From the NCBI GenBank assembly GCA_021404685.1, contig QWHC01000007.1, positions 124,001 to 188,000 of the forward strand: a DNA stretch of 64,000 nt, in the 5' to 3' direction. A program made the translations under genes and the position numbers. Shown here one piece after another: positions 1 through 64,000 of the stretch. How positions within the stretch are numbered: position 1 is the first letter of the stretch; each line of letters starts with the position of its first letter. Source of the DNA: Chloroflexi bacterium CFX4 (GTDB lineage Bacteria; Chloroflexota; Anaerolineae; Aggregatilineales; UBA2796). The notes under the pieces are model-generated. The model was not told where the DNA came from, did not search any database, and saw only the letters and a list, made by a program, of their open reading frames with translations.

Positions 1-32
1 TTTGGGTGCTAACGCGGCTGAGGCGTGAAGGA

Positions 33-66
33 GCGCCCGATCTTCTGCTGTATGAAGATCGGGCGC
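33..66 (-). terminator. Stem-loop downstream of the cytochrome gene
   Basis: A 13-bp perfect inverted repeat (GCGCCCGATCTTC and its complement) with an 8-nt loop lies just after the stop of the minus-strand cytochrome gene. There is no clear U tract on the minus strand, so it is either a weak intrinsic terminator or a 3' stabilising hairpin. Confidence 0.5.
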
Positions 67-77
67 TGTGAAAAGCG

Positions 78-743
78 CTATTGGGCGCGCAGCGTCAGCA
101 TATATGCTACCAGATCGTTGATTTGGTCAGGCGTCAACTCGTCGGCGTAGGTCTGGTGCATTAGGCTCATGCCGCCTACGGCATAGATTTTATCGCCCTC
201 ATTTGGCACAAGGTACTTGTTCGGCAGGATGATCGAGTTCCGCAGATAGGCAGCGGCGCTCAGTTCGTTCGGATCACGGCGGGCAGCGCGATCGGCAATG
301 CCGTGCATCACCGGACCGACCAAATCATTCACCTCGACAATCTCTACATAGTGGCAAGAGGCGCAGGTTGGCACTTCGGGCTTGCTCGGAATGCCATTGG
401 CAAACAGCAGCGCACCACGTTCGGGATCAGGCTGAGGCGTGGCGCTTGGCGTTGGTGTTTCGGTGGGCGGTACGGGCGTGCCAGTTGGCGGAATGAGCGT
501 GATCGTCGGCGTGGCGGAAGGGCGGGTGCGGGTCGGCGGGCGGGTCGGCTCAACCGCGACGGCTGTAGGGGCAGCAGGTGCGGTTGCCTCAGCGCGGCTA
601 TCGGCAGTTGGCAGAACAGGCACGCGGCTAGGCAGCTCAAGGGTGGGTGGGAATTCAGGTGCAGGCGTGGCAGGTGTGCCGCAAGCGGCGAGGACTGCCA
701 TCAGCAGAGCAGCCAACAGAATTGGCGCGTGCTTGATGATCAT
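78..743 (-). CDS. Lipoprotein c-type cytochrome
   Basis: A one-haem cytochrome c that probably carries electrons at the outer face of the membrane. The first 20 residues form a hydrophobic signal ending in a lipobox (LAAC), so the protein should be lipid-anchored. A low-complexity Pro/Thr/Ala linker of about 75 residues follows. The haem domain has CASCH at residues 127-131 and a Met-containing stretch (GGMSLM) near the C-terminus that could supply the axial ligand. I chose the ATG at 743: an AAAGG sits 10 nt upstream, whereas the upstream TTG would overlap it. No redox partner gene is adjacent, so the electron donor and acceptor are unknown. The family call is firm and the role is inference. 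Confidence 0.85.
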   Translation of the reverse strand: MIIKHAPILLAALLMAVLAACGTPATPAPEFPPTLELPSRVPVLPTADSRAEATAPAAPTAVAVEPTRPPTRTRPSATPTITLIPPTGTPVPPTETPTPSATPQPDPERGALLFANGIPSKPEVPTCASCHYVEIVEVNDLVGPVMHGIADRAARRDPNELSAAAYLRNSIILPNKYLVPNEGDKIYAVGGMSLMHQTYADELTPDQINDLVAYMLTLRAQ

Positions 744-888
744 GCGCTTCAAACCTTTCTGAAAATTGGGCGGTCAGGCAGTCAACTTGTGCAATTTACG
801 CAGATTATGCCCCTTTGTGCGTATTTTCGCAAATGCACGGATTGCCCAACTGTACTGCATTAAACCCAGCCTGTGGTTGGCATTGCGC

Positions 889-2646
889 TCAACCTTCGGT
901 GCGCGCAATGCGAAAGCCGACAAACTCCAGCCCGTGTGCCGGGTTAACCTCATCGCGCTTGGCAGCCCGCAGGTTGCCTTCATCAATGTTCATCCACGAG
1001 CCACCACGCCGCACACGCCCCATTGAACTGTTGTAGATGTTCTCATCGCCTGTGTGATAATCGGTTAGGCACAGCTCCCAGACGTTGCCACACATATCCA
1101 CCACGCCAAATGGACTTTTGCCCACTTCGGCATAGTGAGTCACCGGCGTGGTGCGATCACTTTTATAGTTGCAGCGCGTTGCCTCAAACGAGTCGCCCCA
1201 CGCATAGATGAAGTTCGGTATGCCTTGCGCGGCACGCTGCCATTGGCGTTCAGTGGGCAGCATGATTGCCTCGCCCGTTATTTCCGTCAGCCATAGGCAG
1301 AAGGCAACCGCCTCATACCACGAGACGCCTACAACAGGGTGCTGTGCTTTGTTCCAGCGCTCGGATTGCCAAAAGCGCGGCTGCACCCAGCCTTTTTCTT
1401 GGCGCACACGCCAGCCCTCAGGTGTCCACCATTCCTGCCTAGCGTAGCCTTTGGCACGGATAAATTTCTCGAATTGGGCGTTGGTGATGGGATATTTGGC
1501 AATCTTGAAGGTGAAGACCTCTTGTAGGGTGTTGCGCGACAGATAGCCGCCTTGCTCTAGGCGCACCCTGCCCGCCGTAATATCTACCCACTCAAAAGGC
1601 AGGTCTGTGCTGAGGATATCGGCTGTGGTAGGGCGCGGCTTGGGCAGCACTGTGATATGGGTAGAACTGTCCGATTTATCAGTGGGCGGGCGCTCAGCAT
1701 GTCTGGGATTGGCAGCGCCTTGTATAAATGGGTTGCGTGCTTCGGTTTTATCACGCTGCGCCTGCAAGGTTGCCAAATGTTCAAGCAAGGGCAGTGCCGC
1801 CTGATAGTTGCCGCTTTGGCAGAGCGCAATCAGGCGATCATGCAGCACGGATTCTTCTTGCGTAAGCTGTGGCACGTACAGGGGCGGTTGGTAGGGATCG
1901 GGTGGATTCTGGACGGCAATTGGGATAAACGCCACTAACTTATCAAGGGCTTCCTCGTAAAAGCGCGGATAGAACTCGATGCCCTGCCTGCCGCCAATGA
2001 CACGAATATCAGCGGGAAGTTGATCGGGCGGCGGTGGGTAGCGCCCTTCGTGCGCCAGCAGCACAATCGGCTTGCCCAAGCGGAGTGCTTCGCCAATTTC
2101 GCGGCGCATCCAATCCTCAGGGTCGTGAATGCGTTCATTGAAGGTATGTTCGGAGACAACCAACAGCACGCAATCGCTGTCGCGCAGATTGCGTAGGATG
2201 CTCTCTTCAAAATTGGAAGAATCGATGCTGGAAAAATCAATGAAAATATCGGCACTAATCTTATTACGCATATCCGCCACAAGGCGGTGCGTGAAATCCC
2301 AGCTTTTGCGGCGATAGCTGATGAACAGTTTATACTTAGGTTTGGGCGGCGCCAAGTCTGGGCGCAGTTTTTCCACATAGGGTTGAAGGTGATCGGCGAG
2401 ATCGCCGCCTTCGCGCTCTTGAATTGCCTGCAACAACGACATCAAGTCGGCGCGGCTGCTTCGGTAGAAATCGGTGATAAGCGTCTCGGTGTAGATCATT
2501 GCGGGCAAATCAAGCGACACGCTGTAAGGCTTCTCATTATCGCCCCAAAATGTCCAAGTCAAGATATTTTTACGCCGTTCACGATCAGAAAAAAGCGGTG
2601 TGAGTAAGGTGATTAGGTTTTTCACTTCATGACGCGAATAGGGCAT
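889..2646 (-). CDS. TIR domain protein with C-terminal FGE/sulfatase-modifying-factor domain
   Basis: A 585-residue three-part protein. Residues 1-95 are helical and resemble the small effector-associated adaptor domains of bacterial conflict proteins (weak call). Residues about 100-240 are a TIR domain beginning KLFISYRRKSWDFTH, with the WMRREI segment that carries the conserved NADase Glu. Residues about 350-585 are an FGE/SUMF1-type domain (PVVGVSWYEA, LPTERQW, CGNVWE, RRGGSW, GFRIAR). TIR domains of this kind commonly cleave NAD+ or act as signalling adaptors; the FGE fold often serves as a ligand-binding or variable module in such fusions. The start at 2646 (MPYSRHEV) is preferred because upstream in-frame codons run into the divergent trpS. 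A defence or signalling role is inference. Confidence 0.85.
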   Translation of the reverse strand: MPYSRHEVKNLITLLTPLFSDRERRKNILTWTFWGDNEKPYSVSLDLPAMIYTETLITDFYRSSRADLMSLLQAIQEREGGDLADHLQPYVEKLRPDLAPPKPKYKLFISYRRKSWDFTHRLVADMRNKISADIFIDFSSIDSSNFEESILRNLRDSDCVLLVVSEHTFNERIHDPEDWMRREIGEALRLGKPIVLLAHEGRYPPPPDQLPADIRVIGGRQGIEFYPRFYEEALDKLVAFIPIAVQNPPDPYQPPLYVPQLTQEESVLHDRLIALCQSGNYQAALPLLEHLATLQAQRDKTEARNPFIQGAANPRHAERPPTDKSDSSTHITVLPKPRPTTADILSTDLPFEWVDITAGRVRLEQGGYLSRNTLQEVFTFKIAKYPITNAQFEKFIRAKGYARQEWWTPEGWRVRQEKGWVQPRFWQSERWNKAQHPVVGVSWYEAVAFCLWLTEITGEAIMLPTERQWQRAAQGIPNFIYAWGDSFEATRCNYKSDRTTPVTHYAEVGKSPFGVVDMCGNVWELCLTDYHTGDENIYNSSMGRVRRGGSWMNIDEGNLRAAKRDEVNPAHGLEFVGFRIARTEG

Positions 2647-2775
2647 AGTGTTTTGCCTTAGGAATGCGTGCTGTACGGTTGGTTGGCGCTTGAAAACGCT
2701 ACTAACAGAAATCCAACCTTTTGAAAAGCGTACAGCGAAACGCATCAGAAGGCAAGTCTCGACTTTGGCATGGGA

Positions 2776-2804
2776 TTGCCTCAGGTAGGCTCTAAGGCTA
2801 TAAT
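2776..2804 (+). promoter_or_regulatory. Sigma-70-type promoter of trpS
   Basis: TTGCCT and a perfect TATAAT are separated by 17 nt, about 57 nt upstream of the trpS start. This is the best consensus promoter in the divergent TIR-FGE/trpS spacer. Confidence 0.6.
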
Positions 2805-2861
2805 CGCACTCATTGTGTAAGCGTTCGATGATGACTTTACGCTTGTTTTTTAGGGAGCCAT

Positions 2862-3893
2862 ATGCCCGAATCAACACCAGTGCGCCCACCGCGCATTTTA
2901 TCTGGCATTCAGCCGTCCGGTCAGTTGACGATTGGCAACTATCTCGGCGCGCTAAAGCAGTGGGTGCAACTCCAGACCGATTATGACTGCTACTACTGCA
3001 TTGTGGATATGCATGCCATCACCGTGCCGCAAGACCCAGCCGATCTGCGCGAAGGCACGCGCCGCAACGCTGCCCTGTACCTTGCCTGCGGCATTCAGCT
3101 TGAACATGCCACTGTCTTTGTGCAATCACACGTGACGGCACACGCCGAACTGGGCTGGATTCTGGGCTGCTACACGCCGATGGGCTGGCTGAACCGTATG
3201 ACACAATTTAAGGATAAGGCAGCCAAGCAGCAGGCAGAATCGGTTAGCGCGGGCTTGTTCACCTATCCCGCCCTGATGGCTGCCGATATTCTGCTCTATC
3301 AGGCTGATTTGGTGCCGGTGGGCGATGATCAGCGCCAGCACCTTGAGCTAACCCGCGATTTGGCGCAGCGCTTCAACAGTCAGTATGGCGAAACGTTCAC
3401 CATCCCCGACGCCTTCATTCCAAAAGCAGGTGCGCGCATCATGGGCTTGGATGATCCGCTGGCGAAGATGAGCAAGAGCGATCCAAGCGAATATCACGCC
3501 GTTTATATGCTGGATGAGCCTGATCGAATCAAGAAAAAGATTATGCGCGCCGTGACAGACTCAGGCAGCGGCATTCACTTCAGCGATGATCCACAAAAGG
3601 CGGGCGTGAACAACCTGCTAACCATTTATCAGGCGTTCACTGATGAGACAACAGAGGCGATTGAGGCGCGCTTTGCTGGCAAAGGCTACGGTGATCTGAA
3701 AAAGGCAGTGGTGGAGGCAACCGTCGAAGGGCTACGCCCCATTCAGGCGCGTTACCGTGAGCTGACGGCTGAAGGTGGGCATATTGATGCTGTGCTGGCG
3801 CAAGGTGCGGCAAAGGCGCGCCTCGTTGCCAACGCCACACTCCACGCGGTGCAGGATCGGGTTGGCTTCCTTGCGGCGGCGGATCGCGCATAA
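2862..3893 (+). CDS. trpS: Tryptophanyl-tRNA synthetase
   Basis: Class I aminoacyl-tRNA synthetase that charges tRNA-Trp with tryptophan in the cytoplasm. The 343 residues match the usual bacterial TrpS length of about 330-350. The HIGH-like signature lies in PSGQLTIGNYLGAL near residue 20 and the KMSKS signature in LAKMSKSDPS near residue 203. GDDQRQHLELTRDLA, typical of TrpS, is also present. An AGGGAG ribosome-binding site precedes the ATG. It heads a likely operon: the next gene starts 2 nt after its stop. Confidence 0.97.
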   Translation: MPESTPVRPPRILSGIQPSGQLTIGNYLGALKQWVQLQTDYDCYYCIVDMHAITVPQDPADLREGTRRNAALYLACGIQLEHATVFVQSHVTAHAELGWILGCYTPMGWLNRMTQFKDKAAKQQAESVSAGLFTYPALMAADILLYQADLVPVGDDQRQHLELTRDLAQRFNSQYGETFTIPDAFIPKAGARIMGLDDPLAKMSKSDPSEYHAVYMLDEPDRIKKKIMRAVTDSGSGIHFSDDPQKAGVNNLLTIYQAFTDETTEAIEARFAGKGYGDLKKAVVEATVEGLRPIQARYRELTAEGGHIDAVLAQGAAKARLVANATLHAVQDRVGFLAAADRA

Positions 3894-3895
3894 CG

Positions 3896-4648
3896 ATGTC
3901 TGATGCTGAGCGTGCGGCGGACGCCGCCCAAAGTGAGCCTTATACGCCGCCGCCGCTGCTCGGCTGCCTTTACTGCCATACTGAGGGCAGCACCAGCCTG
4001 AGCGCGCCGCGTAAATTCTTGGGCATTGGCGGCGATCTGCCAACACTGACGTGCAGCCATTGCCACACCATCGCGCTCTTTGAGGCAGGCACACCCGAAG
4101 CGCCGCACGAATGGCGCATCCGCTACAAAAAGCTGAGCCGTGCGCCACGCTACTACTACATGACCGTCCAGTTCGGCACGCGCTGGCACACTGCCGAACA
4201 AGCCATGCAGATCAGCCGTAATGGGTACGCACAGCGCTGGCGCGTTCGCCAAGCACACAGCGGCGACCTGACCTTTTTGCAACCAACACGCTTTTCGCCG
4301 CCGCCACCCTTGATGAGCTATGATGAGTTGGTCTACCTGACGTTGAGCGGCGTCACGCTTAAGCAAAGCAGCGGCGGATCGCTCTCTGCCACTGACGAGA
4401 CGATCCTTGACGCCGGCACTTTTTACCTCACCGATCAAAAGGTGCATTTGCTAGGGCATCGGCGCGATTGGTCGCACAAGCTGAGCGATATTCAGTCGGT
4501 GGATTACAACGAGCGCCATTGGCGCATCTATGTCGGTGCCAACCAACAGCACTATCAGGGTCAAAATTATCCCGATCAGCTTGACGCGCAGTTGTTTGCC
4601 GCCATTGTGCAAGCGCTGCTGCCCAAGAAAGAAGACGAGGAAGGCTAA
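3896..4648 (+). CDS. Zinc-ribbon protein of unknown function
   Basis: A 250-residue soluble protein. Near residues 23-60 two Cys pairs (CLYC and CSHC, the latter followed by H) look like a treble-clef or zinc-ribbon metal site. The rest is mixed alpha/beta. The C-terminal half (residues about 150-245) has the feel of a beta-rich PH-like domain, but I cannot name a family. It begins 2 nt after trpS and ends 4 nt before the phosphodiesterase gene, so it is probably translationally coupled to both. There is no signal peptide. The function is unknown. Confidence 0.75.
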   Translation: MSDAERAADAAQSEPYTPPPLLGCLYCHTEGSTSLSAPRKFLGIGGDLPTLTCSHCHTIALFEAGTPEAPHEWRIRYKKLSRAPRYYYMTVQFGTRWHTAEQAMQISRNGYAQRWRVRQAHSGDLTFLQPTRFSPPPPLMSYDELVYLTLSGVTLKQSSGGSLSATDETILDAGTFYLTDQKVHLLGHRRDWSHKLSDIQSVDYNERHWRIYVGANQQHYQGQNYPDQLDAQLFAAIVQALLPKKEDEEG

Positions 4649-4652
4649 CACG

Positions 4653-5396
4653 ATGCGTCTCGCTATGCTCTCGGATATTCACGGCAACCTGCACGCCCTG
4701 GAGGCGGTACTTGCCGACCTACGTGCTTATGCCGCGCCTGACCGCACATGGGTGCTTGGTGATCTATGTTTAATTGGCGCACACCCTGCCGAATGTTTGC
4801 AGCGCGTGCGCGAACTGCCACAGGTGCAGGTGATCAGCGGCAACACAGATCGGCGCTTGGTGACAGGGCAGCGCAGCCATTATCGCCCAAAGGATGCTGA
4901 AGAATGGGCGAAATTTGCAGGTTGGCTCACACAGCGCGATGCCTGCCACAACTGGACGATCAGCCAGCTTAGCTACACCGACTATGAATACCTTGCCGCT
5001 TTGCCGCCTGAAATTGAGCTGCATGTGCCAAACTATGGTTGGCTGCTTGGCTATCATGGCGCGCCCGGCAACGATGAGGCGAACCTGCTGCCTGATACGC
5101 CCGCTGATGAAGTGCTGGATTACTTCCTAGACCGTGAAGGACGCTTTGGCGTTGGTGGACACACCCATATCCCAATGGATCGGGATTTAGGCACGTGGCG
5201 CGTGGTGAACCTTGGCAGCGTTGGCTTGCCTAAAGATGATCCACGCGCAGCCTATGCCATCGCCACCTTTGAAAATGGCGGTGTGCAGGTCGAGATTCGG
5301 CGCGTTGCCTACGATGTGGAGGCTGCCCTCACCGCCCTAGCGCAATCAGGTAACACAGCCTGGCAATGGGCAGCCGAAAACTTCAAGCACGCCTAA
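4653..5396 (+). CDS. YfcE/MJ0936-type metallophosphoesterase
   Basis: A calcineurin-like phosphoesterase of 247 residues, expected to use two metal ions to hydrolyse phosphodiesters or phosphomonoesters. The metal-binding motifs appear in order: SDIHGN (residues 7-12), LGDLC, SGNTDRR, GYHG and GGHTHIPM. The GNTD variant in place of GNHD is usual in this subfamily. The ATG at 4653 is chosen because it places the first metal motif at the N-terminus, as in the family, and lies 4 nt after the preceding stop. The substrate is not predictable. Its stop overlaps the convergent kinase-WD40 gene by 4 nt. Confidence 0.9.
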   Translation: MRLAMLSDIHGNLHALEAVLADLRAYAAPDRTWVLGDLCLIGAHPAECLQRVRELPQVQVISGNTDRRLVTGQRSHYRPKDAEEWAKFAGWLTQRDACHNWTISQLSYTDYEYLAALPPEIELHVPNYGWLLGYHGAPGNDEANLLPDTPADEVLDYFLDREGRFGVGGHTHIPMDRDLGTWRVVNLGSVGLPKDDPRAAYAIATFENGGVQVEIRRVAYDVEAALTALAQSGNTAWQWAAENFKHA

Positions 5397-8300
5397 AGCA
5401 GGTTGCGCTTACGCCCGCTGCCTGAAGGTTGCCCTTCCAAACGGACAAGGTAGACAGCCCCTTTGTTATCGCCAATGGCGAAATCTATACCGTTGGGCGC
5501 CACTGCCGCGCATGTGATCGGGCTGGCAACGCGGAAAATTGCCATAACCTGCTGTGTGCGCGCCGCGTAGATACGCAACCAACGATCCGCATCGGCGCTG
5601 AAGATCAGGCTGCCATCCCGCGTGTAGCCGCAGGCAGTGATCGGTGCGCTGCCGCTGCGCGCAAAGGTTGCCATCGCGCCGCTGCGCCGATCAAACAGGC
5701 TGAGCGATCCGTCCGCAGTGCCAAGCAGCACGAGGCTGCCTTCGGGCTGAAAAGCAACCGCAGTGTAAGTGATTAGCGGATCGGCAAAGGTGTGGATCAG
5801 CTCACCTTTTGCCAGCGACCATAAAGACGCGCTGCGATCTTTGCAGAGCGTGAGCAGTAACTCGTCGGTTGGGCTGAACAGGCAAGCCGTTACGGCGTCA
5901 CGGTGACCTTTCAAACTCAGGACGAGTTGCCCGCTCTCAGCGTCAAACAGCCGTACTGTTCGGTCTGCGCCGCCAGAGGCAACCAGCCAGTTTGGGCGTG
6001 GCATAGTACCAATCTTCAACGGCTTCAAGCTGAAGGCACATGCCAGCACAGAGTCCAGATGCCCGCCAAACTGCCGCAGCAGCGCGCCGCGATCAACATC
6101 CCATGCGCGCAATGTACGGTCGCTGCTGGCTGTGAGCGCCATACGTCCATCGGCGCGCACCGCAAGCGCATAAATGCCGCCTACATGCCCACGCATGGTC
6201 TGGACGCGCTCACCTGTATCTGCGTGCCAAACGCGCACCTCACGGTCTTGCGAAGCGCTGATCAAACGTGCAGAGTCGGGCGTGAAAGCGATGCCCTGCA
6301 CTGTTGCACCGTGTGCCTCCACAGGGATGCGGTCTGCCTCCGGCAGAGTCCAAAGGCGCAGCGCACCCTCGCGCCCGCCAGAGAGCAATCTGCCAAGCGG
6401 ATCGAAGGCGCAGGCGCTCACCGCTGCCCGATGCCCTGTGAAGTGCGCCAACAACCGCCCATTTTCCACTTCCCACACCCGTACCGTCCGATCTTCGCTG
6501 GCAGCGGCGATCAACAAGCGCCCTGCCAGAAAGGTGAGCGTGATCGCTGTAATCGCGCCTGTGCCGCCCGCCAGAGTTCGCAGTAGCGCACCGTTGCGCG
6601 CATCCCACAGGCAAACTTGCCCATCAGCGCCCCCGCTTGCCACTAACGGATGCCGATCCTCCAAGCCTACACACGCCGTCACCGCGCCGCGATGCCCTTC
6701 AAGCGTATGCAGCAACACATTGCCCGCCGCGTCCCACAGGCGCAAGCTGCCTTCTGCATCACCTGAGATCGCCACGCGCTTGCCGCCTGCACCAACGGCA
6801 AAGGCGCAGCACGTTACAGCGGCAGGATGTTCATAGAAAGCGGCGCGCAACTGCCCATTGCTCGTGTCCCACAGGCGCAGCAGCCGATCTTCACAAGCAG
6901 TTAGAGCAAGGGTGCTATCGGCACTCAGCGCGCAGCCCAACACCGCCCGCCTATGGTCTGTCCAGAGATGCAGGCGCATGTCACGCCCTAAATCCCAGAG
7001 GTGCGCTGTGCCATCGGCAGCCGCGCTCAGCGCATAGCCCCCATCGCTGCTCAAGGCGCAATCGGTCAGGGCTGCTGTGCCAGCATTGTTGCTGTGTGCC
7101 AGCCATTCACGGCGCAGCACGCCATCTTGCCACAAACGTAAGAACCCATCGGCACAGGCAGCCAGCCAGCACACGCTTGAGGTTGCCCCAGAATCCACAG
7201 CAAGCCGACTGACGGCGCTGCCCTCAGCCTGGCTGGCGGCAAGGGCAAGTGGCGCTGAGCCTTGCCAGATCGCCAATGATTCATTAGGCGGTGCGCTGAA
7301 TGGTGACCACACAACGCGCAGCCATGTGCCGCGCCAAGCCGCGGCGGCAGCGCGCAGCGACTCGGCAAGGGCAGGCACATTCTGCAAGCGGTTATAGAGC
7401 TGCCCAAACAGCGCGCTGGAATCACCGCCGATGCTCGGAATAGCAGCCCGCACTGCCTGCGCGATGCTCTCTAAGGCGGCGGCAGGCGCCAAATGCCCGT
7501 CGTCAAGCAAGGCAAGGCGCACCTCAATCAGATCATCCAAAATATCCGCCACCGAGACGCGCTTCAAACGTGCCGTTAAGAAGCTGAGGTCGGTCAGCAG
7601 GTCAAATGCGGCAAGGCTTCCTTCAGCGCGCAGCACATGCGCGAGCAAATGCTGCCAGGCATAAAGTTCCATCGCCTCAGGGTCATCGCGCCGCAATGCC
7701 TGATCAAGGCGTGCGTGGGCAACACGGATGCCATCGGCGGCGTTCTCCAACAGCCAATAGCGTAAGGCGCTGTGCGTTAGCTGCCAATCCGTCCTGCTGC
7801 TTGTCTCTTCCAGCAGTGGGCGCAAACGCGCTAGGTGTTTGGGCAAAGCGGCTGGCTCAAGGGTCAGCGCGCTTGCCAGCAAACGGCTAGGAAGCGGCGC
7901 GCGGGCAGCCGCCAGCACATGCAACACCTCAAGATCGTCTGGGCTAAGACGCGCCACCAAATAGGCAAAGAGTGCCTCTAGGCTTTCAGGCAAGCTGCCC
8001 AGTTCAGCAAGGCTAATGTGCTGGTGTGCCAAGCAGGCAGTGACCACATTCAGATAAAGCGGGTTGCCCTGTGCCTTCTCAATCAGCGCGGCAAGGTCAA
8101 CCTCACCACCGCTGAGGTTCGGCATCAATGCAGCGAAATGCGTGCTGAGCGTGGCATACAGCGCATTGCGATCTTCGTCGTTATCCGCGTGCAGGGCAAG
8201 GCGTTGAGCATTGCGGAAAAGCGGCTCTAGCGTAGGATGCGGCGCGGCTGCCACCACAAGGCGCAGCACATCGGGAAAGTTCTGGAGCGTGGCGCGCACC

Positions 8301-9640
8301 AGATCGGCGATGGTGCTGCCGTAGTGTTCAAAGGCAGCGTCTAGTGCATCCACAAAGAGGAAGATCGGCGGATTAGGTGGCAATTGGCTGAGTGGCGTTA
8401 GCACGCGGTTCTCGAACGCCTCACGCGGATCAACCAACACTTCGCGCAAGGCGTCGCCGGTGGGCGCATCCTGATCAGCGGGCAGAAAAGCTGCCAACTG
8501 CCACGCGACCGAGTCAACAAAAGTGCGCGGATCGAGCGTGCGCGCCTGCCCGCTGATCAAATCGTAGCGGGCAACGCGCTCACCAACCAGATCGGCAAAG
8601 CGGCGCATAAGCGTGCTTTTGCCAATGCCGTGCGCGCCAACCACGTACAGCACAGGGCTGGCGGCACGGTCGGTGCGCCATGCACGGAAGGCATCCAACG
8701 CCCATTGGCGTTCAGCGAGCGCCTGCGTTGCACTGAACTGCGGTAGCCGTGGCAGCATCTCTGTGCTGAGGGTGGCTGCATCAGTGCGCGGTGTGTGCGG
8801 CACGGCACGGCGTTCGCCGCTAGGGCGCAAGGCACTGGTGAAGGCACGCGCCAATTCACCTGCTGACGGATAGCGATCATCGGGCAGTTTGGCAAGGGCG
8901 CGCTGAATGACGCTATCCACAGCGGTTGGCAGGTCAGTGCGGTGCGCGCCAAGCAGCGGCGGCAGGTCGTTCAGGTGCTTATACATCAATGAGAAAATGT
9001 TTTCGGCATGGAAAGGCGGTTCGCCGCAGAGCATCTCATAGAGCATCGCGCCTAAGGCGTAAACATCGGTCTGTGGCATCACGTTGAGCGCTTGCCACTG
9101 CTCCGGCGACATATAGGACGGCGTGCCGACTGCTTCACCTGTCCGCGTGAGTCCATGTGTGCCTGTCAGCTTGGCGATGCCGAAATCGCACAGGAAAGCG
9201 TTGCCTTCCCGATCCAACAAGACGTTGTGCGGCTTCATATCACGGTGAATAACGTTTCGCGCATGAGCATAGTCTAGGGCAGCGGCAATCTGGCTGATCA
9301 GGCGTTCCACCTCTGGGATGCTCAAATTCTTGGCGCGCACACGGCTGTTCAGGCTGCCACCATCCAGATAACGCATCACAATGTAGGGAAAACCGTCTAC
9401 CTGTCCATAGTCATAGATAGGCAGAATGTGGATATGCTCTAGGTTGGCAATAATCTGCACTTCGCGCACAAAACGCTCAAGTTCGGGTGAGCCTTCCTCT
9501 GTGCGCTCACTCATAACCTTGATCGCCACTTCGCGGTTTACTGTCTGTTGGCGTGCCTTGTAGACGGTGGACATGCCGCCGCGCCCAATAAAGGCGGTCA
9601 GTTCATAGTTGCCGAGCGTTTTGCCAACCAAATCAAACAC
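5393..9640 (-). CDS. Ser/Thr protein kinase - P-loop ATPase - WD40 repeat protein
   Basis: A 1,415-residue signalling protein. Residues about 8-270 are a Hanks-type kinase with an intact glycine loop (GRGGMSTVYKA), VAIK lysine, HRDMKPHN catalytic loop (near residue 130) and DFG. Residues about 300-500 are a STAND/AAA-like NTPase with Walker A GAHGIGKST (near residue 333) and Walker B FLFVDALD (near residue 423). A helical region follows, then roughly a dozen WD40 repeats from about residue 780 to the end, many with recognisable (V)WD-type ends. No membrane segment is seen. GTG at 9640 is preferred (AGAGG 7 nt upstream, kinase motif at the right distance); an in-frame ATG at 9670 is the alternative. 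Such proteins are thought to couple ligand sensing by WD40 and NTP-driven oligomerisation to phosphorylation. The target is unknown. Confidence 0.9.
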   Translation of the reverse strand: MFDLVGKTLGNYELTAFIGRGGMSTVYKARQQTVNREVAIKVMSERTEEGSPELERFVREVQIIANLEHIHILPIYDYGQVDGFPYIVMRYLDGGSLNSRVRAKNLSIPEVERLISQIAAALDYAHARNVIHRDMKPHNVLLDREGNAFLCDFGIAKLTGTHGLTRTGEAVGTPSYMSPEQWQALNVMPQTDVYALGAMLYEMLCGEPPFHAENIFSLMYKHLNDLPPLLGAHRTDLPTAVDSVIQRALAKLPDDRYPSAGELARAFTSALRPSGERRAVPHTPRTDAATLSTEMLPRLPQFSATQALAERQWALDAFRAWRTDRAASPVLYVVGAHGIGKSTLMRRFADLVGERVARYDLISGQARTLDPRTFVDSVAWQLAAFLPADQDAPTGDALREVLVDPREAFENRVLTPLSQLPPNPPIFLFVDALDAAFEHYGSTIADLVRATLQNFPDVLRLVVAAAPHPTLEPLFRNAQRLALHADNDEDRNALYATLSTHFAALMPNLSGGEVDLAALIEKAQGNPLYLNVVTACLAHQHISLAELGSLPESLEALFAYLVARLSPDDLEVLHVLAAARAPLPSRLLASALTLEPAALPKHLARLRPLLEETSSRTDWQLTHSALRYWLLENAADGIRVAHARLDQALRRDDPEAMELYAWQHLLAHVLRAEGSLAAFDLLTDLSFLTARLKRVSVADILDDLIEVRLALLDDGHLAPAAALESIAQAVRAAIPSIGGDSSALFGQLYNRLQNVPALAESLRAAAAAWRGTWLRVVWSPFSAPPNESLAIWQGSAPLALAASQAEGSAVSRLAVDSGATSSVCWLAACADGFLRLWQDGVLRREWLAHSNNAGTAALTDCALSSDGGYALSAAADGTAHLWDLGRDMRLHLWTDHRRAVLGCALSADSTLALTACEDRLLRLWDTSNGQLRAAFYEHPAAVTCCAFAVGAGGKRVAISGDAEGSLRLWDAAGNVLLHTLEGHRGAVTACVGLEDRHPLVASGGADGQVCLWDARNGALLRTLAGGTGAITAITLTFLAGRLLIAAASEDRTVRVWEVENGRLLAHFTGHRAAVSACAFDPLGRLLSGGREGALRLWTLPEADRIPVEAHGATVQGIAFTPDSARLISASQDREVRVWHADTGERVQTMRGHVGGIYALAVRADGRMALTASSDRTLRAWDVDRGALLRQFGGHLDSVLACAFSLKPLKIGTMPRPNWLVASGGADRTVRLFDAESGQLVLSLKGHRDAVTACLFSPTDELLLTLCKDRSASLWSLAKGELIHTFADPLITYTAVAFQPEGSLVLLGTADGSLSLFDRRSGAMATFARSGSAPITACGYTRDGSLIFSADADRWLRIYAARTQQVMAIFRVASPITCAAVAPNGIDFAIGDNKGAVYLVRLEGQPSGSGRKRNLL

Positions 9641-9818
9641 AATGTGCCTCTCTTCTCGCTGCCGATCCATGCCTAGTATATCCCGTTTAGCAGCCCTAGA
9701 CAGGGCGCGATGTAGGGCTGCGCCTTGGCATATCCTGCGCCCACTTGCCTCTGGCAGAACACACCGACTTGCGCTAAAATAGAACGCTCGTTCGGAGATA
9801 GTGGAAGGCAGTAGCGAC

Positions 9819-12800
9819 ATGCCAGCTTTTGAATTAGACGCCCCTTACCAACCTACCGGCGACCAGCCGCAGGCAATTGAAAAGTTAGTGGACGGCGTGC
9901 GGCGCGGCTTGCGCCACCAGACCTTGCTTGGCGCCACTGGCACAGGCAAAAGCCTCGGTTACAATGATCCTGTTTTTATTGTCGAAGTGTGTGACGGAAT
10001 CCAACAGCCAAAGGTTATTCCCATCGGTTCTTTTATTGATGAGCTGTTGCTAGTTCATCAACAGCAGGTTAGGCATAAAGGTGACACAGACACTTTAGAG
10101 CTAACCAACGCTATACCACGCTATTATACTCAGGCATTTGATCCTGAAACACGCCAAGTTGCTTTGCACCCCATCCAATCCGTCCTACGGCACGACACAC
10201 CGACTGAGATGTACCACTTGCAAACTGCCTGCGGACGTGAGGCAACGCTAACAGGCGATCACAATTTATGGGTGATGCGCGATGGTTACTTGAGGTTAAT
10301 TCGCACCGCAGACGCACTATCAACTGACTATGTACCGCTACCCGAAAGACTATTGGGCGAATCAGACCTACATACATTGGATTTGCGCGAAATTGTGACA
10401 GGGCGGCGCGTGGTTACAGTTGAGGGGCGGCAAGTCTTTGCGCTCAGCCAAAATGCTACTATGAAACTAGACTGTGAAATGCCTCTTTCGCCCGCTGTAC
10501 TGAAGCTCTTTGGTTATTACATTGCAGAAGGATGCAGCCAGTCTGGTTATCTCATCATCGCCAACCGCAACCCACACATACGCGGCGAAATTGAGGCAGC
10601 CTGCCAAGCGCTAGGCATTCGTTTCTCAGTCCGCCCATCGTCCGATTATCAGATTTCATCAGGTGCGCTGACAGATGCCCTGCATGAATTATGTGGTGGC
10701 AACGCACGCGAAAAGCAACTGCCGCCTTTTTGGTCACAATTATCACAGGTCAATTTGGCACATCTGCTGCGCGCCTATTTTGATGGGGATGGTTTTGTAG
10801 AACACGCCAGTGCAGTATGTGCAATGACAGCGAGTTCGCAACTTGCCTCGGATTTAGCCTACGCCTTGCTGCGCTTTGGTATTTGGGCGCATATTTCTAA
10901 ACGTTGGAAGCGGGCGACCAACACGGATCATATCGGCGATTGGTATTATCTGATCACGATTTCTGGTCAGGCTGATCTGAGGCGTTTTGCTGAATATATT
11001 GGTTTTTCGCTCAGCTACAAGATGGAAGCACTCCAGCGCCATTTTGCCGCCAAAGAACATTCAAACGTAGATATTGTTCCAATCAAGGGCGCAGATTTAC
11101 GTTGGTTACGGATTACGCTTGGCTTGACGGCAAGGCAACTTGGTGACTTGTGTGGTATCTCGCGGTCAGGCATACAACTTTTTGAGGCAGGCAAACGCAA
11201 GCCACGCCGCAAACGCCTGATTGCCCTTTTGAATGCACTTCGAAAGGTTGCGACCGAACAAGGGCAGGTACCTGAAAGGTGGCAATTTATCTGGGAGCAG
11301 ATGCGCTATGCGTGCAATCTGCGCTGGACACCGATTAAATCCGTTACTCCTGCTGCCTATCCATATCCTTACGTCTACGATTTGAGCGTTCCTGAAGTTG
11401 AGAACTTTCTTGCCGGCAATGGTGGCTTTTTTGTGCATAATACCTACGCCGTGGCGCAGGTTGTGCAGCAAATCCAGCGACCGACGCTCGTGCTGGCGCA
11501 CAACAAGACGCTTGCCGCGCAGCTCTATGCCGAGTTCAAAGAGTTCTTCCCGCGCAACGCCGTCGAGTACTTCGTCAGCTACTACGACTACTATCAGCCT
11601 GAGGCATATGTGCCGCGCCTTGATCTCTACATCGAGAAAGAGTCGGACATTAACGATGAGATTGAGCGCTTGCGCCTTGCCGCAACAGCCGCCTTGCTGA
11701 CACGGCAAGACGTCCTGATCGTGGCTTCTGTCTCGTGCATCTACGGCTTGGTCAGCCCGCAAACATGGGCAAAGGTGTTGCTGCCGCTCCAAGTTGGGCA
11801 GACCATCCGCCGCAACGATGTGCTGCGCCACTTAGTGACGATCCTTTATGAGCGCAACGACGTTGACCTGAAGCGTGGCGCCTTCCGTGTGCGCGGCGAT
11901 ACGCTGGAGATCATGCCCTCCTACCTAGAGACTGCCTACCGCATCGCCTTCTTTGGCGATGAGATCGAGCGCATTGTGCATTTCGACCCGATGACGGGCG
12001 AGATTCTGGAAGAAGTGACGCGCATAGACATCTTTCCCGCCAAGCACTATGTGGCAGAGAGCGACACGGTCAAGGCTGCCATTCATGATATCGAGGTGGA
12101 ACTTGAGGAACGCCTTGCTGAGTTGGAGCGCGAAGGCAAACTGCTAGAGGCGCAGCGCTTAAAGCAGCGCACCCTGTTCGACCTAGAGATGATCCGCGAG
12201 ATCGGCACATGCAGCGGCATTGAAAACTATTCGCGCCACTTTGATCGTCGTGCGCCCGGCACACCGCCCTATACCCTGCTGGACTATCTGCCCGAAGATT
12301 ACCTGCTCGTCATTGATGAGAGCCACATCGCTGTGCCGCAAGTGCGCGGCATGTACCACGGTGACCGTTCGCGCAAGGTGACGTTGGTAGACTACGGCTT
12401 CCGCCTGCCCTGTGCGATGGATAACCGCCCGCTGAACTTTGAGGAGTTTGAGGCGCGCATGGGACAGACCATCTACACCAGCGCCACGCCGGGTCCTTAC
12501 GAACTGGAACACTCGCAGCAAGTGGTGCAGCAGATCATCCGCCCAACGGGCATTGTTGACCCTGAGATCAGCGTGCGCCCGATTGAAGGGCAGGTGGACA
12601 ACTTGCTTAAAGAGATCACCATCCGCACCAAGCGCGGCGAACGCGCCCTTGTTACCACGCTGACCAAGCGCATGGCAGAAGATTTGGCGCAGTACCTGAC
12701 CGAGATGGGCGTGCGCGTCCACTACCTGCACAGCGAGATTGACACCTTGCAGCGCATTGAGATTCTGCGCGATCTGCGGCTGGGCGTCTATGATGTGGTG

Positions 12801-13355
12801 GTTGGCATTAACCTGTTGCGCGAGGGCTTGGACTTGCCGGAAGTCTCGCTGGTTGCCATCCTAGACGCGGATAAGGAAGGTTTCTTGCGCTCGGAGCAAG
12901 CGCTCATCCAGACCATTGGGCGTGCGGCGCGCCATGTCAACGGGCAGGTGATCATGTATGCTGACCGCATGACCGACTCGATGCAACGCGCCATCGCCGA
13001 AACTGAGCGCCGCCGCGCCGTACAGGTTGCCTACAACGAACAACACGGCATCACACCTGCCAGCATCATCAAACAGGTGCGCGACCTAACCGACCGTGTG
13101 AAGGCGCAGCAGGCTTTTGATGCGAAGGAAGACGCCGCACCGACTCCAACGCCGCAAGACATGAGCCGCGCCGAACTTGATAAGCTCATCCGTGAGCTAG
13201 AGAAAGAGATGAAGCAGGCGGCGAAGGACTTGGCGTTTGAGAAGGCGGCAGCCTTGCGCGATCAGGTACTTGAACTGCGAAAGGTGCTGGTGCTGAAAGC
13301 GGATAAGAACGACCTGCTGGCAGTTGGCGCCGCTGCCGACGTTTTTGAGGAATAG
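9819..13355 (+). CDS. uvrB: Excinuclease ABC subunit B (UvrB) precursor with intein
   Basis: DNA-damage recognition helicase of nucleotide excision repair, partner of UvrA and UvrC. The host protein, once the intein is removed, is about 681 residues, the normal UvrB size. Visible motifs are the P-loop, [15 protein letters not shown] (beta-hairpin region), VIDESH (Walker B), [32 protein letters not shown], and a C-terminal UVR motif around [15 protein letters not shown] that binds UvrC. The P-loop reads GATGTGK, then the intein, then TYAVAQ, so splicing restores GTGKT. The ATG at 9819 follows a GGAAGG; a GTG at 9801 is in frame but lacks a ribosome-binding site. The gene is divergent from the kinase-WD40 gene. 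Confidence 0.96.
9951..11441 (+). mobile_element. Intein with LAGLIDADG endonuclease and XRE-like HTH, inserted in the UvrB P-loop
   Basis: A 497-residue in-frame insertion that begins at Ser (SLGYNDPVF, block A) directly after the P-loop Lys and ends in FFVHN, with Thr as the +1 residue. Block B (TGDHNLWV) supplies the TxxH motif near residue 100. Two LAGLIDADG-type dodecapeptides follow: LFGYYIAEG (about 186-194) and LRAYFDGDG (about 272-280). A helix-turn-helix segment ([21 protein letters not shown], residues about 389-409; read as an XRE fold) follows, then blocks F ([15 protein letters not shown]) and G. All the usual splicing residues are in place, with Ser1 in place of Cys1, the block B Thr and His, the penultimate His and the terminal Asn, so splicing should be active. 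Its base composition looks more AT-rich than the flanking uvrB, consistent with horizontal gain. Confidence 0.95.
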
Positions 13356-13384
13356 CGATTCAGCCTAGCGGCAAAGCAACGTAG

Positions 13385-13404
13385 GGACGCGCCTCGGCGC
13401 GTCC
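13385..13404. repeat. GC-rich perfect hairpin in the uvrB 3' spacer
   Basis: GGACGCGCC-TC-GGCGCGTCC forms a 9-bp perfect stem, 30 nt after the uvrB stop. No T run follows, so it may be a REP-like palindrome or part of a rho-dependent or structured 3' end. I noticed only one copy in the window. Confidence 0.5.
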
Positions 13405-13510
13405 GCAGAAACACTCGCATTGGGCGCCGCACATTGACTGATGGGCGACTCCACGCCAAAATTGCGCGCAAATCGCAGACCGCTACAGTACCTTCAGATA
13501 AGGTGGGCTA

Positions 13511-15139
13511 ATGCGCCTGTTCGCACTCAGCATATGTGGACTGATGATCGCGGCGATGGTCTTCGCCGTAGCCCGCCACAGCCTTAACTTCTCGCCGCAC
13601 GATGATTGGGCAGATAGTATCGGCGTGGCGCTTGCCATCAAGCTGAAAGAAGGGCGCTTAACACCTAATGATCTATTCGTGCCATATAATGGGCATCCCT
13701 TGCTGGTTTGGCGTTTGGTGACGGCAGCGCACACAGCCTTATTCAACTATGACGTGCGCGTAGAGCAATGGCTGACTATCTTGCTCGTCTGCCTGAACTT
13801 TGCCCTGATGGGAAAGCTGCTATGGCATGGTTTCGGGCGCGCCGCGCCGCCACTTTACTGGATCGGCATGGTGCTGATTGCCTGCCTGCTTTTCACACCA
13901 CGCCATACCTACAACTATTTATGGGGCGTCAGCCTGATTTGGGCAGGGTCGGTGACCTGCTTTTTGCTCGGCTTATGGTTGATTGTTTCAGTCAAGTCGG
14001 CACTGTGGCGCTTTTGTGGGCTATTGGCAGCCGCAACAATCGCTTTTTTTACGCAGGGCGTCGGAGCAGTCCTCTGGTTGGCATGGCTGCCGTCGGCATG
14101 GCTGCGTGGCGAGCGTTCACGGCGCTTTTGGTTCTTTTACGGCGTAGGTACGGCACTTTTCTTGGCGGCGCGCTTTCTGCTAGGCGAAGGCGTGCAGTCG
14201 CGTGCCAGCATCGCTGTAGATGGTTTTTCAATCAGCCGCAGCTTCACCTATTTTGGCATTCTCTTAGGGAATGTCATCATCGTCTACGAGGTTATTCTGA
14301 TCGGGCTGGGCATTGCAGTTGTGGCGTTCTGGATGGTGAGTATTGTTGCCTTGCTGCGTTTAGGTGCGCCGCTGCCTGAGGTTGGTGTGCTGGCGAGCAT
14401 TGGCGCTTTCGCTGTGCTGGCGGCAGCGCTGATCAGTGTGGCGCGCCATGATATTGTGCCACTGCTGATCTCAAGCAGTTTATACTTGGTGCATACACAA
14501 CTGATCTGGATAGCCTGTGTTGTGGCAAGTTTATGGCTTATTCATTTGCAGATTCAAAAGCGCGTTGGGCGCCTTGGGCGCTACGGTGTGCTGGTCAACA
14601 CAGGGATGCTGGCAAGCCTGATAGGCGTAACTTTCTTTTTTCATGTGCCGCTTTACCAAACGTCTTTTCAGCGCGAGTTTGATTGCATGTGGCGCTATGC
14701 CTTTAGCGGCGAGATCGCCTGCACCGCTGAATTTGTGCCAAGGTTCGCGCAAAATGCTGTGCCGCGCCTTGAAGGGATGATCGCGCACAGGCTCGGCGCG
14801 TTCAATCAAGCACCGCAGCGCGCTTTTGAAGTGCCATTTGATGCGTCGTGGCGCATCCCTGATCTGCCGTATCGCTATCTGCTGCACGTCACCGCTCATC
14901 TCACCTGCCCCGATGGATCGCTTTTCCAAGTGAGTGCCGTTCAGCCGACGGGTCAGATCATGACGGCGGCGGCAACGCTCTCTGAATCAGCCGCATACAT
15001 CAGGCTTGATCTTTCGGCATGGCGTGGCAAACCATTTCGCCTTATGTATCACCTCGAATCAGCGCAAGCAGACGGCAGCTGCCAGGCGACCGCGCAGTTG
15101 CGTGCTTTCATGCATGTGGAAGCGCTCAGCGCACCATAA
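13511..15139 (+). CDS. Polytopic membrane protein, unknown function
   Basis: A 542-residue integral membrane protein. I count about nine or ten hydrophobic segments between residues 1 and 385, followed by a roughly 155-residue soluble C-terminal part that is probably extracytoplasmic. The first loop after the N-terminal helix holds acidic residues in HDDWADS, a layout seen in GT-C-type glycosyltransferases, which keep Asp residues in their first extracytoplasmic loop. That resemblance is suggestive only. An AAGGTGG ribosome-binding site precedes the ATG. It stands alone between uvrB and a convergent tetR-like gene. I do not recognise a family. Confidence 0.7.
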   Translation: MRLFALSICGLMIAAMVFAVARHSLNFSPHDDWADSIGVALAIKLKEGRLTPNDLFVPYNGHPLLVWRLVTAAHTALFNYDVRVEQWLTILLVCLNFALMGKLLWHGFGRAAPPLYWIGMVLIACLLFTPRHTYNYLWGVSLIWAGSVTCFLLGLWLIVSVKSALWRFCGLLAAATIAFFTQGVGAVLWLAWLPSAWLRGERSRRFWFFYGVGTALFLAARFLLGEGVQSRASIAVDGFSISRSFTYFGILLGNVIIVYEVILIGLGIAVVAFWMVSIVALLRLGAPLPEVGVLASIGAFAVLAAALISVARHDIVPLLISSSLYLVHTQLIWIACVVASLWLIHLQIQKRVGRLGRYGVLVNTGMLASLIGVTFFFHVPLYQTSFQREFDCMWRYAFSGEIACTAEFVPRFAQNAVPRLEGMIAHRLGAFNQAPQRAFEVPFDASWRIPDLPYRYLLHVTAHLTCPDGSLFQVSAVQPTGQIMTAAATLSESAAYIRLDLSAWRGKPFRLMYHLESAQADGSCQATAQLRAFMHVEALSAP

Positions 15140-15197
15140 GTGCGCTGTGACGCTCAATGTTGAAGCGCGCCTCAGGCTGTCCAGCGCTTTGCTCAAG

Positions 15198-15839
15198 TTA
15201 GCCTGAGGCGTTTTGGCGCGCCACCTCTGCCGACAAATAGGCGATCAGTAACGGCTTCGCCTGCTCAATGATCGCCCAACCGACTGCCTCGCCTGCCTCA
15301 CCTTTCAGGCGCAGTGCCAGCCCAAGCACGGCGTGCAGTGCGGCAAGGCATACCCGTGCGCGCACCTCTTGTTCCAACGGACTCAGGTGCGGCAGCAGAA
15401 CGCCGAGCAAGGCAGTTGCATGGGCGGTGATCTCCTGCTCCAAGGCGTTGGCTGCCGCTGCCAGCGTTGGGCTTTCGCCGGCGCCAAGCATAATCCGCGT
15501 GAAGCCCATGCGCCTACTGCCGAACACCACAACGCTATCTACCCAGTCTGCCACCAATGCCACGATTGGCTGCTGAGCTGCCTCTTGGTGCAGCCTATCA
15601 TAAATCGCTAGAAGCCCTTCACGGTAGCGCGCTGCTACCGCAGCCAGAATTGCCTCTTTGTTTGGGAAATATTGGTAGACCGATCCGATGGGAACATGCG
15701 CGGCAGCGGCAATAGCGTTGGTCGTCACCGATTCGTAGCCCTGTTCGGCAAAGCGTGTTTCCGCCGCGTCTAGAATAGCCTCCACGCGCTGCTTAGCACC
15801 TAGACGCTGTGGCGTGCGGCGCATAGAAGTCTCAACCAT
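15198..15839 (-). CDS. TetR family transcriptional regulator
   Basis: A 213-residue DNA-binding regulator. The N-terminal TetR helix-turn-helix is clear: ILDAAETRFAEQGYESVTTN, then IAAAAHVPIGSVYQYFPNK at about residues 22-60. The ligand-binding C-terminal domain is helical and divergent. ATG at 15839 is preferred because GAGGA lies about 8 nt upstream; the in-frame ATG at 15854 would place that site inside the gene. It is divergent from a short-chain dehydrogenase, and the spacer carries three TGAG-N6-CTCA palindromes. It therefore probably represses itself and the dehydrogenase until an unknown ligand binds. Confidence 0.93.
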   Translation of the reverse strand: MVETSMRRTPQRLGAKQRVEAILDAAETRFAEQGYESVTTNAIAAAAHVPIGSVYQYFPNKEAILAAVAARYREGLLAIYDRLHQEAAQQPIVALVADWVDSVVVFGSRRMGFTRIMLGAGESPTLAAAANALEQEITAHATALLGVLLPHLSPLEQEVRARVCLAALHAVLGLALRLKGEAGEAVGWAIIEQAKPLLIAYLSAEVARQNASG

Positions 15840-15860
15840 AAAAAATATCCTCATTATTTA

Positions 15861-15936
15861 TGAGAAATCTCTCATTTGCATTTGTGAGCAATTACTCATA
15901 TAACTGCACACAAGGAAAATGTGAGTAATTACTCAC
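15861..15936. promoter_or_regulatory. Three palindromic operators between tetR-like and SDR genes
   Basis: Three 14-bp sites of the form TGAG-N6-CTCA lie at 15861-15874, 15885-15898 and 15922-15935. The last extends to a perfect 16-bp palindrome, GTGAGTAATTACTCAC (15921-15936). They fill the divergent spacer and are the likely binding sites of the adjacent TetR protein. Confidence 0.8.
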
Positions 15937-15994
15937 AAGGATACCACGTTCAGCAAGCTAGGTCAATTTTATCCAAATGGGAGCGCACAAGACG

Positions 15995-16858
15995 ATGCAA
16001 GGCAAAACTTATCTGATTACCGGCGCCAACAGCGGCATTGGCTACGCCACCGCCGAAGGTTTGGCAGCACAGGGCGGCACAGTCCTCCTGCACGCCCGCA
16101 GCCGCGAAAAAGGCGAAGCAGCCCGCGCCGAGATCATCAAAAAGACGGGCAACCAAGCGGTGCATTTGCTGCTGGCAGATTTGAGCGTGATCAGCGAGGT
16201 AAAAAGACTTGCCGCCGATGTGCAGGCACGTTTCAACCGCCTTGATGCGCTGATCAACAATGCGGCAATTATTCCGCCGCAGCGCACCACCACACCTGAT
16301 GGCTTAGAAACGCAGTTTGCAGTGAATCACCTTGCCTACTTCATCTTGGGCAATCTGCTGCTGCCGCTGCTGCAAAGCAGCGCGCCTGCCCGTCTGGTGA
16401 ACGTCTCGTCGTCGCTGCACCATTCAGGCAAGGTGGATTTTGAGAACTTACAATCCGAGAAGCGCTACGAGTTTAATCCGGTGGGTGGCGCCGGCTGGGG
16501 CTGCTACGCCAACACCAAGCTGATGAATGTCCTATTCACGCGGGAGATGGCGCGGCGGCTTGGCGCCAACGCGACGGTGACAGTCAACGCGCTGCATCCG
16601 GGCTTGATTGGCACGAACTTGGTGCGCGCTGCGATGCCCAAGTGGTTTCAGCCGATCTACCGTGCGGTGGTGGGCAAGCCCAATCGCGGCGCGCAGACCT
16701 CTATTTACTTGGCAACCTCAGCCGAAGGCGGGCGTGTGACGGGCAAATACTTCGCCGATAGCAAAGAAGCGCCAATGGCAGAGGCTGCCAAAGATGACGC
16801 CACAGCGCGCCGCTTGTGGGAAATCAGCGCGGAACTTGCCCAGCTTGAAACGATCTAA
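15995..16858 (+). CDS. Short-chain dehydrogenase/reductase (retinol-dehydrogenase-like)
   Basis: A 287-residue NAD(P)-dependent oxidoreductase with a Rossmann fold. The cofactor motif TGANSGIG is near residue 9, NNAAI near residue 87, the catalytic Ser lies in NVSSSLHHSG and the catalytic Tyr/Lys pair in YANTKLMN. The overall pattern is that of the retinol dehydrogenase/WW-oxidoreductase-like branch, which acts on hydrophobic alcohols or carbonyls; the true substrate is unknown. ATG at 15995 is chosen because GGGAG lies about 11 nt upstream, while the in-frame ATG at 15977 has none. It is probably controlled by the divergent TetR protein through the palindromes in its promoter region. Confidence 0.93.
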   Translation: MQGKTYLITGANSGIGYATAEGLAAQGGTVLLHARSREKGEAARAEIIKKTGNQAVHLLLADLSVISEVKRLAADVQARFNRLDALINNAAIIPPQRTTTPDGLETQFAVNHLAYFILGNLLLPLLQSSAPARLVNVSSSLHHSGKVDFENLQSEKRYEFNPVGGAGWGCYANTKLMNVLFTREMARRLGANATVTVNALHPGLIGTNLVRAAMPKWFQPIYRAVVGKPNRGAQTSIYLATSAEGGRVTGKYFADSKEAPMAEAAKDDATARRLWEISAELAQLETI

Positions 16859-16939
16859 GGCATACAAATATAGCGGCGTTGATCTGAAAATGCCTGTGGA
16901 AACACACAAGAAGCAACGGCGGAATAGCACCCGCCTGTT

Positions 16940-17458
16940 TCATTCCAAATCGCCTTCACCCTCAATGTATTCAAGCGGTGCAGGTTGCGGCGCGCCACGC
17001 CGCCGTGGACGCGGTGCGGACTCTGCGACCTGCACAGTGGCGCAATACGGGCAGAGCGTCCATGCCAACTCTAAGAGTTGGTTGCACTGCACACACGGTT
17101 TCCGCAGGCGCGTATGGCAGTATGGGCAGACTTGCCAGTCCGTCTGAGAAGGCCTGCCGCAGCCGGGACACATTGGTTTTTCCTCAATGCCCTGCAAGAG
17201 CGCTTCTTCTTCAAGCGAGCGCTCATAGGCTTCTGCCAATGTCTCGCGTGGGCGCAGCATCAGGTAGACCAGCAGCCCAAAGACATTGAGCAGTGCCACC
17301 AAGAGCGTTGCCGCGCCGTGCGCTAGACCATCCCGCGAGCGCGCCCGAATGTCGCGCCACGTCCAGAGCGCCATGCCTGCCCACAAAGCGGTCACCGCCG
17401 CACCAAGCGCCGTTGCCAGAAAGAGTAGGAAGCCGCTGACTGTATCTTCTAGGAACAT
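16940..17458 (-). CDS. Membrane protein with double zinc ribbon
   Basis: A 172-residue protein with two N-terminal membrane helices (about residues 8-32 and 45-68), a short charged helix and a cytoplasmic double zinc ribbon of four CxxC knuckles (CPGC, CPYC, CVQC, CPYC) at about residues 96-140, then an acidic Pro/Arg-rich tail. Double zinc ribbons of this type usually mediate protein contacts. It is last in a three-gene minus-strand operon, 12 nt after the secreted-protein gene. The specific function is unknown. Confidence 0.8.
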   Translation of the reverse strand: MFLEDTVSGFLLFLATALGAAVTALWAGMALWTWRDIRARSRDGLAHGAATLLVALLNVFGLLVYLMLRPRETLAEAYERSLEEEALLQGIEEKPMCPGCGRPSQTDWQVCPYCHTRLRKPCVQCNQLLELAWTLCPYCATVQVAESAPRPRRRGAPQPAPLEYIEGEGDLE

Positions 17459-17470
17459 CGCTTATGCCTG

Positions 17471-18550
17471 CTATTGTGGGCGCAAAAAGCCGAGATCGCG
17501 CTCTTGCACCAAAGTCACCCATGCCACGTCGCTTTCGGCGGGCATGTTTGCGCTGACCATCAACACAGGCACACCGTTGATTTGCTGCACATCAGTGCTG
17601 AATTGCCAGCCTTCAAAGAGTGGGCGTTCAGGCTGCTCAGGGCTGACATAGCTGCCCAAGCGCGCCACCAACACACCGCCAGCTTGCGCGGCTGTGTTGG
17701 CATCGGCGTAGACAAGGGCGATGGTCACGGCGCGGGTTGTGCCGCTGCGATAGTAGGCAATGCCGCCTGCCTGATAGGCTGCTAAGCCATTTGGCGCGCT
17801 TGGCGTGTTGCCGATCAGGTTGGCAGCAGCGTAAGCACCATCAAACAGCACTGCGGAAATTAAGGCACCGCGGGCGTCAAGGGCAGCACTTAGGGCGCCG
17901 TAAATGGGATCGTCGGCAAGGCTGGGCGTTGGTGAGAGGGCAGGCGCCAGCGCAGCGGTCGAGGCAGCGGCGATGATCCGATTGGCTGAGAGGGCGAGCC
18001 GATTCAGCTTGTCGGCGGCAAGGTTGCCAATGCTGCCGCCCGGCGAACTGTTATCGTTGCCGATGGCAAAAATGGTGTTGCCGTTCAGGTCTTGCGTCTG
18101 ATAGCCAAGCCGCTGCAAGGACTCTGTAATGCTTGCCACATCAAAGTTGCCCTCAAGGATCGCCACCTGATCAGGCGAACGCCCAACAGTTAGCTCTTGT
18201 TCGATGGCAAAGCTGTTGATGCCGAAGGTTGCCAGCCATTCCGGCGCACGCGCCAAGCCGCTGTAGTCTGAATAGTAGACCAGCCGTCCAATCTCCGAGA
18301 GGTAGGTCGCCCGCTGAGTGAGTGGCAGGCGATCTACATCTTCGCGGCTGCTCACCGTCGCGCTTAGGGTGCGTTCCAATGCGCCAAGCGAACCGAACCA
18401 AATTATCGTGCGCGCCGCCGTTGTACTGGGTGTTTGGCGCAGCAGGCGGCTTAGTCCGCCACTTTGCGCGTGGATAGGCACGCTCAGCGCGCTGAGCGCA
18501 GTACACAGCACGCCGATCAGCATTAAGAAAACACCACGTCTCATCATCAT
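17471..18550 (-). CDS. Secreted protein of unknown function
   Basis: A 359-residue exported protein. Residues 1-28 form a signal peptide with cleavage likely after IHAQ. The mature part is an alpha/beta domain without cysteines or a recognised catalytic motif. Segments such as PDQVAILEGNFDVASITESL and the later residue-rich Ala/Gly stretches recall uncharacterised exported proteins that score ligand- or metal-bound beta-sheets, but I cannot name a family. GAGG sits 5 nt before the first of three consecutive ATG codons. It is the middle gene of the LysM-lamin-tail operon, 20 nt after the LysM gene. Confidence 0.75.
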   Translation of the reverse strand: MMMRRGVFLMLIGVLCTALSALSVPIHAQSGGLSRLLRQTPSTTAARTIIWFGSLGALERTLSATVSSREDVDRLPLTQRATYLSEIGRLVYYSDYSGLARAPEWLATFGINSFAIEQELTVGRSPDQVAILEGNFDVASITESLQRLGYQTQDLNGNTIFAIGNDNSSPGGSIGNLAADKLNRLALSANRIIAAASTAALAPALSPTPSLADDPIYGALSAALDARGALISAVLFDGAYAAANLIGNTPSAPNGLAAYQAGGIAYYRSGTTRAVTIALVYADANTAAQAGGVLVARLGSYVSPEQPERPLFEGWQFSTDVQQINGVPVLMVSANMPAESDVAWVTLVQERDLGFLRPQ

Positions 18551-18570
18551 GGTTGCCTCACATCATCATC

Positions 18571-19539
18571 CTAAGGAGTCGGCGTCGGCACGAGTGCTTC
18601 AAGCGGTGTGCCTGCCGGCGGCGCACCTTCGCGCAGGCTGTAACGCGCCTGCAAATTGCCGTTGGCGTCTAAAATCACCGCCACTTGGGAAGGATCATCC
18701 CAAATGGCGCGTGGCAAGCCCCAGAAAAGCGCCAAAGGCGTGGAGTCGCCGCCGCGTGTGTAGATGACGACGCGCCGCCCTTCAAACATCTGGTAATCGG
18801 GGAAGGTGTAGGTGTTACCCTTGCCATCGCTGAGCGTCCAACCACCAATTTCCACCAAGCTACCGCTGATGTTGCGAATCTCAATGCCTTCTTGGGTAAT
18901 ATCGCCGGCGCTGATGATCTGTGTGATCTCGATCTTGAGCTGATCGGCGGCAAGGGTTGGCACGGCGGTAGAGGTAGAGGGTGGTGTTGCCGTCTGCGTG
19001 GGCGTGGCAAGTGGTGTTGGGGTGTTAGTTGCCAAGCCGCAGCCGCCGACAGGGATCACCAAGACCTGCCCGATTTGCAGGCGCGTTAGGTCTGCCTCGC
19101 GCAGGTTGTTGGCACGCATCAGGTCGGCAAGCGAGACACCAAAGCGCTGTGCGATCACGCTGGCAACATCGCCCGCCACAATGGTGTAGGTTGGGCAAGC
19201 GTTTGGATCATCGGGCGCGGCGGTCTCAAGGTTGGGCGGTAGCAGGGCAGGATCAAGCGGCGGCGCGCCCTCGCCGCTGAAGGTTGCCTGCGGCGTGCCT
19301 TCGCCGGGCGTAGGCTGAATGGCGATACCACTCGGCAACGTGGCAGTCACCACAACGTAGACAACAGGCGGTGTATAGTTCGGGTCAGGCGTGGCGGTGA
19401 TCACCACTTGCAGCATACTGCGGACGGGCGTGGGCGTGAGGCTGCCACGTGCCTCGTTGACGAGGATCACGCCCAGCATCACAATGAAGGTTACCAGCAC
19501 ATTCAGGGCAAGGAAACCCAACAGCGCACGGCGGTTCAC
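18571..19539 (-). CDS. LysM and lamin-tail domain membrane-anchored protein
   Basis: A 322-residue surface protein. After a short basic N-terminus, one hydrophobic helix (residues about 6-27) anchors or exports it. A Pro/Thr-rich spacer leads to a LysM domain at about residues 115-165 (YTIVAGDVASVIAQRFGVSL, ending QIGQVLVIPVGG), which should bind peptidoglycan or other glycans. A second Thr/Pro linker is followed by a lamin-tail (LTD) beta-sandwich at about residues 200-300 (EIRNISGSLVEIGGWTLSDG). The GTG at 19539 has GGGAG 5 nt upstream and gives a compact N-terminus. It is the first gene of a three-gene operon with the secreted and zinc-ribbon proteins. Confidence 0.88.
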   Translation of the reverse strand: MNRRALLGFLALNVLVTFIVMLGVILVNEARGSLTPTPVRSMLQVVITATPDPNYTPPVVYVVVTATLPSGIAIQPTPGEGTPQATFSGEGAPPLDPALLPPNLETAAPDDPNACPTYTIVAGDVASVIAQRFGVSLADLMRANNLREADLTRLQIGQVLVIPVGGCGLATNTPTPLATPTQTATPPSTSTAVPTLAADQLKIEITQIISAGDITQEGIEIRNISGSLVEIGGWTLSDGKGNTYTFPDYQMFEGRRVVIYTRGGDSTPLALFWGLPRAIWDDPSQVAVILDANGNLQARYSLREGAPPAGTPLEALVPTPTP

Positions 19540-19695
19540 AACTACTCCCACCTTCTCGCAGCACAACGATCTAGCCCGCAATTGTAGCGCCACCCAACCC
19601 ACAAGGCAACCGAACGGTGGGAAAGCGTCGGGAAAACCCCTAATTTAGAGGGGCAGGCGCAGCCTTGTGCTGTGCGCTTGCACCTAATCCGTCGC

Positions 19696-20361
19696 TCACC
19701 CCTCTGAGTTGAACACACCGCGCTCACCCGTCAACATGGCGATGACGCGCTGCCAACTGGTTGCTTCCGCTTCACTGAGTGGCTCGCTGCTGTGTTCTGC
19801 CTGATAGTTGCGTTGGAACGCTTCTAGGTCAGCTTGTAGGCGTCCCCACATTGCTTTTTGATCAGCCAACAGGCGCGCCGCTTGTCCCGCTGATAAGTGC
19901 GGCAAAATCATGCGAAGGTGCGGCAAACAAACACCCTGTGAAGCACGCCACGCCGCGCTGAAGGCTGGCTCATCAAGGTAGCGCGGAAAGACTTCAAGGC
20001 ACGCCGCCTCAGAGTCGCGTAGCTGTTGGCAAGCAGGGCAGCCGCAGCGCGGCGCAAGCCGATCTGCCTGTTTGCGCGGAGCGCCGTTGGGTGCGTCGGT
20101 TAGGTGCTGCACTTCCCGCAGCGCGGAACGAAACAACACCGCCGTGCTGAGCGCACCACCCATGATCTCGGTAAGCTGCCAACTGTGCCTATTGCATAAG
20201 CCGCGTCCATCGCGGAAGGCACGGTGTGTCTCAGGGTCGGTGCTGAACTCGTAGAGCAGCGCATCGAGGTAACGGTGGACAGCACGCAGTGCAAGGCGGC
20301 AGACTGGGCAGCCGTCTGCTGCAAACGCCTCAATCAGATCGTGGTAGGCAAAGGGTCGCAT
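19696..20361 (-). CDS. Cys/His-rich protein, DUF6062-like
   Basis: A 221-residue cytoplasmic helical protein with two similar metal-site-like blocks. The first has CPVC (residues 18-21) and LCNRHSW (about 55-61). The second has CGCPACQ (about 106-112) and CLPHL (about 144-148). The spacing suggests two Cys3-His type sites, perhaps for zinc or iron-sulfur. I associate this pattern with the uncharacterised DUF6062 family common in Chloroflexota, from memory. A TATACT box ends 7 nt before the ATG, so the message may be leaderless. Function unknown. Confidence 0.75.
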   Translation of the reverse strand: MRPFAYHDLIEAFAADGCPVCRLALRAVHRYLDALLYEFSTDPETHRAFRDGRGLCNRHSWQLTEIMGGALSTAVLFRSALREVQHLTDAPNGAPRKQADRLAPRCGCPACQQLRDSEAACLEVFPRYLDEPAFSAAWRASQGVCLPHLRMILPHLSAGQAARLLADQKAMWGRLQADLEAFQRNYQAEHSSEPLSEAEATSWQRVIAMLTGERGVFNSEG

Positions 20362-20368
20362 AGCATTC

Positions 20369-20374
20369 AGTATA
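20369..20374 (-). promoter_or_regulatory. -10 box for a possibly leaderless transcript
   Basis: TATACT on the minus strand ends 7 nt before the ATG at 20361. Transcription would then begin at or within a base or two of the start codon. The -35 region is poor (CGGGCA at 17-nt spacing). Confidence 0.4.
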
Positions 20375-20417
20375 CCGTAAGTTGCCGCGCCTGCCCGAAC
20401 AAGCTACACTGTGCGCC

Positions 20418-21959
20418 ATGCGTGCCTTAACTGCCTTTCTGCTGCTTGCCTTTGGGCTGTGCCTGCTGCCGCAGGGCGCTGCTGCCCAATCGGTAAATTT
20501 AACGCCGCTACGCTCAGTGCGCGGCAGCCTGCTGAGCGCCGAGTCTGAGGCGCTGTGGGCATTCAATGCTCGGCTTGGAATGCCAATTGCAGCGCAGGTG
20601 CAGGCAGTCAGTGGCAATTTGCTGCCCACACTTGAACTCTACACAGCAGAAGGTGATCTGCTGGCACGCGGTGCGCTGAGCAGCTATGCCACCGTGACAC
20701 TGCAAAATATGCGTGCGCCGCGTGAAGGGCGCTATATCTTGCGCGTGGCAGCCCGTGAAGGCGCGGGCGATTACCGCCTAACCCTGCTGAACGGCTATGC
20801 CACACTGCTGCTAAACGATACGATGGACGGGCGTACCGTCTTTCGGACGTGGCTAGAGCCGCGCCGCCGCGTTGCGCTGAACGAAGGGCGCTTGTTGGCA
20901 CAGGTCGCCATCAACAACGGCAGTGCCTACACCACCGCCACGCAGCTTGATCCACTGCGCGATTTCTACCTACAAACCGATCTCCGCATTCAGAGCGCGG
21001 GCGCGTGGCAGGCTGCCTTGCTGCTGCGTGCCAGCGAGCCGAACGAGCGTTTGCAGGGCTATGCGCTTGCCCTGAATCACTTGCGTCAATGGCGTTTGGT
21101 TGCCTTTCGGGCAGGTGTGGGTGAACCGCTGCGTGATTGGCAGCCGCTTGGTGTGGCGCTGCCTGCTGTTGGCACGACGTTCACAGTGGCGGTGCTGCTG
21201 GAGGGCGAACGCTTCACCTTTTGGGTGAATGGTGCGGAGATTGCTACCTTTAGCGATGCCACCTTCAACGACGCGGGACAGGTTGGCATTTGGATCGGTG
21301 GCGCTGCGCTGCCTGAGAATTTCGTCAGCACACTGTGGGACAATGTGATCATCACGGTGCCTGCCGCGCCAGCCAGCCCTACACCGATTTTGCCACCTGA
21401 GCGCCTGCCTAACTGGAATGGCAGCACTGCCCAAATCACGGCGGCACTGGCAGAAGCGCGCTTAACAGCAGGGCAAGGTGTTGGTGTGCTGCGCCTGCCA
21501 GAGGCATTTGTGACGAACAACACCACAGGCGGTATTTTGTATACGCCGCTGGCACGCGGTGAGGTGTTCAGCGACCTGATCTTTAGCGCGGATGTAGTCT
21601 GGGAGAGCGATAACGACGCCTTCGCCTGCGCCGTTGGCTTCGGCGCGACGGAAGGCGTTGCTTACAGCCTCGTCTATTTCGATCAGCGCGGCGGCGTGGG
21701 CGTGCGGCAGGAAGGCAGCGGCGCGCTGCTCAACTTCTACGATCTGCGCGAGGCAGCAAACCGACAAAGCGGCGCCACTAATCGCCTGACTGTGATCGCC
21801 GTGGGCAACGGTGTGATCGTTTACCTCAACGGCGATCTGGTGGTGCATCAGGCGTTGGTGCAGCGCAGCGGCAGCCTGTATATTGCCGCCTTCAACTACG
21901 AGCGCGCCTCTAGCCTGTGCCGCTTCCGCGATGTGTGGCTGCGCCGCCTGTCGCCCTAG
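20418..21959 (+). CDS. Secreted protein with two jelly-roll (LamG/DUF1080-like) domains
   Basis: A 513-residue exported protein. A signal peptide covers residues 1-24 (cleavage near GAAAQ). Residues about 40-130 resemble a pre-peptidase C-terminal beta-sandwich (LYTAEGDLLARG, GRYILRVAAREGAGDYRLTL). Two concanavalin-like jelly rolls follow at about 150-310 (FYLQTDLRI, FTFWVNGAEIATFSD, AGQVGIWIGG) and about 335-513 (VIVYLNGDLVVHQ). The 3-keto-disaccharide-hydrolase fold is the closest match, and binding of a sugar or surface polymer is the likely role. No catalytic residues are evident. ATG at 20418 is chosen so that the signal peptide is N-terminal. The stop overlaps the convergent oxidoreductase gene by 4 nt. 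Confidence 0.8.
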   Translation: MRALTAFLLLAFGLCLLPQGAAAQSVNLTPLRSVRGSLLSAESEALWAFNARLGMPIAAQVQAVSGNLLPTLELYTAEGDLLARGALSSYATVTLQNMRAPREGRYILRVAAREGAGDYRLTLLNGYATLLLNDTMDGRTVFRTWLEPRRRVALNEGRLLAQVAINNGSAYTTATQLDPLRDFYLQTDLRIQSAGAWQAALLLRASEPNERLQGYALALNHLRQWRLVAFRAGVGEPLRDWQPLGVALPAVGTTFTVAVLLEGERFTFWVNGAEIATFSDATFNDAGQVGIWIGGAALPENFVSTLWDNVIITVPAAPASPTPILPPERLPNWNGSTAQITAALAEARLTAGQGVGVLRLPEAFVTNNTTGGILYTPLARGEVFSDLIFSADVVWESDNDAFACAVGFGATEGVAYSLVYFDQRGGVGVRQEGSGALLNFYDLREAANRQSGATNRLTVIAVGNGVIVYLNGDLVVHQALVQRSGSLYIAAFNYERASSLCRFRDVWLRRLSP

Positions 21960-23980
21960 CTTTCCTTCGGCGTCAGGCGCTCCGCGATGATCTCTGCCAC
22001 ATCTTTGATCTGCATCTCACCGCCGAGTTCGCCGTGTGCGTCGCTGAACATCCGCATACAGAACGGGCAGCCCACAGCGAGCGTGCTTGCGCCTGTCGCC
22101 TGTGCCTCTTGGAAGCGCGTCAGGTTGACTCGCGCTGTGCCGTGTTCTTCCTCCTTCCAGAACTGCGCGCCGCCAGCCCCACAGCAGAAGGACTGCTGAC
22201 GGTTGCGCGCCATCTCGACCAAACCTACACCTGCGCCTTGTGTCAATGCGGTGCGCGGCGCCTCGATGATGCCGTTGTGCCGTCCCAGATAGCATGGATC
22301 GTGGAAGGTGACGTTAGGCTGCCGATTTGGATGCGCGCTGGCGGGCAGTTTGCCCGCGGCGATCAGTTCTTCGATCAGCTCCGTATGGTGGATGACTGTG
22401 TAGTTGCCGCCAAACTGCTGATATTCTTTGCCGATGTTGTGCAGGCAGTGCGGGCAAGTTGCCACGATGCGCTTGGGCGCAACGGCGTTCAGCGTTTCCA
22501 CATTTGCCTTTGCCATCTCTGCATAGAGGAATTCGTTGCCGGCGCGCCGTGCCGTATCACCTGTACAGGACTCTTGTTCGCCCAGCACCGCAAAATTGAC
22601 GCCAGCAGCGCGCAATATCTGGACGAAGGCACGCGCTGTTTGCTGTGCGCGTGGCTCGTAGCTTGCCGCGCAACCGACCCAGTAGAGAATCTCGAAATCG
22701 GGATTGCTCTCGACAGTTGGCACCTCTAAGCCTTCTGCCCACTTCAGGCGGCTCTCGCTGAGCTGCCAAGGATTGCCCTGCCGCTCCATGCCGTTGAAGG
22801 CACCTTTTAGCTCAGCAGGGAAATTTGCCTGCACCAACACCTGATCGCGGCGGATGTAGAGGATATCTAGCATTGGTTCGTTGCCGACCGGGCAAATATC
22901 CACGCACGCGCCGCACGCCGTACACGCCCATAACGCCGATTCGCTGAGCGCCGTCCCCATCAGCGGCGCAGCCGATTCCGCGCCGTTGGCAAGCGCTGCC
23001 ATGCGTTCCTTCACCAAAAAGCGCTTGTTAATCTCGTAAGCGGAAGGCGAGAGTTCTTTGCCCGTCACATAAGCAGGGCAAACATCTTGGCAGCGGTTGC
23101 ACATAATGCACGCAAAGGCATCCATCAAGTGCGTCTGCGGCAGATGCTCCAGCTTGCCAACGCCGAATTGTTCCCGCGTCTCGTCTTCAAAATCTTCCGG
23201 CGCTAATTCGCCAAGCGAGGTACGCTGCGGCTTAGTCAGGTAATTTAGCGGCGCCATGAACAGGTGTGCGTGCTTGCTATAGGGAAAATAGGGCAGGAAC
23301 AGCAAAACGCCGCCTAGCGCCAGCCACCAAAAGGCGTGATCAAGGAACAGGAGCAGCTCAGGACTCATGCCCGACCATACCGCCGCCACGGCAGAGGCAA
23401 ACGGCTGCGGCTGCACGCCTTCGCCCATTGCCACCTGCACCGATTGCCCTAAGAAGCGTGCGCCAACATGCGCCAAGATGAACACACCTACAATCAGCGA
23501 GTCGCGCCGAATGTGACCCTTCGCCACGTTCGGATGCACAAGCACGTTTTCGCGGAAGGTGAGCGCCTTATCGCTGAACACAAAGCGCCGCAGCAGGAAA
23601 TACGCCACGCCGATCAGCACGGCAAGGCTCAGCACATCGCCCAGCAGGCGGTAGGTTGCGGCGAGGATGCCCTCTTTGCCCAAGAACTTGAAGCCAAAGA
23701 AGCCTTCCAGCACATCGCCAAAATTCACCAAGAAATAGAAGGTGAAGCCCCACACCACGCCCAAATGCAGCCAACTGACCAAGCGGCGCGTTTTGAGGGT
23801 AGTCTGCTGTGAGAGGTAGATACGCAAGGCGCGTAAGGCACGCTGTGGCAAGCGCTCTAGGTGGAGTTTATCGCCGCCGCGCCGCACCACCAGCCACATA
23901 TGGCGAAAGCCGCGCAGGGCAAAGGCAACCGATGCCGCCGCCAGCAAGAGAAAAACGATCTTTTCAAGTGTGCTAAGCAT
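21956..23980 (-). CDS. Membrane iron-sulfur oxidoreductase, EtfD/heterodisulfide-reductase-like
   Basis: A 674-residue electron-transfer protein. The N-terminal about 260 residues hold five or six membrane helices with a NarI-like pattern of His residues. A two-cluster ferredoxin domain follows (CIMCNRCQDVCP near residue 290, CTACGACVDICP near 352). The C-terminal half has two cysteine-rich CCG domains (VGCAAS, CTGD, CPHC, CYLGRHNG, CCGAGG), as in HdrD/GlpC/LutA. The same order is found in mycobacterial EtfD, which passes electrons from electron-transfer flavoprotein to menaquinone during fatty acid oxidation, so a quinone-linked role is likely. No etf genes are adjacent. ATG at 23980 has GAGG 8 nt upstream. 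Confidence 0.9.
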   Translation of the reverse strand: MLSTLEKIVFLLLAAASVAFALRGFRHMWLVVRRGGDKLHLERLPQRALRALRIYLSQQTTLKTRRLVSWLHLGVVWGFTFYFLVNFGDVLEGFFGFKFLGKEGILAATYRLLGDVLSLAVLIGVAYFLLRRFVFSDKALTFRENVLVHPNVAKGHIRRDSLIVGVFILAHVGARFLGQSVQVAMGEGVQPQPFASAVAAVWSGMSPELLLFLDHAFWWLALGGVLLFLPYFPYSKHAHLFMAPLNYLTKPQRTSLGELAPEDFEDETREQFGVGKLEHLPQTHLMDAFACIMCNRCQDVCPAYVTGKELSPSAYEINKRFLVKERMAALANGAESAAPLMGTALSESALWACTACGACVDICPVGNEPMLDILYIRRDQVLVQANFPAELKGAFNGMERQGNPWQLSESRLKWAEGLEVPTVESNPDFEILYWVGCAASYEPRAQQTARAFVQILRAAGVNFAVLGEQESCTGDTARRAGNEFLYAEMAKANVETLNAVAPKRIVATCPHCLHNIGKEYQQFGGNYTVIHHTELIEELIAAGKLPASAHPNRQPNVTFHDPCYLGRHNGIIEAPRTALTQGAGVGLVEMARNRQQSFCCGAGGAQFWKEEEHGTARVNLTRFQEAQATGASTLAVGCPFCMRMFSDAHGELGGEMQIKDVAEIIAERLTPKES

Positions 23981-24272
23981 AGCTATGTCCTCAAAAGTAT
24001 TCTTTTGCACAATGCCGCCAAGTGTAGCGTAGATTCGGCGAATGTGCTTTTCCGTGTGGATGGGAGTAGTGAGACGTGCAAAAAGACAATTGCAGGCAGA
24101 TGGGTTGAATCCATCCGCCATGCCGACCTGAGCGTATGGGAGGCTTGCCCGACTTATAAACCATCATCACAAATTTCTGGCACATCCTCGCCATTTTCAA
24201 GTGGCTTGCCTTCGTGGTATGCTTATAGGGTAGGCTGCTTAATCCAAGCGGCTGTGGCGTAGGAGGCATGTT

Positions 24273-24944
24273 TTGAACACAGAAGACTTTATCCGCCGCC
24301 GTCCGGTTTACCTGCTGCTGGATACCTCTGGTTCGATGCGCGGCGCACCGATTCAGGCGGTGCAGCAGGGCGTCACCATGATTCACCAAGAACTGATGAA
24401 TAATCCGCACGCGATTGAGACGGTTTATCTAAGTGTAATCACCTTTGCTGATAACGCACAGCAGATTGTGCGCCTGTGTTCGGTGGAGGAGTTCAAGCCG
24501 CCAACCTTGCGCGCCGAAGGCAGCACTGCGCTTGGCGCGGCGATCACGCTGCTAGGGCAGGCATTCGAGCGCGAGTTGATCCCAAACAGCGAAGGGCGCA
24601 AAGGCGATTACCGCCCCCTGATCTTCCTGCTGACCGATGGCGCGCCCACCGATGATTGGCGTCCGCCGATCACGAACTTCAAGGCGCAGCGCGGCAGCAA
24701 GATCGGCGCATTTGTGGCGTTGGGCTGCGGCACTAACGTCAACACCGCCATCTTGAAGGAAATCACGAACGATGTACTTTACATGAAAGATACCAGCCCT
24801 GATGCGCTTAAACAGTTCTTTCGGTGGGTATCCTCCAGCATTCAAAAGACCAGCCAGCGCATTGAGGCACGCCCTGATGAAGGCGCGCTAGAGGCAATGC
24901 CGCTGCCGCCGGTCATGAAGTGGGATCGCAGTACGACTAGTTAA
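24273..24944 (+). CDS. TerY-like von Willebrand factor A domain protein
   Basis: A 223-residue VWA protein. The MIDAS metal site is intact: DTSGSM (residues 17-22), the Thr in GSTALG, and Asp in LLTDGAPTDDW. The sequence RPVYLLLDTSGSMRG and the later FVALGCGTNVNTAILKEIT are typical of TerY, the VWA component of tellurite-resistance-linked stress and signalling systems. Translation starts at TTG (24273), preceded at 6 nt by a perfect AGGAGG; an ATG 5 nt upstream is out of frame and stops at once. The next gene, 24 nt downstream, is a PP2C phosphatase, so the two form the VWA and phosphatase parts of a TerY-P module. Confidence 0.9.
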   Translation: MNTEDFIRRRPVYLLLDTSGSMRGAPIQAVQQGVTMIHQELMNNPHAIETVYLSVITFADNAQQIVRLCSVEEFKPPTLRAEGSTALGAAITLLGQAFERELIPNSEGRKGDYRPLIFLLTDGAPTDDWRPPITNFKAQRGSKIGAFVALGCGTNVNTAILKEITNDVLYMKDTSPDALKQFFRWVSSSIQKTSQRIEARPDEGALEAMPLPPVMKWDRSTTS

Positions 24945-24968
24945 GCGAAGCGTATACCAACCAATCCT

Positions 24969-26276
24969 ATGCCGCCAATCATTCACCTTGTGGTAGACCC
25001 ACGCGGATGGGCGTCACCGCCTGATGCGGAGATGCTCACCGCCCTGATGAAAGCCCGTTTGCGCGGTTATACACCATTGACTGTTCAAACGCGCTTGCTT
25101 GGTGAAGGTTGGGCGGCAACCTTGCCTTATGAAGAAGCTGTTGTCCTGCTCGTTCTCTCACGCCCATTGGCAGAGGGCTGGCAGACACCGCTTGAGGCAT
25201 GGTTGAACGAACAGCACCGCCTGTATATCGCCTTTTTTGACGGTGCAGAAGTTGCCGACCTGCGCGGCTTGGCTGCCCTAACCGCCACACAGCCGATCCC
25301 GCGGGCGCCTTATCGCATCCTTGCACAGACCACACACGGGCTGGATTCTGCCCTAGAATGGTTTGAAGGCGTGCTGAACAAAATGCAACCTACTTTCGTG
25401 CCAGAGGCACCACCACCACCTGTCCGCGTTGCGGCGACGCGCTGGCGCAACCTGCCCAGCAATGCACAAGACATTTACGCCTATCCTGATCAGGTCATGC
25501 TCTCGGCACACGGCGCGCAAAACTATAGCCTGATCGGCGCCAGCCATCGCGGCAAAACGCACGCCCACCACGGCACCTTCCGCGATGACGCCGTTGCGCT
25601 TGGCACCACGCCCTCTTGGAATATCCTTGCCGTTGCTGATGGCGCCGGCACGGCAGCCTTAGCGCGTGTTGGCTCCAATCTGGCAGTCAGTAGCGCCCTT
25701 GCCGCCATTCGTGAAAGTGCGCCGCTTATCCCCTCACCGGATGACCTTGGGCGTGCGATTTGGGCAGGGCTAGAGGCAGCCTATCACGCCCTGTTCAACT
25801 TTGCAACTGCCGAAAATGTGGACGTGAGCGACCTGAACACAACCCTTCAACTGCTGATCCACTTTCCCTTAGAAACAAGCTGCTTTGTGGGTGTGGTGCA
25901 TGTGGGCGATGGGTTGGTAGTAGCAGAGGCAGTAGATGGGCAAATCTACCCACTCACCGAACCAGATACCGATCCTGACGACAGCGGACGCACCCTCTTT
26001 CTGACCAGCGCACCACTGAACCAGTGGAAGCGACGCACCAAAGTTTACCAGTTCGACGAGCGCCTGAGCATCGTCGCGCTGATGACCGACGGACTCTCCA
26101 GCGATCTTGAACCCTACGATGAACTGCTGCAACCAAATCTATTTGGTGCGCTACGGGCGCGAGTCTTATGCTATCCATTGCGGCAGCGCGAAAATGCCCT
26201 GCTCAGCTTCATCAGCTATGAACGGCGCGGCTCTTTTGACGACCGCACTCTTGCTGTCCTTGCGCGGGAAGGCTGA
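24969..26276 (+). CDS. PP2C-type protein phosphatase with N-terminal alpha/beta domain
   Basis: A 435-residue protein. Residues about 175-430 are a PP2C-like Ser/Thr phosphatase: SHRGKTHAHHGTFRDDA, VADGAGTA (metal Asp), VVHVGDG, LMTDGLSS and FDDRTLAV carry the expected metal-binding Asp residues. The phosphatase would oppose a Hanks-type kinase, here not adjacent. Residues 1-140 form a separate alpha/beta domain (IIHLVVDPRG, VVLLVLSRPLAEGW, LYIAFFDG) that I cannot assign; a divergent TIR or flavodoxin-like fold is possible. It follows the VWA gene by 24 nt, with no promoter seen, so they are co-transcribed. Confidence 0.87.
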   Translation: MPPIIHLVVDPRGWASPPDAEMLTALMKARLRGYTPLTVQTRLLGEGWAATLPYEEAVVLLVLSRPLAEGWQTPLEAWLNEQHRLYIAFFDGAEVADLRGLAALTATQPIPRAPYRILAQTTHGLDSALEWFEGVLNKMQPTFVPEAPPPPVRVAATRWRNLPSNAQDIYAYPDQVMLSAHGAQNYSLIGASHRGKTHAHHGTFRDDAVALGTTPSWNILAVADGAGTAALARVGSNLAVSSALAAIRESAPLIPSPDDLGRAIWAGLEAAYHALFNFATAENVDVSDLNTTLQLLIHFPLETSCFVGVVHVGDGLVVAEAVDGQIYPLTEPDTDPDDSGRTLFLTSAPLNQWKRRTKVYQFDERLSIVALMTDGLSSDLEPYDELLQPNLFGALRARVLCYPLRQRENALLSFISYERRGSFDDRTLAVLAREG

Positions 26277-26286
26277 CCCGACGGCA

Positions 26287-26362
26287 CAGCCTCCGCCTCA
26301 CCCGTGATACGGCGCGTGGGAACACCTTGCCGATCAAGCGGAGGCTGGCGCTTTTTTGCGCC
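26287..26362 (+). terminator. Long-loop stem and T-rich hairpin after the PP2C gene
   Basis: A 10-bp perfect stem (26287-26296 with 26338-26347) encloses a 41-nt loop. It is followed at once by GGCGC-TTTTTT-GCGCC (26347-26362). Together they look like a structured 3' end that terminates the VWA-PP2C operon, although the T run sits in a loop and not after the stem. Confidence 0.45.
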
Positions 26363-26449
26363 GATATGCCAAGTCATGTCCCTCCGAAAGGCGCATTCCG
26401 CTAGCTGCCCATTTTTATCACCTTTCAACAACTTTTTATGGGCTAGAGA

Positions 26450-26479
26450 TTGTGTTTAACTGCCTATAAACGGTATGAT
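26450..26479 (+). promoter_or_regulatory. Probable promoter of the beta-propeller gene
   Basis: TTGTGT and TATGAT are separated by 18 nt, 40 nt upstream of the start codon, in the only AT-rich part of the spacer. Confidence 0.45.
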
Positions 26480-26518
26480 TTAAGCTAGTAAACCTTCGCC
26501 TGCACATACGGAGTCGTG

Positions 26519-28543
26519 ATGAGAAAATTAGCCTGTCTAGTAGCGCTGATGGCGCTCGCGGTGATTCATTTCGCCGCTGCGCCTTCTGTTTCCGCGCAAG
26601 GCGCGCCAACAGAAGCCGCCTTTGATCGCATTTTTAGCGACGTTAGCTCCCGCGTTGGGCGTGTTATCTCGCGTACACGCTTCGATGGCACATGGTCATA
26701 TGAAGGCGTGGTGGTCAATGATAACAATTTGGGTTGCCCAAACGGGCAGCAAAACGCGCCCGGACAAACGCGGGCATGGATTGTTCGCGTTTCGGTGACG
26801 GGCTTAGGCAGCTATGAATACCGTGTCTCGAATGATAGCAGCATCATCTTATACTGCTCAGGGGTGGGTATCGGCGCGGAAGTGCCGCAGGTCATTGTGG
26901 CGCCGCCCGCGGCACCGCCACCCGCTGTTGGTGGCGCTAGATTGCCTGTGCCGCCGCCGCCCGGTGTTAGTAACCAAGCGGTCACCTTCCAAGCGCCGAT
27001 CATGGCATTCATCGGGCGGGATGGTAACGTTTATGTGACTAGCCTTAGCAGCAATCTGGGCTATGTGCCACTGACGGGCGATGCGCTCGGCGTTGTGGAA
27101 GATGGCGGCTACACAAACTATAGCAAGTATTATGGCAATTTAAGATGGTCACCGGACGGCAGCCGTCTCGCCTTCGTCGAATACACCACACAGACGCTCT
27201 ATGTGGCAAGCAGCGGCGGGCAGCCATTCCCAGTCGCGAACGGCTTGGCAGTCGAGATTCCGCCGTCATGGTCACCGGATGGCGCACAGATCGCCTTTGC
27301 CGCACGTGGTGCACCGGTTGGCGATTCGCCCAATTTCGTCTACCCTATTCAGGCAGTGCCTGCGACGGGCGGTCCGCTTACCACTGTTGGACAGATCGCG
27401 TTCGGCGTTGGCTGTGGCGGCGGCGGCTTTAGCCCTTCCCTAGTCAATTACTACCGCGAGGTGGGTTACAACGGTGGTAACACGATCTTCAAGTGGTTAC
27501 CCAATGGCTTTTTGCACACTGCCCGCTGCGATAGTGTTGGCTTAGCACTGACTGCCTTCGGTGGGCAGCGTCTGTGGTTGGCAGACGATATCTCGCGTAT
27601 GCAGATTGCGCCAAACCTCACCCGTGCCGCTGCGGTGCAATACAATATGGGTGAGTTAGGCAGTGTGGTGCTTGTTGACCTGAGCAACGGCGCAGTGTCG
27701 CCTATTGCCAGCCCGATTGGTGTTGATCAGGTTGGGTGGAGCAGCGATAGCAGCACGCTGCTCTTTGCCACGCGCCAGCTTACGCAGCAAGTGGGCGTGA
27801 ATCCAGGCGCACAATTTGGGCAGCAGTTTGGGCTTGCCAACGGTCAGAGCTATACGCTGGGACTGTATGCCGTGCCTGTGGCAGGTGGCACGCTTCAACA
27901 AATTTACAGCAGTGAGGGCTACAGCATCGGCGCGATCACGCCTTCGCCAAACGCCGCCCTGATCGCCTTCACCATTGCCGAATCCGAAGTGGCGATGAAC
28001 GTGCGCGTGAACGCCAACGACAGCATCCAGAACATCCTGAGCGTTGCGCCACGTGTTAAGCTGGGCATTGCAGCACTGCCCATTGGCACGCCCGGCTATC
28101 CGTATGTGCTGGCAGCTGATGGTGGCACGCCCGTCTTCAGCCCAGCGATCACTTTCACGGCAATGCCCGCCACTCTGCTCACCGTGCAGCCACAGGCGCC
28201 TGTTTTACCGCCCGCCCCACCTGCGGCGCCAACCGCAGTGCCAGCCCTCAGCGCCACCGCTGGCGAGAATCCGCTTGGTTTGGTGGTGAACGGGCGCGCC
28301 ATTGTGCCGCCAGGCGATACGGTGGTGGTACGCACCTCACCGCAGTATCTGCGTGACCGCAGCAACGCACGCGGCATGTTGCGCCCGAACGATACCGTTC
28401 GTATCCTTTCAGGGCCTGTCTTTGCCGATAATTTGCGGTGGTGGCAGGTGCAGCGCGAAAGTGACGGCTTCAGCGGCTGGGTTGTGGATCAGTACGTTGA
28501 TGCCAACGGCAAGGTCGAGACTAGCTTACAGGCAATTCGCTAA
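26519..28543 (+). CDS. Secreted TolB-like beta-propeller protein with SH3b domain
   Basis: A 674-residue exported protein. A signal peptide covers residues 1-27 (SVSAQ). Residues about 35-125 form a small N-terminal domain, followed by a Pro-rich spacer. Residues about 160-540 are a WD40-like/TolB beta-propeller with repeated WSPDG motifs (WSPDGSRLAF, WSPDGAQIAF, WSSDSSTLLF). A Pro/Ala linker then leads to a C-terminal SH3b domain (about 585-665: VVRTSPQYLRDRSN, WWQVQ, FSGWVVDQYV) suited to cell-wall or peptide binding. Start ATG 26519 has GGAG 5 nt upstream. It is a monocistronic gene closed by a strong terminator. Surface attachment or sensing is a guess. Confidence 0.85.
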   Translation: MRKLACLVALMALAVIHFAAAPSVSAQGAPTEAAFDRIFSDVSSRVGRVISRTRFDGTWSYEGVVVNDNNLGCPNGQQNAPGQTRAWIVRVSVTGLGSYEYRVSNDSSIILYCSGVGIGAEVPQVIVAPPAAPPPAVGGARLPVPPPPGVSNQAVTFQAPIMAFIGRDGNVYVTSLSSNLGYVPLTGDALGVVEDGGYTNYSKYYGNLRWSPDGSRLAFVEYTTQTLYVASSGGQPFPVANGLAVEIPPSWSPDGAQIAFAARGAPVGDSPNFVYPIQAVPATGGPLTTVGQIAFGVGCGGGGFSPSLVNYYREVGYNGGNTIFKWLPNGFLHTARCDSVGLALTAFGGQRLWLADDISRMQIAPNLTRAAAVQYNMGELGSVVLVDLSNGAVSPIASPIGVDQVGWSSDSSTLLFATRQLTQQVGVNPGAQFGQQFGLANGQSYTLGLYAVPVAGGTLQQIYSSEGYSIGAITPSPNAALIAFTIAESEVAMNVRVNANDSIQNILSVAPRVKLGIAALPIGTPGYPYVLAADGGTPVFSPAITFTAMPATLLTVQPQAPVLPPAPPAAPTAVPALSATAGENPLGLVVNGRAIVPPGDTVVVRTSPQYLRDRSNARGMLRPNDTVRILSGPVFADNLRWWQVQRESDGFSGWVVDQYVDANGKVETSLQAIR

Positions 28544-28556
28544 GCAGTAAACACAC

Positions 28557-28589
28557 AAGGGACGCCGCTTAAAGCAGCGTCCCTTTTTT
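28557..28589 (+). terminator. Intrinsic terminator of the beta-propeller gene
   Basis: A GC-rich stem (GGGACGC-C-GCTT paired with AGC-A-GCGTCCC) is followed directly by six T residues. It lies 14 nt after the stop codon and ends just before the convergent gene's stop. Confidence 0.88.
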
Positions 28590-28594
28590 GTGCC

Positions 28595-29623
28595 TTATTC
28601 TGGCAGCGTCACGGCGTCCACGCGGAAGGGTGGCGCAACCTCTACACCGCCAATCAAGCCGAACGTGCCAGAGCTAACCACATAGGCGATCCCTTCACGG
28701 TAGAGGATGCCCGTCGGCTGGCGGAAGCCCTCTGCCAAAGCGACCAGTTTGCCGTCAGTCTCTAAACGATAGAGGAAGCCGTTATCACCCTGCCAGGCTG
28801 CCACCAAGACGCGCCCAAAGGCATCTACGGCAAGCGCACGTGGATCAAAGCCCTGCTGACGGTAGATCATCTCGCTCTCGGCAGTCTCGCCAATGGTCAG
28901 GCGGTAAAGCGTGCCGTTGGCGGAGTCCGCCACGATGAGCGCGTTGTTAAGGCGATCATATGCCAGCGCCGTTGTGCTAGGGCGCGTGTTGGCAACTTGC
29001 GGTGCGCCCCAGAAAAGCGTGGCAGTGCCGTCCTCTGTGATCCGCCACACCGAGCCGTTTTCAGGGTGCGTTAGATAGAGATGACCTAAACGATCCGCAA
29101 CCAAGCCGGCAAAGAGTGGTAAGCCACGTGCCGCTGGCGACTCGCTCACGTTGCTAAGTGTGCCATCCGCGGCGATGCGCTTAAGCGATCCTGAGGTCAG
29201 CGCGCCCACCTCGCTGTAGTCAATTACATACAGCACGCCGCCGTTGAAGGCAAGAGCGCCCGGTGCTTGCAGCTGGGCAAAAAAGCGCATGGTGCCGTCG
29301 GTGCTCACTTTCCGCACGGCACTGCCGCCGAATAGGCTCAGGTAGAACTCACCCGCCTCACCCGAAGGCGCAATGCCATAGGGAAAAAGGCGTGTATCAT
29401 TCAGGCTGAGAAAAGGTGCGATTTGAACGCCTTGCGCCAAGCCCTTTGGTTCGCGCAGTGTGCCGCTATTCCAGCGCCCGAACAGATCGCCCAACATGAG
29501 CGCCGCCGCGCCAACCACAATAGCGATCACCGCGCCGCCGAATGCCACAAAGTAGAGCAGCCGCTTTCGGGTGCTAGGTTCGCCGCTTTCGGGCGTTTGG
29601 TTTGCTTTAGAAGATGAACTCAC
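28595..29623 (-). CDS. Membrane-anchored NHL/SMP-30-like beta-propeller
   Basis: A 342-residue protein with a short polar N-terminus, one membrane helix (residues about 24-46: LLYFVAFGGAVIAIVVGAAA) and an extracytoplasmic six-bladed propeller. The blades show the NHL/SMP-30 pattern: APGALAFNGGVLYVIDYSEVG, VADRLGHLYLTHPENG, LAYDRLNNALIVADSANGTL, LAVDAFGRVLVAAWQGDNG. No lactonase metal site is obvious, so it is more likely a scaffold or sensor than an enzyme. It is convergent with the preceding propeller gene, and the two secreted propellers may act in related surface functions, though nothing in the sequence proves this. Confidence 0.8.
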   Translation of the reverse strand: MSSSSKANQTPESGEPSTRKRLLYFVAFGGAVIAIVVGAAALMLGDLFGRWNSGTLREPKGLAQGVQIAPFLSLNDTRLFPYGIAPSGEAGEFYLSLFGGSAVRKVSTDGTMRFFAQLQAPGALAFNGGVLYVIDYSEVGALTSGSLKRIAADGTLSNVSESPAARGLPLFAGLVADRLGHLYLTHPENGSVWRITEDGTATLFWGAPQVANTRPSTTALAYDRLNNALIVADSANGTLYRLTIGETAESEMIYRQQGFDPRALAVDAFGRVLVAAWQGDNGFLYRLETDGKLVALAEGFRQPTGILYREGIAYVVSSGTFGLIGGVEVAPPFRVDAVTLPE

Positions 29624-29691
29624 AGAAGTTTTCCCATTCGAATCGGTGAAGTATGGCTATATCATACGCAAAAATGGGCAACGCTGCCGAA

Positions 29692-31080
29692 TTAGAGCAG
29701 CGCGCCTGTCCCGCGTTCCAAGTAAATGCCTTGCCCCGCCTTGCCCTGCCACTGATCGCCCTCAACAATCAGGCTGCCGCGCAGATAGACGCGCTCTGGT
29801 AAGCCATGATACTGCACACCTTCAAAAATGCTGTAATCCACCTGCATATGGTGCGTTTGCGCGCTGACGATGCCTGTCTGCTGCGGATTCCAGACCACCA
29901 GATCAGCATCTGCGCCAACCACCAGCGCGCCTTTGCGTGGATACAAGCCGAAAATGCGTGCTGGCTGCGTGCAGTTGACCGCTACCCAACGCGCTGCCTC
30001 TAAGAGGGCTGCGCTGAGCTTTAGGCGTTCTTCAACGGCTGGCACACCGTTCGGAATTTTGGTGAAGGCGGCGCGCCCTAGTTCTTTGCCCGCGCTGCGC
30101 CCATCCCTGCCGCCTGCAAACCAAAATGGGCAGTGATCCGTGCTGAGGGCTTGCAGCGAACCATCGCGCAGCGCGGCGCGCAAAGCTGCCTGATCGTGTA
30201 GCGTTCGCAGCGGCGGCGAACATACATACTTAGCGCCCTCAAAATCAGGTTGATCAAGCGCATCTGCTGTGAGGTACAGGTATTGAAGGCACGTCTCGCC
30301 CATAGCGCGCACACCACGCGCCCGCGCTGCGCGAAGTGCCTCCAGCGCACCGATACAGGTCATATGCACCACATAGAGCCTGCAACCTGCCACTTCTGCT
30401 AAAGATAGAGCGCGTGTGGTTGCCTCTGCTTCTAGGGCAGCAGGACGGCTGAGGGCGTGGTAGTGCGGCGCGACCTTGCCCTGTGCGATGAAATCTGCCT
30501 GCAATTGGGCAATCGCATCGCCGTTTTCGCAGTGTGTCATCACCAGCAGATCGTGCGCAGCGGCGATCTGCATCACGCGAAATAGCGTCGCATCATCCAC
30601 CATCACGCTGCCCTTATATGCCATAAGCAGTTTCAGGCTGGTGATGCCCAGATCGCGCATGTGTGGTATCTCGGCAACCACCGCGTCATTGAGGTCGGTG
30701 ATGGTCATATGCAACCCATAATCAATCACGGCGCGCCCTTCTGCCTTAGCCCGCCAAGCCTCGTAGGCTGCCCGCAGTGATTCGCCCTTGCTCTGAATGG
30801 CGAAATCGAGGTGTGTGGTGGTGCCGCCAAAGGCGGCGGCGCGTCCGCCCGTGAAGAAATCATCGCTGGCGTGCGTGCCGCTCACCGGCAGGTCAAAATG
30901 CGTGTGGACATCTACACCGCCAGGCATCAGCCAACGGTCTGTGCAGTCTACTAGATCAGTGTCCTGTGTGGGTGCGATGTGCGGTGCAATCTGGGCAATT
31001 TGCCCGTCTGCGATCAGCAGGTCGGCGCGGTAGGCACCTTCTGAGGTGATGAGCGTGCCGTTTTGGAAAAGCGTTGGCAT
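29692..31080 (-). CDS. hydA: Dihydropyrimidinase (hydantoinase family)
   Basis: Cyclic amidohydrolase of 462 residues that opens dihydrouracil, dihydrothymine or hydantoin rings in reductive pyrimidine breakdown. The binuclear metal ligands are visible: HTHF (near residue 59), the Lys to be carbamylated in LLMAYKGSVM (near 150), MTHCENG (near 183), VVHMTC (near 239) and STDHCPF (near 315). The length fits the family. The ATG at 31080 has GGAAGG 6 nt upstream; the TTG at 31086 does not. Neighbouring pyrimidine-catabolism genes (beta-ureidopropionase, dihydropyrimidine dehydrogenase) are absent, so the substrate may be another hydantoin-like amide. Confidence 0.93.
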   Translation of the reverse strand: MPTLFQNGTLITSEGAYRADLLIADGQIAQIAPHIAPTQDTDLVDCTDRWLMPGGVDVHTHFDLPVSGTHASDDFFTGGRAAAFGGTTTHLDFAIQSKGESLRAAYEAWRAKAEGRAVIDYGLHMTITDLNDAVVAEIPHMRDLGITSLKLLMAYKGSVMVDDATLFRVMQIAAAHDLLVMTHCENGDAIAQLQADFIAQGKVAPHYHALSRPAALEAEATTRALSLAEVAGCRLYVVHMTCIGALEALRAARARGVRAMGETCLQYLYLTADALDQPDFEGAKYVCSPPLRTLHDQAALRAALRDGSLQALSTDHCPFWFAGGRDGRSAGKELGRAAFTKIPNGVPAVEERLKLSAALLEAARWVAVNCTQPARIFGLYPRKGALVVGADADLVVWNPQQTGIVSAQTHHMQVDYSIFEGVQYHGLPERVYLRGSLIVEGDQWQGKAGQGIYLERGTGALL

Positions 31081-31255
31081 GGTCAACCTTCCTTTTTGCC
31101 CTTTATGATACCGCTAGAGACACCGTAGCGTTCAGGCTATGGCGGAAAGGGAGCAGGTGGACGGGATAAAGCCACGCCTATTTAACATAGAGGTTGAACA
31201 AGCCCAAGCCACGAACTCGCACCACACCACGCCACAGCCCCGATCCTGTACCCTT

Positions 31256-31284
31256 TTGGCGCATTCGGCAAAGGCGGATACAAT
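31256..31284 (+). promoter_or_regulatory. Probable promoter of the NERD gene and glucan phosphorylase
   Basis: TTGGCG and TACAAT are separated by exactly 17 nt, about 55 nt upstream of the NERD-domain gene start. Confidence 0.5.
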
Positions 31285-31339
31285 AGGCGCTTGGTTGGCA
31301 CACTATAGCACGGCGCGTCGTGCGAGAAGCTAAGAACCT

Positions 31340-32044
31340 ATGCAAAATCTAAATCCAGCGCGCATTATTGTGCGGCGCGGGCGCGATCTGATGATTATCG
31401 GTGCGCTTGTGCTGTTAGCAGGCTTGGTGATCGGCAGTATTGGACTGCTCACCGTTTTGTTGTTCTCCAGCCCTGTGTTTGGCTTAGGTGCTATGGGCAT
31501 TGGCGTGCTTGTGGTGCTGACGGGCTTAGCGCTGATGGCGCGTGGGCTTTCGCTCCGCACCGAAAACGAGCCAGCGAAAATGGTGGCGCAGGCTTTGAGC
31601 AGCGGGCTAGGGGCAGACTATACCTTCATTCGCAATCTGAGTCGGCGTGGCTTGGGCTATATAGATGGCGTTTTGGTCGGTCCGCCGGGTGTGTTGGTCT
31701 TTCGCATCCACGATCAGCCGGGCGTCTTTATGAACGAAGGCGCCGACTGGCTAGAGCGCAAAGGTGGCGGTGCCTATTCCCTTTCGCGGCTGAGCCTGAC
31801 CCGTGAATGTGTAGCAGATGTGGTTGCACTCCGCAAATATCTTGCGGCGCGTAACCTGGCGCACGTGCCAGTCTATGCGATTGTGGTCTTTACACACCCT
31901 AGCGCTACCATCACCGCACGGCAGCCGAACGTCCCCATTGCGGATTTGCGGTCGCTGCTGAATGTCATCCGTGGCGATTATATGCGCGAGGCGCGCATAG
32001 ACGCGAAAAGCGTCCAAGCCACCGTTAAAGCTATCTACGAGTAG
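31340..32044 (+). CDS. Membrane protein with NERD-like domain
   Basis: A 234-residue protein. Two membrane helices (residues about 16-40 and 45-68) are followed by a soluble domain at about 75-230 with the nuclease-related-domain (NERD) pattern: YTFIRNLSRRGLGYIDGVLVGPPGVLVFRI, then a K/E-rich stretch and YAIVVFTHPSATI. In NERD proteins the IDGVLVG...GVLVFE core resembles restriction-endonuclease folds, and here the usual final acidic residue is replaced (VFRI), so nuclease activity is doubtful. It is 12 nt upstream of the glucan phosphorylase gene and likely co-transcribed. The role is unknown. Confidence 0.8.
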   Translation: MQNLNPARIIVRRGRDLMIIGALVLLAGLVIGSIGLLTVLLFSSPVFGLGAMGIGVLVVLTGLALMARGLSLRTENEPAKMVAQALSSGLGADYTFIRNLSRRGLGYIDGVLVGPPGVLVFRIHDQPGVFMNEGADWLERKGGGAYSLSRLSLTRECVADVVALRKYLAARNLAHVPVYAIVVFTHPSATITARQPNVPIADLRSLLNVIRGDYMREARIDAKSVQATVKAIYE

Positions 32045-32056
32045 GAGATCACTGGC

Positions 32057-34630
32057 ATGATCAAGCCAATTGTCACCGTTTCAGTGGTGCCAAACTTGCC
32101 AAGCAGTTTAGAGCGCTTGCTCGAACTTGCCTATAACCTGCGTTGGTCATGGAATCTAGAAACTTTGGCGCTTTTTCGGCGCTTAGACCGCGATTTGTGG
32201 GAGAAATGCGGGCATAATCCCGTCCTGATGCTTGGGCAGATCGATCAGCGGCAGTTGAACGCGGCAGCCAATGATGAGGCGTTCATGGCGCACTATGATC
32301 GCGTCTGTCAGGCGTTTGACCGCTATATGAGCCGCACCACCTCAACGTGGTATAGCAAGCGTTATCCCGAAGCGCCACAGCAACCAAGCATCGCTTATTT
32401 TTCAATGGAGTTTGGGCTAACCGAGTGCTTGCGGAATTACAGCGGCGGCTTAGGCGTCCTCTCTGGCGATCATCTCAAGAGTGCCTCAGATTTGGGCTTG
32501 CCGATGGTCGGCGTTGGGCTGCTCTATCAGGAGGGCTACTTCTCGCAATACCTCAATAATGATGGTGTGCAGCAAGAGGCATATCCGATCAACGACTATG
32601 CCAATCAGCCGGTGCGCCGCGTGCTGGACGCCAACAACCGTCCTGTGTTGGTGAAAGTGCCGCTGCCGGGACGCCTGCTTTATGCACAGGTGTGGGTGGT
32701 GCAGGTTGGGCGCGTGCCGCTCTATCTGCTAGACTCGAATATTCCCGAAAATGCACTGCCAGAAGACCGCGATCTAACGGATCGGCTGTATGGTGGTGAT
32801 CGGCGGCAGCGCATTCGCCAAGAAATTTTGATGGGCATCGGCGGCATTCAGGTGCTGCGCTTGCTGGGCATTGAGCCAACCGTCTACCACATGAACGAAG
32901 GACACAGCGCCTTCATGGGCTTAGAGCGCATCCGTCTGTTGATGGAGGCAAATCCGAACCTGACCTTTGAGCAGGCACGCGAAATCTGCGCGGCTGGTAC
33001 AGTCTTCACCACGCATACGCCAGTGCCTGCTGGCTTGGAGCGTTTCGGCTTCGATCTGATTGATGAGCATTTCGGCTACCTGTGGACTCAGCTTAAGCTA
33101 AACCGTGAGCAATTCCACGAGCTAGGGCGCGAAAACATGGGCAACTACGATCTGTTCAGTATGCCTGTGCTTGCCGTCAAGCTCTCTAACTATGTGAACG
33201 GTGTGGCAAAGCTGCATGGCGTGGTCAGCCGCAAACTCTTTAGCTGGATGTATCCGAATGTGCCGCAAGAGGACGTGCCGGTTGGGCATGTTACCAACGG
33301 CATTCATGTGGAAACGTGGGTGAGCCATGAGATGGCGGCGCTCTATGACCGCTACCTTGATCCGGCGTGGCGCGAAGACCCAACCGATCCGAACATCTGG
33401 TGGGATGTGGATAAGATTCCCGATGCAGAACTGTGGCGCACGCATGAACGCCGCCGTGAGCAACTGGTCGCCTTCTGCCGCGAACGCCTGCGCCAGCAAT
33501 ATACCGCGCTAGGGCTGCCGTCTGCCGAGATCCAAGCGGCGGAAGAGGCACTTAGCCCAGATGCCCTGACCATCGGCTTTGCGCGCCGCTTTGCCACCTA
33601 TAAGCGCGCTACACTCATCATGCGCGATAAAGAGCGCCTGATGCGCTTGCTGAACAATGCAGATCGTCCGGTGCAGCTCATCTTTGCGGGCAAGGCACAT
33701 CCGCACGATACGCCCGGCAAAGAACTCATCCGCGAAATTGTCCATACCTCGCGGCTGTCCGAGTTTCGGCACAGCATCGTCTTTATCGAAAACTACGATA
33801 TGGCAGTGGCGCGTATGATGCTGCAAGGCTGCGATGTCTGGCTGAACAATCCGCGCCGCCCTGAAGAAGCCAGCGGCACCAGCGGCATGAAGGCGATCTA
33901 CAACGGCGGCTTGAACTTCAGCACGCTGGATGGCTGGTGGGACGAGGCATATGATCCGCATGTGGGCTGGGAAATTGGGCGCGGCGAGGAATATCCGCCC
34001 GATCAATGGGCGCATCAGGACTATCTGGAGGCGCAAGCGCTCTACGGCATCCTTGAAAACGACATCATCCCAACCTTCTACACACGCGCCCGTGACGGGC
34101 TGCCGCGTGAGTGGATCGCTCGCATGAAGAACAACATCCGCAAACTAGCGCCTTTCTTCAACACACACCGCATGGTTGCCGAATATACAGAGCGCTATTA
34201 CATGCCTGCCCTTGAAGGCTTCTGGCGGCTGACACAGCCCGATCTTTCGCACGGCGTTGCCCTTGCACAGTGGAAACAGAAGGTCTACAGCCAGTGGAAC
34301 AGTGTGCAGGTCTTGAAGGTAGATACCTCTGCTGACGAGCTAAAAGTTGGCAGTGAGCAAGAGATCAGCGCGACGGTGCAGCTTGGTAACCTCACGCCGG
34401 AAGATGTAATCGTGCAGGTCTACTATGGCGATCTGGATACACACGGCAACATCCTCGTTGGGAATGCCGTGAATATGCAGCCCGCCGAAGCACACGGCGG
34501 CGGCGCGTACACCTTCAAGGCAAGCCTTGCCTATCACACCACAGGCAATCAAGGGCTTTCGGTGCGCGTACTGCCCAGCCATGAAGATTTGCCGACGCCT
34601 TTCCTACGCGGCTTGATTCGCTGGGCATAA
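32057..34630 (+). CDS. glgP: Alpha-glucan phosphorylase (GT35)
   Basis: An 857-residue pyridoxal-phosphate enzyme that releases glucose-1-phosphate from glycogen or maltodextrin in the cytoplasm. The N-terminal about 110 residues match the DUF3417 region (LAYNLRWSWNLETLALFRRL), found in the shorter, GlgP-like bacterial and archaeal branch. Further signatures are YFSMEFGLTE, YSGGLGVLSGDHLKSASD, HMNEGHSAF, THTPVPAG, HVTNGIHVETW, FARRFATYKRA, and EASGTSGMKAIYNGGLN, whose Lys should bind PLP. The C-terminal 120 residues form a beta-sandwich. It is followed by a strong terminator. Together with a debranching enzyme elsewhere it would mobilise storage glucan. Confidence 0.96.
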   Translation: MIKPIVTVSVVPNLPSSLERLLELAYNLRWSWNLETLALFRRLDRDLWEKCGHNPVLMLGQIDQRQLNAAANDEAFMAHYDRVCQAFDRYMSRTTSTWYSKRYPEAPQQPSIAYFSMEFGLTECLRNYSGGLGVLSGDHLKSASDLGLPMVGVGLLYQEGYFSQYLNNDGVQQEAYPINDYANQPVRRVLDANNRPVLVKVPLPGRLLYAQVWVVQVGRVPLYLLDSNIPENALPEDRDLTDRLYGGDRRQRIRQEILMGIGGIQVLRLLGIEPTVYHMNEGHSAFMGLERIRLLMEANPNLTFEQAREICAAGTVFTTHTPVPAGLERFGFDLIDEHFGYLWTQLKLNREQFHELGRENMGNYDLFSMPVLAVKLSNYVNGVAKLHGVVSRKLFSWMYPNVPQEDVPVGHVTNGIHVETWVSHEMAALYDRYLDPAWREDPTDPNIWWDVDKIPDAELWRTHERRREQLVAFCRERLRQQYTALGLPSAEIQAAEEALSPDALTIGFARRFATYKRATLIMRDKERLMRLLNNADRPVQLIFAGKAHPHDTPGKELIREIVHTSRLSEFRHSIVFIENYDMAVARMMLQGCDVWLNNPRRPEEASGTSGMKAIYNGGLNFSTLDGWWDEAYDPHVGWEIGRGEEYPPDQWAHQDYLEAQALYGILENDIIPTFYTRARDGLPREWIARMKNNIRKLAPFFNTHRMVAEYTERYYMPALEGFWRLTQPDLSHGVALAQWKQKVYSQWNSVQVLKVDTSADELKVGSEQEISATVQLGNLTPEDVIVQVYYGDLDTHGNILVGNAVNMQPAEAHGGGAYTFKASLAYHTTGNQGLSVRVLPSHEDLPTPFLRGLIRWA

Positions 34631-34654
34631 TGCGTTAAACATTGTGCCTTGTGT

Positions 34655-34693
34655 GCAGGGGCGGGAAAGTAACAGTCCCGCCCCTGCCTTTTT
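34655..34693 (+). terminator. Intrinsic terminator of glgP
   Basis: A 12-bp perfect stem (GCAGGGGCGGGA with its complement) and a 9-nt loop are followed by CTTTTT, 24 nt after the stop codon. Confidence 0.93.
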
Positions 34694-34723
34694 AGGTAAA
34701 CCACATAGTTAAAAGGATAAATC

Positions 34724-35626
34724 ATGGCATTTTCACGGCATTGGCGGACATTGATTTTGGTGGGGTGTTTGGCTGCCACAGCCTTGGGCATGGCGCTGCC
34801 GCCGCAGCTTCACCCTTATGCAGATGGCTTTGTAATGGTTGGTGCGGGCGATATTGCGTCATGCGGCTCGGAAGGCGATGACCTGACCGCCAACCTGCTC
34901 GATAACATCGAGGGGCTTGTGTTCACCGCTGGTGATACGGTGCAGGGCGATGGCACATGGGATGTGTGGATGGAGTGCTACGATCCTACGTGGGGCAGGC
35001 ACAAAGCACGCACGCGCCCGGCGCTGGGCAACCATGAATATCAGCGGGCGCCCAATGCAGACCCATACTTCGATTACTTCGGTGAGGAAGCTGCCGGACC
35101 ACGCGGTTTGGGCTACTACAGCTACGGGGCTGGCTCTTGGCTGGTCATCGTCATGAACAGTGTGCTGCCTGCTCATGCCGGCACACCACAATACGAGTGG
35201 GCAAAGGCTACCCTTGCCGCCAATCCAACCGCCTGCACGTTGGCTATCTGGCATCATCCCGTCTATAGTTCGGGGCAATATGGCGTCGCACGGCGCATGA
35301 ATGCTGTTTGGCGCATGATGACGCAGTTCGGTGTGGATGTCGTCATCAGTGGCGATGCACACCACTACGAGCGCTTTGCGCCGATGGATGCCAACGGGCG
35401 CATTGACCGCGAACATGGCATTCGCCAATTTGTGGTTGGCACCGGCGGCGGCTACCTAACACCGTTGCGCTCACAGCCCTTCCCTGCCACTGAATACCGC
35501 CAGAATGAGGCATGGGGCGTGATCAAGATGGTGTTAGGCAGTGGCGGCTATAGCTGGGAGTTCATCAACATTCGCGGCGAGGTGATGGATTCGGGCAGCG
35601 CGCCATGCGTTAGCCCACGCCCATAA
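34724..35626 (+). CDS. Secreted metallophosphoesterase (purple-acid-phosphatase-like)
   Basis: A 300-residue exported phosphatase. The signal sequence spans residues about 8-26. The calcineurin-like metal motifs are GAGDIASC (residues 42-49), FTAGDTVQGDG, LGNHEYQ, WHHPVYSSGQYG, and ISGDAHHYER, in the usual order. The same set occurs in alkaline phosphatase/purple acid phosphatase-like proteins from many bacteria, which act on phosphomonoesters outside the cytoplasm. It is monocistronic, lying between the glgP terminator and a weaker hairpin of its own. The substrate is unknown. Confidence 0.9.
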   Translation: MAFSRHWRTLILVGCLAATALGMALPPQLHPYADGFVMVGAGDIASCGSEGDDLTANLLDNIEGLVFTAGDTVQGDGTWDVWMECYDPTWGRHKARTRPALGNHEYQRAPNADPYFDYFGEEAAGPRGLGYYSYGAGSWLVIVMNSVLPAHAGTPQYEWAKATLAANPTACTLAIWHHPVYSSGQYGVARRMNAVWRMMTQFGVDVVISGDAHHYERFAPMDANGRIDREHGIRQFVVGTGGGYLTPLRSQPFPATEYRQNEAWGVIKMVLGSGGYSWEFINIRGEVMDSGSAPCVSPRP

Positions 35627-35639
35627 AGCCGCACCAGTT

Positions 35640-35685
35640 CACGCAAGGCGTGCCATACATGCGGCGCGCCTTGTGTGGTTTATTC
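35640..35685 (+). terminator. Hairpin after the secreted phosphoesterase
   Basis: An 11-bp stem with one G-U pair (CACGCAAGGCG with CGCCTTGTGTG) is followed by GTTTATT. It lies 13 nt after the stop and may end transcription towards the convergent gene. Confidence 0.5.
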
Positions 35686-37098
35686 GCTAGGCAGATCGGG
35701 CAAGCGCAGCATCAGGTCGGCAAGGTAGGAAGCAAGGGCGCGTTTTCCCAACGAACTGAGATGCACGCCATCACCCTGCATCACACCATCTGGACTCATC
35801 GAGTTGTAGTAATTGAACATATTTTGGTGATCAGGCGAAAGCGGTGCAGTCTTGACTGACTCAATTTCACTGCGACGCATTCCCTGCACCACATAGGCTG
35901 TGCCAAGATCGCGGAAGGCGTTTGTGGCTTCCACACAGGTCACTTGGCGCAAGCGGCTCAGCGCACCTTCGCGGCATTCTCGATCCATCTCTTGGTTAAA
36001 AAGCTGGATTGCCTGCGGCGTGAAGCCGCCTGCCATGCCAAGCGTGAAGGGCGCCGGGGCGCCGTAGTAGTAGTTGATGAACAAAATGCGTCCGTCGGGA
36101 TTGTTCTCAATCAGCCGCTGCGCCATTGTCACCAAGTTAGCGGCATGAACGGGCGCAGATTGCACAGGATCAATGCCTGAACTCAGATCGTTCACCCAAG
36201 GCAGCACCACTGTGAAACGGCAGCGATCCCGCAATAAATCGCGGTAGGTGGGCAGCTCATAATAGGATTTGTGGCGCGGCGAGGTGATGCCAATGCCGGG
36301 ATAGCTGCGATCCGTGACAGGTTGGTCTACATTCCGCAGTTTAAGCTGCTGCGCCATATAAAAGCTGAAGGGTGCCATCTTCACATTGATGAAGCCAACG
36401 CCGCTTAGCTCAAAAATCACTTCGCCGTAGGCAATCGAATCGCCCACGACGCTAACGCAGGCTTGCGACGGAAGGCGCTCTACGGCAACCTGACCCGTCT
36501 CCGGCACGGCAGTTGGGATCGGCGCGCTCTCGGCAGCGGTCGCCACCGCCACGCGTGCCAATTCACCGTTCAGGTTCAGGTATTGGGCGAAGACCCATCC
36601 CTCGCTTTGCGTGGCAGGGATCCGCACGCGCACCCACGCCGAATCTGCGGTGCGGCGAAAAATGATAATACGTGCGCCATTCAGCAGCACTGCTGTATGC
36701 GGAAAGTCTCTGCCTGGTCCTGTGCGGACGAGCAAGCCCGCCTCTGCACTGACGATTGCTTCAATCTCCAGCGGCGGCACGTCGGTGGGGCTAGGCGTAT
36801 CGCTTGGTAGGGCAGTGGGCAGCGGTGGTGTTGGCGTAGCGGTCTCAGAGACGGAACCGAAGTTTGGCGTTGCCATCTGAGTTGGTTTGGCGGCAGGTGT
36901 GTCGGTTGGCAGCGGCGTCGGCAGCACAACGGTAGGTGTGGGTGCTTGGGCAAGCGCACGCGGTTGATCGGGATCGCTGGCTGTAATGCGCCATGCGGCG
37001 CCAAGCCCATAGACCAGCAGCCCGATCAGGCATAAGACAGCGGCAATCAGCCGCTTTTCGCTTGTCATCAATTCAGTCTCACGCCTCGCCCTATTCAT
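35680..37098 (-). CDS. Membrane-anchored SH3b - SGNH hydrolase
   Basis: A 472-residue protein. One membrane helix (residues about 17-39) is followed by a Pro/Thr-rich linker, an SH3b domain at about 115-185 (GLLVRTGPGRDFP, GWVFAQYLN) and a GDSL/SGNH hydrolase domain from about 215. The SGNH block I is VVGDSIAYGE; the block V Asp/His pair probably lies in SPDGVMQGDGVHLSS near the C-terminus. Such enzymes deacylate lipids or polysaccharides at the cell surface. A minus-strand TATAAT at 37136-37141 is the likely -10. An alternative start is the ATG at 37068; neither has a strong ribosome-binding site. A second SH3b-like/SGNH protein is encoded at 40434-41435. Confidence 0.82.
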   Translation of the reverse strand: MNRARRETELMTSEKRLIAAVLCLIGLLVYGLGAAWRITASDPDQPRALAQAPTPTVVLPTPLPTDTPAAKPTQMATPNFGSVSETATPTPPLPTALPSDTPSPTDVPPLEIEAIVSAEAGLLVRTGPGRDFPHTAVLLNGARIIIFRRTADSAWVRVRIPATQSEGWVFAQYLNLNGELARVAVATAAESAPIPTAVPETGQVAVERLPSQACVSVVGDSIAYGEVIFELSGVGFINVKMAPFSFYMAQQLKLRNVDQPVTDRSYPGIGITSPRHKSYYELPTYRDLLRDRCRFTVVLPWVNDLSSGIDPVQSAPVHAANLVTMAQRLIENNPDGRILFINYYYGAPAPFTLGMAGGFTPQAIQLFNQEMDRECREGALSRLRQVTCVEATNAFRDLGTAYVVQGMRRSEIESVKTAPLSPDHQNMFNYYNSMSPDGVMQGDGVHLSSLGKRALASYLADLMLRLPDLPSE

Positions 37099-37221
37099 TT
37101 CACATATGTTTGGCTTATCTAAAGGCTATAAGACCATTATAGCGCATTTGTGTGCGCGGCGCACTTGCCCGCAGCCCTCAGCGCGTTTAGAATCAACGGA
37201 ATAAGGCAGTTGGGAGAGGCT

Positions 37222-38037
37222 ATGACAGAGACCATCCGCGCACAGCACAAGGCGCAGCTAAAAGAAGCTTATGCACTCATCAAAGCTGAGCGCCGCCCAG
37301 AAGCATACGAGCTGATCGCGCCGATTTTGGCACAGCAACCCGATTATACGGATGCATGGTGGTTGGCAGCGCACGCCTCGCCAACACTGCGCGCTGCGGC
37401 GGCTGCCTGCCAAAAGGTGTTAGCGCTTCAGCCTAATCACGCACAGGCACACCTGATGCTGGATGAACTGCGCCGCCGTATGGCTGTCGAACAGCACCTA
37501 ACCCTTGAGGAAAAACCGCGCCGCCTTGCGCCAACACGGCGTAAAGCACGCGGCGCGCCGTTCTGGGTGCTGGCACTCAGCGCGCTCTTTGTTCTGATCA
37601 TCGCCATCGGGTTGGTCGTCATGGTCTTCACGGGTGAAAATCTCGGCTTGCCTGTGGCAGAGGTATTCAGCCTTGATCAGGCGCTGCCAGCGCTGCCCAT
37701 CTTTCGGTCGCCAGAGGAATTTGGCGCGCAGCCCAAAGTGACACGCAGCGGTACGCTGCTGGTCGGCGCAACGCACGCTTACCGCTTCAATGTGCCGCGC
37801 ATGGGCATGGTGCTGCTGGTTGACCTCGACTTTGTGATGATGAACGATGAACAATCTGCCGAGAGCGCCCGCTTGATCGCGCCGAATGGTCAGGTGCTGC
37901 TGCCGGCGCGCAGCTTCGAGACGCCCACCACCTTCACCTTTGCGCTGCCTGTGGACGGTCACTATGAATTGCGCCTGCTTGGCGCACCACAACACAAGAG
38001 TTTTTATGTGCTTTCTCTAGCGATTGTGGCACCCTAG
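37222..38037 (+). CDS. TPR-like membrane protein with C-terminal PPC-like domain
   Basis: A 271-residue protein. The N-terminal about 95 residues hold two or more TPR-like helical pairs (AYALIKAERRPEAYELIAPI, ALQPNHAQAHLMLDEL). A basic segment and one membrane helix (about 113-137) follow. The C-terminal part, residues about 160-270, looks like a pre-peptidase beta-sandwich facing outside (YRFNVPRMGMVLLVDLDF, GHYELRLLGAP). ATG 37222 has GGGAGAGG just upstream. It may link cytoplasmic protein contacts to an external sensory domain. It is followed by a hairpin overlapping the stop codon. Confidence 0.78.
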   Translation: MTETIRAQHKAQLKEAYALIKAERRPEAYELIAPILAQQPDYTDAWWLAAHASPTLRAAAAACQKVLALQPNHAQAHLMLDELRRRMAVEQHLTLEEKPRRLAPTRRKARGAPFWVLALSALFVLIIAIGLVVMVFTGENLGLPVAEVFSLDQALPALPIFRSPEEFGAQPKVTRSGTLLVGATHAYRFNVPRMGMVLLVDLDFVMMNDEQSAESARLIAPNGQVLLPARSFETPTTFTFALPVDGHYELRLLGAPQHKSFYVLSLAIVAP

Positions 38038-38054
38038 AGATCGCTTTAGGGTGC
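38029..38054 (+). terminator. Hairpin overlapping a stop codon
   Basis: GCACCCTA and TAGGGTGC form an 8-bp stem that includes the TAG stop of the TPR gene. There is no T run after it, so its termination strength is doubtful. Confidence 0.35.
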
Positions 38055-38078
38055 TGCTCAAATAAGGAGCTTTGGTCA

Positions 38079-39068
38079 ATGGCAATTCCTTTCAGCATTG
38101 TGACGTGGAATGTTGAGAACTTATTCCGCCCTGATCATCCCTCAGGCTCAGGGGCGCGTGATGAGCAAACCTATCAGCGCAAGCTGGCAAACCTTGCCCG
38201 AACCATCCTTGCCGTTGCGCCTGATGTGGTGGCGCTGCAAGAAGTGGGCGATGAACACGCCTTTGATGACCTGCGGCGTCTGCTTGGCAACCGCTACCCA
38301 TATGCGCGCCTTTCGCGGCTGCCAGACATGCGTGGTATTCGCGTGGCGTTCATCTCGCGCCTGCCGCTGTTGCAAGCCCGCGATGTGGGCGAGATGCCGC
38401 CTGAGGGCTTGGTGAACGTCCCTAGTGGGGATGGCAGCAGGGCAATCACCAGCATGGGGCGCGGCATCCTCAAGACAACCGTTGTTTTAGCGCCCGGCTT
38501 GCTGGTGAATGTGGTCAACATCCACCTGAAGTCGAAATTGGTCACCTATCCCGGCGGCAGACGCTTTCCACTAGACGAAGCGGAGCGCGCCCGCTACACG
38601 GGCTACGCGCTGCTGCGCCGTACCGCAGAGGCAGTTGCTGTCCGTGTGCTGATGAACGAACTGATGACCGGCAACAATGAGCCTGCCATCCTACTTGGCG
38701 ATTTCAACGACAGTCCCGATGCGCTCACCACACAGATCACCTTAGGTCCCGAAGACCGCAGCCTTGCCCACCGCGATAAATTTGACGACATCCGCCTGTA
38801 CAACCTTGCCGACTATATTCCCGGACCGCGCCGCTTTTCGCGCATCTACTTAAAATCACGCGAGATGATTGATCACATTGCCGTTAGCCACGAACTGATC
38901 TTCTACCTGCGCCAAGCCGATAGCATCGTCGAGCCGATTGAGAGCATTGATTCGGACGTGAGCAGCCGCCGCGATGCTGTCTACCCAGACCATGCGGCAG
39001 TTTTTGCCCGTTTTGAAATTCCCGACGAAGAAGCAGATCGGCACTTTTCAATCACGCGCCCACTTTAA
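38079..39068 (+). CDS. Endonuclease/exonuclease/phosphatase (EEP) family protein
   Basis: A 329-residue cytoplasmic EEP-fold hydrolase. The signature motifs are TWNVENLF (residues 8-15), LQEVGDEHAF with the metal-binding Glu, NIHLKSK, LLGDFNDSPD, DHIAVSHEL and SDHAAVF-type ending (YPDHAAVFARF) with the catalytic Asp-His pair. The family includes AP endonucleases, DNases, sphingomyelinases and phosphatases; nothing here picks out one substrate. AAGGAG lies 9 nt before the ATG. No signal peptide is present, which argues against a secreted nuclease or toxin. Confidence 0.9.
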   Translation: MAIPFSIVTWNVENLFRPDHPSGSGARDEQTYQRKLANLARTILAVAPDVVALQEVGDEHAFDDLRRLLGNRYPYARLSRLPDMRGIRVAFISRLPLLQARDVGEMPPEGLVNVPSGDGSRAITSMGRGILKTTVVLAPGLLVNVVNIHLKSKLVTYPGGRRFPLDEAERARYTGYALLRRTAEAVAVRVLMNELMTGNNEPAILLGDFNDSPDALTTQITLGPEDRSLAHRDKFDDIRLYNLADYIPGPRRFSRIYLKSREMIDHIAVSHELIFYLRQADSIVEPIESIDSDVSSRRDAVYPDHAAVFARFEIPDEEADRHFSITRPL

Positions 39069-39079
39069 GCGTTTTCCTG

Positions 39080-39105
39080 CACGGCTAGGCGCTCCCCTAG
39101 CCGTG
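39080..39105 (+). terminator. Hairpin after the EEP gene
   Basis: CACGGCTAGG and CCTAGCCGTG form a perfect 10-bp stem with a 6-nt loop 11 nt after the stop; the following TGCTTTAT is only weakly T-rich. Confidence 0.55.
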
Positions 39106-39170
39106 TGCTTTATCTGCACCTTAAAGTGCGCTACAATGCCCTTAGATTTTGTGCGTGCGAGGAATTTTTG

Positions 39171-40421
39171 ATGGACATCAATCAACTCTCCCGAATGATC
39201 GAGTGGCTGGACGAAGAGCGCCGCCGCGATAAGGCAAAGATTGCCAAGCTGGAAGAACAACTGCTGCAACAGCGCGAATATACCGATAGCATGACCAAGC
39301 GTATGAACAGCCTAGAGAGCGAACTTGCGGCTGCCCGCGCTGCCTTCATCCCAATTGGGCGCGATAATGAGATCATTGAGTACATGCGCGCCGAAATTCA
39401 CCAGCAAATGGAAGTGCTAGAGGCAAAGCGTATCTCAGCCGAGCGTGAGGCAGAGCGCCGCGCCGAAAACGCCCGCGAAGTGCTTTCGCGCCCGATCCGC
39501 GAACTTGGCGAACGCCTTGATCGCTTTGATCGCATTGGTGACGAACTGGCAGCTTTCCGCGTGGAGCGTGATCGGCTGGCGAACGCGATTGCCGCGCTCA
39601 CCCAGCGCATGGAAGACGTGACCAAGATGTTTGATGAGCCAGAGCGCCGCCTTGCTTTCCTTGAAGAACAGCGCCGCCAAGATGCCCGCCGCCTCTCGGA
39701 AATTCAAACCGAACTGCCCGAAATGCAAAAGCATGTCGATTCGCTGCGCCCAAAGCTGGATTTGTTAGAGTCGCTGGCGCTGCGGAACGAAAAGCTGATC
39801 CTCGATATTCAGGCGGCAGACCGCGAACGCCGCGAACAGGCACAGCAGTTCATCGAACAGCAAACGCTGCTCGCGCAGCAGCGTGATTCGCGTGTGGAAG
39901 AACTCTCGCGCAGCTTTATCGCCTACGATGAAGAAATGCGCCGCCGCATTGAGCGCTTTGAGACATGGGCAGAGGCATACCGCCAGATGAAGAAGATTAT
40001 TGAGGACTTTGAGCGCATCGGTGAGCGCCTAGAACGCCGCATCAGTGAGGTTGCCGAAATGCAGCGCCTTTCTGAAGAGCGCTTCCGCCAAGAGTGGAAC
40101 GCTTGGCTTGCCGATGATCAGCGCCGCTTCCGCCAGTTTACGCTTGCCAATGATGAGGCGTGGCGCACCAACAACAAAGAATTTGAGACATTCCGCAGCA
40201 AGGTCGGTGAGGCAATTGCCCTCTTTACGCCTATCCAAGACAGCCTAGAGCGCCTTTGGAAGCTGCAACGCGCCCAAGCAGAGCTGTTCCGCGAACGGCT
40301 CGGCGCACTGCTCACTGAGCATGATCCGAACGCCGCCACGAACAACCCACGCGCCACTGCCAACGGCATCCGAGTCTCGCAGACTATGCGCGCCGTCTCG
40401 GATTCAAACAGCGGTTCATAG
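39171..40421 (+). CDS. Long coiled-coil protein
   Basis: A 416-residue, highly charged protein that is almost wholly alpha-helical coiled coil. Heptad-like Leu/Ile/Arg/Glu patterning runs from MIEWLDEERRRDKAKIAKLE through about residue 390, ending in a short disordered tail. There is no catalytic motif, signal or membrane segment. GAGGAA precedes the ATG at 39171 by 6 nt. Proteins like this often act as filament-forming or chromosome/cell-shape scaffolds, but no family is recognised. The gene for an exported SGNH-like protein starts 12 nt downstream, so they are probably co-transcribed. Confidence 0.8.
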   Translation: MDINQLSRMIEWLDEERRRDKAKIAKLEEQLLQQREYTDSMTKRMNSLESELAAARAAFIPIGRDNEIIEYMRAEIHQQMEVLEAKRISAEREAERRAENAREVLSRPIRELGERLDRFDRIGDELAAFRVERDRLANAIAALTQRMEDVTKMFDEPERRLAFLEEQRRQDARRLSEIQTELPEMQKHVDSLRPKLDLLESLALRNEKLILDIQAADRERREQAQQFIEQQTLLAQQRDSRVEELSRSFIAYDEEMRRRIERFETWAEAYRQMKKIIEDFERIGERLERRISEVAEMQRLSEERFRQEWNAWLADDQRRFRQFTLANDEAWRTNNKEFETFRSKVGEAIALFTPIQDSLERLWKLQRAQAELFRERLGALLTEHDPNAATNNPRATANGIRVSQTMRAVSDSNSGS

Positions 40422-40433
40422 GGAAGGCTGACC

Positions 40434-41435
40434 ATGCAGAGACTGTTGTTGTGCCTCATCTTAGTCGGCGCGCTGCTGATCGCACCCAGTAACCAAGTTG
40501 AGTCGGCAGAGGTTGAGGTACTTTGCACACAGAAGGCTGTGCCTATCTATAGCTGTGCTAACTGTGCTGATGTGCTATTTCACTACCCTGCCAATGCGCT
40601 GCTTTTCGAGAGTGCGCCTGTGGATGCCGAATGGATCAGCCTGACAGACACCGCTACAGGCGAACGCGGCTTTATACGCGCTGGAGATGTGCAAGCTTGC
40701 CGTGTGGCGGCGTGGCAGCTTCGCCCTGTGCTGCCCGATAGGCTTGGGCGCGCCCGCGAAATCTACGCACAGGGCTTGGCGCTTGGCAACAATCCGAATG
40801 CCTTTTCCATTGTGGGTGATTGCCAAAGCGTGCCTGCTTTCTTCTTAGGCAGCTTTGAGAATCCGAGCGCTTACAATCTGGGCGGCTACAGCCACTTACA
40901 GGCTGTCATCAAGCACTTCAAAGGCTCCTTTGATCGGCGCAACATGACCGTTCACAGCGGCTTCAACGTCGCTTCAGTGCTGGCGGAAACGTGGGCTGAT
41001 CCGAATCAGTGCGAAATTGGCGAGACGCCGCTCATGTGCGAATATCGGCTGCACAAGCCAAGCATCGCCTTCGTGAGCATGGAGACGATCTGGTCGGGCA
41101 ATGTGACCGCTTATGAGCGCCACCTGCGCCAAATTGTGGAGTATCTGCTTGAGCAGGGCGTTGTGCCGATCCTTGTCACAAAGGCGGATAACATTGAGGG
41201 CGGTCACCGTGTGAATGAGGCAATTGTGCGTGTTGCGGATAGCTATGGCGTGCCGCTGTGGAATTTTTGGTTAGCGGTTCAGGGACTGCCCAATCACGGC
41301 TTGCAAGAGGATGGCTTCCACCTGACCTTCTCGCGCAATCTGTTCAATGATCGGCAGCGCTTTCAGGGCGCCTGGGCAGTCCGCAACCTCACGGCACTAC
41401 AAGCCCTTGACCGTGTGTGGCGTGGCGTGCAGTAA
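40434..41435 (+). CDS. Secreted SGNH/GDSL-like protein with SH3b-like N-terminus
   Basis: A 333-residue exported protein. The signal peptide covers residues 1-24. Residues about 27-90 resemble an SH3b domain with two extra Cys (YSCANCADVLFHYP, GERGFIRAGDVQAC). The rest has an SGNH-hydrolase outline: FSIVGDCQSVPAFFLG in the position of block I, an interior FVSMETIWSGNVT, and GLQEDGFHLTF at the end as the Asp-x-x-His pair. The canonical catalytic Ser of GDS is replaced by Cys in GDC, so catalysis may be altered or lost. GGAAGG precedes the ATG. Its architecture is close to that of the protein at 35680-37098. Confidence 0.78.
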   Translation: MQRLLLCLILVGALLIAPSNQVESAEVEVLCTQKAVPIYSCANCADVLFHYPANALLFESAPVDAEWISLTDTATGERGFIRAGDVQACRVAAWQLRPVLPDRLGRAREIYAQGLALGNNPNAFSIVGDCQSVPAFFLGSFENPSAYNLGGYSHLQAVIKHFKGSFDRRNMTVHSGFNVASVLAETWADPNQCEIGETPLMCEYRLHKPSIAFVSMETIWSGNVTAYERHLRQIVEYLLEQGVVPILVTKADNIEGGHRVNEAIVRVADSYGVPLWNFWLAVQGLPNHGLQEDGFHLTFSRNLFNDRQRFQGAWAVRNLTALQALDRVWRGVQ

Positions 41436-41455
41436 ACGGCGTACACCGCACATAA

Positions 41456-41491
41456 ACAAAAACACCTGCCACAAAGAGCAGGTGTTTTGTT
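41456..41491. terminator. Bidirectional terminator between SGNH gene and tRNA-Pro
   Basis: AACACCTGC and GCAGGTGTT form a 9-bp perfect stem. T-rich tracts follow on both strands (TTGTT on plus, TTTGTTT on minus), so it can end both the plus-strand SGNH gene and the minus-strand tRNA. Confidence 0.88.
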
Positions 41492-41493
41492 AG

Positions 41494-41566
41494 TCGGGGC
41501 GACCGGACTCGAACCAGCGACCTCTGCGTCCCAAACGCAGCGCGCTACCAACTGCGCCACGCCCCG
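41494..41566 (-). tRNA. tRNA-Pro (anticodon UGG)
   Basis: A 73-nt cloverleaf on the minus strand. The acceptor stem is CGGGGCG/CGCCCCG with discriminator A, the D arm GCGC-AGTTGGTA-GCGC, the anticodon stem CTGCG/CGCAG with loop TTTGGGA (anticodon TGG), and the T arm GCTGG-TTCGAGT-CCGGT with two G-U type pairs. C1-G72 is typical of bacterial tRNA-Pro. The 3' CCA is not encoded. Confidence 0.97.
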
Positions 41567-41699
41567 AACATACAAACAGTATAACACAGAGTGCGGCTGC
41601 CCTTCAAGCCCGAACTTGGGAAGGGCGGCACATTGCACAGAGCTGCCCTCACGTTTAGAATTGGCAATATATGACTGCCTAATGCAAGGAAAAAACTTT

Positions 41700-42707
41700 A
41701 TGACACCCTCCGTCGGCATCGTTGGCATCGGCACCTATTTTCCCACCCAGATTGAAACCGCTGCCGACCTTGCGCCGCGCACCGGCATTCCTGAGGCGGT
41801 GCTGCGCGAAAAGATGGGCATTCGCCAACGGCATATTGCCAACGCACAAGAGAGCGTCTCCTACATGGCGACTCAGGCTGCCCTACGTGCGTTGGCACAC
41901 GCAAACATCGCACCGAGCCAAATTGACCTCGTGATATCGCACGGCAGCGAATACAAGGATCACAATGTGTGGTGCGCTGCCGCCAAGATTCAACACAATA
42001 TTGGCGCGCTGAACGCCCATGCCTTTGATCTGTATGCGCTGTGTGCTGCTGCGCCGATTGCGATGCAGGCAGCGCGCGGCATGATGTTGGCAGATGAATC
42101 GTTGCGGTATGTGCTGATTGTGGCAGGCAGCCGCGAGAACGACCTGATCAACTTCCAAAATGAGCGCGTACGCTTTATGTATAACTTTGGCAGTGGTGCA
42201 GGCGCGATGCTGCTCCAGCGCGATGCCACGCACAATCACATCATCGGCGTTTCCGCCATCACCGATGGTAGCCTTTCCGAGACGGTCACGCTCAGCCGTG
42301 CACCTGAGACGGTTGGCGATGCCGCCGATCACGGCGATCTGCGCGGCAGGCTAGAGGTCAATCAGCCTGACTATATGGCAGAACGACTCGGCGCTGTCTC
42401 GCTGGAAAACTTTGTGCGCGTCATCCGCGGCGCTGTTGAGAAAGGCGGCGCCTTGTTGGAGGACGTGCGCTTTTTAGGCATCACACACATGAAGCGCTCT
42501 TTTTATCTGGAAATTCTGAAGGCAGTTGGGCTAAACGCTGATCAATCCGTCTATTTGGAAGATTATGGGCATGTGCAGAGCGCTGATCAGGCACTGGCGC
42601 TGGAGTTAGGCGTTGCACAAGGCAAAATCAAGGCAGGCGATCTGGTGGTGGTGGCGGGTGCGGGCGTCGGCTACACATGGAGTGCGGCTGCCATTCAGTG
42701 GGGCTGA
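41700..42707 (+). CDS. 3-oxoacyl-ACP synthase III-like enzyme (KAS III/FabH family)
   Basis: A 335-residue thiolase-fold enzyme. The nucleophilic Cys is present near residue 115 in FDLYALCAAAP, and NFGSGAGAMLL is the usual glycine-rich segment. The catalytic His is likely in THMKRSF, in place of HQAN. The segment normally reading GNTSAAS is here YGHVQSAD, so the catalytic Asn is replaced by His. The enzyme may therefore condense or transfer an unusual acyl group and not initiate ordinary fatty acids. ATG 41700 is chosen (AAGGA upstream); reading further upstream enters the antisense of the tRNA. The next gene starts 5 nt downstream. Confidence 0.87.
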   Translation: MTPSVGIVGIGTYFPTQIETAADLAPRTGIPEAVLREKMGIRQRHIANAQESVSYMATQAALRALAHANIAPSQIDLVISHGSEYKDHNVWCAAAKIQHNIGALNAHAFDLYALCAAAPIAMQAARGMMLADESLRYVLIVAGSRENDLINFQNERVRFMYNFGSGAGAMLLQRDATHNHIIGVSAITDGSLSETVTLSRAPETVGDAADHGDLRGRLEVNQPDYMAERLGAVSLENFVRVIRGAVEKGGALLEDVRFLGITHMKRSFYLEILKAVGLNADQSVYLEDYGHVQSADQALALELGVAQGKIKAGDLVVVAGAGVGYTWSAAAIQWG

Positions 42708-42712
42708 ATATC

Positions 42713-43036
42713 ATGACAACCAATCAAGAAGAAATCTTTGACCTGCTGGGTGTGGAAGCAGGGGCGCTGACCATTCAGCGCGTGGAAATTTCGCTGTGGG
42801 GAACCGAAGTGCAGCTTGATTGCACCTATGAAAACGATCCCTTCCAACTGCTCTTTGAGGATGTGCGCTCAATTCAGTGGGACGTGCGGGGGCATCCTGA
42901 TGAGCGCGACGAGCACGCCGATATTGCGGGCATTTTCTTGGGCGAAAAAGATCACCACGAGGCAGCGATCATCGTGACGGATGTCTGCGAGATTGCGGTG
43001 CTGTATGGCAATCTGCTGCTCGTGAAGGCGTGGTAA
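42713..43036 (+). CDS. Small acidic protein of unknown function
   Basis: A 107-residue acidic, soluble protein, probably beta-rich (IQRVEISLWGTEVQLDCTYE, FQLLFEDVRSIQWDV, AAIIVTDVCEIAVLYGNLLL). It has no metal site, signal or membrane segment. It begins 5 nt after the KAS III-like gene and is closed by a bidirectional terminator, so it belongs to that operon and may assist the enzyme. Small acidic beta proteins of this shape also occur as immunity proteins, but no toxin gene is next to it. I do not recognise the family. Confidence 0.7.
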   Translation: MTTNQEEIFDLLGVEAGALTIQRVEISLWGTEVQLDCTYENDPFQLLFEDVRSIQWDVRGHPDERDEHADIAGIFLGEKDHHEAAIIVTDVCEIAVLYGNLLLVKAW

Positions 43037-43041
43037 ACAAA

Positions 43042-43076
43042 CATGGGCGGACTTTATTGCCCGCCCATGCCTTTTA
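43042..43076. terminator. Bidirectional terminator between convergent genes
   Basis: CATGGGCGG and CCGCCCATG form a 9-bp perfect stem. CCTTTTA follows on the plus strand and TTTGTTTA on the minus strand. Confidence 0.85.
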
Positions 43077-43086
43077 GCGTGTGCGC

Positions 43087-45231
43087 CTAGCGAATAGGCG
43101 ACACCGCGATTTCAAAACTGCCCGATGTGCCGCCGGTCAGTGCGCCGAAGCGCGTTGCCACGATGGTATAGCGCCCATCGGCAGCGATGACCGCATCAAT
43201 TTGGGAATTGATGTCACCTGCGGCTGCGTCGTCGTTGAAGGCGAGCTGCGCGCCCGACGGGTCAAGCAGGTAGAGCGACGGATCAAGCGTGCCGCGTGTT
43301 GCCCGCATCGAAATGCGGACGCGATCCCCTGCCCGTGCCTGGAAAGTGTAGACAGTGAACGGATTAGCAGCATCAATGTTGCCAATCGTTGGACGCCCGT
43401 AGACGAGCGGCTCTGCCACATCTGCCCGATCCCGTATATCACCCAGATCACGCGCCGCCTCGTTGAAGAAGATGGCGCCCTGACCCGCGCTGACCGAGCC
43501 ATCGGCATTGATGGTGAAGGTCGTCACATAGAGTCTGCCATTCAGGTCGGGCTGTTCCTGCACACTCAGGACAGGCTGCCCACGCACATTCACATTCAGA
43601 GCGTAGCTCGGCAGCAGCGTTTCGCCGCACAGGTTCCGCAGCCAGACCTGCACCTCATAAGTGCCTGCCAACAAGCGGTCAGCCTGCCAAACGGCATAAG
43701 TGATCGGCGCGGTGGTTGGGCTGGCGCAGTTCAGATTGTCTTGGCGTGCTAAAATGCCACCGCTGCCTATAGTGGTGTTATCCGAGAACAGCGAGCGATT
43801 TTCGGGATCGCGGATCAATAAGCGCACATCGGCGCGGCTATTCCACGTCAGGCTGACGTTCAGCGCACCAACGGGCAAGCCCGCCAAACCAACACCACCC
43901 GTGTCCGCCGTCGGCAGCACAGCAGGTTGTCCGGGCAGCGGTGTTGCCTGTGGCACTGCGAGGGTCGGGCTGATTGCCAAACCGCCCGTGCCGCTCAACG
44001 TGAGGATGTAGTTGCCTTCCGTGCCGCCGATGTTCTTGCCAAAGCGTGATGCCACAATCAGGTACGAGCCGTTGACGGGCAATATCTGGCTGGCGATCAG
44101 CGCGTTGCGCGTGTTTTCGTTGGCATCATCGTTCGAGGCAAGCACAGCGCGATCAGGGCTGAGCAGGATCAACTGTGGATCAAGGCTGCCGTCCAGTGCA
44201 TCCATCGCAATATTCACGACTTGCCCTGCAACGCCTTCAAAGCTCCACACATCTGCCTGATTGTTACGATCAATGCGGCTTTGCACGCTGGTGCGCCCAC
44301 CAAGTGGCTGTGGCGTGCTGATCTGCACGGCAAAGGGCGTCAGGTTCAGCAGCAGCGGATTCGCGCCACCCGTCTGAACACTGACCGCATCCGCCGATTC
44401 GAGGATGAAGCTGGCAACATACTGCTCATTCAGGTTCAAGCGTCCCTGAATAGGCGTCTGAGCGCGCCCGTTGACCGTCACCGTCACCGTGAAATCTACC
44501 GGTGCAGGTGGCTGGCGGCACGCACTGTTATAGTAGACCAAAATCTCGTAGCTGCCGGCTGGCACGCGCCCTGCTGCCCAACGGATGGTTTCAGTTGGGT
44601 TGTTGACCGTATTAGTGCAGCCATTGTTCACGTTCCCGCTGAGCGTTGCGCCGCCCGCCGCCGTGTTGCGGAAGAAGACCGAATTTCCGACGGGATCGCG
44701 CACTTCAAGGTCGAGGTCGTCAATCGTTCCCCAACTGAGCGCCACACTCATGTTGTTGATGGTGAGCGGCGCAGTGGTTGGGACAAGCGTAGGCGTCACA
44801 GCAACGCCTGTGCTGAGCGTGAGAGTAAATTGCCCAGTCACAGCACCTTGCGCGCCGCTGCTCCGCAGCACGGTGACGTAGTAAACGCCCGTGGGCAACG
44901 AGAGGTTGCTCAGCGCAACATCGGCACCAGTTAGGTTGGCATTCTGTGCTAAGGGCAACCCGCTGGCATCGGTCAGCGTTAAGGCAAGGGTTAGCCCTGC
45001 GGTGTTGCTGATGGCAGTGATGGTGATGGGTGTGCCGCTCTGTGCCTCAAAGGTATAGGTCTGAGCAAAGGTTTGCTCGCTCAGCGTGCCGCTAACGCTT
45101 TCCCCTACCGTTAGGCGGCGCGGAATGCCGCCCTGAGCAGCCGCCAGCCCAACCGCTGTAAAGGTCAGCAACAACGCCAGCCCAACCGCCCAAAAAAGCC
45201 GCGTGCGGCTTATCAATAGCCGTTCTTTCAA
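43087..45231 (-). CDS. Secreted protein with repeated PPC-type beta-sandwich domains
   Basis: A 714-residue exported protein. The signal peptide covers residues about 1-33 (ending GLAAAQ). Two kinds of beta-sandwich alternate. Pre-peptidase C-terminal-like domains occur at about 45-140, 310-410 and 620-710 (YTFEAQSGTPITITA; SFEGVAGQVVNIAM; YTFQARAGDRVRISM; each ends in a GxYxI/V-type strand). Between them are two copies of another sandwich (ALSWGTIDDLDLEVRDP and LTWNSRADVRLLIRDP, each with a paired Cys). PPC domains occur in secreted hydrolases, where they help export or polymer binding; no catalytic domain is present. TTG at 45231 is chosen because AGGAGG lies 8 nt upstream. Confidence 0.85.
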   Translation of the reverse strand: MKERLLISRTRLFWAVGLALLLTFTAVGLAAAQGGIPRRLTVGESVSGTLSEQTFAQTYTFEAQSGTPITITAISNTAGLTLALTLTDASGLPLAQNANLTGADVALSNLSLPTGVYYVTVLRSSGAQGAVTGQFTLTLSTGVAVTPTLVPTTAPLTINNMSVALSWGTIDDLDLEVRDPVGNSVFFRNTAAGGATLSGNVNNGCTNTVNNPTETIRWAAGRVPAGSYEILVYYNSACRQPPAPVDFTVTVTVNGRAQTPIQGRLNLNEQYVASFILESADAVSVQTGGANPLLLNLTPFAVQISTPQPLGGRTSVQSRIDRNNQADVWSFEGVAGQVVNIAMDALDGSLDPQLILLSPDRAVLASNDDANENTRNALIASQILPVNGSYLIVASRFGKNIGGTEGNYILTLSGTGGLAISPTLAVPQATPLPGQPAVLPTADTGGVGLAGLPVGALNVSLTWNSRADVRLLIRDPENRSLFSDNTTIGSGGILARQDNLNCASPTTAPITYAVWQADRLLAGTYEVQVWLRNLCGETLLPSYALNVNVRGQPVLSVQEQPDLNGRLYVTTFTINADGSVSAGQGAIFFNEAARDLGDIRDRADVAEPLVYGRPTIGNIDAANPFTVYTFQARAGDRVRISMRATRGTLDPSLYLLDPSGAQLAFNDDAAAGDINSQIDAVIAADGRYTIVATRFGALTGGTSGSFEIAVSPIR

Positions 45232-45323
45232 GTGTAAGTCCTCCTCAAGCACAAGCAGCTAAAGCCTGCTGCGCGTGCGCTGTGGAAGTTTACCCGATAG
45301 TGCCGTACTTGGCGAGTCGGCGG

Positions 45324-47135
45324 CTATTCCGTCCAGCGCCATGCGCCGATGGTGCGGAAACGCTCGGCGGGCTGGCTGACGAACCCAAGCTGCACGCCCG
45401 CCAAACGTGCATCAGTGCCATAGTAGTAGATTGGGTAGTACAGCACCAAGGCTGCCGCCCGATCACAGAACAAGCGCTGAAATTCCGCGTAGAGCGTCAC
45501 CCGCGCACTGCCATCCGTGGTTTGGCGTGCAGCCTCTAATAACTCACTAATCCGCCGTTCGTTAAGGCTGCCAAAATTTAAGCCGCCTTCGGTTGGCACT
45601 TGCCGCCATAGGCTGTAGGGATCAGGGTCGGCACTTGGCGCAAGGTCAAGCTCCACCAACGCGGCATCAAAGCTGCCGTTTGCCAGCCGCTCACGGAAGG
45701 TCACTCGATCCACCACCACCACATCCACACCCAGCCCCAGCGCACGCCAAGACTCTGCCACTGCTTGCCCAAGCGCTGCCTGCGCGGCGTCATCGGTCAG
45801 CAGCAGTTGGAAGCGGTAGCCCACGGAACTAGGTGGCGGCGGTGACTCTGGCGCGTTCGGGTCGGATTCGGGCGGCGGCGGCGTGATCTGCACTTGGGCC
45901 AGGCTGCGTGCTGCCGCTTCCGGCGCACTCGGATCGTAGCTTGGGCAGATAATATTACGGGCAAATGCCCACGAACTGGGCAGGATCGGCGTATTGGCAA
46001 CGACCGCCCGATCTACCATGAACTGCTCGACCAGCGCCTTACGGTCTACGCTGCGGGCAAGGGCTTGCCGAAAGCGCACATCGCGGAAGAATGGCACCGA
46101 TTCACGCGCCCAATTGTAGATGACCGCACCAACCGCAGGCTTGTAGGCGGTGTAGAGCGTCATGGGGAGCGCCTTTAGCGATTGCACTACCGCCGCAGGT
46201 ACATCCGAAAGGCTGTTCACCTCGCCGCGCTCGAAGGCTGCCCGCGCCTCGTCCCAGGTTGGGTAGCACAGCAAGTCCAGCTGGCGCAGCGCGTAGCCTT
46301 CGGCTGCCTCTGCGCGTGCGGCGTAGGTTGGTGCGGCACGCAAACGCACACCGCGCAAGCGTGCGCCATCGCCCAGCAGGCGATCAAACTGATAGGCGCC
46401 AGTGCCGATAGGTGTTAGGTTAAAGGGATGGTTGTTCAGGGTGCGTGCTGTCGTGCCGCGCAAGGCGTGTTCAGGCAGAATGCCAATCCGCAAATAGTCG
46501 GGAAAGGTAGCAAGCGGCTGTGCCAACTTAAAGCGCACCGTTTGGGCATTCAGGGCATCCGCTTCAACGGTACGCCAAAAGTTACGCAGATCGGGCGTGC
46601 CGGGAAAATCTTCCGCCTGCATCAGGTTGATGGTGAAGATCACATCCGTGCTGGTGAATGGTTCGCCGTCGTGCCAGCGCACATCTTCGCGCAGCGTAAA
46701 GATGTAGGTCAAACCGTCATCAGAAATACGCGGCAAACTTGCTGCCAAATTCGGGATTGCCGCGCCGTAGGCATCTGTCTTCATCAGCCCTTCAAAGATC
46801 AGGGCAACAACATCGCGGTCAGCCTGATTAAAGCCTGCCAGCAACGGATTGAGTTTGATGACACAGTTGGGCGCGATGAGTGCTTCACGCAGCACACCTT
46901 GTTCGACGGGTGGCAGCGTCACAGAAGGGCGCGGTGGAAGGGCGGTCGCCGTTGGCGGCAGCTCAGTGCTGATCAGGGTAGGCGGTGGCGTGGCGCTTGG
47001 AGCATTTCCAACAGCAAGCGTCTGTGTGGGCGGTGTGCTTGGCGGTGACTCGGAAAGGCGCAAAGCAACCACCGCCGCCAGCAGGCTCAGCGCCAGCAAC
47101 AGCGCCAAAAGCGGCGCACGCATTCCTTTGAGCAA
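45324..47135 (-). CDS. ABC transporter substrate-binding protein, family 5
   Basis: A 603-residue solute-binding protein for peptide, nickel or opine-type importers. It has an N-terminal membrane helix or uncleaved signal (residues about 6-26), a Thr/Pro spacer, then the SBP_bac_5 domain with the family signature in the N-terminal lobe (IFEGLMKTDAYGAAIPNLAAS, then TYIFTLREDVRWHDGEPFTS). A Pro-rich insertion (PPPPESDPNAPESPPPP) interrupts the C-terminal lobe. No permease or ATPase gene is adjacent. It starts at TTG 47135, only 6 nt after the secG stop (ATG 47123 is an alternative), so it is co-transcribed with secG. Confidence 0.9.
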   Translation of the reverse strand: MLKGMRAPLLALLLALSLLAAVVALRLSESPPSTPPTQTLAVGNAPSATPPPTLISTELPPTATALPPRPSVTLPPVEQGVLREALIAPNCVIKLNPLLAGFNQADRDVVALIFEGLMKTDAYGAAIPNLAASLPRISDDGLTYIFTLREDVRWHDGEPFTSTDVIFTINLMQAEDFPGTPDLRNFWRTVEADALNAQTVRFKLAQPLATFPDYLRIGILPEHALRGTTARTLNNHPFNLTPIGTGAYQFDRLLGDGARLRGVRLRAAPTYAARAEAAEGYALRQLDLLCYPTWDEARAAFERGEVNSLSDVPAAVVQSLKALPMTLYTAYKPAVGAVIYNWARESVPFFRDVRFRQALARSVDRKALVEQFMVDRAVVANTPILPSSWAFARNIICPSYDPSAPEAAARSLAQVQITPPPPESDPNAPESPPPPSSVGYRFQLLLTDDAAQAALGQAVAESWRALGLGVDVVVVDRVTFRERLANGSFDAALVELDLAPSADPDPYSLWRQVPTEGGLNFGSLNERRISELLEAARQTTDGSARVTLYAEFQRLFCDRAAALVLYYPIYYYGTDARLAGVQLGFVSQPAERFRTIGAWRWTE

Positions 47136-47141
47136 GGCAGC

Positions 47142-47378
47142 CTACTGAGAAGCCAATTGGATGATGGCGTTCAAAAGGAAGATTGCCGAGAGGATGATGG
47201 TGAGCTGAAAGAGCGTTTTCTCCAGCCCGCGCCGCGTCTTGGTGATGCCCATGCCGCCTTCGCCGCCGCCGAGCAGGTTGCCAATGCCGCTGCCTTTCGA
47301 TTGCAGAATAATCAGGACAACTAAGGCAATCGAGATCAGAACTTGAATGATTTGTAAGGCTGTGTTAAGCGCGCCCAT
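47142..47378 (-). CDS. secG: Preprotein translocase subunit SecG
   Basis: A 78-residue subunit of the SecYEG channel. Two membrane helices (residues about 7-24 and 56-74) flank the typical SecG loop, with LQSKGSGIGNLLGGG and the following GG-rich turn. The size and topology fit the family. A minus-strand TATAAT at 47417-47422 lies about 40 nt upstream of its start. It heads a two-gene unit with the solute-binding protein gene. Confidence 0.95.
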   Translation of the reverse strand: MGALNTALQIIQVLISIALVVLIILQSKGSGIGNLLGGGEGGMGITKTRRGLEKTLFQLTIILSAIFLLNAIIQLASQ

Positions 47379-47416
47379 GCTGAATTTTTCCCTTTAGACG
47401 TTGGTTTAGCGCGCCC

Positions 47417-47470
47417 ATTATAACGCATCTTGGCGGGCTTGGGTAGGGCAGTGCTGCCTTGTGCTATAAT
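47417..47470. promoter_or_regulatory. Divergent -10 boxes between secG and the site-2 protease gene
   Basis: TATAAT is present on the minus strand at 47417-47422 (for secG) and on the plus strand at 47465-47470 (for the protease operon). No convincing -35 hexamer is seen for either; TTGGGT lies 20 nt before the plus-strand box. Confidence 0.5.
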
Positions 47471-47534
47471 GGCGCGTAGACCGACTAGGTTTTGCACATT
47501 AGGGTTTGCAGAATGTGCTTAAGGAGTACATGAC

Positions 47535-48188
47535 GTGATCAGTGGCGGATTGAATTTGATCATTGGGCAGTTGCTTGCCTCTGCTTTCGTGCTGCTCATC
47601 GCTATGACAGTGCATGAGTTCGCCCATAACTACGTTGGCTACCGCATGGGCGATCCGACGCCGCGTGATCTGGGACGCCTGACGCTCAACCCGTTGGTGC
47701 ATATCAACTGGATTGGGTGGGCAATGTGGGTGGTGATTGGCTTCGGCATTCTCGGCTCGGCACCCATTAACGAATGGCGCATGAGGGATAGGCGCTGGGG
47801 CTTTTTTTGGGCGGTGGCGGCAGGTCCGCTCTCTAACTTGGCGCTGGCTGCCTTCGCTGCCTTGCTCTATCGGCTTGGCATTTGGCAGTTTGAATTTTTT
47901 CAGCGTACCGATTTCTTATTCAACTTTAACCAATTCATGACGCTGTTCTTCAGCCTGAACCTGTTGCTGTTTTTGTTCAATTTGCTGCCCTTCTTCCCAT
48001 TCGATGGCTGGCACATGCTGCGGAAGCTGCTGCCGCCGCGTGAGGCAAGCATCCTAGAGCGCTACCAACAAGAGAGCTTCTACATCTTCTTGGGCTTGCT
48101 GGTTCTTTCATTTGTTGGGTTCAACATTCTCGGCACAATTCTAAATCCGCCTTACAGATTCATGCTGGGTTTGTTGCTGGGTATTTAA
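47535..48188 (+). CDS. Site-2 protease family (M50) membrane metalloprotease
   Basis: A 217-residue intramembrane zinc protease of the minimal M50B type. The zinc motif HEFAH is at residues 27-31, DLGRLTLNPLVHIN follows as in the family, and the third ligand is the Asp in FPFDGWHML. Five or six membrane helices are visible. Such proteases cleave transmembrane regulators, for example anti-sigma factors; no such substrate is adjacent. GTG at 47535 follows AAGGAG by 8 nt; a nearby ATG is out of frame and stops after one codon. It heads a five-gene cluster. Confidence 0.92.
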   Translation: MISGGLNLIIGQLLASAFVLLIAMTVHEFAHNYVGYRMGDPTPRDLGRLTLNPLVHINWIGWAMWVVIGFGILGSAPINEWRMRDRRWGFFWAVAAGPLSNLALAAFAALLYRLGIWQFEFFQRTDFLFNFNQFMTLFFSLNLLLFLFNLLPFFPFDGWHMLRKLLPPREASILERYQQESFYIFLGLLVLSFVGFNILGTILNPPYRFMLGLLLGI

Positions 48189-48194
48189 CGTGCT

Positions 48195-48713
48195 ATGACT
48201 GCCGTCTCGCGCTTCAAACAAGGCGTGCGCGTGTTGCTCTCGTGGACGCGCCGCGTAGACGATGATCTTGCCGCGCAAATTCTGCCGCCGAATTTGCTGC
48301 CGCTGTTCATGAAGATGCGGCGCGCCGAACGCCAGCACAGCCTGAGTGTGCTGCGTTCGCTGCAACAAAGCGGCTGCACACACCGCGCCGCGTGGCAGGC
48401 TGCCCTGCTGCACGATTACGGCAAAACGCGCTATCCGTTCCCGCTTTGGCAGCGGGCAATGGTGGTCATTATTGGCGGCATTTGGCGCAAGCGTGCCGTC
48501 CAGTGGGGAAAAGGTGCGCCGAATGGCTGGCGGCGTCCGTTCGCCATTCGGCAGCAGCACCCACAGTGGAGCGCCGAAGCCGTTGAAGGGCTGGGTGGCG
48601 ATCCGTTGGTGGTGCGCCTGATTGCCAACCACGCCGAGAAGCTGAACGGCGCGCCGCGTGATGACTATGAACGGCTCTTGCAGGCGCTGCAAGCTGCCGA
48701 TAACGCAAACTGA
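48195..48713 (+). CDS. HD-domain phosphohydrolase-like protein
   Basis: A 172-residue HD-superfamily protein. The metal ligands are visible as H in ERQHSLSV (near residue 48), HD in AALLHDYGKT (near 74) and H in IANHAEKL (near 150). HD domains hydrolyse phosphate esters of nucleotides. It begins 6 nt after the M50 protease and is likely co-transcribed. The substrate is not evident. Confidence 0.85.
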   Translation: MTAVSRFKQGVRVLLSWTRRVDDDLAAQILPPNLLPLFMKMRRAERQHSLSVLRSLQQSGCTHRAAWQAALLHDYGKTRYPFPLWQRAMVVIIGGIWRKRAVQWGKGAPNGWRRPFAIRQQHPQWSAEAVEGLGGDPLVVRLIANHAEKLNGAPRDDYERLLQALQAADNAN

Positions 48714-48732
48714 GGGAAAGATACATCTGGCT

Positions 48733-49779
48733 ATGGCAAATGTAAATGTCAGCATCATTGGCATGAATCGGCTTGGCACGTCGTTCGGCTTGGCGATCAA
48801 AGCGCTGAACGGCAAACCTGATCACAAGCACACCTTCACTGTGGCAGGCTGCGATAAAAACAGCGAGAACGTCCGTAAGGCGGCGCGGCACGGCGCCCTA
48901 GACGCCGAACATTTCAATGTTATAGCCGCCGTCCAAAACGCGGATTTGGTCATTATGTGCGTGCCGTACAGCGAAACAGAGGCAACCCTAGAGGGAATCG
49001 GCGGCGCCTTAAAGCCCGGTGCCGTGGTGCTGGATAGCGCACCGCTCAAATTGCCGTCAATCCAATGGGCAGAGCGCTACCTCTTGCGTGACTCGGATGG
49101 CGATCAGCAGGCATACTTGGTCGGCATCACCCCGATCCTGAATCCGACTTACCTGAGCCTGCCGGAAGAAGCGCCCGAAAGCGGACGCGCTGATCTGTTC
49201 GCGGAGGGCGTGATGATCATCTCGCCCGCGCCGAATTGCCCGCCGGATGCCGTGCAACTCATCAGCGATCTGAGCGATCTGCTCGGTGTGAAGGTGCATT
49301 TCACCGATCCCGCCGAACACGACAGCATCGCCGCCGGCATGGAAGGCTTGCCGCTGCTGCTGCAACTGGCGCTTTTCAAGGCGCTGCACAGCTCACCGAC
49401 ATGGGACGACGCACAGTGGTTCGGCAATCCATCCTTTGTGTTGGCAACCTACCGCCTGATCGAGAGCAACCCAGAAGCGCTTGGCGCGCTGCTCTACCGC
49501 AATCGGCAAAATGTGATCCACCGCCTTGATGCGCTGATAGAGCATTTGGGAAAGCTGCGCGAGGTGCTGCAAGTGGATGACGATCTGCTGTTGGGTGAAA
49601 TGTTCCAAGCGGCGATGGGCGATTATGCTGAATGGCAGGCGGCGCGCCTGCGGAACAAGTTCAGCACCGAGCCAGACGTCAGCGAGGCGGCTGCCCAAGC
49701 ACGCGGATCACTCTCCTTGTTTGGCGCCTTCGTGCCGAATTTCCGTCCACGCAGCAAAGAGAAAAAGGCGCGCAAATGA
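48733..49779 (+). CDS. Prephenate-dehydrogenase-like NAD(P)-binding protein
   Basis: A 348-residue protein with an N-terminal Rossmann fold (VSIIGMNRLGTSFGLAI at residues 5-21, VAGCDKNSENV with the adenine-side Asp) and a helical C-terminal dimerisation domain, the layout of TyrA/prephenate dehydrogenase. The HPMxG-type catalytic segment of true prephenate dehydrogenases is not seen: the corresponding region reads GITPILNPTYLS. So the substrate may differ and tyrosine synthesis should not be assumed. The start at 48733 is 19 nt after the HD gene. Its stop overlaps the start of the HAD gene in an ATGA, showing translational coupling. Confidence 0.8.
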   Translation: MANVNVSIIGMNRLGTSFGLAIKALNGKPDHKHTFTVAGCDKNSENVRKAARHGALDAEHFNVIAAVQNADLVIMCVPYSETEATLEGIGGALKPGAVVLDSAPLKLPSIQWAERYLLRDSDGDQQAYLVGITPILNPTYLSLPEEAPESGRADLFAEGVMIISPAPNCPPDAVQLISDLSDLLGVKVHFTDPAEHDSIAAGMEGLPLLLQLALFKALHSSPTWDDAQWFGNPSFVLATYRLIESNPEALGALLYRNRQNVIHRLDALIEHLGKLREVLQVDDDLLLGEMFQAAMGDYAEWQAARLRNKFSTEPDVSEAAAQARGSLSLFGAFVPNFRPRSKEKKARK

Positions 49780-51023
49780 TCCGTGCTGTCATCTTCGATT
49801 TTGGCGGCGTGTTGGTCCGCACGCATGATGATTCCGGCAGGCGCGAATGGGAAAGCCGCCTTGACCTTGCCTATGGTGAGCTAGAACGCCTTGTGCATGG
49901 CAGCAGCCTGTGGATAGAAGCGCAGCGTGGCACCCTTTCGCCCGAACTCTACTGGCACGCCGTTGGCACGCAGCTTGGCGTTGAAGGCACTGACCTTGAC
50001 CTGCTGCGCCATGACTACTTCAAGGGCGATGCGCTAGACGAAAGTCTGGTGGCGTTGATTGACCGCCTGCGTGCGCGTGGGTTGCGACTCGGCTTGCTCA
50101 GCAACGACTCGTCTGCTTTAGCGGAAAAATTAGCCGCGCTCGATCTCTACCGCCACTTTGATGCCGTGATCATCTCAGCGCAGATCGGTGCGTTGAAGCC
50201 TGAGCCAGAGGCATTCCGCGCCGCCGCAGAGGCGCTTGATGTCAGCCTGCCCGAATGCCTGTTCATTGACGATAACACCGCCAATGTAGATGGCGCCAAC
50301 AGCCTTGGGATGCACGGCATTCGCTACACCGAAGGCATGGATGTTGAGGCTGCCATCTTGCCGTTGTTGGACGATCCGCGTGCCACAACGAAGGTGATCA
50401 TCTTTGACTTTGGCAATGTGCTGGATATTCCCGAAGACTGGGAGGCATGGCAAGCGCAGCGCGATGAGATCGCCGCGCCATTTGGCATGAGTGGTGAGGC
50501 GCTCTGGCAGTTGATCTACCACAGTGAGGCATGGCAGCAGGTCAAGATCGGTGCGATTGACTATGAGACATACCTTGATCAGGCGTTGGCACCGCTCAAA
50601 CTGCCTGATCACGCTGCACGGGTTGCCTTTATGGCGCGCCTGTTCGCAGGGCGCGAGAAAATACATCCGCAGATGATGGCAATTCTGCATGAGTTGAAGC
50701 CGCACTACCGCTTGGCGCTACTCAGCAATGCCCATCAAACCGATGTGCCGCGCTGGATGGCAGATGTGGAACTAGAAAGCATGTTTGAGGTGGCGATCAG
50801 CTCCGCCGTGGTACGCCTTGCCAAACCTGATCCGAGCATCTATCACCTGATCCTGCAGCAGCTTGACGTGAAGCCTGCTGAGGCGCTTTTTGTGGATGAC
50901 CTGACGCGCAATACTTATGTGGCAGAGGCAATCGGGCTGCCTTGCATCGTCTTTCGGTCGCCGCAGCAGTTGCGCACTGCCTTAGCGTGGCGCGGCATTT
51001 TATCGGTTAGGAGTGAGGTGTAA
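49776..51023 (+). CDS. Tandem HAD-superfamily hydrolase
   Basis: A 415-residue protein made of two fused haloacid-dehalogenase domains. Domain 1 (residues 1-about 200) has AVIFDFGGVLV, LGLLSNDS, GALKPEPEAF and FIDDNTANVDGA. Domain 2 (about 205-415) has VIIFDFGNVLD, LALLSNAHQTD, RLAKPDPSIY and FVDDLTRN. Each is the usual subfamily IA length of about 200. The DFG[GN]V form of motif I, where the second Asp is not kept, is common in this branch (epoxide hydrolase N-terminal-like/YihX). Both domains keep the lysine and the acidic pair, so both may be active. It starts in an ATGA overlap with the upstream gene. Confidence 0.9.
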   Translation: MIRAVIFDFGGVLVRTHDDSGRREWESRLDLAYGELERLVHGSSLWIEAQRGTLSPELYWHAVGTQLGVEGTDLDLLRHDYFKGDALDESLVALIDRLRARGLRLGLLSNDSSALAEKLAALDLYRHFDAVIISAQIGALKPEPEAFRAAAEALDVSLPECLFIDDNTANVDGANSLGMHGIRYTEGMDVEAAILPLLDDPRATTKVIIFDFGNVLDIPEDWEAWQAQRDEIAAPFGMSGEALWQLIYHSEAWQQVKIGAIDYETYLDQALAPLKLPDHAARVAFMARLFAGREKIHPQMMAILHELKPHYRLALLSNAHQTDVPRWMADVELESMFEVAISSAVVRLAKPDPSIYHLILQQLDVKPAEALFVDDLTRNTYVAEAIGLPCIVFRSPQQLRTALAWRGILSVRSEV

Positions 51024-51027
51024 GACG

Positions 51028-51921
51028 ATGATTATCCGCGCTTACCAATCCCAAGACTGTGAGGCTGCCCTGAATGTGATCAACGCGGCGGCTGAGGCTG
51101 ACCGCACACGGCGCATATCTGCCGAAGCATTGGCGCACATGCTGCCGCAGGATGGTGCGGTGATCGCCCTGACTGGCGATGGTGTGGCGGCAGCTTTTGC
51201 GTGGTGGCAACTGCAAGGTGAGCAAACATTAGCAGTGGAAGGTTGGGTGCAGCCTGCTTTTCGGCGGCGCGGCTATGGCGGCGGCTTGCTCACTGCGGCG
51301 GAGGTCTATTTGCGGCAGCATGGCGGTGGTTTGGTGCGCGGGCGCGCCTATGAGGATATTGCGGGCGTGAAAGAACTTTTTGCCCGCAAAGGCTACCACG
51401 TCGAACGGCGCTTTTACACCATGCGGACTGCCCTGAGTCCTGAACGCACCTTTGACCTCTCGCTGCCGACGGGCATCAGCATCCGCACCTTTGAGCGTGG
51501 CGATTTAGAGTCGTTGGTGGAGGCGGATAACGAAATTTTCGCCGATCACTGGGGATCACTGCCGCGTGACCTGCCGACGTGGGAACGGCAGATGATCCTG
51601 AGCCGTCCGCACAATCCTTCGCTGTGGATTGTGGCATGGCGTGGCGAAGAAGTGGTTGGCGAATGCCTGTGCGGCGCCAGCCAACAAGGCGGCGCCCACG
51701 ACGGGCATGTCTCGATTGTGGGCGTGCGGCGTTCGTGGCGCGGCTACGGCTTGGGACGCGCACTCTTGGCGCACGGCTTGCACACGCTGCGCGATCACGG
51801 CTTTACTTCGGCAAGCCTGCATGTGGACGCCGAGAACAGCACCGCCGTGAACCTCTACCGCAGCCTTGAAATGGATGTGGTGCGAACGCGCCTGCACTTC
51901 GTCAAGCCTGTGCGTCCATAG
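51028..51921 (+). CDS. Tandem GNAT acetyltransferase
   Basis: A 297-residue protein with two GNAT N-acetyltransferase domains. The acetyl-CoA-binding motifs are QPAFRRRGYGGGLL (near residue 80) and VRRSWRGYGLGRALL (near residue 238). Tandem GNATs of this size include MshD of mycothiol synthesis, but no mycothiol genes are nearby, so the substrate stays open. ATG 51028 follows GAGG; the gene starts 4 nt after the HAD stop, continuing the operon from 47535. Confidence 0.88.
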   Translation: MIIRAYQSQDCEAALNVINAAAEADRTRRISAEALAHMLPQDGAVIALTGDGVAAAFAWWQLQGEQTLAVEGWVQPAFRRRGYGGGLLTAAEVYLRQHGGGLVRGRAYEDIAGVKELFARKGYHVERRFYTMRTALSPERTFDLSLPTGISIRTFERGDLESLVEADNEIFADHWGSLPRDLPTWERQMILSRPHNPSLWIVAWRGEEVVGECLCGASQQGGAHDGHVSIVGVRRSWRGYGLGRALLAHGLHTLRDHGFTSASLHVDAENSTAVNLYRSLEMDVVRTRLHFVKPVRP

Positions 51922-51929
51922 CGCTGTGT

Positions 51930-54137
51930 CTAGTTGCCCGCGTCTGAGGCAAGCGACGCATCCAGTTGGTAGTAAGCCTCAACCAGGCGGCGCGTCAGCG
52001 GTGCGGCAACACCGGAGCCTTCGCCGCCGCGTTCCACCATCACCACGATGGCAATCTCAGGTGCGTCAGCGGTTTTGCCCGCAAAGGCAGCGAACCAAGC
52101 GTGTGTGCCACCGGTTGGCGTTTCGGCGGTGCCAGTCTTACCACAGACCACCGCGCCGCGCAGCTCTTGAAAGACAAAGGTTGCCGTGCCGATGGTTGGG
52201 TTAACGGTCACCTCGCACATGGCATCGCGGATGGCTGCCAGCGTTTCAGGCTTGAAGTCCAGCTTATCCACCACTTCGGGCTGTGCCACAAAGGACGGCT
52301 CACTGATAATGCCGATCTTCTCCACGACATAAGGTTTATAGAGATAGCCACCGTTGGCGACGGCTGCCGTCATGCGCGCCACTTGCAGCGGCGTAACCAC
52401 CACATCACCCTGACCAATCACCGCGTTCAGTGCGTCCGAGTTGCGCCACTTACGCCCAACCAACTGCTCATAACGGGCGGGATCGGGCAGCAAGCCAACC
52501 GCTTCGGCAAGGTCGGTCATGCCGCTTGGTCTGCCAAAGCCCATCTGACGGGCAATCTTGGGCAGAATCTCGGGGTCAGCATTGCTCAGCGTCCAGCCGA
52601 CATGCCAAAAGTAGATGTTGCATGAGCCAGTGAGTGCCTGCCCAAGCGTGATTGAGCCGTGCCTGCCAGCGGCAGTGCTGGCGATCCAGTCGGTGCGGGT
52701 GCGGTCGCCAAGCGGCGTGCCGTTCCACACGCCGCCGCAGTAATAGCGCGTATTGGGCGTGAACAAGCCACTTTCAATGGCAGCCGCCATGCTGACGATC
52801 TTAAAGACCGAGCCGGGCGGATACTGCCCAAGTGTGGCACGGTTAAAGGTCGGCTTGCGCGGATCATTTGCCCACTGCTGAATGAGCGCTTGCGCGTTGG
52901 GCAGCGAACTGTTCGGATTGAATGCCTCCACGTTAAAATCGGGATAGCTGGCAATGGTGAGGATCGCGCCCGTTTTCACGTCGAGGATCACCACAGCCGC
53001 ACCGGGCGAGATTCCGCCAAGTCCGCCTGTGGTGAATGCCTCACGCAGGATTTGCTGCGTTGCCTCTTGCATCCGCCGATCTAAAGTGAGGTAGACGCTC
53101 TGGCTTGCCACGCCGGGACGCTCTGCCAACGTCCGCACGATGACGCCGTTTTGCCGCAGCACCAAAGACGCCTTACCCTGCCCTGAGAGGGCGCTCTCCA
53201 ACTGCCGTTCAACGCCATCAATGCCGATGATGGCATCACGCGGATAGCCGCGGCTCTCCCAAAATTCAACCTGTTCAGCAGGAATGGCGCCAACATAGCC
53301 CACCACATGCGGCGCCACACCACCCATCAGGTAGCGGCGCGTTGGGCGCGTTTCATAGCTAAGTGTGCAGTGGCGCTCTAGGGCTACCTGTTCCTCTAAG
53401 AAGCGCTCTTGGGCAATCACGCCGATCTCGTAGGCAAAATCGCGCCCTGTATTGCCGCCGAAAAGCCGTTCAAGCGTCTCGGCGGAACGTGCGGGAAAAA
53501 TGCGCGCCAATTCTGCAAAGCAGGCAGCAGGATTATCCGTTGGATAGCTGCGTGTGAGCAGCGTCACCGCGAGGCTGACGCCGTTCATATCAGCGATGAC
53601 CTCACCTTCACGGTCATAGATGTTGCCGCGTGTCAGGCGCGCTTGGGTCACATCCAACACAGCGCCGTTCGCCATTTCCGTGAACAAATCACCACGCGAC
53701 CACGCCACCCGCCAGCCTTCTTCCGTGTTCACAAGGCGCAGCAGGCGGTTGGTATCCTCAAAGCTGCCGAAATAGCTTGTCTCAAAGCGCAGATCATAGG
53801 CAATGGCTGCCTCTGAGGCGCGCAAAATGGCGTTGGCAAAGCTATAGCGCAAGCCTTCGGGCTTTAGGGTGAGCCGTGCGTGTGCAGCGCGGTAGAATGC
53901 CTCAAATTCGGGCAGTGGGTTGGCATCGCGGCTGTTCAGCGCCAGCAGGTTATGCATCGCGCTGAAGTTCTCCAGACGCCATGCATTCAAAAAATCGGCG
54001 GCGATGCGTTGCGCGTCGCGCAGGGCGCCCGTATTGGGCGGCGTAGGTGTGGCATTTTGAGGGGCGGGCGCGGCGGCGGTGCTGCGGCAGGCGGTTAGCA
54101 GCAGGGCGAACAGGGCAAGCAAGGCAAGGCGTTTCAT
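51930..54137 (-). CDS. Class B penicillin-binding protein (transpeptidase) with MecA-type N-terminal domain
   Basis: A 735-residue peptidoglycan cross-linking enzyme acting outside the membrane. It starts with a lipoprotein-like signal (LLLTAC at residues about 13-18), so it seems lipid-anchored. An NTF2-like MecA_N-type domain (about 40-160) is followed by the PBP dimerisation domain (RGNIYDREGEVIADMNG) and the transpeptidase. The active-site motifs are present: SVFK (near residue 442), SCN (near 503) and KTG in CGKTGTAETP (near 666). ATG at 54137 is chosen since upstream reading lacks a ribosome-binding site. Such N-terminal domains occur in low-affinity PBPs such as PBP2a; beta-lactam insensitivity is possible but not shown. 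Confidence 0.93.
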   Translation of the reverse strand: MKRLALLALFALLLTACRSTAAAPAPQNATPTPPNTGALRDAQRIAADFLNAWRLENFSAMHNLLALNSRDANPLPEFEAFYRAAHARLTLKPEGLRYSFANAILRASEAAIAYDLRFETSYFGSFEDTNRLLRLVNTEEGWRVAWSRGDLFTEMANGAVLDVTQARLTRGNIYDREGEVIADMNGVSLAVTLLTRSYPTDNPAACFAELARIFPARSAETLERLFGGNTGRDFAYEIGVIAQERFLEEQVALERHCTLSYETRPTRRYLMGGVAPHVVGYVGAIPAEQVEFWESRGYPRDAIIGIDGVERQLESALSGQGKASLVLRQNGVIVRTLAERPGVASQSVYLTLDRRMQEATQQILREAFTTGGLGGISPGAAVVILDVKTGAILTIASYPDFNVEAFNPNSSLPNAQALIQQWANDPRKPTFNRATLGQYPPGSVFKIVSMAAAIESGLFTPNTRYYCGGVWNGTPLGDRTRTDWIASTAAGRHGSITLGQALTGSCNIYFWHVGWTLSNADPEILPKIARQMGFGRPSGMTDLAEAVGLLPDPARYEQLVGRKWRNSDALNAVIGQGDVVVTPLQVARMTAAVANGGYLYKPYVVEKIGIISEPSFVAQPEVVDKLDFKPETLAAIRDAMCEVTVNPTIGTATFVFQELRGAVVCGKTGTAETPTGGTHAWFAAFAGKTADAPEIAIVVMVERGGEGSGVAAPLTRRLVEAYYQLDASLASDAGN

Positions 54138-54275
54138 GGCGCGATTCTCGTCGTTTGGCAATGGAAAGAGTATAACGCACTTTTCGCGCCCTACCCTTCG
54201 CCACCATTCTTGGCTATACTCTGCGGCACTTTTTAGCGGCATAGACTGCACACTTCATGGAAGGGATTTTTGAGC

Positions 54276-54602
54276 ATGACCAAAAGCAAAGGCATTCGCA
54301 CCGACTTCACGGAGTTTGATGAGCGTGTTGGCAAGGCGTGGAGCTTGCACACCAGCGGACAAGATAGCGCTGCCATTCAGGAATTTAGGCGGCTGGTGGA
54401 TGAATGGCAAGATCATGTAGATGCCAACTTTGGCTTGGCACTTGCCTACAAAACATCAGGGCAGCACGACAAAGCACGTGAGCAATTCCAAAAGACGTTG
54501 GCGTGCATCGAGTCTGAGTTGGCGAAGAACGTCGGCGGCGATACCTCGCGCTTTCAAATGTTGCAGCGCATGGTCGAACAACATCTCGCCACGCTTGCCT
54601 AA
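54276..54602 (+). CDS. Small TPR-repeat protein
   Basis: A 108-residue cytoplasmic protein built of TPR-like helical hairpins (AIQEFRRLVDEWQDHVDANFGLALAYKTSGQHDKAREQFQKTL). It ends with an amphipathic helix. TPR domains mediate protein contacts; no partner is evident. A TTG at 54270 lies closer to the GGAAGGGA ribosome-binding site and is an alternative start. It lies 25 nt upstream of the URO-D-like gene and may be co-transcribed with it. Confidence 0.8.
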   Translation: MTKSKGIRTDFTEFDERVGKAWSLHTSGQDSAAIQEFRRLVDEWQDHVDANFGLALAYKTSGQHDKAREQFQKTLACIESELAKNVGGDTSRFQMLQRMVEQHLATLA

Positions 54603-54627
54603 GAATGGCACATAAAGACGCGGCATC

Positions 54628-55617
54628 ATGAGCAAACGCGCACGCTTAGAGCGCGCCATCAGCGGCGAATTGCCAGATCGCGTCCCGGTAGCGCTATGGC
54701 GGCACTTTCCCGGTGATGATCAGCGCCCGCCAGATTTCGTCGAGTCGCTGCTTGGCTTTCAGCGCCAATACGATTGGGACTTGATTAAGGTGACGCCTGC
54801 CAGCAGCTATTGCTTGGCAGACTATGGCGCGCAAGATGAGTGGATCGGCTCGTTGGAAGGCACCAACCGCTACACACGGCGCGTGGTGCAGCGCTCCGCC
54901 GATTGGCTCGATCTGCGCCCATTGGATCCCACACGCGGCACGCTCTCAACGCAGGTTGCCGTACTGCGGATGCTCAAGGAGGCGCTTGGCAGCGAGGATG
55001 TGCCATACATCATGACCATTTACAGCCCGCTGGCGCAGGCAAAAAACCTTGCAGGCAGCGAGATGCTGATCACGCACCTTCGCAGTGCGCCCGAACGGCT
55101 GCATACTGGGCTGAACACGCTCACCGAAAGCACGCTGCGCTTCATCGAGGCGATTCGGCGCAGCAAGCCAAGCGGCATTTTCTATGCGGCGCAGCTTGCC
55201 AGCTATGCCAGCCTGAGCCAAGCAGAATACCGTGAGTTTGGGCAGCCGTATGACCTACGCATTCTGAGCGCGCTGCCTGGCGACTGGTGGCTGAATGTGT
55301 TGCACATTCACGGGGAAGCGCCTATGTTTGACCTGTTCACTGAGTATCCTGTGCAGGTTATCAATTGGCATGACCGTGAGAGCAGCACTGACCTTGCCAC
55401 GGGCAAATTGAAATTTCAAGGCGCGGTCTGTGGCGGCATTGGACAGTGGAATCCGCTTCATAACGGCACACCGACCGAAATACGGGCGATGGCGCGTGAG
55501 GCACTTGACCAGACGACTGGCAGGCGCTTCATCCTCTCCACCGGCTGCGTGATGCCGATCACAACGCCGCTTGCGAACATTCGGGCAGTGCGCCAAGCCG
55601 TTGAACCGACGCGCTAG
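54628..55617 (+). CDS. Uroporphyrinogen decarboxylase family protein
   Basis: A 329-residue protein of the URO-D superfamily. The family start, AISGELPDRVPVALW, is visible, with later YDWDLIKVTP, ESTLRFIEAI, and LSTGCVMPITTPLANIRA. True HemE begins with a conserved ALRREPPDRTPVWLMRQAGR; here VALWRHFPGDD lacks the RQAGR arginines that hold the tetrapyrrole carboxylates. It is therefore more likely a methyltransferase-like or other URO-D relative than haem-pathway HemE. No corrinoid protein or haem gene is adjacent. It is 23 nt upstream of rsmD. Confidence 0.85.
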   Translation: MSKRARLERAISGELPDRVPVALWRHFPGDDQRPPDFVESLLGFQRQYDWDLIKVTPASSYCLADYGAQDEWIGSLEGTNRYTRRVVQRSADWLDLRPLDPTRGTLSTQVAVLRMLKEALGSEDVPYIMTIYSPLAQAKNLAGSEMLITHLRSAPERLHTGLNTLTESTLRFIEAIRRSKPSGIFYAAQLASYASLSQAEYREFGQPYDLRILSALPGDWWLNVLHIHGEAPMFDLFTEYPVQVINWHDRESSTDLATGKLKFQGAVCGGIGQWNPLHNGTPTEIRAMAREALDQTTGRRFILSTGCVMPITTPLANIRAVRQAVEPTR

Positions 55618-55640
55618 AAAGAGCCAACAGGGAAATTAGA

Positions 55641-56201
55641 GTGTCTATTCGTGTCATTGGTGGTGTGGCAAAAGGGCGCAAGCTCAAGTTGGTGCCGGGC
55701 GATAGCACACGCCCAATCATGGATCGGGTGAAGGAAGCGCTCTTTAACATCTTAGGCAGCCGTGTGCTGGAAGCGCGCTTCCTCGATCTCTACGCTGGGA
55801 CGGGCAGTGTTGGTATTGAGGCGATCAGTCGCGGCGCAGAGCATGTCACCTTCGTGGAGAACGCGAAAGCTGCTATCCAAACCATTGAGGCGAACCTGCT
55901 GCACGTTGGCTTTGATGGCTTTGCCGAAATTGTGCGTGCCGACGTGCGCGACTATCTGCGCGCCGCGCCGCGTGATTGCTTTGAGCTAATCTACGTTGCG
56001 CCGCCGCAATATCGCGGTCTGTGGTTGGAAACACTCACGCTGCTGGATGCCAACCCAGATCATTTGTGCGCCGATGGTTGGACAATCGTCCAGATTGATC
56101 CACAAGAGCAGCAAGCGTTAAACTTGCAAAACCTGCGCCCGATAGATGAGCGCAAGTATGGCAATACCTTACTTTGGTTTTTTGAGCGCCCAAGCGCGTA
56201 G
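55641..56201 (+). CDS. rsmD: 16S rRNA (guanine-N2)-methyltransferase RsmD
   Basis: A 186-residue SAM-dependent enzyme that methylates G966 of 16S rRNA. The N-terminal VIGGVAKGRKLKLVPG and TRPIMDRVKEALFNILG are diagnostic. The SAM motif is FLDLYAGTGSVGIEAISRGA (residues about 47-66) and motif IV is YVAPPQYRGLW. The usual DPPY is APPQY, a variant that I recall from cyanobacterial RsmD too, so it should not be read as loss of function. It starts at GTG 55641. The common partner coaD is not next to it. Confidence 0.92.
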   Translation: MSIRVIGGVAKGRKLKLVPGDSTRPIMDRVKEALFNILGSRVLEARFLDLYAGTGSVGIEAISRGAEHVTFVENAKAAIQTIEANLLHVGFDGFAEIVRADVRDYLRAAPRDCFELIYVAPPQYRGLWLETLTLLDANPDHLCADGWTIVQIDPQEQQALNLQNLRPIDERKYGNTLLWFFERPSA

Positions 56202-56222
56202 TTATTGCTGGAGCCGTGCTGT

Positions 56223-56669
56223 ATGCCCGAACCAACCTCTGAAGTGCTTACGCTGTTTGAGCGTGTGGTTGCCGATCTAATGGCTGCCTTCGACGTGGAG
56301 CGTCCGCCCGTGCCAATCGAGCTGATGCTGCAACGGCCACGCCCGAATATGTGGCGCGAAGTAAATCTTAGCGAACTCTCATTATCGTTCATCAGCATCG
56401 AGCAACCCTTCAGCCCACGTATGTCTGTGGCGCGGTTGTTGGCGCGCCATATGTGCCGCTGTGCGTGGGGCGCCGAACGCGGCTTAGCGCCTTATGCCGA
56501 TGATGATGATGCTATGCGCGCCTTGGCACGGGCAATCGCCATGCCGCGCCACATGCTAGAAGAAGTGCCTGAGGCACAGCGCAGCGTCCTGACCCTCAGC
56601 ACGCGCTTTGAAGTGCCAGAAAAAGATGCCGTGCTGCGCCTGAGCGAGTTGGGCTTAGCCACAGGCTGA
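56223..56669 (+). CDS. Degenerate ImmA/IrrE (M78)-like protein
   Basis: A 148-residue protein whose outline matches the ImmA/IrrE peptidase domain: RMSVARLLARHMCRCAWG stands where RFTLAHELGHLLLH is usual, and AMRALARAIAMPRHMLEE where EANRFAAALLMPEELL is usual, followed by a C-terminal winged-helix-like LSTRFEVPEKDAVLRLSELGL. The zinc motif HExxH is missing, so no protease activity is expected. In the family, active members cleave repressors in phage, ICE and stress systems. ATG 56223 has GGAG upstream. It lies 21 nt after rsmD and is convergent with the pseudokinase gene. The family call is by eye. Confidence 0.6.
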   Translation: MPEPTSEVLTLFERVVADLMAAFDVERPPVPIELMLQRPRPNMWREVNLSELSLSFISIEQPFSPRMSVARLLARHMCRCAWGAERGLAPYADDDDAMRALARAIAMPRHMLEEVPEAQRSVLTLSTRFEVPEKDAVLRLSELGLATG

Positions 56670-56680
56670 AGGAAAGGCGT

Positions 56681-56704
56681 AGGGCAGGCATTCTTCCCTG
56701 CCCT
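56681..56704. terminator. Hairpin between convergent genes
   Basis: AGGGCAGG and CCTGCCCT form an 8-bp stem between the ImmA/IrrE-like and pseudokinase genes. A TTTCCTT stretch follows on the minus strand; the plus side is not T-rich. Confidence 0.5.
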
Positions 56705-56713
56705 CTCGGCGGG

Positions 56714-57817
56714 CTAGACGCCTGCCTGAAGCGTTGCCGCGAAGAACGTCCAGGCCACCACCACCAGCACAATCGCCACCACAGCCGCCACAAGGCGCGG
56801 CGGAATGCGGCGTCCTTTACGCTCCACAGGCACCTCACCAAATTTCGTCCGCAGTTCTTTGGCAAAGGTTCGCACGTCTTTATGGCGGCGCGTGGGCGAC
56901 CTATCAATTGCCTGCGTCACGATCATGTTGATGTCGCTGCTGAGGTCGGTGCGATCCAGCGGCGGCGGTGAACTCGTCCGCACTTCCTGACGAACGTCTT
57001 CAGGGCGGCGCAGGCGGAAGATGTAGGGCGGACGCCCTTTCAGCATCTCATAGAGCAGCACGCCCAAGCCATACACATCGGTCTGTGCGCCATATTGCCC
57101 TTTGGGTCCGTCAATCAGCAGTTCGGGCGCAATGTAGGCAGCCATGCTGTAGCGCTCTAGCTGCTCAAAATCAATAGCGTTCGGATCATTGGCAAGGCTT
57201 AAATCCATCAGCAGCGGGCGCGGAATGCCATCACGGTCGTAGCGCACCATGATTGTATCTGGGCTAAGGTTTAGGATGAGGTGCTGCGCTTTGACATGGA
57301 CGAAGGCAGTCACATCTGCCATATTGATGGTGAGCCATGCAGCGTGCTGATACCACGGTTGCGGATTTTTGATGAGCAGATCGCGTAAGAACTCGCCTTC
57401 AGCGAAATTGTAAACAATGTAGTACTTGGTCTCGTTCCCAAAGACTGTTTTGCCATAGGGGCGCTGTTTGGCGTTGGCATCGCCCACCAGATAGGGCGGT
57501 TGTAGGACAGGTAACATCGGGTGACCACCTGCACTGGTGAGTTTCGCCATCAGTGCCGCCTCGCGCTTGATGATCTCCTCACAGCCGTTGTGCGCCACCT
57601 TGATCAAAATTGGGATGGGCTTGTTCTTCACCTTGCGGCGCGCCTCATAGAGCGCAGCCGTCTTTAGCACACGCACAAGGCGCACAATCTCAATATCACC
57701 CAAGAACTCGCCGTAGTCGAAAATTACCGAAAGTTCGCCCGCTTCCGAAATGCGAGAGGAGCCCCACATGCTGAATAAGGGCGTGATGGTATCACTTTTG
57801 GGACAGTAGCGTTTCAT
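56714..57817 (-). CDS. Membrane-anchored protein-kinase-fold protein, probable pseudokinase (EssB-like analogue)
   Basis: A 367-residue protein with a kinase fold at about residues 28-325 and one C-terminal membrane helix (about 337-358), leaving a tail of about 10 residues outside. The ATP-lysine (ILIKVAH) and helix-C Glu (KREAALMAKL) remain, and APE is kept in AYIAPELL, with DVYGLGVLLYEMLKGRPP. The HRD loop reads LILNLSPDTI, so the catalytic Asp is Asn and the Mg-binding Asn is Thr, and DFG is DLS. It should be inactive or very weak. It is divergent from the EssC-type ATPase; in Firmicutes type VII systems EssB is also a pseudokinase followed by a membrane helix. The link is inference. Confidence 0.85.
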   Translation of the reverse strand: MKRYCPKSDTITPLFSMWGSSRISEAGELSVIFDYGEFLGDIEIVRLVRVLKTAALYEARRKVKNKPIPILIKVAHNGCEEIIKREAALMAKLTSAGGHPMLPVLQPPYLVGDANAKQRPYGKTVFGNETKYYIVYNFAEGEFLRDLLIKNPQPWYQHAAWLTINMADVTAFVHVKAQHLILNLSPDTIMVRYDRDGIPRPLLMDLSLANDPNAIDFEQLERYSMAAYIAPELLIDGPKGQYGAQTDVYGLGVLLYEMLKGRPPYIFRLRRPEDVRQEVRTSSPPPLDRTDLSSDINMIVTQAIDRSPTRRHKDVRTFAKELRTKFGEVPVERKGRRIPPRLVAAVVAIVLVVVAWTFFAATLQAGV

Positions 57818-57860
57818 AGCTCACCTTGCCTCATTTTGCCCACTGAAGCCAAACCACTGT

Positions 57861-57889
57861 TTGACAAATAGCGCTATTTGCGCCATGAT
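57861..57889 (+). promoter_or_regulatory. Promoter with overlapping 16-bp palindrome upstream of the EssC-like gene
   Basis: TTGACA (57861-57866) and CATGAT (57884-57889) are 17 nt apart. The perfect palindrome CAAATAGCGCTATTTG (57865-57880) fills the spacer, where a bound regulator would block RNA polymerase. It sits in the 159-bp divergent spacer and may also affect the pseudokinase gene. Confidence 0.75.
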
Positions 57890-57976
57890 AGGACATCTAT
57901 TATGCACCCATTCCAACTTAATGCCGAATCTGCGTTGTGTCAAGCCGTGAGCAGACGTTTGGGGAGAAGTTAACCC

Positions 57977-60900
57977 ATGCCAGAGTATATTAATCGTCCG
58001 CCGCGTATTCAGCCGGAGCTGCCCTCTGGCGAGATAGATATCCCACAGCCGCCACCATTACAGAACACTTCCGGTCAGCAAACGCTGATCACCGTTGCCA
58101 TCCCGTTGATTACAATCTTGGGCTATTTGGTGGTGAGTGGCAGTGGTGGTCGCGGTGGCAGCGTGCTGTTTGTGCTGCCAATGGCGCTTTCTGTGATGGC
58201 AACCAGCGTGCTGGCTGTTTTCACATGGCTGCGCGAACGCCGCCTTGATAAAGAACGCCAAGCCGCTTATGCCCGCCGCCTGATCGAGATGCGGCGGCAA
58301 ATGATCGCCTCCCATGATAAGCAGCGCGCCTTCTACCTGCACAACAATCCTGATATGGATACGATTGTGGCGATGGTGGGCGGCGGCGAAGGCGCTGACG
58401 AATCGCGCTTGTGGGAACGCCGTGTAGATGACAATGACTTTGGCGCCATTCGTTTGGGCATGGGGTCTATGCCTTCAACCGTTGTCTATCGGGTGGATGC
58501 ACAGGATGCCAGCGCGCCGCAAACGCCGGACGCCGTCAAGCTGGCAGAAGATTCCGAGATCGTCCACGATATTCCGATCACCATCACGCTGCGCCCACGC
58601 TTGGGCGATGATGATCCAAGCGCACTGGATGACAAAAGCACGGCTCTCGGCATTAAAATTCCTTCAGTCGGTCGCTATGCAATTGGGGTTGCTGGCGCTG
58701 ATGTAGAGCGCACCAGTGATTTTGTGCGCGCCATGATCGTCAGCTATACCGCCTTCCATTCGCCCAACGACACGCGGGTATACGTGATCGGTGGCAGCGA
58801 CCGTCAAAAGGCATGGGACTGGGCGCGCTGGCTGCCGCACTGTAACACCAGCCGCAACGACTCTGGCAAGGGCGATCTGCTCGCCTTCGATCCGCGCAAG
58901 ACGCGCCGTATGTGGGATTTGCTGCAAGGCGAACTCCAGCGCCGCGCCCTACGCGCCGAAGATGAAGATGCTGGCGACGTGACGCTGCCCTTTATGGTGG
59001 TGGTCATTGACGCGCTTTCGCAGGCGGAAGATTCGCCGTTGCACAGCCTTAGCACTGAAGCAGCTGTTGCCCTGCTGCTGACACGCGGCGCAAGGCTTGG
59101 CGCAGCCGTCATTTTCGTTGTGCCAGAACGCGATCAAATTCCAAGTGAGTGCCGTGCCATCGTCGAGATGGAGATGGTCAGCGAATCACCTGCCTTCCGC
59201 TATGCCGAAATCGGCTTGAACTCAATGCGCTACGACGGCAGGGCAGACCTGATCGAAGAACGCACCGCCGATGATAAATTTGCCCGTAAACTTGCCTCCA
59301 AGATGGTGCGCGCTACGTTTGGTGCGGATGTGGCAACCTCTGTCAACCTCTTGGAACTGTTCACCTTGCTTGAGGACGGCAAGCGCAGCTACGACAGCCC
59401 GAATTCTTTCCCACTGCTGGAATGGTGGCGCGATAGCCGCAAGCCCGATAAATCCGAGTGGCTGCGTGTGCCAATTGGCTTGATGGCAGGCAACAAGGTG
59501 CGCTCGCTAACCTACGCCGCCGATATTGACGGTGTGCATGGCATGATCGCCGGCACAACCGGTTCAGGTAAATCTGAACTGCTCATCACCATCGTGGTTG
59601 GCTTGGCAATGCGCTATGATCCAAGCGTGGTGAACTTCGTGCTTGCCGACTATAAAGGTGGCACGGCATTTGATCCGTTCAAGCCGTTGCCACACGCCGT
59701 AGATGTGCTGAGCAGTCTGAATGGCTTGGCAGGCGTCCGCACCTTCACCGCCACCAAAGCAGAGATGAATCGGCGCAGCAAAATGCTGGCTGATACCAAT
59801 ACCAAGCACATTGTTCACTACCGCCAGAAAAACCTGCACGAAACACGCGAACCGTTCCCGTTCCTGTTCATCATCGTGGACGAGTTCGCCGAAATGGTGA
59901 AGGAAAATCCTGATTTTAAGGGCTACCTCGACTCCATCACACGCTTGGGACGTGCGCTTGGCGTCATGCTGATCCTTGCGACGCAGCGCCCTGCTGGCGT
60001 GGTGACCGATCAGATGCGCTCCAACATCAAGTGGCGCGTCTGCTTGCGCGTGGAGACGGCTGAGGACTCGCGTGAGTTGCTCAAGCGCTCTGATGCTGCC
60101 TTCTTGCCCAACAATATTCCCGGTCGTGGCTACTTGCAGGTTGGTAACGAGAACGTCGAGCTGCTGCAATTGGCACGTGCCGGCGCACCCTACACGGGCG
60201 ACCAAGAGGCGGCTGATCCGGCTGTGATTTGGCGTTCGCGGGGCAACCTGAGCGGCGTGATTGACGTGGCAGCCGCTGCTGCTGCGCGCAGTGCCGCTGC
60301 TGAAGTGCCAACCATCTCCGATCTGTTGGTGGCGCGCATGGCACGCCTTGCCGCTGATAACGATGACGTGGTGGCACAGAAAAAACCATGGCCCGATCCA
60401 CTGCCCGTTAAGCTCTCGCTAGATATGGAGCGCTTGCCCGGCGATATTAAGCCCAACCCGAACCTGCCCCTCAACGGCGCAGTGATTGACTGGATGGAAG
60501 AAGAAGAACCCGACTGGCGCAACGCCATTGACTGGCGTGAGCGTGCCATGCGTGCGCGCATCGGTCTGATTGATAACCCTGCCAACGCCGAACAACTGCC
60601 CCTGACGCTGGACTTCAATCGTGGTCATGCGATGGTCTTCGGCGGCAGTGGCTGGGGTAAAACGATCCTGCTTCGCACGCTGATCACGTCATTGGCTGCC
60701 ACGCACTCGCCCGCCGAACTGCACATTTACATCTTTGACTTTGGCGGCAAAGGCTTGGACGTGGTGCGCGATCTGCCGCATGTTGCCTCTTATGCGCTGC
60801 CCAGCCAAGATGAGCGCGTCACGGCGATCATGCGCCGCATTCAGGATGAACTGGAACAGCGCAAAGCCCTGCTCAGCCAAACGCGTACCGATAACATCGC

Positions 60901-63900
60901 CGAATATAACGCGGCGCACCCTGAAAAACCTGTGCCAGCCATGCTGGTTGTCATTGATAACTTCATGGAACTGCGCGAGTCTTACGAGTCGTTGCTGCCC
61001 GAACTGACCACCTACCTGCGCGATGGGCGCGCCAACGGCGTGTACTTCATCTTCACCTCGCAGCAGCCGAACTCCATCGCCAACAAGATGTTCAACATGA
61101 TCACGGAGCGCATGACCTTCCGCCTGCCCGATGTAAGCGACTATTCGGGTGTGGTTGGGCGTGTTGGCTCACAACTCCCCGATGTTGGCGGGCGCGGCTT
61201 CATTCAATATGAGGGCGAGGCGCTCGAAATGCAGATCGCCATGCCCATCAGCCTGACGGTCGAAGATGAGCAGGCGGGCTTGGATAACACCAAGAAGCTG
61301 GCGCTCTTAGTAGACCGCATGAACAAAGCCTGGGGCGACCGTCCACGTCCGCAGAGCGTTGACCTTGTCAAGGCGCTCTCGCTGATGGAACTCTTTGAAC
61401 TGCTCGATAAGCGCGATTACAAGACCGTGCTGGAGTTCCCCATCCTAGAATGGTGGCGCGAAAGCCGCAAGGCAAGCAAGTCCGAGTGGCCCAAAGCACC
61501 CATCGGCTTGGTGACGGGCAATAAAGTTCGCTCGATCATCTTTGACCAGAACATAGACGGTGTGCATGGCATGGTTGCCGGCACGACTGGTTCGGGTAAA
61601 TCCGAACTGCTGCTAACACTCGTGGCAGGCGTCGCCATGCGCTACGATCCGAGCGTGGTCAACTTCATCTTGGCGGACTATAAAGGCGGTAGCGCCTTCA
61701 CGCCTGTGGAAGCACTGCCACACGCCGTAGATATCGTGACTAACCTGCAAGGCATGGCAGGTGCGCGCACGTTCATCGCTATGCGCGCCGAGATGAACCG
61801 CCGTTCGGCGCTTCTAGCGGTCACTTCCACCAAGCATATTGTGGAATATCGCCAGAAGAATCTGCACGAAACACGCGAACCCTTCCCGTTCCTGTTCGTG
61901 ATTGTGGACGAATTCGCCGAAATGGTGAAGGAAAATCCAGAGTTCAAGGGTAACCTCGACTCGATCACGCGTTTGGGACGTGCGCTTGGCTTGTTCCTGA
62001 TCTTGGCGACGCAGCGCCCGGCTGGCGTGGTGACCGACCAAATGCGCTCCAATATGAAGTGGCGCGTCTGCCTGCGTGTGGAAACCGCACCCGACTCCCG
62101 TGAGTTGCTCAAGCGTGATGATGCTGCTTACCTGCCCAACACCGTTCCCGGTCGTGGCTATGTGCAGGTCGGTAACGATAACATTGAGCTGATGCAGGTG
62201 GCGCGTGCCGGCGGTCCTTACAGCGGTGCGCTGCCTGACTATTTGCAGGAACAGTATAGCGGTGATGTACCTGCGCTCACCGACGTGCTTTCCTACATGA
62301 TGCGCCACATGATGGAAACCAACCCTGATGTGTTGGAGCAGAAGAAGCCTTATCCCGATCCACTGCCCAAGCTGCTCACCCTTGATCAGCAACGCTTGGA
62401 GAAGGATTTTGAGGACAATCCGCTCATGCCACTCAGCCGCCCACTCGCCGAGTGGATGGCAGGGCGCGGTAAGTGGCAGGGCATTGATTGGGCGCGCAAC
62501 GGAATGCGTGCCTCGGTCGGCTTGATTGATAATCCGGCACGTGCTGAGCAGCTAGCGCTCACCTTCAACTTTAATCGTGGTCATGCGGTGGTGGCAGGCG
62601 CTAGCGGTTCGGGCAAAACAATCCTGCTCCGCACGGTTGCCTCTGCGCTGGCTGCCACACACTCGCCCAAAGAACTCCACATCTACATGATGGACTTTGG
62701 CGGTAAAGGCTTGGATGTGCTGCTTGATCTGCCGCACGTTGCCTGTTCGATCTACCCTTCGGAAGATGACCGTGTGGCTGCTTTGCTGCGCCGCCTTTCC
62801 GATGAGCTGGAGCAGCGCAAGGCATTGCTGAGCCAAGCCCGTGCTGACGATCTGGCAATCTTCAATGCACAGTATCCTGATAAGGCGCTGCCTGCCATTC
62901 TGGTGCTGATTGATAACTTTGCCGAGTTCCGCGAGAACTATGAGAACCTGCTACCCGAACTGACCGCCATTGTGCGCGATGCACGTGCCAACGGCATTCA
63001 CTTTATGGTGACGACCCAGCAGATCGGCGCGCTGCCCAGCAAACTCTACAATATGTTTGCGACGCGGCTCACCTTCAAGCTGACAGATGCCTCTGAATAT
63101 GGCATGGTCGTTGGGCGTAACATGCCAAACCTGCCCGATATTCCAGGACGCGGCTTTATCCCTGTGGATAACGAACCACTGGAAATGCAAGTGGCGCAGC
63201 CGCTCAGCGTGAGCGAAGAAGAAGCTAAGCAGGGCTTGGATGCCACCAAGAAGCTGGCAAAGGTCGTGGCGATTATGCAAGAGGCATGGGGCGAACGCCC
63301 AGTGCCGCAGAGCGTTGACCTTGTCCGCCAGCTCTCACTGATGCAGCTTTTCGAGTTCCTCGATAAGCGCGAATACAAATCCGTGCTGGACTTCCCTATC
63401 CTAGAGTGGTGGCGCGAAAGCCGCAAGCCTGAAAACGCTGAATGGTTGAAAGCGCCCGTTGGCTTGGTAACGGGCAACAAAGTGCGCTCGCTCATCTTTG
63501 ACCAGCAGATTGACGGTGTGCATGGCATGGTCGCCGGCACGACTGGCTCTGGTAAATCTGAACTACTGCTGACGGTCGTGGCAGGGCTTGCTATGCGCTA
63601 CGATCCGAGTGTGGTCAACTTCATCTTGGCAGACTACAAAGGCGGTAGCGCCTTCGATCCATTCAATGGCTTGCCGCACGCTGTGGACATCGTGACCAAC
63701 CTGCAAGGCTTGGCGGGCGCACGCACCTTCACCGCTATGAAGGCGGAAATGAACCGCCGTTCGGCGTTGCTGGCTGTCACGCAGACCAAGCACGTTGTGG
63801 ATTACCGCCGCCGTAACCTGCATGAGCGCCGTGAGCCGTTCCCGTTCCTGTTCGTGATTGTGGACGAATTCGCCGAAATGGTGAAGGAAAATCCAGAGTT

Positions 63901-64000
63901 CAAGGGCAACCTCGACTCGATCACGCGCTTGGGACGTGCGCTCGGCGTCTGCCTGATCTTGGCAACGCAGCGCCCTGCCGGCGTGGTGACTGACCAAATG
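57977..64000 (+). CDS. essC: EssC/EccC-type type VII secretion FtsK/SpoIIIE ATPase, expanded (3' end outside window)
   Basis: An open frame of at least 2,008 codons without a stop. Two N-terminal membrane helices (about residues 37-55 and 61-85) are followed by a basic helix and the EccC-like LWERRVDDNDFGAIRLG (near 144). A degenerate ATPase-like domain lacks a P-loop (VVVIDAL near 342). The motor domains then follow: A1 (P-loop GTTGSGKS, residue about 526; IIVDEFAEM), B1 (GGSGWGKT, about 889; VVIDNFMEL), A2 (about 1202), B2 (GASGSGKT, about 1541) and A3 (about 1854), cut by the window end. Canonical members have three. No FHA domain is seen. GGGGAG precedes the ATG. The protein should drive export of WXG100-type or LXG-type substrates. 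The gene family is firm; the symbol is by analogy. Confidence 0.93.
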   Translation, partial: MPEYINRPPRIQPELPSGEIDIPQPPPLQNTSGQQTLITVAIPLITILGYLVVSGSGGRGGSVLFVLPMALSVMATSVLAVFTWLRERRLDKERQAAYARRLIEMRRQMIASHDKQRAFYLHNNPDMDTIVAMVGGGEGADESRLWERRVDDNDFGAIRLGMGSMPSTVVYRVDAQDASAPQTPDAVKLAEDSEIVHDIPITITLRPRLGDDDPSALDDKSTALGIKIPSVGRYAIGVAGADVERTSDFVRAMIVSYTAFHSPNDTRVYVIGGSDRQKAWDWARWLPHCNTSRNDSGKGDLLAFDPRKTRRMWDLLQGELQRRALRAEDEDAGDVTLPFMVVVIDALSQAEDSPLHSLSTEAAVALLLTRGARLGAAVIFVVPERDQIPSECRAIVEMEMVSESPAFRYAEIGLNSMRYDGRADLIEERTADDKFARKLASKMVRATFGADVATSVNLLELFTLLEDGKRSYDSPNSFPLLEWWRDSRKPDKSEWLRVPIGLMAGNKVRSLTYAADIDGVHGMIAGTTGSGKSELLITIVVGLAMRYDPSVVNFVLADYKGGTAFDPFKPLPHAVDVLSSLNGLAGVRTFTATKAEMNRRSKMLADTNTKHIVHYRQKNLHETREPFPFLFIIVDEFAEMVKENPDFKGYLDSITRLGRALGVMLILATQRPAGVVTDQMRSNIKWRVCLRVETAEDSRELLKRSDAAFLPNNIPGRGYLQVGNENVELLQLARAGAPYTGDQEAADPAVIWRSRGNLSGVIDVAAAAAARSAAAEVPTISDLLVARMARLAADNDDVVAQKKPWPDPLPVKLSLDMERLPGDIKPNPNLPLNGAVIDWMEEEEPDWRNAIDWRERAMRARIGLIDNPANAEQLPLTLDFNRGHAMVFGGSGWGKTILLRTLITSLAATHSPAELHIYIFDFGGKGLDVVRDLPHVASYALPSQDERVTAIMRRIQDELEQRKALLSQTRTDNIAEYNAAHPEKPVPAMLVVIDNFMELRESYESLLPELTTYLRDGRANGVYFIFTSQQPNSIANKMFNMITERMTFRLPDVSDYSGVVGRVGSQLPDVGGRGFIQYEGEALEMQIAMPISLTVEDEQAGLDNTKKLALLVDRMNKAWGDRPRPQSVDLVKALSLMELFELLDKRDYKTVLEFPILEWWRESRKASKSEWPKAPIGLVTGNKVRSIIFDQNIDGVHGMVAGTTGSGKSELLLTLVAGVAMRYDPSVVNFILADYKGGSAFTPVEALPHAVDIVTNLQGMAGARTFIAMRAEMNRRSALLAVTSTKHIVEYRQKNLHETREPFPFLFVIVDEFAEMVKENPEFKGNLDSITRLGRALGLFLILATQRPAGVVTDQMRSNMKWRVCLRVETAPDSRELLKRDDAAYLPNTVPGRGYVQVGNDNIELMQVARAGGPYSGALPDYLQEQYSGDVPALTDVLSYMMRHMMETNPDVLEQKKPYPDPLPKLLTLDQQRLEKDFEDNPLMPLSRPLAEWMAGRGKWQGIDWARNGMRASVGLIDNPARAEQLALTFNFNRGHAVVAGASGSGKTILLRTVASALAATHSPKELHIYMMDFGGKGLDVLLDLPHVACSIYPSEDDRVAALLRRLSDELEQRKALLSQARADDLAIFNAQYPDKALPAILVLIDNFAEFRENYENLLPELTAIVRDARANGIHFMVTTQQIGALPSKLYNMFATRLTFKLTDASEYGMVVGRNMPNLPDIPGRGFIPVDNEPLEMQVAQPLSVSEEEAKQGLDATKKLAKVVAIMQEAWGERPVPQSVDLVRQLSLMQLFEFLDKREYKSVLDFPILEWWRESRKPENAEWLKAPVGLVTGNKVRSLIFDQQIDGVHGMVAGTTGSGKSELLLTVVAGLAMRYDPSVVNFILADYKGGSAFDPFNGLPHAVDIVTNLQGLAGARTFTAMKAEMNRRSALLAVTQTKHVVDYRRRNLHERREPFPFLFVIVDEFAEMVKENPEFKGNLDSITRLGRALGVCLILATQRPAGVVTDQM
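59348..61381 (+). repeat. Motor repeat unit 1 (A1-B1) of the EssC-like gene
   Basis: A 678-codon unit running from LLELF to just before LMELF. It holds an A-type domain (P-loop at 59552, Walker B with Glu) and a B-type domain (P-loop at 60641, Walker B ending in Asp-Asn). It is the most diverged of the three units. Confidence 0.85.
61382..63337 (+). repeat. Motor repeat unit 2 (A2-B2) of the EssC-like gene
   Basis: A 652-codon unit from LMELF to just before LMQLF, with P-loops at 61580 and 62597. Its A part is close to unit 3 at DNA level: the block around 61889-61940 is almost identical to 63837-63890. Confidence 0.88.
63338..64000 (+). repeat. Motor repeat unit 3 (A3, partial) of the EssC-like gene
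   Basis: The unit begins at LMQLFEFLDKREY and has a P-loop at 63536. The window ends shortly after the LATQRPAGVVTDQM motif, before any B-type domain, so it cannot be said whether a B3 domain follows. Confidence 0.88.

Follow-up and report, generated by a model that had tools for sequence, protein, structure and literature searches.

A TerY-P-like VWA–phosphatase pair and a probable kinase partner encoded at a distant locus in a Chloroflexi bacterium

Introduction

TerY-P modules have been described in tellurium clusters and in phage defence, and in most hosts their job is unclear. In the ter cluster on plasmid 1 of Aromatoleum aromaticum EbN1 (EBN1_RS21600–RS21625), used here as the reference triad, are annotated a VWA protein, TerD, a second VWA protein, a TerY-C protein whose first part is VWA-like, a PP2C phosphatase, a kinase and TerC. 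As defined in a passage of PMC11090510, TerY-P comprises a TerY-like VWA protein, a PP2C phosphatase and a serine/threonine kinase (STK) with a C-terminal zinc ribbon. A comparable set in Escherichia coli is YegL–PphC–YegI, encoded by adjacent genes save for yegJ, inserted in K-12; PMC13232886 reports that YegI can autophosphorylate and is dephosphorylated by PphC. In a search of literature other than the founding work (Anantharaman et al. 2012), no paper described a TerY-P triad that is split.

Analysed here is a 64-kb stretch (the window; positions 124,001–188,000 of contig C25) of the 4.35-Mb, 39-contig draft genome of Chloroflexi bacterium CFX4 (G000), together with relatives that are metagenome-assembled Anaerolineae or Chloroflexi bacteria. 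Two genes of TerY-P type adjoin in the window, and the kinase that, among those compared, most resembles the ter-cluster kinase is encoded on another contig.

The VWA and phosphatase genes

Encoded on the forward strand is VWA1 (24273–24944), a TerY/YegL-like VWA protein of 223 residues with a TTG start, preceded at a distance of 6 nt by a ribosome-binding-like GGAGG read in the sequence (24262–24266, same strand). Following it after 24 nt, also on the forward strand, is the gene of a 435-residue PP2C phosphatase with an ATG start (24969–26276), in which the PP2C_2 domain spans residues 194–386 (25548–26126). Both Pfam matches exceed the curated cut-offs (VWA, E = 6.5e-12; PP2C_2, E = 7.4e-30). 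The MIDAS letters of VWA1 (D17, S19, S21, T85 and D122) are invariant across 11 rows, namely ten family genomes and E. coli YegL, and the metal-binding aspartates of the phosphatase (D207, D224, D314, D374, D424 and D425) are invariant in all 11 family rows of a whole-protein alignment. With the open reading frames present, the domains matched and the signature residues intact, the description in the earlier note of a TerY-type VWA protein and a PP2C phosphatase 24 nt apart holds.

Compared with same-genus relatives, the phosphatase is 74–77% identical (four genomes) and VWA1 83–89% identical (three genomes; in the fourth a contig break cuts the gene), and the dN/dS of the two genes within the genus is 0.07–0.13 (four genomes, the window's included), although many dS values exceed 1 and are unsure. 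Because of this identity and the low dN/dS we regard both as genes and not as chance reading frames.

Flanking the pair are an Fe-S oxidoreductase upstream, on the opposite strand, and a PD40 protein downstream; no kinase reading frame lies next to it in the 64-kb window as judged from ORFs and Pfam, in agreement with what had been noted before. Between the window genome and the relatives G001 and G002 the neighbours differ, yet VWA1 and the phosphatase remain together. Three phage records of human faecal origin (MT836238.1, MT835511.1 and MT839721.1), all unannotated, also encode VWA proteins 29–35% identical to VWA1.

Homology to the ter triad and a kinase on another contig

Pfam searches of the whole genome gave six PP2C_2 matches and 48 Pkinase matches, two of the latter in one frame, and with 48 kinase-fold matches the partner of the pair cannot be picked by presence or position. 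In comparisons with the reference triad, with E-values computed against a database of five proteins, VWA1 matches the ter-cluster VWA protein with 45% identity (E = 1.4e-49), residues 140–431 of the window phosphatase match the ter-cluster PP2C with 27% identity (E = 1.6e-20), and a kinase that we call KIN matches the ter-cluster kinase over residues 1–461 of 462 with 33% identity (E = 3e-73). These three are the best matches of their own genome to the three ter members, among four VWA proteins, four of the six PP2C proteins and, besides KIN, the four kinases of C4, C17 and the window; the comparison with the ter kinase did not include a kinase on contig C28 whose gene runs into the contig end. 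Membership of the pair in the TerY-P triad, as the earlier note had it, is thereby borne out.

KIN lies on contig C14, at about 33.5–34.9 kb, and is followed there by the genes of a large protein (BIG) and a second VWA protein (VWA2). It is the window-genome orthologue of the kinase that is linked to the pair in the relative G005 (61% identity, E = 6.5e-193), the next-best match in the window genome having an E-value of 2.3e-4. The contig ends, from which the minimum was worked out by hand, put at least about 108 kb between the pair, which is 77.8 kb from the end of C25, and the KIN block, which is 30.0 kb from the end of C14. The three triad genes do not share one locus in this genome.

Invariant in all 11 family rows are K37, the HSD at 142–144, N149 and D163 of KIN, as are four cysteines, C312, C317, C332 and C335. 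KIN and the ter kinase have in common a C-x4-C and a CPxC cysteine pair. No zinc-ribbon Pfam model matched KIN; its kinase match, the four cysteines and the full-length match to the ter kinase identify it as the Ser/Thr kinase with a zinc ribbon in this genome. An FHA-like domain in the KIN C-terminus, suspected by eye, is not claimed: a profile search of PDB sequences with this part returned one unrelated row (E = 1.3) and nothing significant.

The system therefore resembles the Aromatoleum one in its VWA protein, its PP2C and its full-length kinase homologue, and several VWA proteins per system are found in ter systems as well. It differs in that the Aromatoleum triad genes sit in one cluster beside those of TerD and TerC, whereas here the kinase and the pair are unlinked and TerD was not found, in the N-terminal part of the phosphatase, and in the presence of BIG. 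The usual Ter partners are thus missing: TerD was detected in none of the 11 family genomes, and TerC passed its cut-off in one of the 11 (G005), which is not the window genome. Of the 72,556 plasmid records searched by tblastn, 2,346 matched KIN and 2,329 VWA1 (E = 1e-5), all below 60% identity; the window PP2C, which is diverged, had no plasmid match at that threshold.

The E. coli set is likewise alike in its VWA protein, PP2C and atypical kinase with a CPWC motif; identity reaches 39% between VWA1 and YegL (153 residues) and 28% between KIN and YegI (217 residues). Unlike the adjacent E. coli genes, that of the window-genome kinase is unlinked, and KIN has a C-terminal part other than that of YegI, described in PMC13232886 as membrane bound. 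With the CoCoNuT-associated TerY-P modules, as a passage of PMC11090510 presents them, KIN shares the architecture of an STK with a C-terminal zinc ribbon.

Other kinases and other TerY-P-like loci

Two kinase-fold proteins are encoded in the window itself, both on the reverse strand and both recovered as open reading frames with Pfam matches: a kinase fused to WD40 repeats (5393–9820) and a kinase-like protein (56714–57817). The earlier note had named these two as kinases that might serve the pair in trans. They share the pair's contig, at distances of about 15 and 30 kb, and the second is kept in all 11 family genomes. Against the ter kinase, however, 5393–9820 reaches only E = 0.08 and 56714–57817 gives no match; against KIN their E-values are 0.007 and 0.031; and in G006 the orthologue of 56714–57817 is 1.46 Mb from the pair on one contig. 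That either of them is the partner is very improbable, and on similarity and linkage we reject them. What stands of the earlier proposal is that a kinase outside the operon would have to act in trans; the two named candidates do not.

Where kinases carry HRD and DFG, 56714–57817 reads LNLSPD and DLS and may therefore be inactive. Kept across the family and with these motifs, which were read in the window copy alone, it is a candidate for a conserved pseudokinase. The middle part of 5393–9820 is weakly similar to Avs1b (E = 1.3e-6).

Elsewhere in the genome, three further loci combine these protein classes. On C4 (L021, 3794–7412) is a complete VWA–PP2C–kinase locus, possibly a TerY-P of the defence type: PADLOC models match its VWA protein (TerY, 5.6e-27) and its kinase (STK_OB, 7e-9), with no PADLOC match for its PP2C, and the kinase matches the ter kinase with E = 0.002. 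On C28 (L019, 4256–8777) stand in a row the kinase cut by the contig end, a PP2C, a DnaJ–VWA fusion and a short cysteine-rich protein. As the C4 and C28 loci are VWA–PP2C–kinase sets of other types, neither holds the missing kinase. On C17 (L020, 2845–5492) a PP2C gene and a YegI-like kinase gene overlap by 4 nt, with no VWA gene in the stretch; this kinase was rejected as the partner, having an overlapping PP2C of its own, an E-value of 7e-7 against KIN and no match to the ter kinase at E = 0.1. The earlier note had allowed for a complete TerY-P operon elsewhere, with the pair belonging to another family. The first half of this applies: the C4 locus is complete and its VWA protein matches PADLOC TerY. 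For the window pair, though, the likely kinase is a different one, on C14.

Defence loci are usually patchy and linked. The window system could be regarded as an anti-phage TerY-P, since it has the three protein classes of the system reported by Gao et al. 2020 (as given in a section of PMC7699616), but we consider this improbable. VWA1 and the window PP2C have no PADLOC match up to E = 1, and those of KIN are weak (at best PD-T4-6, 2.7e-6; STK_OB, 0.0053). The Gao et al. kinase carries an OB fold (PADLOC TerY and STK_OB), whereas KIN has a zinc ribbon and not an OB fold; the C4 locus is nearer to the PADLOC TerY-P and is the better anti-phage candidate. Presence in all 11 family genomes, with broadly vertical descent and mostly without linkage, is also unlike a patchy, linked defence locus.

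Distribution and linkage in relatives

All 11 family genomes encode the phosphatase with its N-terminal domain, KIN (E < 1e-180) and VWA1, the G003 copy of VWA1 being in two pieces on two contigs. VWA2 was found in ten (not in the draft genome G003) and BIG in nine (not in the draft genomes G003 and G007). Outside the family, one of 110 relatives in the order shows a weak match, E = 3.7e-5, confined to the phosphatase part. To be present in every family genome is not specific to these genes: the window kinase 56714–57817, taken as a control, is also in 11 of 11.

VWA1 adjoins PP2C in nine of the 11 genomes, the exceptions being G003, with its contig break inside VWA1, and G010, where the genes are apart. 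KIN adjoins PP2C in two: in G005, VWA1, PP2C, KIN, BIG and VWA2 are contiguous and run in one direction, and in G006 the first four are together with VWA2 on another contig. In G007 the contig with the pair measures 3.0 kb and that with KIN 3.8 kb; the two are not neighbours but may be near each other. In the outgroup G386 the gene after VWA1–PP2C–KIN encodes a protein that is similar to the start of BIG in its first 83 residues (E = 5e-14). The earlier note had proposed a survey of neighbourhoods in relatives and a genome search for a TerY-P kinase. The likely partner is KIN on C14: its orthologue lies next to the pair in two relatives, G005 and G006, and in G386 a related kinase does.

More widely, a profile search at E = 1e-15 found relatives of KIN in 39 of 396 class genomes, 37 of them outside the family. 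From these 37 we chose 18 and inspected their loci, several of the stretches being cut by contig ends. Eleven hold VWA, PP2C and kinase genes within about 7 kb, although the PP2C at L135 is in two parts. In the remaining seven (L131, L134, L136, L137, L144, L147 and L148) the stretch contains no VWA gene, and five of these also lack a PP2C there. The L146 PP2C carries a TerY_C domain. At L136 (4281–6977), L137 (4212–6857) and L143 (7515–10049), all in other Anaerolineae-class genomes, second, longer kinases of 844–898 residues adjoin the ter-type kinase.

Probable repeated separation of the kinase from the pair

In a joined tree, which includes one outgroup row on a very long branch, G005 groups with G009 (support 99/99) and G006 with G010 (100/99), and in both groups PP2C and KIN are together in one genome and apart in the other. 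The fewest changes on this tree are three if re-joining is allowed. Without any return to the old order, the tree, read by eye, calls for five separations, in G007, G008, G009, G010 and the window genus; that of G007 is unsure, since its contig ends leave room for the pair and KIN within a kilobase or more, and without it four remain. Single-gene trees are broadly alike, which favours vertical descent, save that the VWA1 tree, at low support, does not join G005 and G009. A single ancestral locus, with the order VWA1–PP2C–KIN–BIG–VWA2, probably gave rise to all five genes, and the same split seems to have arisen several times in the family with none of the three triad genes lost.

Within the genus (four genomes), dN/dS is 0.07–0.09 for VWA1, 0.07–0.13 for PP2C, 0.07–0.15 for KIN, 0.15–0.24 for BIG and 0.15–0.20 for VWA2, with the reservation on dS given above. 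By unlinking, kinase and phosphatase no longer come from one transcript; as all five genes are kept by selection, the split switch probably works in trans.

One might instead regard the pair as a remnant, left without a kinase partner and now acting alone as a VWA–phosphatase unit. Its staying together while the neighbours change from G000 to G001 and G002 would fit, as would the separate position of KIN in nine of 11 genomes. We give this little credence, however, for KIN occurs in every family genome and is itself under strong purifying selection.

We favour the reading in which the pair makes up two of the three parts of a ter-type TerY-P switch, the third, the kinase, having moved to another place from which it works in trans (probability about 0.8). 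Behind it stand gene content and homology, the linkage seen in some of the relatives, retention and purifying selection. Complex formation, substrates and the direction of the reactions we infer as follows. VWA1, the TerY component, would be a metal-binding, metal-dependent adaptor. KIN, built of a kinase domain, a zinc ribbon and a C-terminal domain, would phosphorylate proteins, probably including itself, and the window PP2C would remove the phosphate that KIN puts on; together, the two enzymes would set the phosphorylation of shared targets, perhaps of KIN itself.

That the triad occurs in all 11 genomes without TerD, and in most of them unlinked, suggests that it is able to act as a signalling switch of the ordinary kind. 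A broader view, which we put forward tentatively and hold somewhat less probable than not, is that one bacterial family has domesticated TerY-P as a core signalling system passed on by vertical descent, without TerD or defence partners, split four or five times yet kept in all 11 genomes, and equipped with a docking domain made from a dead VWA and with a large partner. In a genome with 48 kinase-fold matches, this names a testable set of kinase, phosphatase and adaptor.

The N-terminal domain of the phosphatase

Preceding the catalytic part of the phosphatase is a separate domain formed by its first 144 residues (24969–25400, forward strand), which the earlier note had not described. The window copy of this region has no Pfam match, and its 11 members gave two single weak matches to other Pfam models (E = 0.0095 and 0.26, positions not shown). 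Modelled alone with AF2, residues 1–144 reach a pLDDT of 85.6. In the full-length model 130 of 435 residues are below 50 and the C-terminal half is poor, so its use is restricted to the N-terminal domain and the PP2C assignment.

In a Foldseek search with residues 1–144, the first five rows are all VWA chains (best E = 8.7e-4), and VIA superposes 132 residues on the vWF A3 domain (Z = 10.8, r.m.s.d. of 2.9). Profile comparison by hhalign gives scores of 24.8–28.8 with the TerY VWA sets and 21.9 with the VWA2 set, in a consistent register; for each of two sets, none of 150 column shuffles reaches the score, and hhalign's own probability for the match is only 4–16%. The MIDAS letters DxSxS, T and D are not retained: only D10 is invariant, and the serine pair and the aspartate of TDG are not kept. 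We think it probable, from the predicted model and from the profiles, that this domain is a shortened, degenerate VWA that would have lost its metal site.

It could also be TIR-like, receiver-like or some other Rossmann-like domain, which we consider distinctly less likely. Type II dehydroquinase (Z = 10.2) ties with vWF A3 by VIA's own rule, receivers and flavodoxins appear in the Foldseek list for residues 1–144, and the top match of the whole phosphatase model is RssB, a protein with a receiver and a PP2C-like part; the low hhalign probability points the same way. Against this, besides the five leading VWA rows, stand the receiver profiles, which score only 16.8, a value that four of 150 shuffles reach, compared with 28.8 for the TerY VWAs. 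No TIR domain is among the best 50 rows of each fold search with residues 1–144, though the domain may still be a TIR. A strong profile score against a broad PP2C alignment was discarded as void because that alignment includes the query itself. If it is a degenerate VWA, the N-terminal domain would probably tether the phosphatase to the VWA–kinase complex.

The large protein encoded beside the kinase

BIG is about 930 residues long in G005 and about 1,000 at L109 (6535–9594), and may be a scaffold or a substrate. Ig/ASH-like models match its relatives: Pfam finds Ig-like domains, of HYDIN type in seven of eight members, the best matches being Cep192_D6 (E = 5.3e-12) and BACON_2 (E = 6.3e-11) in members from other genomes; the window genome's own copy has weak matches only (E = 0.0049 and above). 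A profile search of PDB sequences with residues 216–330 returned 12 rows at E = 0.19–1.5, none significant: the best three are a GGDEF protein and one KIF1A, both FHA-bearing, and three are RAD53 (FHA) at E = 0.97–1.4. This leans towards an FHA-like domain, which on such matches we do not claim. The N-terminus of BIG may resemble a β-helix. The first 80 residues of BIG recur beside ter-type kinases in other families (at L132 and, weakly, at L139).

Follow-up and report, generated by a model that had tools for sequence, protein, structure and literature searches.

A membrane-anchored pseudokinase family paired with one EssC clade as a probable type VII secretion subunit in Chloroflexota

The window analyzed in this study, a stretch of 64,000 nucleotides from Chloroflexi bacterium CFX4, encodes a membrane-anchored pseudokinase (PK) beside the EssC motor gene of a type VII secretion system (T7SS) (Table 1). 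PK is probably a dedicated noncatalytic, membrane-anchored subunit of a Chloroflexota T7SS, whose conserved set consists of PK, EssC, a protein with a ubiquitin-like and an FHA domain (UbFHA), and WXG100 proteins. By computational analysis, the pseudokinase character is family-wide, and the gene set is conserved.

Table 1. Features of the pseudokinase locus, in positions of the window
Feature	Position	Strand	Remarks
Membrane-anchored Hanks-fold pseudokinase (PK)	56714..57817	-	367 aa; C-terminal transmembrane helix 340-366
Intergenic region between the divergent PK and EssC genes	57818..57976	.	about 160 nt
EssC/EccC-type T7SS motor, segment within the window	57977..64000	+	whole ORF 2854 aa, ends 2541 bases beyond the window

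The Pfam families matched above cut-off by PK were protein kinase families only (Pkinase, 41.7 bits; cut-off, 31.7). A preliminary description, made from the letters of the window, had claimed Asn for the HRD Asp, Thr for the catalytic-loop Asn, and DLS for DFG, and all three changes are present in the sequence as Asn183, Thr188, and Asp205-Leu-Ser; Lys73, Glu86, and Asp205 are retained. The AlphaFold2 model, built with 38 orthologues, had a pLDDT of 90.8 and a pTM of 0.86. It closes with the single terminal helix that the same description had proposed as a membrane anchor, and the chain runs about 7 residues past the most hydrophobic 19-mer, in keeping with the claim of almost no external domain. 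Among the 50 structure matches listed for the model, the closest solved folds were the Mycobacterium tuberculosis Ser/Thr kinases PknB and PknA, with PknB at the top (Z score of 28.9, rmsd of 2.1 over 251 residues). The sequence profile of the PK family matched PknB at 4e-23, which agrees with the fold comparison. With its Pkinase match and protein-kinase fold, PK has a Hanks-type kinase fold, and the model indicates a complete Hanks kinase domain. PknB and PknA differ from PK in that they are catalytically competent and are not T7SS subunits.

The family was collected from several samples. In a class sample of 150 genomes, five full-length orthologues were found outside the CFX4 genome at 34 to 44% identity, followed by a sharp drop. 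An alignment-based scan of named genomes gave 42 orthologous loci, essentially all of which carried titles of Chloroflexota (Anaerolineae, Chloroflexales, Thermoflexus, Caldilineales, and others); the one locus with a Bacteroidetes title is apparently misbinned. A phylum sample added 10 further Chloroflexota genomes with PK, from which 6 loci were retrieved. One locus (L109) was left out of the family as an unrelated active kinase. Residues were counted in an alignment of 48 PK sequences, and most of the orthologues came from metagenome-assembled genomes.

The HRD Asp was absent from all 48 sequences, with G in 16, N in 14, C in 11, and A in 7 at its site; the catalytic-loop Asn was likewise absent from every one. 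Thus, none of the 48 orthologues has the HRD Asp and catalytic-loop Asn of an active Hanks-type Ser/Thr kinase (PF00069), and an ordinary active kinase was ruled out as the identity of PK. The glycine-rich loop is also gone from the alignment. Because these elements are lost family-wide, the PK proteins are judged by sequence to be pseudokinases dead in catalysis with the residues of the nucleotide pocket kept: the β3 Lys (Lys73), the αC Glu (Glu86), and the DFG Asp (Asp205) were conserved in 48 of 48. An N-terminal Cys4 motif, resembling a zinc ribbon, is present in most orthologues and lost in the window's own subclade. The tail after the transmembrane helix measured 1 to 30 residues in 41 orthologues, none of which had an external domain. 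In the tree, one branch with a support of 100 divides the PK family from the active Chloroflexota kinases sampled.

The EssC protein of the window consists of a hydrophobic N-terminal membrane segment followed by seven FtsK/SpoIIIE modules. It scored 1696 bits against TIGR03928 (cut-off, 778), a total summed over the repeated modules, and the locus by this match contains the EssC/EccC motor of a T7SS. The divergent EssC-like neighbor noticed previously is therefore present on the opposite strand, and its co-occurrence with PK in Chloroflexota, which had been suggested as a check, proved to be a conserved linkage. PK and EssC were neighbors in all 42 measured loci with both genes called, with gaps of up to 802 bp; 14 pairs lay on the same strand, and the rest lay on opposite strands, almost always in the divergent arrangement of the window. 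Outside these 42, search coordinates placed PK directly adjoining EssC at L100, L107, and L147, and the L088 and L093 loci end at PK. Where the contig reaches far enough, the only exceptions to the linkage were two closely related, near-identical genomes (L075 and L077). Both hold an EssC elsewhere that is 94 to 95% identical to the PK-linked form, intact in one genome (G431) and as two contig-end fragments in the other (G432).

In the EssC tree, 34 PK-linked EssC proteins fell on one side of a branch with a support of 100. The 10 EssC proteins lacking a PK neighbor fell outside it, including the second EssC of the CFX4 genome. This second gene (G000:C31:125111-128767, L061) encodes an ordinary three-module EssC with an adjoining WXG100 gene and no PK. 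In the class sample of 150 genomes, the 6 genomes with PK were exactly the 6 with the PK-linked EssC clade, and the pairing is exclusive in the genomes sampled. The preliminary description would have been contradicted by a PK lying among ordinary active kinases with no conservation beside EssC; what was found is the separate, fully supported branch together with the linkage. A chance neighborhood of the two genes was ruled out by the recurrent gene families and the linkage data.

Clustering of all PK neighbors gave only four recurrent families, namely, PK, EssC, WXG100, and UbFHA. The gene after the window EssC encodes UbFHA, a 233-aa protein that combines a YukD ubiquitin-like domain with an FHA domain, the latter of which retains the phosphothreonine-type residues Gly-Arg and Ser-Arg. 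The window EssC itself has no space for an N-terminal FHA domain ahead of its first membrane helix. Of the 42 measured loci, 30 had WXG100-like genes no farther than 5 kb from PK, and the WXG100 component of a T7SS is thus present at most of them. In the CFX4 genome, WXG100 genes are dispersed, and none lies inside the PK/EssC cluster: 24 matches were distributed over many contigs, 21 of them over the family cut-off (e.g., L046-L050 and L064:5329-6501). Many of these proteins are fused to C-terminal regions of 300 to 550 aa, and such fusions, scattered away from the cluster, look like candidate secreted substrates or effectors.

Some clusters also encode active kinases. At L140:11689-12819, a 376-aa membrane kinase that has the HRDIKPGN motif intact and no external domain adjoins WXG100 genes as well as an EssC that has no PK; it is a possible catalytically active counterpart of PK. 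This kinase was considered as a sister of the PK family, and the tree gave no reliable join (long branches). A 737-aa protein with vWA and FHA domains (L090:13126-15336) is encoded near a PK/EssC cluster and recalls TscE, the vWA protein of T7SSc. Besides this locus, several others have FHA-bearing open reading frames of similar size.

The motor differs among loci in the number of its ATPase modules. EssC usually carries three modules with a Walker A motif (D1, D2, and D3). The window EssC has seven Walker A motifs, arranged as three D1-D2 pairs followed by D3. Seven-module EssC proteins were found in the window lineage (L001:5977-14541) and in a second lineage inside the PK-linked clade (L089-L105 and L145), and an intermediate form with five motifs was found at L069. 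In a tree of the D1 copies, those of each lineage grouped together, with single-copy EssC proteins in between. This grouping suggests that the D1-D2 pair was tripled at least twice independently, unless an older event was erased by recurrent gene conversion inside the individual lineages. EccC of T7SSa is reported to act as a hexamer (PMC8131196, PMC8232910). With three D1-D2 pairs in one chain, the ring may perhaps be built from fewer, covalently linked chains.

Apart from EssB, the published protein most analogous to PK is TscD, a Hanks kinase that is anchored in the membrane and encoded in the T7SSc cluster (Garrett et al. 2024, PMC11217815). T7SSc also resembles the present system in having an EssC without FHA and a YukD-like protein, TscB (PMC11217815). 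However, conservation of the active site is reported for TscD (PMC11217815), whereas all PK members have a dead one; in this respect the PK family is not of the TscD type. TraF of the pIP501 type IV secretion system is likewise a membrane pseudokinase that acts as a secretion-system hub, but it resembles YukC, including the C-terminal soluble domain, and serves a conjugation system without EssC or FHA (PMC13037476). T7SSc-j has been described in Bacillota and Actinomycetota only (PMC11217815). In the open-access literature on T7SS of Chloroflexota, Anaerolineae, or Herpetosiphon, we found no description of a PK/EssC/UbFHA system, and an earlier account may exist; WXG100 sequences from Chloroflexota are included in other work (PMC3935865, PMC10765036).

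By analogy with T7SSb, the kinase domain of PK would be a membrane-located scaffold for docking and would serve its motor as EssB serves that of T7SSb. PK would act as the membrane anchor and hub and would dock on the EssC motor via the ubiquitin-like/FHA adaptor. UbFHA would bridge motor and PK, with its FHA domain as the likely contact. The bridging role is suggested by the binding of the T7SSb pseudokinase EssB/YukC to the N-terminal FHA domains of EssC, which is independent of phosphorylation (PMC9600267), by the lack of FHA on EssC here, and by the contact of the equivalent of the ubiquitin-like domain with the motor in T7SSa (stated in PMC11217815). One finding speaks against the docking model. 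The FHA domains of T7SSb have lost the phosphothreonine-binding Gly-Arg and Ser-Arg, whereas UbFHA keeps both. Because these residues are kept, the true partner of the FHA domain may be a protein that one of the active kinases encoded in some clusters has phosphorylated.

The preliminary description had asked whether PK is an EssB analogue outside Firmicutes, through true homology or convergence. The analogy stands, as a membrane pseudokinase is conserved beside EssC, but homology gained no support. EssB/YukC of T7SSb in Bacillota has the same order of a cytoplasmic pseudokinase domain and one transmembrane helix, is encoded beside EssC, and has all three catalytic motifs degraded (PMC12599244); T7SSb also contains a YukD-like protein and an FHA domain within the same system. 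PK, with a pseudokinase domain and a single transmembrane helix, shares the EssB-like architecture, and its position, its topology, and its adjoining EssC would suit a true EssB/YukC homologue, vertical or transferred, from which the extracellular domain had been lost while the kinase domain and membrane helix remained. Such an origin is nevertheless improbable. PF10140 (YukC/EssB) had no match in 38 PK members at an E value of ≤1 and none in the CFX4 genome, with a positive Bacillus subtilis control. Comparison of the PK profile with an annotated EssB by hhalign gave no signal, in a weak comparison in which EssB was a single sequence. EssB/YukC was absent from the 50 structure matches listed for the model, a listing that is not exhaustive and whose omission of EssB carries no weight here. 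PK matches PknB in profile and PknB and PknA in the top listed folds; it is a full-size PknB-like fold with Lys, Glu, and the DFG Asp kept, and no member carries after its short tail the C-terminal extracellular dimerization domain of the EssB type. The T7SSb set of EsaA, EssA, and EssB was also not found: EsaA had no match over cut-off, and EssA had only a subthreshold one (18 versus 24.1 bits), with the B. subtilis control positive for both. In addition, FHA is on EssC in T7SSb and on the ubiquitin-like subunit here. Most likely, a PknB-like or TscD-like Ser/Thr kinase was the source of the PK fold, in a recruitment separate from that of EssB. The active membrane kinase at a sister Chloroflexota EssC locus (L140) makes a route from an active T7SS kinase to PK plausible, although the tree cannot place its sequence.

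A second alternative, somewhat less improbable than EssB homology but still unlikely, is that PK serves as a nucleotide-sensing switch, which binds ATP via Lys73, Glu86, and Asp205 and relays the state of the bound nucleotide to the motor, or as a transferase, weakly active or atypical, that modifies a partner in a noncanonical way. The Lys-Glu pair and the DFG Asp are invariant, which suggests selection on the nucleotide pocket beyond bare scaffolding, since a simple scaffold would not need them; the phosphothreonine-type site of the partner FHA domain also favors this reading. On the other hand, none of the residues at the HRD Asp site (G, N, C, or A) can stand in as a base, the Asn that would bind Mg is missing, and there is no glycine-rich loop. 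It is hardly credible that PK is an ordinary Ser/Thr kinase decaying by chance beside EssC. Such genomes do hold many Ser/Thr kinases, but open frames, invariant residues, and EssC linkage are kept across orthologues that are 32 to 80% identical, and the PK sequences group as a single clade apart from the active kinases sampled. Loss of the catalytic residues together with a pairing kept down to 32% identity goes beyond chance. The noncatalytic subunit remains the reading that we consider probable.

Whether these loci constitute a separate Chloroflexota T7SS subtype is, in our judgment, evenly balanced. Such a subtype would have a dead kinase-fold membrane subunit recruited independently of EssB, FHA on the ubiquitin-like subunit rather than on the motor, and a D1-D2 pair tripled twice independently, perhaps giving a ring of fewer covalently linked chains. 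The T7SS subtype survey available to us is confined to Bacillota and Actinomycetota (PMC11217815). The doubled and tripled EssC modules are a natural experiment on the construction of the T7SS ATPase ring. The PK system would also make the role of the kinase fold testable, as FHA docking versus nucleotide sensing. A four-gene system with its own PK would make a dead kinase fold beside the motor a recurrent design and not a Firmicutes oddity.

What the first reader, a model, noticed from the sequence alone, without database searches (positions are those of the whole stretch)
57977..64000. Type VII secretion ATPase with an expanded A-B-A-B-A motor array
The N-terminus is that of EssC/EccC (two membrane helices, then LWERR...DF). 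Five intact P-loops in one frame are seen directly (59552, 60641, 61580, 62597, 63536), and the frame is still open at the window end. Known EssC/EccC proteins carry three motor domains, plus a degenerate one near the membrane. This one appears to have gained motors by duplicating an A-B pair. If translated whole, it would change the stoichiometry of the secretion motor.
Basis: partly seen in the sequence, partly recalled or inferred. Interest (0 to 1): 0.85.

Follow-up and report, generated by a model that had tools for sequence, protein, structure and literature searches.

The report
Seven-motor type VII secretion ATPase
A bacterium of the phylum Chloroflexota encodes a protein-export ATPase with seven motor domains in a row instead of the usual three, three of them apparently able to burn ATP instead of one; the same count recurs across the phylum, so it is a real and conserved design that could show what one working unit of this export motor is.

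Summary
The gene starts at 57977 and runs 2,541 bases past the window end to a stop (2,854 aa, single frame). It has seven FtsK/SpoIIIE motors, A1-B1-A2-B2-A3-B3-C, plus the degenerate N-terminal domain. NCBIfam EssC, EccCa and EccCb models score far above cut-off; FtsK does not. The gene lies in a T7SS-like locus: a membrane-anchored pseudokinase upstream, a YukD-FHA fusion downstream, and WXG100 genes beside it in relatives. It is not an assembly artefact: repeats are only 70-78% identical in DNA, and I counted seven motors in 28 species of Chloroflexota, including cultured Herpetosiphon. One relative has five; none has four, six or eight. Every A motor examined (66/66) keeps Walker A and Walker B catalytic motifs; no B (0/66) or C (0/22) has the catalytic glutamate. 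So likely hydrolytic motors rose from one to three. Trees put the seven-motor proteins in three groups, each with its own private duplications. Most likely: three hydrolytic rings in series, each with a regulatory B ring, capped by the substrate-reading C ring. The anatomy is shown; the stacking and serial action are inferred. A new variant of a known kind; I found no description in the open literature searched.

The parts
57977..64000 (+). Seven-motor EssC/EccC gene; continues past the window to window-equivalent 66541 (2,854 aa in all)
58079..58240 (+). N-terminal region: two hydrophobic, probably membrane-spanning segments (about residues 35-88), no FHA domains before them
   Evidence: read from the sequence; no FHA among the 25 best Pfam families
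58676..59359 (+). Degenerate D0/DUF-like domain (about residues 234-461), no P-loop, Walker-B-like MVVVID at residue 340
   Evidence: TIGR03928/TIGR03924 cover it; motif scan; aligns with EccC structure 4NH0 from residue 239
59360..60181 (+). Motor A1 (residues 462-735), P-loop 59552, Walker B VDEF: catalytic set intact
60431..61270 (+). Motor B1 (819-1098), P-loop 60641, Walker B IDNF: no catalytic Glu
61394..62209 (+). Motor A2 (1140-1411), P-loop 61580, catalytic set intact
62387..63226 (+). Motor B2 (1471-1750), P-loop 62597, no catalytic Glu
63350..64000 (+). Motor A3 (1792-2063; ends at window-equivalent 64165), P-loop 63536, catalytic set intact. Beyond the window follow B3 (64355-65194), C (65219-66064) and a YukD-FHA gene (L015:15631-16332)
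56714..57817 (-). Membrane-anchored (C-terminal TM) pseudokinase, divergently transcribed neighbour; HRD catalytic Asp replaced by Asn
   Evidence: Pfam Pkinase; motif lost in all 31 homologues aligned; kinase fold predicted, pLDDT 86, best hits PknB/PknA

Best explanation
The gene encodes the EssC/EccC motor of a Chloroflexota type VII secretion system whose cytoplasmic motor array has been lengthened from three domains (A-B-C, i.e. D1-D2-D3) to seven (A-B-A-B-A-B-C). Shown: seven motor domains in one open frame; strict alternation of A motors with complete hydrolysis motifs and B motors that lack the catalytic glutamate; one C motor at the end; conservation under purifying selection; recurrence of exactly seven across the phylum; a T7SS-like gene neighbourhood. 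Inferred: six copies assemble, as for EccC, so that each A layer is a hydrolytic ring (18 competent sites instead of 6), each B layer is an ATP-binding, non-hydrolytic ring controlling the A ring beside it through the linker/pocket contact known from EccC, and the C layer reads the substrate signal. Binding at C would release the rings one after another, handing a long or multi-domain WXG100 substrate through three serial motors towards the membrane pore. Because counts of 3, 5 and 7 but no even number were seen, the working unit added is probably one A plus one B. The arrays most likely grew in at least three lineages separately, by duplication and unequal recombination inside the gene, which may still homogenise the inner copies.
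For: T7SS identity: (predicted A1-B1-A2 matches EccC 4NH0 over D1-D2-D3, TM 0.69/0.75, ranked above every FtsK). Seven motors. Motifs: A 66/66 Walker A, 66/66 Asp-Glu, 66/66 Gln, 63/66 Arg/Lys at the presumed finger; B 0/66 and C 0/22 with Asp-Glu. In solved EccC/EssC D1 has full motifs, D2/D3 are degenerate, D3 binds EsxB, and pocket-linker contacts auto-inhibit (PMC11154593, PMC6954902). Constraint: dN/dS about 0.02-0.06 for all three A motors, lower than the N-terminus. Count: 28 species with 7, one with 5, none with 4, 6 or 8+. Separate expansions: each group's motors form own clades and AU tests reject one shared clade of all long-form A (p 8.5e-4) or B motors (p 1.2e-3) and of A2+A3 (p 1.6e-54); N-terminal tree needs at least 4 changes of count. 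Locus: WXG100s, pseudokinase, EssC, YukD-FHA, vWA-FHA.
Against: No biochemistry or full-length structure: hexameric stacking and serial action are untested. The structure model covers three of seven motors, pTM 0.57, and AlphaFold was trained on EccC. Gene conversion between inner copies can make paralogues cluster by lineage, so the number of origins is less certain than the trees suggest; the AU groups were also named after the trees were seen. In this genome no WXG100 gene lies next to the ATPase (nearest about 6.8 kb past its end, a 391-407 aa protein; the others are scattered). Substrate size does not clearly track motor number in the small sample.
Confidence: 0.6

Rival explanations
1. 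The extra A-B pairs are a structural spacer: they lengthen the cytoplasmic channel or chamber (or tether it to the pseudokinase/FHA partners), with ATP turnover in A2 and A3 kept for assembly and not for pushing.
For: The EccC region beyond D0 is flexible and proposed to adopt different arrangements (PMC10765036); B and C motors are degenerate yet kept.
Against: The catalytic residues of A2 and A3 are conserved and these motors have the lowest dN/dS in the protein in most comparisons, which a pure spacer would not need.
Confidence: 0.2
2. The seven-motor form arose once in an early Chloroflexota ancestor; three-motor relatives are collapses by recombination between repeats, and concerted evolution makes each lineage's copies look privately duplicated.
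For: Same inner topology in all three groups, (A1,(A2,A3)) and (last B,(B1,B2)), expected if inner copies homogenise; A2/A3 share unusually long identical codon runs in several genes (22 codons here, p 0.0005), although the shuffle ignores amino-acid constraint. A 7-to-3 collapse needs only one crossover.
Against: Three-motor A and B domains are not nested inside any long-form paralogue clade; the N-terminal tree, outside the repeats, interleaves three- and seven-motor forms.
Confidence: 0.25
3. Assembly artefact or false tandem repeat.
For: Most genomes concerned are metagenome assemblies.
Against: 70-78% DNA identity between units, longest exact repeat 68 bp; same architecture in isolates (Herpetosiphon geysericola DSM 7119, H. 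giganteus DSM 589) and in highly contiguous genomes (G150, G006).
Confidence: 0.01
4. A DNA translocase (FtsK/SpoIIIE or conjugative coupling protein) and not a protein exporter.
For: Shared motor fold.
Against: FtsK, TraB, VirB4 and HerA models all far below cut-off; best solved relatives are EccC/YukB/EssC; YukD and WXG100 neighbours in the locus type.
Confidence: 0.01

Closest known systems
EccC of T7SSa (Thermomonospora curvata EccC, PDB 4NH0; mycobacterial EccC5)
   Same: Two TM segments at the N-terminus without FHA, degenerate D0, D1 with full catalytic motifs, degenerate D2 and D3; predicted A1-B1-A2 superposes on D1-D2-D3
   Different: One A-B pair there, three here; no EccB found in this genome
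EssC/YukB of T7SSb (TIGR03928)
   Same: Same motor order; YukD gene; pseudokinase partner comparable in kind to EssB
   Different: No N-terminal FHA domains on the ATPase (the FHA is on the YukD fusion); no EssB/YukC match above cut-off; seven motors
T7SSc-T7SSj subtypes of Garrett and Palmer 2024 (PMC11217815)
   Same: Core of WXG100, YukD-like and ATPase; kinase-like, FHA and vWA partners (e.g. TscD, TscE, TshM with a single C-terminal TM)
   Different: All described there have four NTPase domains (D0-D3) and occur in Bacillota or Actinomycetota; the paper's text does not mention Chloroflexi or Chloroflexota
Three-motor EssC of the same Chloroflexota locus type (e.g. L112, L116, L119, L121-L124, L127)
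   Same: Same locus order pseudokinase-EssC-YukD/FHA family
   Different: Only A-B-C

Membership tests
Type VII secretion ATPase EssC/EccC | Matches EssC/EccCa/EccCb profiles above curated cut-off | tested here: met
   1696/1101/869 bits vs 778/509/347
Type VII secretion ATPase EssC/EccC | Two TM helices then degenerate D0/DUF domain | tested here: met
   sequence; profile and 4NH0 alignment cover residues 234-461; TM segments judged by eye, no TM predictor was available
Type VII secretion ATPase EssC/EccC | D1 catalytic, D2/D3 degenerate | tested here: met
   A motors Asp-Glu, B and C motors not
Type VII secretion ATPase EssC/EccC | Three C-terminal motors (D1-D3) | tested here: not met
   seven motors; hence a variant and not a typical member
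Type VII secretion system | WXG100 proteins encoded | tested here: met
   22-25 matches in the genome; adjacent to the ATPase in many relatives such as Herpetosiphon; not adjacent here
Type VII secretion system | YukD/EsaB ubiquitin-like protein | tested here: met
   233-aa YukD-FHA fusion directly downstream; one of two above-cut-off matches in the genome
T7SSa (ESX) | EccB, EccD, EccE | tested here: not met
   EccB: no match in the genome; EccD and EccE not searched
T7SSb | EssB/YukC, EsaA, EssA; FHA domains on EssC | tested here: not met
   no YukC match above cut-off; no FHA seen on the ATPase; a pseudokinase with one TM is present but shows no sequence link to EssB; EsaA and EssA not searched
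FtsK/SpoIIIE DNA translocase | Matches FtsK equivalog model | tested here: not met
   184 bits vs cut-off 1566
Type VII secretion system | Secretes WXG100 proteins | not testable with these tools
   needs experiment

The most novel reading that the evidence does not exclude
Seven is a selected number: in at least three lineages the motor array grew independently to exactly A-B-A-B-A-B-C and stays there despite continuing recombination, because three hydrolytic rings in series make a long processive protein conveyor that no known T7SS has.
Probability: 0.35. Interest if true: 0.85.

Novelty: new variant of a known kind. Interest (0 to 1): 0.72.

Why it matters
How EccC/EssC couples ATP to export is open: D1 is the motor with full catalytic motifs, and the roles of D2 and D3 are only partly understood. 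Here the D1-D2 unit has been repeated two extra times, in the proteins counted always as a pair and always keeping D1-type motors catalytic and D2-type ones not. That points to D1-D2 as the functional unit and gives an internal experiment: inactivate one, two or three A motors in one protein and see whether secretion falls stepwise or all at once. It also shows that T7SS in Chloroflexota, a phylum mentioned only in passing in the T7SS papers found, has its own distinct form.

Tried and rejected
Assembly artefact: rejected. DNA translocase: rejected. One shared duplication with simple inheritance of copies: rejected by AU tests. One 5-to-7 step inside the window's family: undecided (p 0.07 for A2, 0.04 for A3). 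Link between motor number and WXG100 content: matches per genome 4-22 in seven-motor and 0-11 in three-motor relatives; too few genomes and unequal assemblies, not claimed. EssB relation of the pseudokinase by fold: best hits are ordinary bacterial kinases, EssB not in the top 50, so no specific support. A systematic count in other phyla was not possible (searches gave errors); the roughly 50 Actinomycetota/Bacillota hits are about 1,210-1,990 aa, shorter than any seven-motor form. Laying the whole genome in the script box was not available. Literature searches found no description of more than three motors plus D0; only open-licence papers were searched.

Full report
Observation. The window is bases 124001-188000 of contig 25 of its genome assembly. 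The open frame at 57977 continues through the window end to a stop 2,541 bases further on, giving one protein of 2,854 residues. The start is plausible because the N-terminal sequence (PPRIQPELPSGEI) is conserved in relatives. Pfam's FtsK_SpoIIIE model matches seven stretches.

Identity. NCBIfam scores EssC (1696 bits), EccCa (1101) and EccCb (869) far above their cut-offs, while FtsK, TraB, VirB4 and HerA models stay far below theirs. The nearest solved structures are EccC of Thermomonospora curvata, YukB and EccC5. A prediction of A1-B1-A2 (mean pLDDT 81, pTM 0.57) matches EccC 4NH0 best, across D1-D2-D3, TM-score 0.69 by query and 0.75 by target. AlphaFold was trained on such structures, so this supports fold and order, not assembly.

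Motor types. Within the protein A motors are 73-84% identical to each other and B motors 51-58%, but A against B only 22-27%. In 22 seven-motor proteins aligned, all 66 A motors have Walker A, Walker B Asp-Glu and the Gln; 63 have Arg or Lys at the presumed arginine-finger position (position assigned by alignment to EccC D1; finger role from memory). None of 66 B motors and none of 22 C motors has Asp-Glu; most have Asp-Asn. This is the published pattern for D1 against D2 and D3 (PMC11154593), with the D1-D2 part repeated three times.

Not an artefact. Units are 70-78% identical in DNA and the longest exact repeat is 68 bp, below the length of a short read. The same architecture occurs in genus and family relatives (2,846-2,862 aa) and elsewhere in the phylum, including the isolates Herpetosiphon geysericola DSM 7119 and H. 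giganteus DSM 589. Counting each species once, 28 have seven motors, one (MAG SJ7, a family relative) has five, and none has four, six or more than seven; many others have three. A few further proteins are cut by contig ends. dN/dS is low in every domain and lowest in the A motors.

Evolution. The N-terminal region, which lies outside the repeats, places seven-motor proteins in three groups: I (the window's family), II (Herpetosiphon, Oscillochloris, Chloroflexaceae, Caldilineales and others) and III (four Anaerolineales-type MAGs), with three-motor proteins between them; at least four changes of count are needed. In trees of A and of B motors each group's copies form their own clades (an earlier smaller set pointed the same way for groups I and II). 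Holding all long-form A or B motors together is rejected, and so is orthology of A2+A3, first B or last B across groups. In every group A2 and A3 fall together, and B1 and B2 fall together, with A1 and the last B apart. That is what a duplication A-B to A-B-A-B followed by duplication of the inner B-A block (or one unequal crossover) would give. Continued exchange is hinted at by a run of 22 identical codons between A2 and A3 here (p 0.0005) and 29 in L106, but the shuffle ignores amino-acid constraint. Concerted evolution could therefore inflate the number of apparent origins; I hold separate origins more likely because three-motor relatives never nest inside a long-form paralogue clade.

Locus. 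Beside the ATPase in nearly all loci aligned stands a gene of about 370 residues with a kinase domain and one C-terminal hydrophobic segment. It keeps the ATP-site lysine and the DFG-type aspartate, but in none of the 31 aligned the HRD aspartate: a pseudokinase, as EssB is, though without detectable relation to it. Downstream is a YukD-FHA fusion (in Herpetosiphon the FHA part is detected). Relatives add one to five small WXG100-type genes, longer proteins with an N-terminal WXG100 domain and a vWA-FHA protein. The genome holds 22-25 WXG100 matches, mostly on frames of 300-550 residues, and a second, ordinary three-motor EssC on contig 31 with a WXG100 gene beside it.

Mechanism. From published work, D3 binds the substrate signal and pocket-linker contacts auto-inhibit the motors (PMC6954902). 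The simplest reading is a longer stack: C reads the signal, and three A rings, each governed by its B ring, act in series. That even counts were not seen fits an A-B unit. None of the stacking, hand-over or rate claims has been tested.

Novelty. Reviews describe EccC/EssC with D0-D3 only (PMC10765036; PMC11217815). I found no report of longer arrays, but subscription papers were not searchable. Judgement: a new variant of a known kind, real, conserved and testable.

Noticed in passing
genome contig 31:124820-128758 (L021, L017, L018): A second T7SS ATPase of ordinary three-motor type (about 1,394-1,428 aa) with an adjacent 90-aa WXG100 gene: two T7SS in one genome.
   Followed up: partly
L205 (G446, a different family of the window's order): A contig-end fragment reads A-B-A, so a further lineage with an extended array may exist.
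   Followed up: no
window 9801-13355 (+): UvrB interrupted by an intein (splicing domain, LAGLIDADG endonuclease) that also contains an HTH domain.
   Followed up: no
window 5393-9820 (-): 1,475-aa protein kinase with a long C-terminal WD40 propeller array.
   Followed up: no
window 889-2889 (-): TIR domain joined to a formylglycine-generating-enzyme (FGE-sulfatase) domain, 666 aa.
   Followed up: no
L126 / L197 (G595): A record titled Candidatus Melainabacteria carries the same EssC as a genome the collection groups with Chloroflexota; the title is probably wrong.
   Followed up: no
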